Source: a virus
DNA length: 22,909 bases
Strand: one strand, 5' to 3'
IMG/VR virus record: IMGVR_UViG_3300034521_000399
Span: 1-22,909 of that record
The translations under genes were made by a program, and so were the position numbers. The notes under the pieces were generated by a model, which was not told where the DNA came from, made no database searches, and worked only from the letters and a program-made list of their open reading frames with translations. This document shows, piece by piece, positions 1-22,909 of this stretch (the stretch's first letter is position 1; the number at the start of each line of letters is the position of its first letter).

Positions 1-327
1 GCCTATCGCCATACTGGAGCCAGCCACGATGTTGAAGGCAGTGGAGCTATTACGGATAGCGTTTCTGGCCGTCGCCGAGGCCGCCACCGCGTTCATGACC
101 GTCGCCGAGGCAACTACCGCATTCATGGCCGTAGCCGAGGCAACTACCGCATTCATGTCGGCTAAACTCTTAAATTCATCAAACGCTGGCCCTATTAGGT
201 GACGTAATAGCTTACCAGTTTGCGAGTTAGCATCTGCGACAGCAAACGCGTCAACGATGTTGTTCCCTATTAGGCCAGCCACCAGGTTGCCAGCCAGGTC
301 TCCTCCAAGCGGTACAAATATAGACAC
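1..327 (-). CDS. Tail-fibre-like protein with decapeptide repeats (partial, runs off left edge)
   Basis: Open frame that continues past the left edge, so only the first 109 residues are seen. It starts at a GTG (325-327) one base after the stop of the BppU-like gene, with a GAGGAGG ribosome site inside that gene's 3' end, so the two are coupled. After about 50 residues come five consecutive 10-residue units with pattern x-N-x-[VI]-x-x-S-x-x-A. Three are almost identical (MNAVVASATA-like, 67-156) and two are diverged (7-66). Such repeats are common in fibrous phage tail or collar proteins of Clostridia and are expected to form a trimeric rod. The position after the baseplate gene fits a fibre. 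I do not recognise a named family. Confidence 0.72.
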   Translation of the reverse strand, partial: MSIFVPLGGDLAGNLVAGLIGNNIVDAFAVADANSQTGKLLRHLIGPAFDEFKSLADMNAVVASATAMNAVVASATVMNAVAASATARNAIRNSSTAFNIVAGSSMAIG

Positions 328-328
328 G

Positions 329-1825
329 TTATACTACCTCCTCGTAGATAATACCCCATTCTCCGTTTTGAATGGCTAATCCCCAACGGTATACCTTCCC
401 CGTACTGGGGTCGGGTGCCCTATGTGGCATATTATCTGCCAAATGTGCAGTAATGGTATCATCAATCTGCTTGACCGTTTTGGTGTTTCCCACTCCGGCC
501 AGGGCATTTACAGCAGCGTCGGCATAATTTTGGGCAGCAGCTTGAGCTGCGTCTGCTTTGGTCTGAGCTCCGCTTTGCGTTTCCATTGCAGCCTTTTCAG
601 CGGCAGTCAAATGCAGGTAGTCCCCGCTGTTCAGCCCAGATAAAGCATTATGCTCGCTTACGCCACCCTCTAAAAAGTAAGCCCAATATGTTGCATTGCT
701 TGGGTCAATTCCCTGGCAAGCCTGCAGGCAATAATAAGCATCTCCTTGGTACGATACAACATCGCCAAAGGTATAATTCACCAATGGATCATATGCACCT
801 CGCGGTGACAATGTGGCCCCCTTTTCCCCTTTTTGGGCTATAAGCTGCCAATATGTTGAATTAGTGGGGGCATTACCTGTAGTTTCTTGCTTGGCAATAT
901 ATGAAGACCCGTAATAAGTGACAATGTTTCTTGGCTGGTATGTGGTTGACGGGTTATATTCTCCTTTTGTAACCAAATTTCCAATAGCTGCCTGACGTGC
1001 AGCTTCATTGGAAATACGTGTATTCTCGTTCGCAATCCTTGTGTTTTCGTTGCTAATCCTTGTATTCTCAGCAGTAACACGATCACTTTCAGCTGTGACT
1101 CTGTTGGCTTCGTTGGTTTCCCTTATGTTTTCGTTAGACACACGAGTATTTTCCGCGCTTACTCTTGCATTTTCGGCTGTAACTCTGCCGCTTTCCGCGG
1201 TGACGCGTCCGCTTTCTGCTGTCGCTCTGGCGCTCTCCGCAGACGCACGACTGCTTTCTGCCGATATCCTGGCCGCCTCGTTAGACTCCCTGGTATTTTC
1301 ACTGGCAAGGCGGGCATTCTCGTTTGCTATCCTTGTATTTTCTGCGCTTACCCTTGCATTTTCCGCAGCCACACGTTGGCTTTCTGCTGTATTAAGATCG
1401 ACCAGCAGCTGCTGCAAAACAGGATATTCTTCCTGTGAAGGGACCGCCGAACCGTCATTCAGTTGTCCACGCACCTCAAAAGAAAACTGGGTAGATGTAA
1501 TCCTGGCCGCGCCATTGTCGGAATATACCTCAACAGTGGCCCGGACAATACCGGGATAAGTTAAGCATTGCTGGTGAAGCACATAACTTATCTTCCCTGC
1601 TTTTGCGTCCAAAATGGTGGCTGTATCAACAACAGCGTTTCCATCGGCTTTCAAGCAGGTAAAAGTTACATTTGACGCGCCAGTCAAATCAAACGGCTGT
1701 CCATCATGTGTAAGAGTAATAATCAGCTTATTCCCCTGCACGTCCTGCTCGACAACGACAAAAACAGGGGACATTTCGCGGTTTTTCAAAGGGATTGTGA
1801 GATAGTACTGTTTTTGGAGCGGCAA
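329..1825 (-). CDS. BppU-family baseplate/receptor-binding protein with long heptad stalk and carbohydrate-binding modules
   Basis: Predicted virion adhesion protein. Residues 1-145 resemble the BppU N-terminal domain, the beta-sandwich that docks upper baseplate proteins in Firmicute phages. Residues 151-276 are 18 uninterrupted heptads of the form R-x-x-x-E-[NS]-x, a stalk expected to form a trimeric coiled coil. Two modules resembling chitin-binding CBM5/12 folds follow (about 280-335 and 340-392, each with Y-x-x-x-x-x-Y, GD/RN-V-x-Y and a late YW). The C-terminal 100 residues include HNALSGLNSGDYLHLTAAEK, a motif common in tail-fibre C-termini. The start is TTG with GGTGAT 8 bases upstream; no ATG is available nearby. 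The role is inferred: binding cell-wall sugars of the host. Confidence 0.85.
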   Translation of the reverse strand: MPLQKQYYLTIPLKNREMSPVFVVVEQDVQGNKLIITLTHDGQPFDLTGASNVTFTCLKADGNAVVDTATILDAKAGKISYVLHQQCLTYPGIVRATVEVYSDNGAARITSTQFSFEVRGQLNDGSAVPSQEEYPVLQQLLVDLNTAESQRVAAENARVSAENTRIANENARLASENTRESNEAARISAESSRASAESARATAESGRVTAESGRVTAENARVSAENTRVSNENIRETNEANRVTAESDRVTAENTRISNENTRIANENTRISNEAARQAAIGNLVTKGEYNPSTTYQPRNIVTYYGSSYIAKQETTGNAPTNSTYWQLIAQKGEKGATLSPRGAYDPLVNYTFGDVVSYQGDAYYCLQACQGIDPSNATYWAYFLEGGVSEHNALSGLNSGDYLHLTAAEKAAMETQSGAQTKADAAQAAAQNYADAAVNALAGVGNTKTVKQIDDTITAHLADNMPHRAPDPSTGKVYRWGLAIQNGEWGIIYEEVV

Positions 1826-1842
1826 AATAAATCACCATCCTT

Positions 1843-1881
1843 TACACAAAACATGACAAGGCTCATAAAACCTTGCCATGT
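1843..1881 (-). terminator. Possible rho-independent terminator before the BppU-like gene
   Basis: An inverted repeat, ACATGaCAAGG (1851-1861) and CCTTGcCATGT (1871-1881), has one A-C mismatch and a 9-base loop. On the minus strand it is followed by TTTTGTGT. It lies in the 89-base gap between the small virion gene and the receptor-binding gene. The T-tract is short, so termination may be partial. Confidence 0.4.
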
Positions 1882-1914
1882 GAAACTCCAAGCATATGCC
1901 AGTATAAGATGTAA

Positions 1915-2334
1915 TTAAGACAAAACGGTCCTGTTCTCCTCAAATTTCTGCGTCAATTCAAGCTGAAAATTTGCTGCTTCGGCAAGCTGCCTTTCAGCCT
2001 GGTCTATGGCCAGATACACAAACCGCGGAATATATACCGTCTCGCCGCGCTTGATCAGCCATATCTTGCCGTTTACCTGAACCGAAATATCGTCTTTATA
2101 CTTCTTGCTGTCCTTGAAAGCCCTGAACGGCACCCTTTCATTCAGGTAAGAAACAACCTCTTGCGGGTCGGCGCCTGCCTTCTCATCAGGCGCTTTCTTG
2201 CTATGCACCACCTGGACAACCGGCGTGGTCTTTTCTTTCAAGGCGGCCTCAAGCCTTTGATTAATAATAGCTTCAAGTTGATCCTCGGAAATGCTGATTT
2301 TTCTCTCTTTCTTTTCGCCTTTTTCAGCGTCCAT
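1915..2334 (-). CDS. Small virion-associated protein of unknown role, downstream of the major capsid gene
   Basis: A 139-residue charged protein with no membrane segment. The centre has VNGKxWLIKRGExVxIPRxVYxAI, a pattern I associate with small proteins next to capsid genes of podovirus-like and N4-gp56-type phages; a head-completion or decoration role is possible but unproven. N-terminal residues 5-40 and the C-terminal 30 are probably helical. I chose the ATG at 2332-2334 because GGGAG lies nine bases upstream. A TTG three codons earlier overlaps the ribosome site too closely. It lies between the capsid gene and the receptor-binding gene. Confidence 0.7.
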   Translation of the reverse strand: MDAEKGEKKERKISISEDQLEAIINQRLEAALKEKTTPVVQVVHSKKAPDEKAGADPQEVVSYLNERVPFRAFKDSKKYKDDISVQVNGKIWLIKRGETVYIPRFVYLAIDQAERQLAEAANFQLELTQKFEENRTVLS

Positions 2335-2366
2335 AAATATCAACTCCCTTGATTTTTATAATAGGA

Positions 2367-2398
2367 ATACGGGGGCAGAGATAAATCCGCCCCCATAT
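2367..2398 (-). other. Strong hairpin after the major capsid gene
   Basis: ATATGGGGGC (minus strand) pairs with GCCCCCGTAT across a 12-base loop, ten pairs with one G-U. It lies four bases past the capsid stop codon. No T-run follows, so it is not a standard terminator. It could protect the 3' end of the capsid mRNA or mark a processing site. Confidence 0.5.
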
Positions 2399-2402
2399 CT
2401 AA

Positions 2403-3707
2403 TTAATTCGCACCGCTTTCAAAAGGAGTACACACCTCATTACGGACCATGTATTCCTGCACCAGGATTTCCGCAACTTTAGTAGCCTTCCAGCCGGAAG
2501 TTGCGCGCTGGTTGAGCGGGTCGGCAGTACCGGCAGAACCAAGCTGTTTAATGATGGTTTCTAGGCCGCCACCTTCTACCTCGGTTACGCCATAAGCATT
2601 TTTCCCGATGAAAAGCACTGAATATACATCGCGGCCTTTAGCGCCGGCTTCGCCAGGATAGATAATGTCACTGGCAGCAGGATCATGAGTAGAAGTTTCG
2701 CTGATAGTAATAGTTGCACTTCCCGCGCTCCCGGCAACCGCACTGGCGACAGTATACAAATACCCGTCAACAATAATCTTCCTGCCAACCAAAGCCGCAG
2801 CATCAGCCGAGGACAAAGCTTCAGCAATAGTGATAACTTTCGACATATACGAAGCTACAGTCAACGTCCTGGAAGTCGATGTCAAATCGGCCGCATGGAA
2901 TATTTTTGCTTCGGTAGTCTCCACAAAGCGAACACCATGAATGCGGCCAATCTCTCCAGCGAAAATGTTTTCGGAACCGGCATATTCGTTGGCGCTCACC
3001 CACTCGTCATCTTTGGTAAGGCTGTATACCACATCGGGATGGACAATTGCCACGTAGTTTTTGCCATCCACCGGCTGAGCTTTCCCATTTTTCAGGGTCC
3101 GCACTCCTAGGCGAACATTTTCCACTCCGAAATAATCATTTCCGGAGGCTTCCCCGCCTACAAGCAAGTAACGCGCCAAGCGGTTGCCCTGGCCGTAAAT
3201 GACGTTGGTCCCGCCGTTAATAATGTCCCTGACGACAGTATCCAGGGTTTCTCCCGCTTGATTCCCCAAAAGCTCCGTAGCTTGCACTAGGTTGTCGTCA
3301 ATGGCGGTCAACTCCAGCATATCGGAAATAGTGATATAGTCGCCAAACTGGCTAACCGTCGCTTCAACCGTGGTGACATTCAGGCTCTTGCCCTGGGGAG
3401 TAACGCCCTCAGTCAAAGGAGTAAGAGCTTTGGGCAGCGGGCTGTACTTCCGAAACTCAATGGTTTTGCCCTTATTCTTCGGAATGGGCTTCTTCTGGCC
3501 AAATTGATCATGGACCAGCTTCGGCTTTGCATTGTCGATCAGGTACATATCATAATAAGTTTTCATTTCCGGGGACAGGTCTTGCCCTGTGCCGGTCTGC
3601 GTGGTCGTGTTTACAGGTCCAGGGACCGTATCAAACAATCTCAGATTGGTAGTAAACAATTTGAACGGGCTGATAAAAAGCCCAGGAATACCGGCAAATT
3701 GATACAT
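2403..3707 (-). CDS. Major capsid protein, N4-gp56 family
   Basis: HK97-fold major head protein. The signatures are very clear: GKTIEFRKYSPLPKALTPLT early, then VSQFGDYITISDMLELTA, then GETLDTVVRDIINGGTN, and at the C-terminus GVTEVEGGGLETIIKQLGS followed by GTADPLNQR and GWKAT. I chose the ATG at 3705-3707 (434 residues) because AAGGAGGG lies seven bases upstream; the frame is open further upstream but has no ribosome site there. The N-terminus carries N21-L-R-L-F-D26, a candidate protease site shared with the scaffold. A Ser/Thr/Ala-rich stretch at about residues 280-360 (VGRKIIVDGYLYTVASAV region) looks like an inserted domain. It follows the scaffold gene by 39 bases. Confidence 0.95.
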   Translation of the reverse strand: MYQFAGIPGLFISPFKLFTTNLRLFDTVPGPVNTTTQTGTGQDLSPEMKTYYDMYLIDNAKPKLVHDQFGQKKPIPKNKGKTIEFRKYSPLPKALTPLTEGVTPQGKSLNVTTVEATVSQFGDYITISDMLELTAIDDNLVQATELLGNQAGETLDTVVRDIINGGTNVIYGQGNRLARYLLVGGEASGNDYFGVENVRLGVRTLKNGKAQPVDGKNYVAIVHPDVVYSLTKDDEWVSANEYAGSENIFAGEIGRIHGVRFVETTEAKIFHAADLTSTSRTLTVASYMSKVITIAEALSSADAAALVGRKIIVDGYLYTVASAVAGSAGSATITISETSTHDPAASDIIYPGEAGAKGRDVYSVLFIGKNAYGVTEVEGGGLETIIKQLGSAGTADPLNQRATSGWKATKVAEILVQEYMVRNEVCTPFESGAN

Positions 3708-3746
3708 ACAAAATCCCTCCTTGATTTTTTTGTTTGTCAAGAAGGG

Positions 3747-4784
3747 CTAAAATCTGATTTTTTCGCCCCTCTTGACACGTTCGGCGATTTCCCGCCTATC
3801 TTCAGCGGTAAGTTGTATAACAGAAGATTTGTGGATTACCCCGGAGGAAGGTTTTGCACCCACTTCCGGTGGCCGCATAGTTCCGGCCCTAATGGCTTCC
3901 AGCGTAGCACTTTCTGCCCTCTTAGCCGTTTCAGCCTGCGCTTTGCCAATCAATTCCTCATGAAAAGCGGCAAGATAAGCGGCTTCAACTTCAATTCCTG
4001 ATTCAAGCAGTTTCAAAAATTTTGGACCATACTTCGGGTGTTCAGCGGCAGCCCGCAAATCAAAATCAGGATATTTCCCCGGTTTTTCAGGAGTACCGCG
4101 CATGATGGCGGCTTCCTGCTGCCATTGGGCCACTTTTTGATTTATGGCTTCCATTTCTTTTTCAGCTCTAAGTTTCTTGTTCTCATTCTCAAGCTGTAGC
4201 TGTCGCTTGTATGCTTCCGGCGACATACCGGCCTGCTCGGCCAGGTCCGGCAATACCTCATCTTCCAGCTTGGCATTGAGATCGGCGATACTTTTTGCGC
4301 CGTATCTCGTCATGAGCAGGTCAATAACAGGCTGCACCTCGTTCAAACGCGACTCTAAAATCTTAGTCTGCTTGAACCGCTCGTCGATAATCTTTTGAGT
4401 ATGGGCGGCAAAAAGGTCTTTAAACTCGCCTCTTACCAGCTTATAGTACGTCTTTTCCTTTTCCTCCGGAGAAAGGTTGGCATACTGGCTGCCAATATCG
4501 GCATCTTGCTTATCTTTTTGCCCTTCCTTTTGTTTTTGCCCAGGAGTGGTCTGGACAGAAGCTGGCACATTGGTATCGTCCACTTTGCCATAGATAACCT
4601 TGGGCTTGTCCGTACCTTTACCAGCTTTGGGCGCTGTACCTACTGTACTTTGGCCCGTACTCCCGTCAGTTGTGCCTGTGCTTGTCGCTGCCCCTGTACT
4701 AGCCGCCCCGGCAGCAGCCCCATCAAACAGGGTTAGGACCGTTGGCAGAAGGACATACTTTTGGGTTTTCTCACTCTTTAACAT
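3747..4784 (-). CDS. Capsid scaffolding protein
   Basis: A 345-residue hydrophilic, mostly helical protein directly upstream of the major capsid gene, the normal place for a scaffold. Residues 20-60 are a Gly/Ala/Thr/Ser-rich linker. Residues 110-230 are strongly charged and coiled-coil-like. The C-terminal part has PKFLKLLESGIEVEAAYLAA and ends with LTAEDRREIAERVKRGEKIRF, a tail I recognise from scaffold proteins next to N4-gp56 capsids; the basic end probably binds the coat protein. The N-terminus carries V16-L-T-L-F-D21, like the capsid protein. ATG start with AAGGAGAG nine bases upstream. Confidence 0.85.
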   Translation of the reverse strand: MLKSEKTQKYVLLPTVLTLFDGAAAGAASTGAATSTGTTDGSTGQSTVGTAPKAGKGTDKPKVIYGKVDDTNVPASVQTTPGQKQKEGQKDKQDADIGSQYANLSPEEKEKTYYKLVRGEFKDLFAAHTQKIIDERFKQTKILESRLNEVQPVIDLLMTRYGAKSIADLNAKLEDEVLPDLAEQAGMSPEAYKRQLQLENENKKLRAEKEMEAINQKVAQWQQEAAIMRGTPEKPGKYPDFDLRAAAEHPKYGPKFLKLLESGIEVEAAYLAAFHEELIGKAQAETAKRAESATLEAIRAGTMRPPEVGAKPSSGVIHKSSVIQLTAEDRREIAERVKRGEKIRF

Positions 4785-4811
4785 AATACTTTCTCTCCTT
4801 TTTTAAAAAAT

Positions 4812-4911
4812 CGCCGTCTTTCCGGTGTGCCAGGGCCTAGCCCATATGAGAAAAGAGAGCATAGGAAAGCTAATTCCTGCTGCTCTCTTCAATTACATCG
4901 TCTTTCCGATG
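4812..4911 (-). other. Structured non-coding element upstream of the scaffold gene
   Basis: The 140-base gap between the small Cys-rich gene and the scaffold holds three hairpins. The central one has AAGAGAGCA/TGCTCTCTT arms (4853-4861, 4881-4889) with inner GGAA/TTCC pairing, and is followed on the minus strand by TTTTCTC, so it could be a weak terminator. On either side is a small hairpin with the same loop: CATCG-GAAAGA-CGATG and CACCG-GAAAGA-CGGCG on the minus strand. The core CGGAAAGACG is identical in both while the stem bases differ. I do not recognise a known RNA family. Confidence 0.45.
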
Positions 4912-4924
4912 AGTCAATGACTTA

Positions 4925-5089
4925 TTACTCATGTTTGCTGCAAACTACAGCTACTGTTCCAGAACCGCCTTTTCCGTTATGTAGCGGATATGTGTTTATA
5001 GCTTGCATAGCCTCTTCAAATCCTTTTTTGTCCGGGCATTCCTCAGCTCTTTTACAGTTATAACATGTGTTTACCATTAACCATGTCAT
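4925..5089 (-). CDS. Small Cys-rich (putative zinc-binding) protein
   Basis: A 54-residue protein starting at the ATG 5087-5089, nine bases after AAAGGAG. Cys9-x-x-Cys12, Cys18 and Cys50 followed by S-K-H could bind one zinc. No family is recognised. It lies between the Prp-domain gene and the scaffold gene and seems to be the first gene after a candidate promoter at 5123-5131. Confidence 0.6.
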   Translation of the reverse strand: MTWLMVNTCYNCKRAEECPDKKGFEEAMQAINTYPLHNGKGGSGTVAVVCSKHE

Positions 5090-5103
5090 AACATTCGACT
5101 CCT

Positions 5104-5141
5104 TTCGACAATTTTCAACCACATTATACCACATTTTCAAC
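5104..5141 (-). promoter_or_regulatory. Candidate promoter for the capsid gene block
   Basis: The minus strand reads TGTGGTATAAT (extended -10) across 5123-5133, overlapping the stop codon of the Prp-domain gene. There is no recognisable -35 box. GTTGAAAAT occurs twice, on both sides of the -10 (5111-5119 and 5133-5141, 22 bases apart), and the downstream copy runs into TTGTCGAA, similar to motifs at 9749-9765 and 12786-12802. The site is well placed to boost scaffold and capsid expression. Confidence 0.4.
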
Positions 5142-5774
5142 TTTTACGTGGTTGGGATATCCAAGCGCAATCTGTTTAAGGCCAATTAATATGGTTTCAA
5201 AAACGATATTTACGGCATGTTTTTTGCCTTCATCACGGACCGGGACAATTCTGACCTCTAAAGAACCCGTGGTAATCTCATTTTTGATGTACTCAAGGCC
5301 ATGGATATTTGCCAAAGTACCCATGAGAGCATAACCCAGCGCGGACACACCGGCGCAAACAGGGTCATTGCCTGGATTGTACCCGGCATGGCCAGTAATT
5401 TTTAAACCAGTGAATCCTTTCTTTTCGTTGTACCTATAGGTAATGTATATCCCATTACCTTCCTCTATGTCGCAAGGAATATAAGTTTTGGCGAAAATAT
5501 CAGGCTTGCAGGGATAAAACTCACCATTTACACCCTTGATAATAAAGTCACCCTCTCGCGCTATGTGTATTCCTTCCAAGGTTTTGATCCTTAGTCCCAT
5601 GGTGTTAGATGTTTGCCCATCCGGTAACTCCTCGAAAGTCTCATCATTTAACCATACGCCTTTATCAAAATATTTTGGGCTGATAAAGTCACATACCTCA
5701 TTCCAGTTTTGCCAATTAAGCTGTATCGCTTCAATTACAACCGGGGCTTTACGATACCTTTTGATATTACTCAT
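5124..5774 (-). CDS. Fusion protein: phage N-terminal domain plus Prp-type cysteine protease domain (candidate prohead protease)
   Basis: Two domains in one 216-residue frame. Residues 1-100 (KAPVVIEAIQ to KGVNGEFYPCKPDIFAKTY) match a small phage protein usually seen alone and of unknown function. Residues 108-216 match the ribosomal-processing cysteine protease Prp: KITGHAGY with His129, DPVCAGVSAL with Cys140 as the presumed catalytic pair, then a C-terminal ILIGLKQIA helix. The His-Cys spacing is 11, against 12 as I recall for S. aureus Prp. Prp in Firmicutes removes the N-terminal extension of ribosomal protein L27 and in some staphylococcal phages trims capsid proteins. Here the gene lies between portal and scaffold, the usual prohead-protease slot, so a role in capsid maturation is likely. 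ATG start with GGGAGG. Confidence 0.8.
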   Translation of the reverse strand: MSNIKRYRKAPVVIEAIQLNWQNWNEVCDFISPKYFDKGVWLNDETFEELPDGQTSNTMGLRIKTLEGIHIAREGDFIIKGVNGEFYPCKPDIFAKTYIPCDIEEGNGIYITYRYNEKKGFTGLKITGHAGYNPGNDPVCAGVSALGYALMGTLANIHGLEYIKNEITTGSLEVRIVPVRDEGKKHAVNIVFETILIGLKQIALGYPNHVKVENVV

Positions 5775-5796
5775 TACATTCTACCTCCCAGATTAG

Positions 5797-7638
5797 TTAT
5801 ACTGCAGGTCCTCCCTGTTGTTTTAGCAATTCCTCGCCGCCCAAAAGTCGGATAATCTCCCACATCTTGGCCATTTCTTGTTGCATGGCCGTCGTTTGTT
5901 GCTGGAATTGCTGCAGCAGGTCGCCATTCTCGGCTATTTTCTGCAATATAGTTTCTTTGCCCTCGAAGTTCATCATTTCCAAGGCAATTTTAGCTTCAGG
6001 CGCGCGTTGCGGAGCGAACATGCCTATCTGGAACATCTCTTTAGCCATTTCGTTGTACAAAACGGTTGAAAACGGGGATTTCTTCTCTGGTACAATCGTC
6101 ACATCAAAAACCGGTTTCCTGTATTTCGGCCGGTAGTTTTTGTCCTGGATGAATGTCTGGGTATCAAGATCAAATATCATGCCTTCATTCGGGTATGCTG
6201 GAGGTAGTGGCTGAGGAACAATACCGGCATTAGTATACGTCACATATTGATATTGACCATTCTGTCCGGTGATACGGAAATCCCTTTCCTTATCATAGAA
6301 CTGCCTAACCAGCTCGATGGTTTTATAAACCATGCTGGTCAGGTTTTCATACGTCATGCCTATCATATCCCTCGACAATTTATTCCCGGCCTCTTGCAGG
6401 GCATATATCGCCCTGGCCGCCGTCACGCCTTTCCCGCCTTCGCCACTTGCAAACACGTCATTGGCAGTGATCTCTTTCATCTCTTGGATTTTGTTTTGCC
6501 TATGCTGCGCGATGAAAGGATCAAGCGGCTTGGCTTGGAACATACGGATATATTCTTCATTTAACGGGCCATCAACTTCAATGATGTCTTTCGAAAAATC
6601 AACAATATCATCCTTCGATACCGAACCGCCGCGCTTAATAAACCAGCGCATCTTCCCAGCAATCAAGGCGTTTTTGGATATAATCTGATCAAGTTTGTCA
6701 ATATACATCTGCGGATTCTTGGCCAGGTCTACCAGCCCAAAACCGGTCGGATAGCCTTCCTCAGGGAACAGAACATCGAAATCCACAGGATATTCGCCGT
6801 GGTCATATATGCCACGGTCTTTGTATTGTTCGTCCTCCATGCTGTTGTAAAGGACCGTGCTGCCCACAAACTTGACCAGGTGCAGTTGTATCCGCCCGTC
6901 ATTCCCGCGCCGGCGCATATACCAGTCCACAACTACACTTTTTTTGGTGATGTCTATATGGTCGTCATATGCGTACTGCTTGGGGTCTATAATCCGTTTG
7001 CCCTTGATGATAGTAGTATCATCAAGTATGTTGGCATAAGTGTCGGCCAGGACTTCATCATCTTCCAGTCCTATGATAAAGAAATTGCTCCCGTCCTGGA
7101 TATCCTTCACTCCCGGCTGCCAGGCCAGATTAAGAAGATCAAGCCTTGTCACAACTATATCGCCCATCCCCTCCAGCTTCTCCGCATCCCAGAATTGGCC
7201 ATATGGCACGCAGCCATTCAGTAGCTTGTACCACCAACCATTTGCATACGTCCTGCGGAAGCGGTTGGAATCATATATTGCTGGGATGATTTTTGACAGC
7301 ATCTCAGCTTCTTTTTTGTCAGCTTCTTTCCGCGGCAAAACGTTGAACGAAGGATAATTGTCCATCGCGTCTGCGTGTTTATTTGCGATCATGTTGAAAA
7401 GATACATAGTGACAGGCTCCGGGTCGTTTTTTCGAAGCTGGCTTCGGAATAAATCCCAATGCCGCCCCTTCCACCACTTGTGATTCTCGATGATCCGCTG
7501 GTCAAGCTGCTCTTTGCCGGCAAAATACTCCTTCAGTATTTTTGCCCCCTCAATTGCAAGGTCAATGTCCGTAGAAGTGTTCTTTTTGGCCTTCTCGATT
7601 GATACATTATAGCCAAAAACGCTAATCTTTCTTGGCAT
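5797..7638 (-). CDS. Portal protein (P22/N4-like)
   Basis: A 613-residue protein forming the dodecameric DNA entry/exit channel. The call rests on position (directly after TerL, before protease and scaffold), length, and sequence typical of P22-like portals: an N-terminal WWKGRHWD segment, NMIANKHADAMDNYPSFNVLPR, a central FPEEGYPTGFGLVDLAKNPQMYIDKLDQIISKNAL, then GGKGVTAARAIYALQEAGNK. The C-terminus (about 570-605) is a Gln/Glu-rich coiled coil that may form a barrel inside the capsid. ATG start with GGAGAGGAGGGG upstream; the gap to TerL is 16 bases. Confidence 0.88.
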   Translation of the reverse strand: MPRKISVFGYNVSIEKAKKNTSTDIDLAIEGAKILKEYFAGKEQLDQRIIENHKWWKGRHWDLFRSQLRKNDPEPVTMYLFNMIANKHADAMDNYPSFNVLPRKEADKKEAEMLSKIIPAIYDSNRFRRTYANGWWYKLLNGCVPYGQFWDAEKLEGMGDIVVTRLDLLNLAWQPGVKDIQDGSNFFIIGLEDDEVLADTYANILDDTTIIKGKRIIDPKQYAYDDHIDITKKSVVVDWYMRRRGNDGRIQLHLVKFVGSTVLYNSMEDEQYKDRGIYDHGEYPVDFDVLFPEEGYPTGFGLVDLAKNPQMYIDKLDQIISKNALIAGKMRWFIKRGGSVSKDDIVDFSKDIIEVDGPLNEEYIRMFQAKPLDPFIAQHRQNKIQEMKEITANDVFASGEGGKGVTAARAIYALQEAGNKLSRDMIGMTYENLTSMVYKTIELVRQFYDKERDFRITGQNGQYQYVTYTNAGIVPQPLPPAYPNEGMIFDLDTQTFIQDKNYRPKYRKPVFDVTIVPEKKSPFSTVLYNEMAKEMFQIGMFAPQRAPEAKIALEMMNFEGKETILQKIAENGDLLQQFQQQTTAMQQEMAKMWEIIRLLGGEELLKQQGGPAV

Positions 7639-7654
7639 TTTTGCCCCTCCTCTC

Positions 7655-9067
7655 CTATGTTCTCATAAAGCCGTAGTGATCTCTAACTGGCTCAGTATCT
7701 AATGGGTTGTATGGCTGCTCTGTAATACCCACACTTGGCGGTGCTGGTATCGGGTTATCCATAAATAGGTATCTGGCCTCATCGTAGCAGTGGTCCTCTC
7801 CAGATGTATCCACATCCTCTACATCATGATCATCATAAACGAGCGTTGGGATCGTGCGATTGAAGCCCTTGTTCCAGCTAAAGCTATACATCATGGGATA
7901 ACCGTTCTCATCAAAAGTCAAGCGGTAGTGAAACTGCATTTTGCCGGGAATACGTTTATTATCGCCCGGCTCCCAATACACGCCATAATTTTCAAAAGTC
8001 CAAGCTATACTTTCTCCGGTGTCACGCTGGAATATGGCCGGATCTGCAATTCCACGGAAGTGTATGCCCTTGTAATATTTGTCCTCAATCTCCTTTATCT
8101 TTTCCGCAACCTGTCCAGGGGTCCAGCGCAGGCCCCGGTCAGGTTCATTGGTGCAGCCGTAAAGCTCGCGCTCGCGGTATAGCCGCCCGTCATGGTCCAT
8201 AGCCCACCAACCGACGGAAAACGGCCTTGTATAGCCCCAGTCCAGCGTCCGAAACCGTTTCCACTCGCGTGGGACAAGAAACGGGCTGATAACATGCGTC
8301 CATTGGCGGTCCTTGTAATGGGTTGGGTCATCTCTCCACTCAACAAATACCTGGCCCTGGAAAGTGTTCCAATCACCAAACAGCAGGGCCTTTCTTTCTG
8401 CCTCCGGGAGCTGTGCCAGAGCTGCAATATAGTTGGGGTCGTTATTGAGGAGAATCGGGTTATCGAACACTGTGGCCGGGATAAATACCCGGTCTTTAAC
8501 ATACTCCCTACCGGCGACTTTTACCCTGGCTATGTATCTCTTAAAAGGCTGCATTGATAAAATAAACCGTAGTTTTACCCATCCGTGACCAATTCCACCA
8601 GGGTTTCCTGTAGCCGCTATGCTTACGTGAGTCCCTGGGCCCCCTGGCCGGTTACGAGAAAACATATAGGAGTATTCGTCCCATGTAAAATGCGTAAGCT
8701 CGTCAAAGTTTATTTCATCGAATCGCTTCCCCTGATATTTAAACCGGTCCTTCTTGTGCTGCATTGAACCAAAGTAAACCTTGGCACCAGAGGGGAAGGT
8801 CCAGACGTGCTTGTTGTCATTGTATTTGGCCGCAGGAAAAGCCTTCTTATAAAGCTCAAGACTCCTGTCAATGAGCTGTGACGCTTCCGGGAAGGTTTTA
8901 CGGAAAATGATGGCCCGGAAATGCGGGATATGTACCTGTCGTAACGGTCTAACAATGATGGCGTCCGATTTCCCGCCACCGGCAGCCCCACCATAAAACA
9001 CCTCTGATTCAGGACGGGAAAGGAAAATGCGCTGCTTTGGCTGTGGGGTCCATATTACTTTAGCCAC
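7655..9067 (-). CDS. terL: Terminase large subunit (packaging ATPase and nuclease)
   Basis: DNA-packaging motor. The N-terminal ATPase has Walker A GGAAGGGKS (26-34), Walker B with the catalytic acid INFDELTHF (119-127) and the coupling motif ATGNPGG (152-158). The C-terminal RNase H-like nuclease supplies acidic residues in TLDWGYTRP (Asp276), GIADPAIF (Asp342) and HCYDEARY (Asp429). Length 470 is normal. The start is GTG at 9065-9067, inside the end of the small-subunit gene (13-base overlap), with GGGAGGAAAGG just upstream, so the two subunits are translationally coupled. Confidence 0.95.
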   Translation of the reverse strand: MAKVIWTPQPKQRIFLSRPESEVFYGGAAGGGKSDAIIVRPLRQVHIPHFRAIIFRKTFPEASQLIDRSLELYKKAFPAAKYNDNKHVWTFPSGAKVYFGSMQHKKDRFKYQGKRFDEINFDELTHFTWDEYSYMFSRNRPGGPGTHVSIAATGNPGGIGHGWVKLRFILSMQPFKRYIARVKVAGREYVKDRVFIPATVFDNPILLNNDPNYIAALAQLPEAERKALLFGDWNTFQGQVFVEWRDDPTHYKDRQWTHVISPFLVPREWKRFRTLDWGYTRPFSVGWWAMDHDGRLYRERELYGCTNEPDRGLRWTPGQVAEKIKEIEDKYYKGIHFRGIADPAIFQRDTGESIAWTFENYGVYWEPGDNKRIPGKMQFHYRLTFDENGYPMMYSFSWNKGFNRTIPTLVYDDHDVEDVDTSGEDHCYDEARYLFMDNPIPAPPSVGITEQPYNPLDTEPVRDHYGFMRT

Positions 9068-9735
9068 TGTCCTTTCCTCCCTGGCCCTCCCTGGGGCACG
9101 TCCATATCTAATATTCCCAGTTCAATTGCGTCCTCATCTGGTTCCGCCATTGCCGGAATTTCAATAATGCCGCTTTCTTCTTCATCTTCATTACCAATAC
9201 CAGCAGACTTTCTGGCAATCTCCAGCTTTTCTCTCTCAATCTGTAGCCGTTGTTTAGCTTCTTCATCCAGGATCCCCTTAATTGTGCGAGAGAGGCGAGT
9301 TGCGGCCTCTAGTCCAGCTGCAAGGTCTTTGAGACGGCGGGTGTCAACGGTATCAAATTCCTCCTCGATTAACCTTTCATCAAAATTCCCTTTGCCGTAG
9401 CCAGTTCTTAATTTGACAATATGCCGGTTGAATTGCTTTGGGTCCTGTAGGATGGAATTAGCCAGGCGGATAATTGCAGCCGCTGCCTGGTCTGCCAGAA
9501 TCATTTCCTCGGCCATTTTTTCAGATTGTTTTTCCTGGGCCTTTTGTATAGCCTTGGTAAATGTTTTGTTGTGATAATCCGCGCGTAGCTCCACCCAGTT
9601 TTCCTTCTTACCACGCTGGCCAATAGAATACAGACTAACACCATATTTTTTTTGTAAATCTCTGTAAGAGAGATTGTTTTTAATAAAGTCCGTTTTTATC
9701 TTGGTCCAAGGGATTTTACGCTTTTCAATTGTCAA
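9055..9735 (-). CDS. terS: Terminase small subunit
   Basis: A 226-residue protein recognising phage DNA for packaging. Residues 20-47 (LSYRDLQKKYGVSLYSIGQRGKKENW) are a helix-turn-helix as in many Firmicute small terminases. The middle is helical (oligomerisation) and the C-terminal 50 residues are acidic, ending in a Gly/Pro-rich tail that may contact TerL. The start is TTG at 9733-9735 with AAAGGGGG seven bases upstream. It is the first gene of the late operon, 56 bases after the early-operon terminator. Confidence 0.87.
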   Translation of the reverse strand: MTIEKRKIPWTKIKTDFIKNNLSYRDLQKKYGVSLYSIGQRGKKENWVELRADYHNKTFTKAIQKAQEKQSEKMAEEMILADQAAAAIIRLANSILQDPKQFNRHIVKLRTGYGKGNFDERLIEEEFDTVDTRRLKDLAAGLEAATRLSRTIKGILDEEAKQRLQIEREKLEIARKSAGIGNEDEEESGIIEIPAMAEPDEDAIELGILDMDVPQGGPGRKGQWLK

Positions 9736-9748
9736 GGTAAAACCCCCT

Positions 9749-9785
9749 TTCTACAAATTTCGACATTTACAGCTTGAGTATACCA
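9749..9785 (-). promoter_or_regulatory. Candidate late promoter with operator-like motif
   Basis: Between the terminator and terS the minus strand carries TGTGGTATACT (extended -10, 9777-9787) without a good -35. Thirteen bases past TGGTATA is TGTCGAAATTTGTAGAA (9749-9765), matching 15 of 17 bases in the upstream region of the RepO-like gene (12786-12802). This fits a regulated late promoter. Confidence 0.42.
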
Positions 9786-9791
9786 CATCAC

Positions 9792-9817
9792 AAAAAAAAT
9801 GGGGGTTGTCAGCCCCC
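9792..9817 (-). terminator. Rho-independent terminator ending the early operon
   Basis: On the minus strand GGGGG-CTGACAA-CCCCC is followed by ATTTTTTTT (T-run at 9792-9799). It begins three bases after the stop codon of the gene at 9820 and separates early from late genes. Confidence 0.85.
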
Positions 9818-9819
9818 TA

Positions 9820-10107
9820 TTAAATTTGATTATCCTTCTTTCTTCGATATTCCGCAGCTGCAGGACAGGTTGCAAAATGACTTTCATAGCCATAATCGGT
9901 ATAAAAGCCGTTTTCTACCTGTTTGCCGGTAACAACTTCTCCTTTATCAGTAACAATAGTAGTATCACTATCCTTGGCATCAGCTAATATTAACTTTCTA
10001 GTGGTATTTACCGGCATTAGTCGGCCTGCATGTGTTCTTATCCAATAGATATCTGCACCACAACCCTTGCATTTTCCTTTAGGTAGTTGTTTTGTCAGTT
10101 CTTTCAC
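9820..10107 (-). CDS. Small Cys/His-rich phage protein
   Basis: About 95 residues. CKGCGADIYWIRTHAGRLMPVN near the N-terminus and GYESHFATCP near the C-terminus give two Cys pairs and His residues that could bind one zinc. This arrangement recurs in small Firmicute phage proteins of unknown role, often near resolvase genes. Two GTG starts are possible. The one at 10113 overlaps the RusA stop by four bases but sits only two bases from AAGGAGG. The one at 10105-10107 is eight bases from it and is preferred. Last gene of the early operon. Confidence 0.68.
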   Translation of the reverse strand: MKELTKQLPKGKCKGCGADIYWIRTHAGRLMPVNTTRKLILADAKDSDTTIVTDKGEVVTGKQVENGFYTDYGYESHFATCPAAAEYRRKKDNQI

Positions 10108-10109
10108 GG

Positions 10110-10466
10110 TCACAACCTCCTTATCTTCACTTCTACCCTGGGATTCTTCGGGTCCACATCGAACGTATCGTTAAAGCCGGCGATTTGCTTCCATCCGTCA
10201 TTCTTTATAAGCCCGGCTCTCTGAAAACCATCTAAAATAAACTTTTTCCCTGCCGAGATATTGTCTAAGTCTCGCTTTTTATTTGGTTCAAACCATGTTA
10301 TATCCAATTCAGCTCTTTCAAAAGGTTTTAACATTTTTGCTGGCCATGCTACTGCATTTGTATATGTTTCCTTTAAGTCTCTGTAATTAGACCAATGACC
10401 TTTTGCAGCATCTATAATCTCATTTAGCCCTGGGAGCTGCATAGGTATTACTAATTTATCGTTCAT
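10110..10466 (-). CDS. rusA: RusA-family Holliday junction resolvase
   Basis: Endonuclease that cuts four-way DNA junctions, used by phages to resolve recombination or replication intermediates before packaging. The RusA signature is clear: RDLDN (65-69) and LIKNDG (86-91) carry the metal-binding aspartates, with K74/K75 between. Length 118 is normal. I chose the ATG at 10464-10466 because AAGGTG lies nine bases upstream; a GTG four codons earlier lacks a site. It follows the zinc-ribbon ORF by eight bases. Confidence 0.88.
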   Translation of the reverse strand: MNDKLVIPMQLPGLNEIIDAAKGHWSNYRDLKETYTNAVAWPAKMLKPFERAELDITWFEPNKKRDLDNISAGKKFILDGFQRAGLIKNDGWKQIAGFNDTFDVDPKNPRVEVKIRRL

Positions 10467-10474
10467 GGTAGACT

Positions 10475-10630
10475 TCACCTTGCAGATACAGGTTTTAACC
10501 TATGCTGGTTAAATTTATGACCGCACCTCTTACAAATATAACTTTTACCATCTATCCAGGCTTCGGTATTTACTTTATATTTATCCCAAGAACAGTGAGG
10601 GCAAACTTTAAGCATTGGTTGTTTCCTCAT
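10475..10630 (-). CDS. 51-residue zinc-ribbon protein
   Basis: Short ORF starting at the ATG 10628-10630 with AAGGAGG 11 bases upstream and ending eight bases before rusA. The sequence has CPHC (10-13) and CKRCG (33-37) around a short aromatic strand, a standard two-knuckle zinc ribbon, followed by a basic tail (HKFNQHRLK). The fold suggests DNA or RNA binding; no partner can be named. Confidence 0.72.
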   Translation of the reverse strand: MRKQPMLKVCPHCSWDKYKVNTEAWIDGKSYICKRCGHKFNQHRLKPVSAR

Positions 10631-10810
10631 TGTCCCTAATACCTCCTTAATTTTTTTTAAAAAAAAGAAAGAGAAAAATGACCCCTGTCTTTATACAATA
10701 GACACAACTTCCTTTACCACGCTCTTTTATATATTTCTTTATATATTTATTTAATATTTTCTTTCGGCAGCCTCTCAGCCATACTGCCGCAATTGGTACA
10801 AGGAACCTAG

Positions 10811-10900
10811 AGTACACCATTTGGTGTAGGGAGAGTACACCATTTGGTGTACCCAGAGTACACCATTTGGTATACCCTAAGAGTACACCATTTGGTGTAC
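10811..10900. repeat. Four palindromic iterons
   Basis: AGTACACCATTTGGTGTA starts at 10811, 10834, 10857 and 10882 (23, 23 and 25-base steps). Copies 2 and 4 are perfect 8+2+8 inverted repeats; copies 1 and 3 have one change each. The spacing of about two helical turns suits a dimeric binding protein loading side by side. Confidence 0.85.
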
Positions 10901-10921
10901 CCCGAATTGGAATAATATGGT

Positions 10922-10965
10922 TTATCCACAGGGTTATCCACAACATATCCACAGAATTATCCACA
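10922..10965 (+). repeat. Cluster of four DnaA boxes
   Basis: TTATCCACA at 10922-10930, 10934-10942 and 10957-10965, and ATATCCACA at 10945-10953. All fit or nearly fit the bacterial consensus TTATNCACA, have the same orientation and repeat every 11-12 bases. Confidence 0.75.
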
Positions 10966-11000
10966 GAATCCTTTTGACTATTATTGATGTTCATGGACAA

Positions 11001-11198
11001 TCAAAAGGGAATATCTTCATCGTATTTTAAATTGTCCGATAGAACTTTAAGACATAAAACCTGTTGATGAATTAGGTGACACATATCCACCTTTTCCCTG
11101 TGAGTCCGGGAGAAAACCACTTGTAAGAGGTTATCATTTAAATTACTGATGATATTGTCCAGCCGTTCTTTTACGGCCTTTCTTCTTTCATCATCCAT
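11001..11198 (-). CDS. Small hypothetical phage protein
   Basis: A 65-residue, helix-rich, charged protein (two predicted helices, 1-30 and 35-58) without recognisable motif apart from one Cys-rich stretch (MCHLIHQQVLC). ATG start with AAGGAGG 11 bases upstream. It lies directly before the origin-like region in the early operon. No function can be given. Confidence 0.6.
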   Translation of the reverse strand: MDDERRKAVKERLDNIISNLNDNLLQVVFSRTHREKVDMCHLIHQQVLCLKVLSDNLKYDEDIPF

Positions 11199-11204
11199 AG
11201 AGTT

Positions 11205-11339
11205 TTACGCCTCCTTGCTAATCTTCATCTCAGGATACATTTTGCTGACCATGTCAGCCAACGAAGTACCGGGATATCGCTTGATACAGTCAGCGGCAAA
11301 ACAATGATCATTGCAAAAACGGAGTTCCGGCCCTACTTT
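11205..11339 (-). pseudogene. Start-less ORF with Cys/His motif (frameshifted or frame-linked to the upstream gene)
   Basis: Protein-like open frame of 44 codons: the segment RFCNDHCFAADCIKRYPGTS followed by LADMVSKMYPEMKI looks like a real small zinc-binding protein, but the frame has no ATG, GTG or TTG before its middle, and TAA closes it upstream at 11340-11342. It lies in the -1 frame relative to the end of the gene at 11333, and the two frames meet at a TTTTTAAAAAG run. Either the gene lost its start, the sequence has an indel in the run, or the ribosome slips there. Confidence 0.4.
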
Positions 11340-11827
11340 TTAAAAATTCCTTTTATCCATTTTTCTCTTTTTCCTTTAGTCATCAATCCAATTTCCCGGC
11401 TTGTCAAAGGTGGAAGTGTCGCAGCCTTTTCAATGTCCCAGCCACTTTTTACTCTACGCCGAAACGTATCGTATGGAATACCATTGTTCTTTGCCATTTC
11501 CACGTATTCACGAGGATATACACGGCTTTTTTCATAAGCTTTTATGGCCTGTGCTTTCCGATCCTGGAGTTGCTGCGTTGCTGCTCTTTCCGGGTCCCAG
11601 CCGAGCGTATTGACTCGCCATAAAAAAGTCCTGTAACAAATACCGTTCTGCTCTGCAAGCTTTACCAGATGACTCGGAAGTCTCTTTTTCTTTTGTGGTG
11701 GCTCGCTTATGGCCCTATCTTTCGCCCAGGCCAGAGACCTAACACGAACCTCTAAAACTGCTGGACTAATTCCGTTTTGAGCAGCTCGTTCGTATTCTTG
11801 TGGAGTGATATAGAAATCGTAGTTCAC
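11333..11827 (-). CDS. Three-repeat putative DNA-binding protein
   Basis: A 164-residue basic protein built from three related 34-residue units (11-44, 53-86, 107-140). Each follows the pattern Y/L-x-x-A-x-x-N-G-I-x-x-x-x-[FL]-x-x-R-V-x-x-x-x-W-x-x-[ED]-x-A. Each unit looks like a helix-turn-helix (AAQNGISPAVLEVRV and so on). Similar repeat proteins occur in Firmicute prophages without known function. Three HTH-like units and the nearby iterons make binding to repeated DNA a possibility. GTG start at 11825-11827 with GGGGGT upstream. The frame ends at a slippery-looking T5A5G run. Confidence 0.6.
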   Translation of the reverse strand: MNYDFYITPQEYERAAQNGISPAVLEVRVRSLAWAKDRAISEPPQKKKRLPSHLVKLAEQNGICYRTFLWRVNTLGWDPERAATQQLQDRKAQAIKAYEKSRVYPREYVEMAKNNGIPYDTFRRRVKSGWDIEKAATLPPLTSREIGLMTKGKREKWIKGIFKK

Positions 11828-11870
11828 CAGTCATTACCCCCGATATTGCACTTAATCTTTGGAATGTGCA

Positions 11871-12323
11871 TTATTTTATAAAAACTAACCAATGTGTCTT
11901 ATTTCTTCGGTTTCCGAATAGCGGCTTTTGGCCAATGGCTTTTAAAACTTCACTCAATTTAACTTGTTCTTCATTCCATTTAAAAATTAATGTTCCATTG
12001 GGCCTTAGTACTCTCATACACTCCTGAAAACCCTGTGAAATATCCTGTTTCCAGTTGTCGGAGAGTATGCCGTATTTTTTGGCTAACCATGAATTTTGCC
12101 CGGCCTGTTTCAAGTGAGGAGGATCAAAAATAATCAAGTAAAAAGAATTGTCAGGAAAAGGCATGTTTCTAAAATCTGCAATTATATCCGGTTTAATGTT
12201 AAGCACCCGCCCATCACACAGGACTTCTGTCAAACACCGGTTGTCCATATATAAGACGTCGGGATGCTGCTTTTCAAACCAAATCATTCGGCTGCCACAA
12301 GTTGCATCTAAAATACGTTGCAT
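11871..12323 (-). CDS. Class I SAM-dependent methyltransferase (DPPH type)
   Basis: A 150-residue enzyme. LDATCGSRMIWF (5-16) is the SAM-binding motif I of a known phage group, and FDPPHL (66-71) is the catalytic motif IV expected for an amino-group (N6-adenine or N4-cytosine) methyltransferase. No separate target-recognition domain is present, so the substrate is not clear. It may methylate phage DNA to escape restriction. ATG start with AGGTGA upstream. Confidence 0.82.
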   Translation of the reverse strand: MQRILDATCGSRMIWFEKQHPDVLYMDNRCLTEVLCDGRVLNIKPDIIADFRNMPFPDNSFYLIIFDPPHLKQAGQNSWLAKKYGILSDNWKQDISQGFQECMRVLRPNGTLIFKWNEEQVKLSEVLKAIGQKPLFGNRRNKTHWLVFIK

Positions 12324-12369
12324 CTAATCACCTGCCCTGTTTCGCAATTTTTACAGACTACGCACTAAA

Positions 12370-12708
12370 CTAAAACTTCCATAAGTCATAGTTTTTATTA
12401 AACTTAACCTTGCGGGAAATAGTACCTTTTGGCGGCTGTGTTTCTTTGAAAATGAAATGCTTATTTAATAGCTCGTCACAAGCTATTTTTACCTGCTTTT
12501 CGCTTACTCCAAGGGCCTCGGCAGCTTCTCTTAATGATAAGTGACACTCCTTGCGCTGATAGCCATATGTTAGTCTAATTACCAATAAGCAAAGAGCATA
12601 TTTCGTCCCTGAAAGCTTACCTGCGCGCCGATAAAGAGCTTCAAGTATCTCATTGGCTATTTTTGTAAATCCATTTTCTGTTTGTGGATTTGCCAATCGC
12701 ATCACCAC
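12370..12708 (-). CDS. RepO-like replication initiator, N-terminal DNA-binding domain only
   Basis: A 112-residue winged-helix protein matching the phage replication protein O N-terminal domain: ENGFTKIANEILEAL, LSGTKYALCLLVIRLTYGYQRKECHLSL, then the HTH REAAEALGVSEKQVKIACDELLNKHFI. In lambda, this domain binds iterons in the origin. The C-terminal helicase-loader contact region of lambda O is absent; the protein stops right after the wing. Start is uncertain: two GTGs (12708, 12705) and an ATG (12702) lie in a row with only a weak ribosome site. Confidence 0.75.
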   Translation of the reverse strand: MVMRLANPQTENGFTKIANEILEALYRRAGKLSGTKYALCLLVIRLTYGYQRKECHLSLREAAEALGVSEKQVKIACDELLNKHFIFKETQPPKGTISRKVKFNKNYDLWKF

Positions 12709-12727
12709 TCATATTTCAGACTAGTTA

Positions 12728-12755
12728 AAGGGGTGCAGGAGTTACCTACACCCTT
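12728..12755 (-). other. Leader hairpin upstream of the RepO-like gene
   Basis: AAGGGTGTAGG pairs with CCTGCACCCCTT around a TAACT loop (11 pairs, one bulge). It lies 20 bases before the start codons. No T-run follows, so it is more likely a translation or mRNA-stability element than a terminator. Confidence 0.4.
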
Positions 12756-12785
12756 ACTTAATCATAGGTCCACCTGCGCCCACGA

Positions 12786-12874
12786 TTCGACACATTTCGA
12801 CAAAACTGCCCTCAAAAGGTAAATATACCAGCAAGGGGGTCAAAACGAATATAGTCCATTCTGACGCGTCTGAA
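12786..12874 (-). promoter_or_regulatory. Candidate promoter and operators upstream of the RepO-like gene
   Basis: The 268-base gap between the 3D-domain gene and the RepO-like gene holds TGGTATATT (extended -10, 12822-12830, minus), then TGTCGAAATGTGTCGAA (12786-12802), which matches 15 of 17 bases near the terS promoter. Upstream of the -10 is a near-palindrome TTCtGACGCGTCtGAA (12859-12874). The early operon may thus have an internal promoter here. Confidence 0.4.
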
Positions 12875-12976
12875 TACTATTTATCTCTTCTCAGCTAAAT
12901 TTAAGGGGAATTGAGAGAAACAAGTCTTTCTTGGTGGGTTAAGGTTTTTTGGGGGTTGGGCGTACCTCCGCAGCAA

Positions 12977-13540
12977 TCATTTACTGGTCGTGCTATATTC
13001 ATAATCTTTTCCTCCTTTATCTCTCAGTACAATAGTGGGCAGGACCTTCCTACCGTGTTTGATGGCCTCTTGGTTGGTTTTAACGGCCAGATCGACCAAA
13101 TAATATTGGTTTGTCCCCCTCGATACTTCCAGGGTCCTTTTGCGCATGGCTGCGCCGGTGTCCTGGGCTATTTTAAGCCCGTGGCCGGGGATTAGAAACC
13201 TCGTCCCGTATGGAAAGATTTTCGGATCCACGGCCACGGTATAGGAGGAGGGATATACACCGGTAGAAGTTTTTACATCCCCGTCATTACAAAGTCCTCT
13301 GGAATCGTAGGGAGCATAGGCTGTGGTTTCGACAAAAAGGACATCAAACTTAGTCATAAATTCATTGATGGTATTTTCGAGTTTTTCTAACCGATTGCCG
13401 GTTTCTTCTAAAAACCTGTCAGACATTTTTACTAAAGTTACGGTTTGGAAAATGTTTAAGGTAATCGAAAAAATAAGGAGAATTGAAAGAAAAAGTGATA
13501 AGCGCACCAACTGTTTGCATGTTCTGTAAATATCACCCAT
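12977..13540 (-). CDS. Membrane-anchored 3D-domain protein (predicted cell-wall-active)
   Basis: A 187-residue protein. Residues 11-36 form one membrane helix, 40-65 a coiled coil, and 70-170 a 3D domain with its three aspartates in VAVDP (105), AQDTG (127) and LVDLAV (150). 3D domains are found in lytic transglycosylase-like enzymes (MltA, resuscitation-promoting-factor-related). It would sit in the membrane facing the wall. Its place between RecT and the replication initiator, far from the late lysis genes, is unusual. ATG start with AGAGG seven bases upstream. Confidence 0.78.
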   Translation of the reverse strand: MGDIYRTCKQLVRLSLFLSILLIFSITLNIFQTVTLVKMSDRFLEETGNRLEKLENTINEFMTKFDVLFVETTAYAPYDSRGLCNDGDVKTSTGVYPSSYTVAVDPKIFPYGTRFLIPGHGLKIAQDTGAAMRKRTLEVSRGTNQYYLVDLAVKTNQEAIKHGRKVLPTIVLRDKGGKDYEYSTTSK

Positions 13541-13552
13541 AAGGAACCTCTC

Positions 13553-13577
13553 AAGGGGTGGGGGCTTTGCACCCCCG
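13553..13577 (-). other. G/C-rich hairpin after recT
   Basis: On the minus strand GGGGG-TGCAAAG-CCCCC (or GGGGTG/CACCCC) begins two bases after the RecT stop and runs up to the ribosome site of the 3D-domain gene. No T-run follows, so read-through is expected. It may tune expression of the 3D-domain gene. Confidence 0.4.
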
Positions 13578-13578
13578 T

Positions 13579-14493
13579 TTATTTCTCTTTCTCCCTGTCA
13601 AACTCAAACAGACCGCCGGCCTCCTGTTCGGCAAGCTCTTGATCAAATTTCCGGCTTTCTTCCTCGGAAAAACTGTATTCGGCCTGAATATCGCCGTCTG
13701 CCCCGTCAACATATTCGATGGCACCTGTTTCATCCAGGCTTTCGTTGTATATGACGGCCTGGTCTGCCTTCATGGCGCGCTGGATGTCGATAGACATAAT
13801 CCCCCAAGTCTTGAGCAAGAGCTTGATAACAGTTTTACGATACATAAAATGCGGGTCTTTCTTCCACATCCCCTTGGGATTGTTGTATGACTTGCTGTAC
13901 CGCTTCCCATGCGCCTCCAGTTCAGCGATAGTCATGTATAGCCCTTTAGAAAAGCCATTTGCAAGGCGGAAAAAGGCATAGTATCCTATGATTTTATCCG
14001 TTTTACCTGCTGCCCTATGTTTCCAAGTGGATGGATCTGTGAAAGTCACGTCGCCTGTCAAAGGATTGTAGCTGGCCAGCTCGTCCTCATACACTTCCGA
14101 AACGTGCATGGTGGAATATAGCCCGGTCCGGATGGACAATTGAGCGAAGCCTTTCCATTGCACCTGAAACTGGGCCTTCTTCCCCTCCTTGCCGTCATAA
14201 GGTATTATTGCGGCGAATCCCAGGTTCGGGTCAATCGGCAGGTCCAACGTCGCTGCCGTGGCCGCCGCCGCCACAACGGAATGAGGGTCACAAGCGGCCA
14301 GTTCCCTATTCGTGTTGGTGACATTGATAACTGAAGCTATAAACCCGGCAGCCTTAGCCCCTAGAATTTCCTCAAACCGTTTCTTGACGGCTTCGTTCGA
14401 TAGGAGTGATTTCACCGTCACGGCCGGAAGATTTTTCTTTTCGGCCTGATTATTTAGTCTGTCTTTCAGCTTGTCTTTATCTTTAAGGTCCAT
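13579..14493 (-). CDS. recT: RecT-family single-strand annealing protein
   Basis: A 304-residue recombinase that anneals complementary single strands. Family signatures: AACDPHSVVAAAATAATLDLPI, NLGFAAIIPY, AQFQVQWKGFAQLSIRTGLY, and the C-terminal KRYSKSYNNPKGMWKKDPHFMYRKTVIK. The last 50 residues are very acidic, as usual in RecT. Its exonuclease partner (YqaJ type) is encoded 1.7 kb upstream in the same operon. ATG start with AAGGAGG eight bases upstream. Confidence 0.93.
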   Translation of the reverse strand: MDLKDKDKLKDRLNNQAEKKNLPAVTVKSLLSNEAVKKRFEEILGAKAAGFIASVINVTNTNRELAACDPHSVVAAAATAATLDLPIDPNLGFAAIIPYDGKEGKKAQFQVQWKGFAQLSIRTGLYSTMHVSEVYEDELASYNPLTGDVTFTDPSTWKHRAAGKTDKIIGYYAFFRLANGFSKGLYMTIAELEAHGKRYSKSYNNPKGMWKKDPHFMYRKTVIKLLLKTWGIMSIDIQRAMKADQAVIYNESLDETGAIEYVDGADGDIQAEYSFSEEESRKFDQELAEQEAGGLFEFDREKEK

Positions 14494-14519
14494 GATTTAA
14501 ACCTCCTTGACATTAAAGT

Positions 14520-14688
14520 TTAACGCCAAAATTTTGCATGCCATGGACATAAGTCCATATATTCAGTTACCTTGGTTGTGCATTTATCGCACATAGGCAA
14601 GTCATATGCGTCTTTCTCCCTCCCCGAAGGGAATGGGCGGGTCCAGGCTTCATCCTTATCCTGGTTATCACCGTCAGGTGTTTTTCAC
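14520..14688 (-). pseudogene. Cys/His-motif ORF with a one-base frame break near its GTG start; same segment can fold as an RNA
   Basis: A frame ending at 14520 encodes PDGDNQDKDEAWTRPFPSG, then CDKC...LCPWHAKFWR, a plausible zinc knuckle. It has no start of its own: TGA closes it in the A5 run next to GTG 14686-14688. Removing one A from that run would give GTG-AAA-ACA-CCT and a 55-residue protein. The same DNA can form a three-way junction on the minus strand: TGGGCGGGT (14692-14700) with ACCCGCCCA (14634-14642), enclosing CACC/GGTG and CCAGG/CCTGG hairpins, then CCC-TTCG-GGG. I cannot decide between pseudogene, sequence indel and RNA element. Confidence 0.4.
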
Positions 14689-14708
14689 GCCACCCGCCCA
14701 AAAGTTAT

Positions 14709-15470
14709 TTACCTAGGACTACCAGTAACCACTAAATACCCCGGCAGCTCTTTTCTGATAGTTTCGATTTCTGCTCGAACAGCTTCACGCCAGTACAAAG
14801 GAAGTTTAGGACATTCCAGAGAGAAGGAAAGCTTTTCTCCCTCTGAACGGGGTTTGTTTACTGTTAGTTCTATTTCTAATTCATCCAGCTTCCCACTTTC
14901 GTTAATAATAGGGATATAGATTTCAAAGGAAGAAGGGAAAGTTGTAGCAGATTCAGCGTCCTTAATCTTGAAAGCTACAGTCACATTATTGTTGTCCTGG
15001 TATATGAAGTCACCTGATATTTCTGTTGCCATTCTGATCGTCTGAACTGCAGCCATAAGCTGATCCAGATCAGGAACTTCCTCCGGGTTGCGCCGTTTCA
15101 AGAAATCAATAAAGGCTTTTTGCGTGATTGGCTTATTGAAGGCACTCTTCCACTCTTGCAATTCTAAAGATTCCTGAAAGCGGTAAACAATGGTGTCCTG
15201 GGGCCTGTCCTGCACCGATTCATCAACAATCACCTGGACCTGCTTTTCATCATAGAAAATAATTGTGTTCCTGGGATTGGGTTTGCCGCTGCTATCAACT
15301 GTTAAATGCTTAAGTAGATCAATTACGGCTTGAGCAGAACCAGCAACATAGTTAAAACCTGTGTAATGGAAGCTGTACTCATCTTTTACCTTCTGTTGGC
15401 TTTCAATGATATGAATTGTTGCCTTTTCCTGACCAGGAGCCATATTAACAATTAATTTTTCATTATCCAT
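14709..15470 (-). CDS. DUF2303 (YfdQ-like) phage protein
   Basis: A 253-residue cytoplasmic protein resembling the DUF2303 family of phage and prophage genes: QEWKSAFNKPITQKAFIDFL followed by a PDLDQLMAAVQTI helix, then a beta-rich half ending SFSLECPKLPLYWREAVRAEIE. Members sit in early recombination operons beside RecT-like genes; their function is unknown. ATG start with AAGGTGAG upstream. Confidence 0.72.
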   Translation of the reverse strand: MDNEKLIVNMAPGQEKATIHIIESQQKVKDEYSFHYTGFNYVAGSAQAVIDLLKHLTVDSSGKPNPRNTIIFYDEKQVQVIVDESVQDRPQDTIVYRFQESLELQEWKSAFNKPITQKAFIDFLKRRNPEEVPDLDQLMAAVQTIRMATEISGDFIYQDNNNVTVAFKIKDAESATTFPSSFEIYIPIINESGKLDELEIELTVNKPRSEGEKLSFSLECPKLPLYWREAVRAEIETIRKELPGYLVVTGSPR

Positions 15471-15501
15471 AATTACTCACCTTTCTTAATTTGATTTTGG
15501 A

Positions 15502-15831
15502 TTACTCATTGACCGGCTGTTTTCCGGGGAACAGGGAAAGATTGCTTTCCTTCTTCTTAGGTGGGGCTTCAGTTTTAAGCTGAAAATCGCTGGTCATTTG
15601 GGCATAATGGACCTTCTTAACCTTGGGCAAAGACTTTGATATTGAGTAATTTATCCAGATCATTTGCCCTTCGTCTTTTCTTTGAAAGTCCAGTTTAATT
15701 GTGATACTGCCTGTTTGTCCTGACTTTAAAGCCGCTATTACCTCGGGGTAATGGCGCTGGAAGTCTGCCTCTAGCTCTCCACGGCAGACATTGGCGAGGG
15801 ATAGATTTTGTACAAGCTCCTCGAATCCCAA
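15502..15831 (-). CDS. Small hypothetical protein of the recombination operon
   Basis: A 109-residue protein. The centre (SITIKLDFQRKDEGQMIWINYSISKSLPK) has alternating strands and the C-terminus is Lys/Pro-rich. Similar small proteins accompany DUF2303 genes in phages; I know of no function. TTG start at 15829-15831, about ten bases after AAAGGAG; no ATG alternative exists nearby. Confidence 0.62.
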   Translation of the reverse strand: MGFEELVQNLSLANVCRGELEADFQRHYPEVIAALKSGQTGSITIKLDFQRKDEGQMIWINYSISKSLPKVKKVHYAQMTSDFQLKTEAPPKKKESNLSLFPGKQPVNE

Positions 15832-15847
15832 TCTCTCTCACTCCTTT

Positions 15848-16174
15848 TCAAAGTAACTGCAATATGACCTTCATACCTTCATCACTAAGGTAATACTCCG
15901 CACAGGTTTTCCCGGTAACGGTACACTTCCTCTTTCCCTTGACCTCGACAAGGCCCTTTTCTACCAGTTCATTTAAACGTGGATGAACAAAATTACGATC
16001 AAAGTAAGGGATAGCCCCGCTATTAGCCATCTTTTTGGCAAGCTCATTAGCTGTTTTGGGCGAACCAAGAACACTAAATGCGTACAGGCATTTCCTTTGC
16101 ATTTCCCCACAGCTTTCAAGAATCTCATGGTAACTCATTCGCCGTGTCTCTTTAGTAATAGCGGTTGTACCCAA
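15848..16174 (-). CDS. Winged-helix DNA-binding protein
   Basis: A 108-residue protein whose residues 14-105 read as a winged helix: a QRKCLYAFSVLGSPKTANELAKKMA segment, a recognition helix NFVHPRLNELVEKGLVEVKG and a wing ending in YYLSDEGMKVI. This layout is typical of small transcription regulators. It lies inside the recombination operon, so it may be a phage regulator. Start TTG (16172-16174) with GGGAGGG eight bases upstream, one base after the YqaJ stop. Confidence 0.65.
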   Translation of the reverse strand: MGTTAITKETRRMSYHEILESCGEMQRKCLYAFSVLGSPKTANELAKKMANSGAIPYFDRNFVHPRLNELVEKGLVEVKGKRKCTVTGKTCAEYYLSDEGMKVILQLL

Positions 16175-16175
16175 G

Positions 16176-17198
16176 CTATTTCCCTCCCTTCTCCTTCTTT
16201 AAAATCCGTAGCACCCGGATAGTGGGTTGCGTTACCCATTGGTTATAAAGAACCGGCTCTTTCTTGGCGAACTCATCAAAATCAATAGTGCGCCGGCCTT
16301 TTTGGGTCTTATAGCTCACATCATAATAGTGGCCGTTAATTACGGGAGTATAGCCTTTTTCTGCCGTGGCCATTCTGAGTTTTATTTCCTGGTCCATTTT
16401 GTCTTTTTGTTTTTCCAATAAACCCAACTGCTCAATAACCTGTGCCCTGGCTTCAAGAAGTCCATACAGATCCGACAGGTCCACAGATTCGCCGGCATTT
16501 TCCTGAGGATAGAGCTTTTTAATTACCGCATTGGTAGCTTCTGAACCGTCAGGAGGCGGAACTTCCTTGGCCAGTACATGATTCTTCCAGAAATTTTCGG
16601 CAATCTCCAGAAGAACCGTAAAAAACTGCTCATCGAAAGGTATGTACACATAGACCAGCTTGTACCCCCCGACCAGACAGACTAGCCAGCAATACTTGAG
16701 CCCCATCACGCCCATTTCCCACTGGCACTGGCAGAAGTAATCGTCTGGAACCTTACCGTCTTTCCCGTCCTCTCCTTCCTCCCACTCCCCGGCCAGGAGC
16801 CGATCGGCTGTTTTGACCTCCAGGAGACCATCCCCCAGGGGGTTCTCCGGGTCAATAATCTTAAAGTCAATTTGTGTCCTGGCCCACTCGGGAAGATCCG
16901 TATTTCCAAAGATAGCGTTTTGCCGGATAATTTTCATCGGACGGCCCAGGCGTTTTTGCAGTTCTCCCTCGGCCTTATCCCGAACAAAAGGCTCCAGGTA
17001 CTTTCCAAGCTCCAAGCGGATAGATTCTTCTTTCTCTTCCACCTTGGAAGTCTTTTCAAAATATACCGATATAGCAGACCTCCACTTACTCAAACCCGCT
17101 ATGGCCCCGATATCGGAAGCCCCGATCCCCTCTTGCCGGGCTTTGAGCCATTGTTCCTTAGTCATGTCCAGGGTGTTATATATCCTGATTGCACTCAT
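16176..17198 (-). CDS. YqaJ-type viral recombinase (5'-3' exonuclease, RecT partner)
   Basis: A 340-residue nuclease of the lambda-exonuclease/YqaJ fold. Motifs: GIGASDIGAIAGLSKW (24-39), ELGKYLEP (63-70), the catalytic QIDF (Asp111) and LLEVKT (Glu127, Lys129), and CQCQWEMGVMG (156-166). The C-terminal 100 residues are helical with a coiled coil near 250-280. It resects double-strand ends so that RecT can load. Overlaps the ATPase gene by four bases (ATGA), so the two are translationally coupled. Confidence 0.9.
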   Translation of the reverse strand: MSAIRIYNTLDMTKEQWLKARQEGIGASDIGAIAGLSKWRSAISVYFEKTSKVEEKEESIRLELGKYLEPFVRDKAEGELQKRLGRPMKIIRQNAIFGNTDLPEWARTQIDFKIIDPENPLGDGLLEVKTADRLLAGEWEEGEDGKDGKVPDDYFCQCQWEMGVMGLKYCWLVCLVGGYKLVYVYIPFDEQFFTVLLEIAENFWKNHVLAKEVPPPDGSEATNAVIKKLYPQENAGESVDLSDLYGLLEARAQVIEQLGLLEKQKDKMDQEIKLRMATAEKGYTPVINGHYYDVSYKTQKGRRTIDFDEFAKKEPVLYNQWVTQPTIRVLRILKKEKGGK

Positions 17199-18697
17199 AA
17201 CGTTTCCACCCTCAATTCCCCGACGTAATTACCCTCTTCGTCATAGTCGCGTGATATATCGGTGATGAAGTATTGGTATTCATCATCCTTGATCTCGTCA
17301 TAGACCATTTGCTGACGTACAGGATCCAGGCTTTCAAAACGGTCCAGGCAAATTACCTTTAAAGGGCCGCAGGTAGCGCGGGCAATGTCGAGAGCAAGGC
17401 GAATCTTCCGGGAGTCCGACAGGTTACGGATAGGAAGCTTGTCTATTGTGACGTTACCCTCTGCGTCAATGCCAAGCCCCTTAACCGGTAGCTGGATATC
17501 TGCCAAAAGTTGTGCGGGCAGTTCCCTTGCTTTCTGTACAGCTTGATTTAGCCACTCGGCACGGGCCAAAGCTTCCTTGTACTCCCTTTCCACCCGTAGC
17601 ATATCTTTGTAGATGGGAATATAGCCCTTCATTTGTTCGGCATCCTGGGCTTGTTCTTCTAGTGGGGCAACGTCTATAGGTTTCTGTTTAATGAGTTTGC
17701 GGCAAATGTCGGCCTGTTCTTTGATCTTGTCCAAGGCAGCAGTAGCTTGTTCCTGGAACCTCGCAATCTCAACCTCACACTCTTTGTCAATATCCTTAAT
17801 GTCCGACTCAGTTTTGTTTTGCAGCTGGACAAGTTCAGCCTGTAGCTCCTCAATCTGTTTCAGGATTTGGGATTTACGTTCCTGGGCTTTGCTCTGAATC
17901 CGGTCCTTGCGCCTCTGAGCTTCGGTTAAAGTAGTAGCCTTAAGGGCTTCCAGCTTGTCCAGGACGGCCTGTTTCTTCTCCTCTTCCTGTTCTAAATACT
18001 CCTGGGCCTTTTCAAGACGCGCGTTGAAATCCCGTGCTTCTGCGACCTCTTTCCAAAGTTCCCCGATATTGACCTTTTCCCAATCCTCGGCAACATATCC
18101 AGGAGGCAACTGTTCAAAGAGTGCATCAATCTGGTTTTTGAGGGCCTTTACTTCCCCGTTGGCAACGTGCCTCTTGTTGTAGTAGTACTTTTCCAGCTCT
18201 TTGAGTACCTGGAGCGCATGGAGATGAAGATTGACCGGAGCAACTTCGCCAAACCATCCTTTTATCTGATCCTCGTTTACCCTCATAGGAACCAGGGAAA
18301 GAAGAATCTCAACCTGTTCAGAATCCTTCTTTTGGAGAAAATCAACAGGGTTAAACTGAAAGCCCTCGGTCCCTATCAGAGATTTAAGGGTTGTCTCAGG
18401 CTTGGGCGCATTGTAACCATCCTTAGTGACGGTCACTTTATCGCTGCCCTCTTCCCGCAAAGTCCTTTCCACAGCAAGGCCATTATCTAGCTCAACGTAT
18501 AAATTGGCCTCGTTCTCGCCGGTCTTCACGTACTTAACCCTGCGTCCTTTGTTGAAGATAACCTTTTCAATTGCTTCCAAAAGTGAAGTTTTTCCGGCTT
18601 CATTAGCTCCTTTGATGATATTGATATGCTTTGGCTCAAACTTTAGCTCTTTTATGCCAAGAAAGCCCTTGATTTGTAACTTAGAAATCTTTGTCAA
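17195..18697 (-). CDS. SMC/Rad50-like ATPase
   Basis: A 500-residue ABC-type ATPase with a long internal coiled coil. Walker A GANEAGKTS (30-38); coiled coil roughly 215-335; signature-like NLSDSRKIRLALDIA (425-439); Walker B VICLDRFESLDP (448-459). The usual LSGG and the DE pair after Walker B are altered (LSDS, LDRFE), as in a phage branch of this family I recall as AAA_23-like. No zinc-hook CxxC is seen. It probably supports end processing with the exonuclease. Start TTG (18695-18697) with GGGGTG upstream. Confidence 0.82.
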   Translation of the reverse strand: MTKISKLQIKGFLGIKELKFEPKHINIIKGANEAGKTSLLEAIEKVIFNKGRRVKYVKTGENEANLYVELDNGLAVERTLREEGSDKVTVTKDGYNAPKPETTLKSLIGTEGFQFNPVDFLQKKDSEQVEILLSLVPMRVNEDQIKGWFGEVAPVNLHLHALQVLKELEKYYYNKRHVANGEVKALKNQIDALFEQLPPGYVAEDWEKVNIGELWKEVAEARDFNARLEKAQEYLEQEEEKKQAVLDKLEALKATTLTEAQRRKDRIQSKAQERKSQILKQIEELQAELVQLQNKTESDIKDIDKECEVEIARFQEQATAALDKIKEQADICRKLIKQKPIDVAPLEEQAQDAEQMKGYIPIYKDMLRVEREYKEALARAEWLNQAVQKARELPAQLLADIQLPVKGLGIDAEGNVTIDKLPIRNLSDSRKIRLALDIARATCGPLKVICLDRFESLDPVRQQMVYDEIKDDEYQYFITDISRDYDEEGNYVGELRVETL

Positions 18698-18747
18698 TTA
18701 ACACCCCTACCTTTCATGTTAAAACGATGATAAATTGTTTCTTGTTA

Positions 18748-18787
18748 GCTGGGTCTTTCAGTGTGAAAGCCCGGCTTTTTCTTTTGT
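18748..18787 (+). terminator. Terminator oriented against the early operon
   Basis: On the plus strand GCTGGGtCTTTCA-GTG-TGAAAGCCCGGC (12 pairs, one bulge) is followed by TTTTTCTTTTG. All surrounding genes are on the minus strand, where no T-run follows the hairpin. It would stop antisense transcription entering the immunity region. Confidence 0.6.
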
Positions 18788-18835
18788 TTTGCTGGAATCC
18801 TTAACTTGTTGCATTACCTGTAATACCGGAAGCAT
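18758..18835 (-). CDS. Possible 25-residue ORF
   Basis: ATG (18833-18835) with AAGG eight bases upstream overlapping the stop of the previous gene, then MLPVLQVMQQVKDSSK and a basic end. The stop lies in the hairpin at 18748-18775. Very short, no family; listed because of its coupling-like spacing. Confidence 0.25.
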   Translation of the reverse strand: MLPVLQVMQQVKDSSKTKEKAGLSH

Positions 18836-18839
18836 TTCT

Positions 18840-19022
18840 TTAACCTTGCAGCACATTGGCGGCACCAAGTATTTTGGCATCGTTTTTCACCCCCTCCCGC
18901 TTGGATTTAAGAGAATCGGCTTCCATCTTGCGAAGTATTGCGGTTGCCATGATACTGCAAAATGTGTCTATACGCCGACGATCCTCGGGGGTTAGCTCAT
19001 CATATGTAAGCGAGTGTTTCAT
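18840..19022 (-). CDS. Small hypothetical early protein
   Basis: A 60-residue helical protein (LTPEDRRRIDTFCSIMATAILRKM then a basic linker). It has a strong ribosome site, AAGGAGTGAAGAGAT before the ATG, and the preceding 14-codon ORF ends within that site, so translation is probably coupled. Second real gene behind the Cro-like regulator. Function unknown. Confidence 0.62.
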   Translation of the reverse strand: MKHSLTYDELTPEDRRRIDTFCSIMATAILRKMEADSLKSKREGVKNDAKILGAANVLQG

Positions 19023-19028
19023 ATCTCT

Positions 19029-19073
19029 TCACTCCTTACACCGGTTGTAATTAATCACTGTTAGTTCGTGCAT
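19029..19073 (-). CDS. 14-residue leader ORF
   Basis: MHELTVINYNRCKE starts at 19071-19073, six bases after a consensus AGGAGG, and its TGA lies inside the ribosome site of the next gene (AAGGAGTGA). The strong site and overlap suggest a translated leader peptide that couples translation of the downstream gene, or the remnant of a longer gene. Confidence 0.45.
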   Translation of the reverse strand: MHELTVINYNRCKE

Positions 19074-19090
19074 TGGCATCCTCCTATCTA

Positions 19091-19315
19091 TTACATTCCG
19101 TGATTAAGGTCAGCAAAAAAAAGCTCATCAACGGTTTTTCCAAAAAAATCAGCAATCTTTTTTTGCACTTCACGGCGAGGGTGTGGTCGATGACCAGACT
19201 CAATCATAGCGTAAGAACTTTGAGGCATTCCGAGTTTTTCTGCGATTTCAGCCTGTGTCAATCCCATTTCTTCACGCAATTTCTGCATAACCTCATTAGG
19301 CTTAATTAGCTTCAT
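19091..19315 (-). CDS. Cro-like XRE-family regulator
   Basis: A 74-residue protein with one XRE helix-turn-helix (LREEMGLTQAEIAEKLGMPQ, then SSYAMIESGHRPHP) and a short C-terminal FFGKTVDELFF segment. It is the first gene of the leftward early operon and is divergent from the repressor, the place of Cro. I chose the ATG at 19313-19315 because GGAGGTG lies seven bases upstream; the upstream ATG overlaps that site. An operator-like sequence (19090-19104) overlaps its stop codon. Confidence 0.85.
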   Translation of the reverse strand: MKLIKPNEVMQKLREEMGLTQAEIAEKLGMPQSSYAMIESGHRPHPRREVQKKIADFFGKTVDELFFADLNHGM

Positions 19316-19359
19316 ATACACCACCTCCATAATTACGTATTGTGATTGTCCTAATTACT

Positions 19360-19387
19360 ATTTTAATCACATCCTGTAATAAGTCAA
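19360..19387 (-). promoter_or_regulatory. Early leftward promoter
   Basis: Minus strand: TTGACT (19382-19387), 16-base spacer, TAAAAT (19360-19365). The operator at 19366-19380 fills the spacer. It reads into the Cro-like gene and the early operon. Confidence 0.7.
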
Positions 19388-19416
19388 TTGATATTAGCAC
19401 TATTTGTGATTATACT
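19388..19416 (+). promoter_or_regulatory. Repressor (lysogeny) promoter
   Basis: TTGATA (19388-19393), 17-base spacer, TATACT (19411-19416). The operator at 19396-19410 fills the spacer and the one at 19425-19439 lies just past the expected start. The -35 box touches that of the leftward promoter, so the two compete. Confidence 0.75.
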
Positions 19417-19464
19417 TTAAAATAATCACGTTTTGTGTTAATTTATTGATAGGTGGTGTTGAAA

Positions 19465-19860
19465 ATGTCAAGTTTAGGAAAAAGAATAGCTACTCTTAGG
19501 GAAGAAAAAGGATACTCTCAAGCAGAATTGGCTAAGTTTTTGTCATTAAGTCAAAGTGCAATAGCTATGTATGAAAAGGATAATCGTAATCCAGATCCTG
19601 AAATAATTAACAGGATTGCCTCTTTTTTTGATGTTTCTACTGATTATTTGCTAGGACGCACAGATGAACGCCGTCCAGCAGAAAAAGTCATCGAGGAAGC
19701 CATATCCGATGACGCGGAATTGCTTGAATTTTTCCAAGACCTCAAGCAGAGAGATGACCTTCAATTACTTTTTAAACAAGTTAAACCTCTTTCGCAGAAC
19801 ACAATTAAAAGAATAATTAAATACATAAAAATGGTTGAAGATGAAGAGTCGCAGGAATAA
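19465..19860 (+). CDS. XRE-family phage repressor (ImmR type)
   Basis: A 131-residue repressor. Residues 3-60 are an XRE HTH (LREEKGYSQAELAKFLSLSQ, SAIAMYEKDNRNP, SFFDVSTDYLLGRTD). The C-terminal half is helical and acidic and has no LexA-type Ser/Lys protease motif, so it should not self-cleave. Together with the following ImmA-like gene it matches the ImmR/ImmA pair of ICEBs1 and related phages, in which the protease cleaves the repressor on induction. ATG at 19465 with AGGTGG eight bases upstream; upstream GTG codons overlap the site. Confidence 0.88.
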   Translation: MSSLGKRIATLREEKGYSQAELAKFLSLSQSAIAMYEKDNRNPDPEIINRIASFFDVSTDYLLGRTDERRPAEKVIEEAISDDAELLEFFQDLKQRDDLQLLFKQVKPLSQNTIKRIIKYIKMVEDEESQE

Positions 19861-19863
19861 TAA

Positions 19864-19900
19864 AACCCGCCATCCAGCAGAAGGATAGCGGGTTATTTAT
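19864..19900 (+). terminator. Terminator-like hairpin between repressor and ImmA genes
   Basis: AACCCGC (19864-19870) pairs with GCGGGTT (19888-19894), with inner ATCC/GGAT, followed by ATTTAT. The T-tract is weak, so partial termination that lowers ImmA relative to repressor is likely. Confidence 0.55.
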
Positions 19901-19914
19901 CAAGGGAGGAGAAA

Positions 19915-20235
19915 ATGACTTTTGACGAGCTTTGTGGCATAGTTCGCGAGAGGATTGAGTACGATTCCTATTCAGCTTTGAATATTTATTCTCATGTTGT
20001 GCCTTTGGGTGGTGAGGCCCTGGCCTTTGTTTATCGCTCCAAAGGAAACAATTTTCATATATTCATAAACGAGTCCATTTCTACAGAGGCCCAAAGAGAA
20101 GTATTTGTTCACGAACTTTATCATATTGCCTTTAATATGCCTTATTCTGGCTATATTCTTGGTGTGGACAAACATAGAAGTCCAATTGAAGAAGCAGCTG
20201 ATGTATTTGCACATAAATTAACTAAGGCTATTTAG
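19915..20235 (+). CDS. immA: ImmA/IrrE-family metallopeptidase
   Basis: A 106-residue zinc protease with HELYH (66-70) as the HExxH motif and a downstream EEAADVFA (92-99) supplying the third ligand, as in ImmA. The predicted role is cleavage of the neighbouring repressor after DNA damage or another host signal. Compact compared with many family members. ATG start with GGGAGGAG six bases upstream. Confidence 0.88.
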   Translation: MTFDELCGIVRERIEYDSYSALNIYSHVVPLGGEALAFVYRSKGNNFHIFINESISTEAQREVFVHELYHIAFNMPYSGYILGVDKHRSPIEEAADVFAHKLTKAI

Positions 20236-20245
20236 GAGGGCTAAA

Positions 20246-21079
20246 ATGAAGAGAAGAATATTGGCTATCTTAATTCTCATTTTTATATTTAATTCTTTAA
20301 TGAACATTACTGTGAAAGCTGCCGAAACCAAGCCAATTATGATCATTGTCGATAATGAAGAAATAGAAACAGATACCCCGCCAGTAATTATAAACGGAAG
20401 GCTTTTAGTTCCTGTAAGAACTATATTTAACGCCCTTGGTGCTGAAATAAAATGGGATGATTATTCTAGGACTATAACAGCAACAAAAGGAAGTTTAAAT
20501 ATTTACCTAAAAATTGATGATAAAAATTGCTTATTGAATGGCGAAAAAATCGTATTAGATGTCGAACCTCAAATAATCAACAACCATACAATGATTCCAT
20601 TACGTTTTATAGCTCAAAGTTTTGGAGCAGAAGTTTTTTGGGTTCCAGAATGGAACAGAGTTGCAATAGTAACCAGTTCATTTAAAAATCCATTATCAGA
20701 AGAAGAAAAAAAGGAAGAAGAACCTAAAGCAGTAGTAGAAAATCAATATGGTTTTTCTCCCCCTCTAATCTTAATTGCCGATAACAAAGAAAAGGTTTTC
20801 TTAGGAAAATTGACCACAAATGAGTTTGAAAAAGATAGCATTTTTAATCAATTTGGAGAGTTTGGCAGTAAATATTCTCAAAAAAGTATATGGAACGAGT
20901 TTGGGCCATATGGAAGCAAATTTTCTTCGTACAGTCCTTGGAACAAATTTACCAGTACCCCTCCATTAATTGTAGATAAATCAGGAACTGTAGTTGGTCG
21001 ATTATCATTAAATAACTTTATTAAAGGTGCTATCAACCCATACGAATTATATAAGATACTTAAAAGACTTGGTCTGTAA
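20246..21079 (+). CDS. Secreted stalk-domain (copper amine oxidase N-like) cargo protein
   Basis: A 277-residue secreted protein carried between the immunity genes and the integrase. Residues 1-26 are a signal peptide (KRR then a long hydrophobic stretch, cut near VKA-AE). Residues 30-145 form a pair of CuAO_N1-type units (VIINGRLLVPVRTIFNALGAEIKWD and QIINNHTMIPLRFIAQSFGAEVFW), a wall- or surface-associated fold common in Clostridia. The C-terminal half holds repeats of S-I-[FW]-N-x-F-G-x-[FY]-G-S-K-[FY]-S followed by PWN and TPPLIVD. It has no known phage function and is probably a lysogenic-conversion gene. It follows immA by ten bases with an AGGAGGG site. Confidence 0.82.
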   Translation: MKRRILAILILIFIFNSLMNITVKAAETKPIMIIVDNEEIETDTPPVIINGRLLVPVRTIFNALGAEIKWDDYSRTITATKGSLNIYLKIDDKNCLLNGEKIVLDVEPQIINNHTMIPLRFIAQSFGAEVFWVPEWNRVAIVTSSFKNPLSEEEKKEEEPKAVVENQYGFSPPLILIADNKEKVFLGKLTTNEFEKDSIFNQFGEFGSKYSQKSIWNEFGPYGSKFSSYSPWNKFTSTPPLIVDKSGTVVGRLSLNNFIKGAINPYELYKILKRLGL

Positions 21080-21105
21080 TATTATCTACAGGGAGAGCAA
21101 TAACC

Positions 21106-21240
21106 ATGAAAGCTAGGATAACAGTAATAAGAATCCCTCACCCTAATCCCCAAAGGGCAATTAATTTGATAGCAGAGATAGCCCTTAAACAAATAATTCA
21201 AGAAGAAACCCTAAACAAGGTGGACAATCATGGAACATAA
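21106..21240 (+). CDS. 44-residue ORF overlapping the integrase start
   Basis: Small protein, MKARITVIRIPHPNPQRAIN then a helix (LIAEIALKQIIQEETLNKV). ATG at 21106 with GGGAGAG eight bases upstream; its stop overlaps the integrase start by 11 bases, so the two are coupled. I recall similar short ORFs directly before serine recombinase genes in Firmicutes, but know no function. Confidence 0.6.
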   Translation: MKARITVIRIPHPNPQRAINLIAEIALKQIIQEETLNKVDNHGT

Positions 21241-22909
21241 TTCAAAAGTTAAACCTGAAACAGGCATAATTGCAGATATTTACATCCGCAGCAGTAAAAC
21301 GCGGATTAATGATGAAAAGATCTCTCCTGAAACCCAAGAACAAGAATGTCGGAAGTACATAGCCGCTATGGGCTGGAAAGTAGGAGAAGTAAGGAAAGAT
21401 CCTAATAAGTCCGGGTTTACTATTCACTATACGAAACGGCCCGGGCTTATGGACCTATTAAGACGCGCTGAAGAGGGCAAAAGTCATAAGGTAGTAGTAT
21501 ATAAATTCTCTCGCCTTGGAAGAAAATACTTTGATGAAATCTGCGACAAATTTGAAGATTTGGGAGTTGCAATAGTAAGCGCAACTGAACAGATCGATGT
21601 AACCACTGCTGCTGGACGCGCCTTCCGGAGCAACCTTGGATCATGGAATCGTTTCTTCGCTGAAGATACAAGCGAGTGGCAGCAGGACACCAAGCAAACA
21701 AGTGCTGAAGAAGGAAAATACAACGGCGGCCATTCATTTTATGGCGCCACATGGAGTAAAGACAGCCGTCGATTTATTAACGATCCTTTCAAGTCCAATA
21801 TAGTTCTAAAGTTATTTGAGAAAAAAGCAGCTGGTTATGGCCGAAATCAATGCATGAAGCTATTGCACGATAATTTTCAGGAATTTGGCGCAGATTCCAT
21901 TATTCTAAGTCCAACGGGTAAAGAATGGTGGCAGGAGACAACCCTGCAATATCTATGGCAAAATGGCCGTTATATTGGCCTAATCCCGCATAACGGTCTT
22001 TTTTACGGTGGAGAGCATATTAATGAGCCAATAATTCTTAATGGCAAGAAATATAACAACTGGCATGATTATCTGGTGCGTGGACATGGGTTGTCGCCAG
22101 AAGAAGCACAAAAGCGGATTATTGAAGGGTCAAAGCGTCCTCGAATAATTCCAGAGCCAATCATTCCTATTTCACTTTGGAATGCGGTGCAGGAAGAATT
22201 AATACGGAATAGCGCTCAAAGCAGTTCCCAAAAAGCAAGCAGCCATGAATTTACGGGACTGATGTTTGACTCTAGGGACCTGCAAGCTTATCAATATAAA
22301 AAACAAGATGATGGCCACCCGGCGCGTTGGTTGTGTGCCATCAGAAAACGCCGCGGTGTAAGTGTTTGCAATTCCAAAATTATAGATCATGAAACTTTCC
22401 TTAATAGCCTCTTAGAACACATTTTCCAAGTCGCAATAAATATGGAGTTTTGGGCAAAGATTAAATCCGACCTTGCCGAACAGATACGGCAAAAAAATAA
22501 ACCTGCGTCCCTTGAAAGACGTAGGCTAGAGAAAAGAATAATCAAGCTGCAAGAAACCATTAAAGAAATTGAAATCGATCGTTATGAGAGACGTTCTATT
22601 TCAGCAGAACAATTTGCAAGATTAAACTTAAAATACCAAAAAGAATTAGACCAATTAAATGAGCAATATAGGCAATTAGATGCAGAAATTTCAATCAAGC
22701 ATTCCTATAAGGACATTGATAAGCTACAATTTAACATGATGTACCTAAGAGAAGCGTGGGACACTCTTGAACAAAAGGAAAGACGACAGGCAATTAAAAG
22801 CATCGTCAAGAGTATTATGGTTACCGATACCCATGTCACGATTGATTTCACTTTCTATAAACTAGATATTTATCCACAAATTATTAAGCGAGATATCATG
22901 TTTTTTTAA
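21230..22909 (+). CDS. int: Large serine recombinase (phage integrase)
   Basis: A 559-residue site-specific recombinase that integrates the phage. The N-terminal resolvase domain has IYIRSSKT (17-24, nucleophile probably Ser22), YKFSRLGR (91-98) and ATEQIDVTTAAGRAF (118-132). A recombinase domain follows (160-320). The zinc-ribbon region is odd: FTGLMFDSRDL lacks the first CxxC, though C369 and C380 of the second pair remain. A coiled coil spans about 425-490. The stop codon is the last base of the window. In phages with serine integrases the attachment site usually lies next to this gene. Confidence 0.93.
   Translation: MEHNSKVKPETGIIADIYIRSSKTRINDEKISPETQEQECRKYIAAMGWKVGEVRKDPNKSGFTIHYTKRPGLMDLLRRAEEGKSHKVVVYKFSRLGRKYFDEICDKFEDLGVAIVSATEQIDVTTAAGRAFRSNLGSWNRFFAEDTSEWQQDTKQTSAEEGKYNGGHSFYGATWSKDSRRFINDPFKSNIVLKLFEKKAAGYGRNQCMKLLHDNFQEFGADSIILSPTGKEWWQETTLQYLWQNGRYIGLIPHNGLFYGGEHINEPIILNGKKYNNWHDYLVRGHGLSPEEAQKRIIEGSKRPRIIPEPIIPISLWNAVQEELIRNSAQSSSQKASSHEFTGLMFDSRDLQAYQYKKQDDGHPARWLCAIRKRRGVSVCNSKIIDHETFLNSLLEHIFQVAINMEFWAKIKSDLAEQIRQKNKPASLERRRLEKRIIKLQETIKEIEIDRYERRSISAEQFARLNLKYQKELDQLNEQYRQLDAEISIKHSYKDIDKLQFNMMYLREAWDTLEQKERRQAIKSIVKSIMVTDTHVTIDFTFYKLDIYPQIIKRDIMFF

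Follow-up and report, generated by a model that had tools for sequence, protein, structure and literature searches.

What does a gene for an exported protein do between immA and the integrase gene of a phage? This question is raised by a locus in a virus contig of 22.9 kb (IMG/VR record IMGVR_UViG_3300034521_000399), the whole 22,909 nucleotides of which were analysed and are called the window in the following; the gene itself is referred to as the cargo gene. The overlapping contig L083 is identical to positions 1-14787 of the window; it stops short of the cargo gene and continues the phage sequence in the other direction. An array of 30-bp repeats (CATGAATGCGG...; window about 63-162) is found close to the left end and continues in L083 at 14631-15083. 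With the portal protein as query nine phage records were found at 36-42% identity; the integrase and RecE queries gave no relative in the viral contig set, and the DNA of the lysogeny region had no match in phage records.

The lysogeny region and the exported product

The lysogeny region begins with a gene for a Cro-like HTH regulator on the minus strand (19091-19330; HTH_3, E 3e-15), which is divergent from that of the prophage repressor of the XRE/HTH_3 type (19453-19860, plus strand; HTH_3, E 1e-16; phrog_8 transcriptional regulator, E 2e-28). The latter is followed on the plus strand by the genes for an ImmA-like metalloprotease (19915-20235; PF06114, E 4e-4; phrog_87 metallo-protease, E 2e-6), the cargo protein (20246-21079; an exact open reading frame of 277 aa with an ATG start) and a large serine integrase (21230-22909; Resolvase, E 2e-23; phrog_95 integrase, E 3e-70). 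Between cargo gene and integrase a small ORF of 44 aa on the same strand, read by eye, overlaps the integrase start (21106-21240). The ImmA-like protein is short, comprising 106 aa, and its PF06114 score of 20.5 bits is just below the cut-off of 22; it also matches the PADLOC model PDC-M69B (E 4e-7). The cargo gene starts 10 bp behind the end of immA on the same strand, and its ribosome binding site AGGAGGG (20234-20240, plus strand), read directly from the sequence, overlaps the immA stop codon (20233-20235). The place in the lysogeny region between immA and the integrase, which a preliminary description had named, is therefore as described. Judging from this gene arrangement, co-expression of the cargo gene with the repressor is likely, and it is rated no higher since a stable hairpin lies between the repressor gene and immA (19864-19894; -17.1 kcal/mol, z -4.5). 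This hairpin is located directly 3' of the repressor stop codon and is terminator-like on the minus strand only; it is possibly a (partial) terminator or an attenuator and may separate the expression of the repressor from that of immA and the cargo gene. Promoter-like sites did not occur above chance (11 versus 8.7 expected, sd 3.1).

The N terminus of the cargo protein is of the Sec type, with KRR, a hydrophobic stretch and VKA-A-E as read from the sequence, and the highest Kyte-Doolittle value of a 17-mer is 2.57 at residue 5. Together with an AlphaFold2 (AF2) helix at residues 2-18 this gives a predicted signal peptide of residues 1-26 (20246-20323, plus strand), the cleavage site being approximate, so that the product would be exported by Sec. 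There is no Cys within residues 1-30 and hence no lipobox, and no membrane or cell-wall anchor was seen in the protein, which may therefore be released. The signal peptide is followed by a PF07833 stalk domain (Cu_amine_oxidN1; residues 35-140, 20348-20665, plus strand; E 5e-36), which with 123.3 bits against a gathering cut-off of 24.2 is a genuine member of this family; up to E 0.1, PF07833 was the sole Pfam match of the full-length protein. Thus, signal peptide and surface-type domain were correctly recognised beforehand. In the full-length AF2 model the stalk domain matched the E. coli amine oxidase in Foldseek (E 2e-4), which served as control for the fold search, the stalk being modelled less confidently than the C-terminal module. 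An acidic, E/K-rich and probably disordered linker (residues 145-169, 20678-20752, plus strand; pLDDT < 50) leads to this module (residues 168-277, 20747-21076, plus strand), which carries 16-aa repeats of the form SI[FW]NxFGxxGSx[YF] and is delimited by a 64-row alignment and by AF2. A known defence gene was ruled out, as neither the cargo protein nor four of its relatives had a match in PADLOC-DB up to E 0.1.

The C-terminal module

The repeat units are SIFNQFGEFGS (198-208), SIWNEFGPYGS (214-224) and a degenerate SPWNKFTSTPP (230-240), with a period of 16. Adjacent units share 7/16 and 6/16 identities, and in 2,000 shuffles the best adjacent pair averaged 3.5 identities with a maximum of 7; taken alone, the identity counts within the window protein are weak evidence for repeats. 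The repeats are nevertheless real, because the pattern is conserved in the 64 aligned relatives, where six positions never vary; these include N34, N50 and N66 in module numbering, each 16 apart. This alignment, A3, has 64 rows after removal of the copies L051 and L067, the degenerate L072 and L004, a near copy of L030, and the smaller alignment A2 holds 40 of 44 rows, the partial or masked sequences L034, L037, L039 and L047 having been dropped. The S-I-[FW]-N-x-F-G-x-x-G-S repeats of the preliminary description are thus confirmed as such, but they do not form a free tail: according to the model the module folds into a single compact domain, with LGKLTTN and VGRLSLN on its two sides. The AF2 model built from 40 sequences has a pLDDT of 94.8 and a pTM of 0.85 and shows few regular elements, namely four short strands and one C-terminal helix. 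Disordered repeats like those of FG nucleoporins were ruled out by this single ordered domain with its high pLDDT.

The module, a basic domain (pI 9.5) with many aromatic residues, could not be named from any of the family libraries searched, as had been stated before from the sequence. Alone it matches nothing in Pfam up to E 1; 40 relatives gave nothing better than E 0.024 against Pfam, 64 module sequences nothing at E 0.01 against NCBIfam, and 40 module sequences nothing better than E 0.014 against PHROGs, while the module profile found nothing better than E 0.12 among PDB sequences. Neither did the module model have a match in Foldseek (best E 1.6 in the PDB and 1.4 in BFVD), nor did any of 258 chains reach Z >= 2 in VIA-align. 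A missing fold match is no proof of a new fold. Bflower was tried as a name since the plasmid-borne L003 is annotated as "4-fold beta flower protein", and it was rejected: in L003 both occur in the same polypeptide as separate domains, with PF21784 confined to the N-terminal part (residues 5-95) and the module at about residues 130-224, and neither the window protein nor any of 40 module sequences matched PF21784 at E <= 1. The module strings are absent from the searched literature (5.39 million papers), no literature linking PF07833 with a prophage was found there, the "beta flower" literature looked into held nothing on the module, and a further search turned up unrelated stalk domains. The module is an undescribed domain in a known kind of genomic place.

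Besides the repeats, the module shows a second, unexpected regularity, which extends across phyla. In A2, positions 27, 36, 43, 52, 59 and 68, spaced by 9, 7, 9, 7 and 9 residues, switch between Phe and Tyr together (pairwise phi 0.83-0.94), whereas the nearby Phe/Tyr columns 18, 39 and 55 take no part in the switch (phi about 0 to 0.1). Of 50 rows of A3, 43 are uniform, with Tyr throughout in 30 and Phe throughout in 13, and 7 are mixed, the other 14 of the 64 rows being set aside because some position is neither Phe nor Tyr; the count of uniform rows compares with a mean of 4.8 and a maximum of 12 in 10,000 shuffles. The window protein belongs to the mixed rows (FFYFFF). When the switching columns were left out of the tree, the block state changed on it at least 15 times versus 16.4 for shuffled labels, with at least four changes on well supported branches, this tree being poorly resolved (104 columns, 6/61 branches starred); an independent-pairs test had too few pairs for significance. 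The proteins of L025 and L032 are 80% identical elsewhere and differ at all six positions (TTC to TAC or TAT). Gene conversion across the repeats was rejected as explanation, as positions 39 and 55 stay out of the block although each is just three residues away from a member of it (36 and 52, respectively), and it is also disfavoured by the codons of L025 and L032, which differ at 32 of 76 identical residues. It is likely that the blocks arise because the six residues share an aromatic core and are strongly coupled there. A narrow literature search, which says little, found no report of such Phe/Tyr covariation.

Distribution and genomic place of the module

Searches by tblastn found the module in 17 of 72,556 plasmid records, and two module queries found it in none of 50,697 phage records, where the full-length cargo protein had one match, via the stalk part only. 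Pattern scans gave 34 loci in species genomes and 33 viral records in all, and one further viral record, L086, came from scans with A5 and A6. The organisms belong to Bacillota, Pseudomonadota, Bacteroidota, Spirochaetota, Planctomycetota and Peregrinibacteriota, and the closest module found, at 60% identity, is that of a Peptococcaceae MAG. Most members comprise 110-150 aa, and most relatives have a signal peptide or a lipobox, as judged by eye; no signal peptide is visible in L003, L021, L028 and L068. The Bacillota-like loci are usually fused to PF07833 (L006, L007, L041, L042, L045, L049, L052, L053, L057), and other fusions are with SLH (L036), PKD (L046), DUF3298 (L002) and Bflower (L003) domains. 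In the Bacteroidota-type L015, L016, L020, L022, L023, L038 and L056 a C-terminal extension (KYYDLIRDDV-WY-KIF and variants) is conserved after the module, and the Chitinophagales protein encoded at L021 2100-2870 carries the module twice in tandem, again without a signal peptide being visible.

The preliminary description had set the phage-borne gene against a core chromosomal gene at the same site of phage-free relatives. In four taxon samples module carriers numbered 1/398 (phylum sample), 2/113, 2/8 and 6/247 genomes, where the genome on which a sample is centred is counted too and L073-L082 entered these counts only. This sparse distribution marks the module as accessory and rules out a core host gene; the samples are centred on the genomes of relatives and thus speak for the relatives rather than for the exact site.

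Is the place behind a repressor peculiar to this phage? In 11 of 33 viral records, versus 1.86 expected (P 3e-7), the module gene has an HTH_3 regulator upstream on its own strand, at most 2.5 kb away; after removal of four near-copies the count is 10 of 29 versus 1.36 expected (P 2e-7). The null is a random position and strand in the same records, many of which are fragments, and HTH_3 misses some repressors; in the remaining 22 of the 33 no such regulator is found. An integrase (PF00239, PF00589) within 2.5 kb was tried as a signature of the family and rejected: it is not enriched (6/33 versus 3.9 expected), and proximity to an integrase is therefore no general feature. The single layouts are clear and the genes closely packed. 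In L043/L044 a Peptidase_S24 repressor is followed by the module 5 bp on, and in L056, whose nearest relatives are Bacteroidota, an S24 repressor is followed by a small membrane protein, the module and a tyrosine integrase. L010 has a repressor, a membrane-type protein, the module and a tyrosine integrase. L042 has the order repressor, ImmA, small membrane protein, module and serine integrase, and the layouts of L041, L007 (Paenibacillus alkalitolerans) and L052 are similar. A small membrane-type protein, recognised by eye in all these cases, often adjoins the module gene (L010, L042, L052, L056; downstream in L043/L044), and the small downstream proteins of L042 and L052 are 51% identical. 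The serine integrases of the module-bearing group share only 22-38% identity with each other, and lysogeny placement thus recurs in phages with unrelated integrases and repressors.

This recurrence bears on the reading that the cargo gene is a host gene taken by chance from the prophage flank, by imprecise excision or binning. Its G+C content of 0.32 is the lowest of the genes measured (neighbours 0.36-0.40, nine other phage genes 0.38-0.50) and the module family is mainly cellular, as would be expected for such an origin, but the gene lies inside the phage between immA and the integrase, and a similar place is found again in L041, L042, L052 and L007, so that we hardly credit this explanation. 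Likewise, the cargo protein might be a virion or lysis-related protein, i.e., act late by decorating the virion, by taking part in receptor binding or by aiding lysis. The module gene indeed lies in late or other regions in L040, L049 and L050/L051, judged by eye between a 1,398-aa ORF and holin- and amidase-like genes in L050/L051 and near an amidase-like gene in L040. The cargo gene, however, is placed behind repressor and immA, and the structural genes run on the other strand, as the PHROG matches to portal and major head genes show, and a signal peptide together with PF07833 is unusual in virion proteins; this second reading is very unlikely as well.

The lysogeny layout was found in only two (L007, L010) of 33 genome loci, counted from the 34 without L039; these two hits are in part due to construction, since the home-made HTH and recombinase profiles contain their sequences, and Pfam backs the repressor and the integrase of L010 and the integrase of L007. 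A third genome locus, L006, adjoins a tyrosine recombinase. The enrichment in viral records and the small number of such genome loci indicate a mainly cellular module family, which was acquired repeatedly by phages and in these often lies in the lysogeny region. That it is mostly a cellular secreted domain across phyla had not been foreseen in the preliminary description.

Possible roles of the cargo protein

By its position, its recurrence and its sparse distribution the cargo gene is an accessory gene in a prophage lysogeny region, as is characteristic of lysogenic conversion by moron-like cargo. We consider it probable that it encodes an exported lysogenic cargo with a binding module, in which the general fitness function discussed below is included. 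RexAB-like and SieA-type proteins are not known to be related to the cargo protein. Their genes in lambda, P22 and epsilon-34 are prophage-expressed cargo too, and rexAB and the epsilon-34 genes 44/45 belong to the repressor operon, in which they come after the repressor (PMC2629481).

The position of the gene suggests that its product alters the surface of the infected bacterium; the proposal of the preliminary description, a change of host adhesion or a block of superinfecting phages, is thereby supported in part. The cargo would be produced during lysogeny along with the ImmA-like protein, would dimerise via the PF07833 stalk and stay at the surface, where stalk and acidic flexible linker would present the compact binding module to a putative ligand at the cell envelope. 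Dimerisation and presentation at the envelope are proposed because PF07833 made PaSOD of Paenibacillus lautus a homodimer and stabilised it (PMC10432803), and the domain is present in surface proteins of Desulfotomaculum reducens (PMC4137172). These proteins have the same order of signal peptide, PF07833 and C-terminal effector as the cargo protein, but their effector is a Cu/Zn-SOD or a cell-wall hydrolase, whereas that of the cargo protein is the undescribed module.

The closest parallel in gene order is Ltp of the Streptococcus thermophilus phage TP-J34, with the order int - ltp - metalloproteinase - CI - cro (PMC3952083). In TP-J34 and TP-778 ltp, like the cargo gene, is located between the integrase gene and those of the metalloproteinase and CI, and Ltp is transcribed in the prophage and, similar to the proposed cargo product, exported with an anchor or spacer and a C-terminal repeat domain, which is active (PMC3952083). 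However, Ltp is a lipoprotein of 142 aa, whereas the cargo protein of 277 aa has a cleavable signal peptide and PF07833 instead of a lipobox, and the Ltp repeats need negative charge, in contrast to the basic module (PMC3952083). No Ltp was among the PDB sequence and fold matches listed, Pfam gave PF07833 only, and the cargo protein is, as far as these comparisons go, no homologue of Ltp. As leading mechanism it is suggested, by analogy with Ltp and with considerable doubt, that the cargo might exclude superinfecting phages at the envelope; since the charge of the module is unlike that of the Ltp repeats, its target need not be the tape-measure protein.

As main rival, the module would have a general role as a secreted domain for binding or for stress, directed to metal, polysaccharide or the envelope, several ligands being possible, and phages would have taken it up because the lysogen benefits from it. 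This may well be so, although it falls somewhat short of being probable. The lack of the lysogeny layout in 31 of 33 genome loci, the occurrence in many phyla, the fusions to SLH, PKD and DUF3298 domains and the basic, aromatic-rich nature of the module all agree with it; on the other hand, the sole known exported protein that was found for exactly such a gene order is the exclusion protein Ltp. Position cannot separate such a fitness function from phage exclusion, because any lysogenic cargo would sit behind repressors.

As a more far-reaching idea, which we regard as improbable, the module might be an envelope-exclusion domain across phyla that phages of Bacillota, Bacteroidota and Pseudomonadota placed independently behind their repressors to block the entry of competitors. 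All-Phe and all-Tyr would then be the two states that a single aromatic core or ligand surface can take, flipping as a block because mixed cores work poorly, and possibly a specificity switch in an arms race. With its block switching the module offers a clear natural example of residues strongly coupled within one small domain. To our knowledge, few families are known of the envelope-altering prophage genes that decide which phages share a host. The locus points to a further family of such genes, by way of a domain unnamed in the searched libraries, and a signal peptide together with SIxNxYGxYGS repeats behind a repressor provides a handle to search for more of its members.
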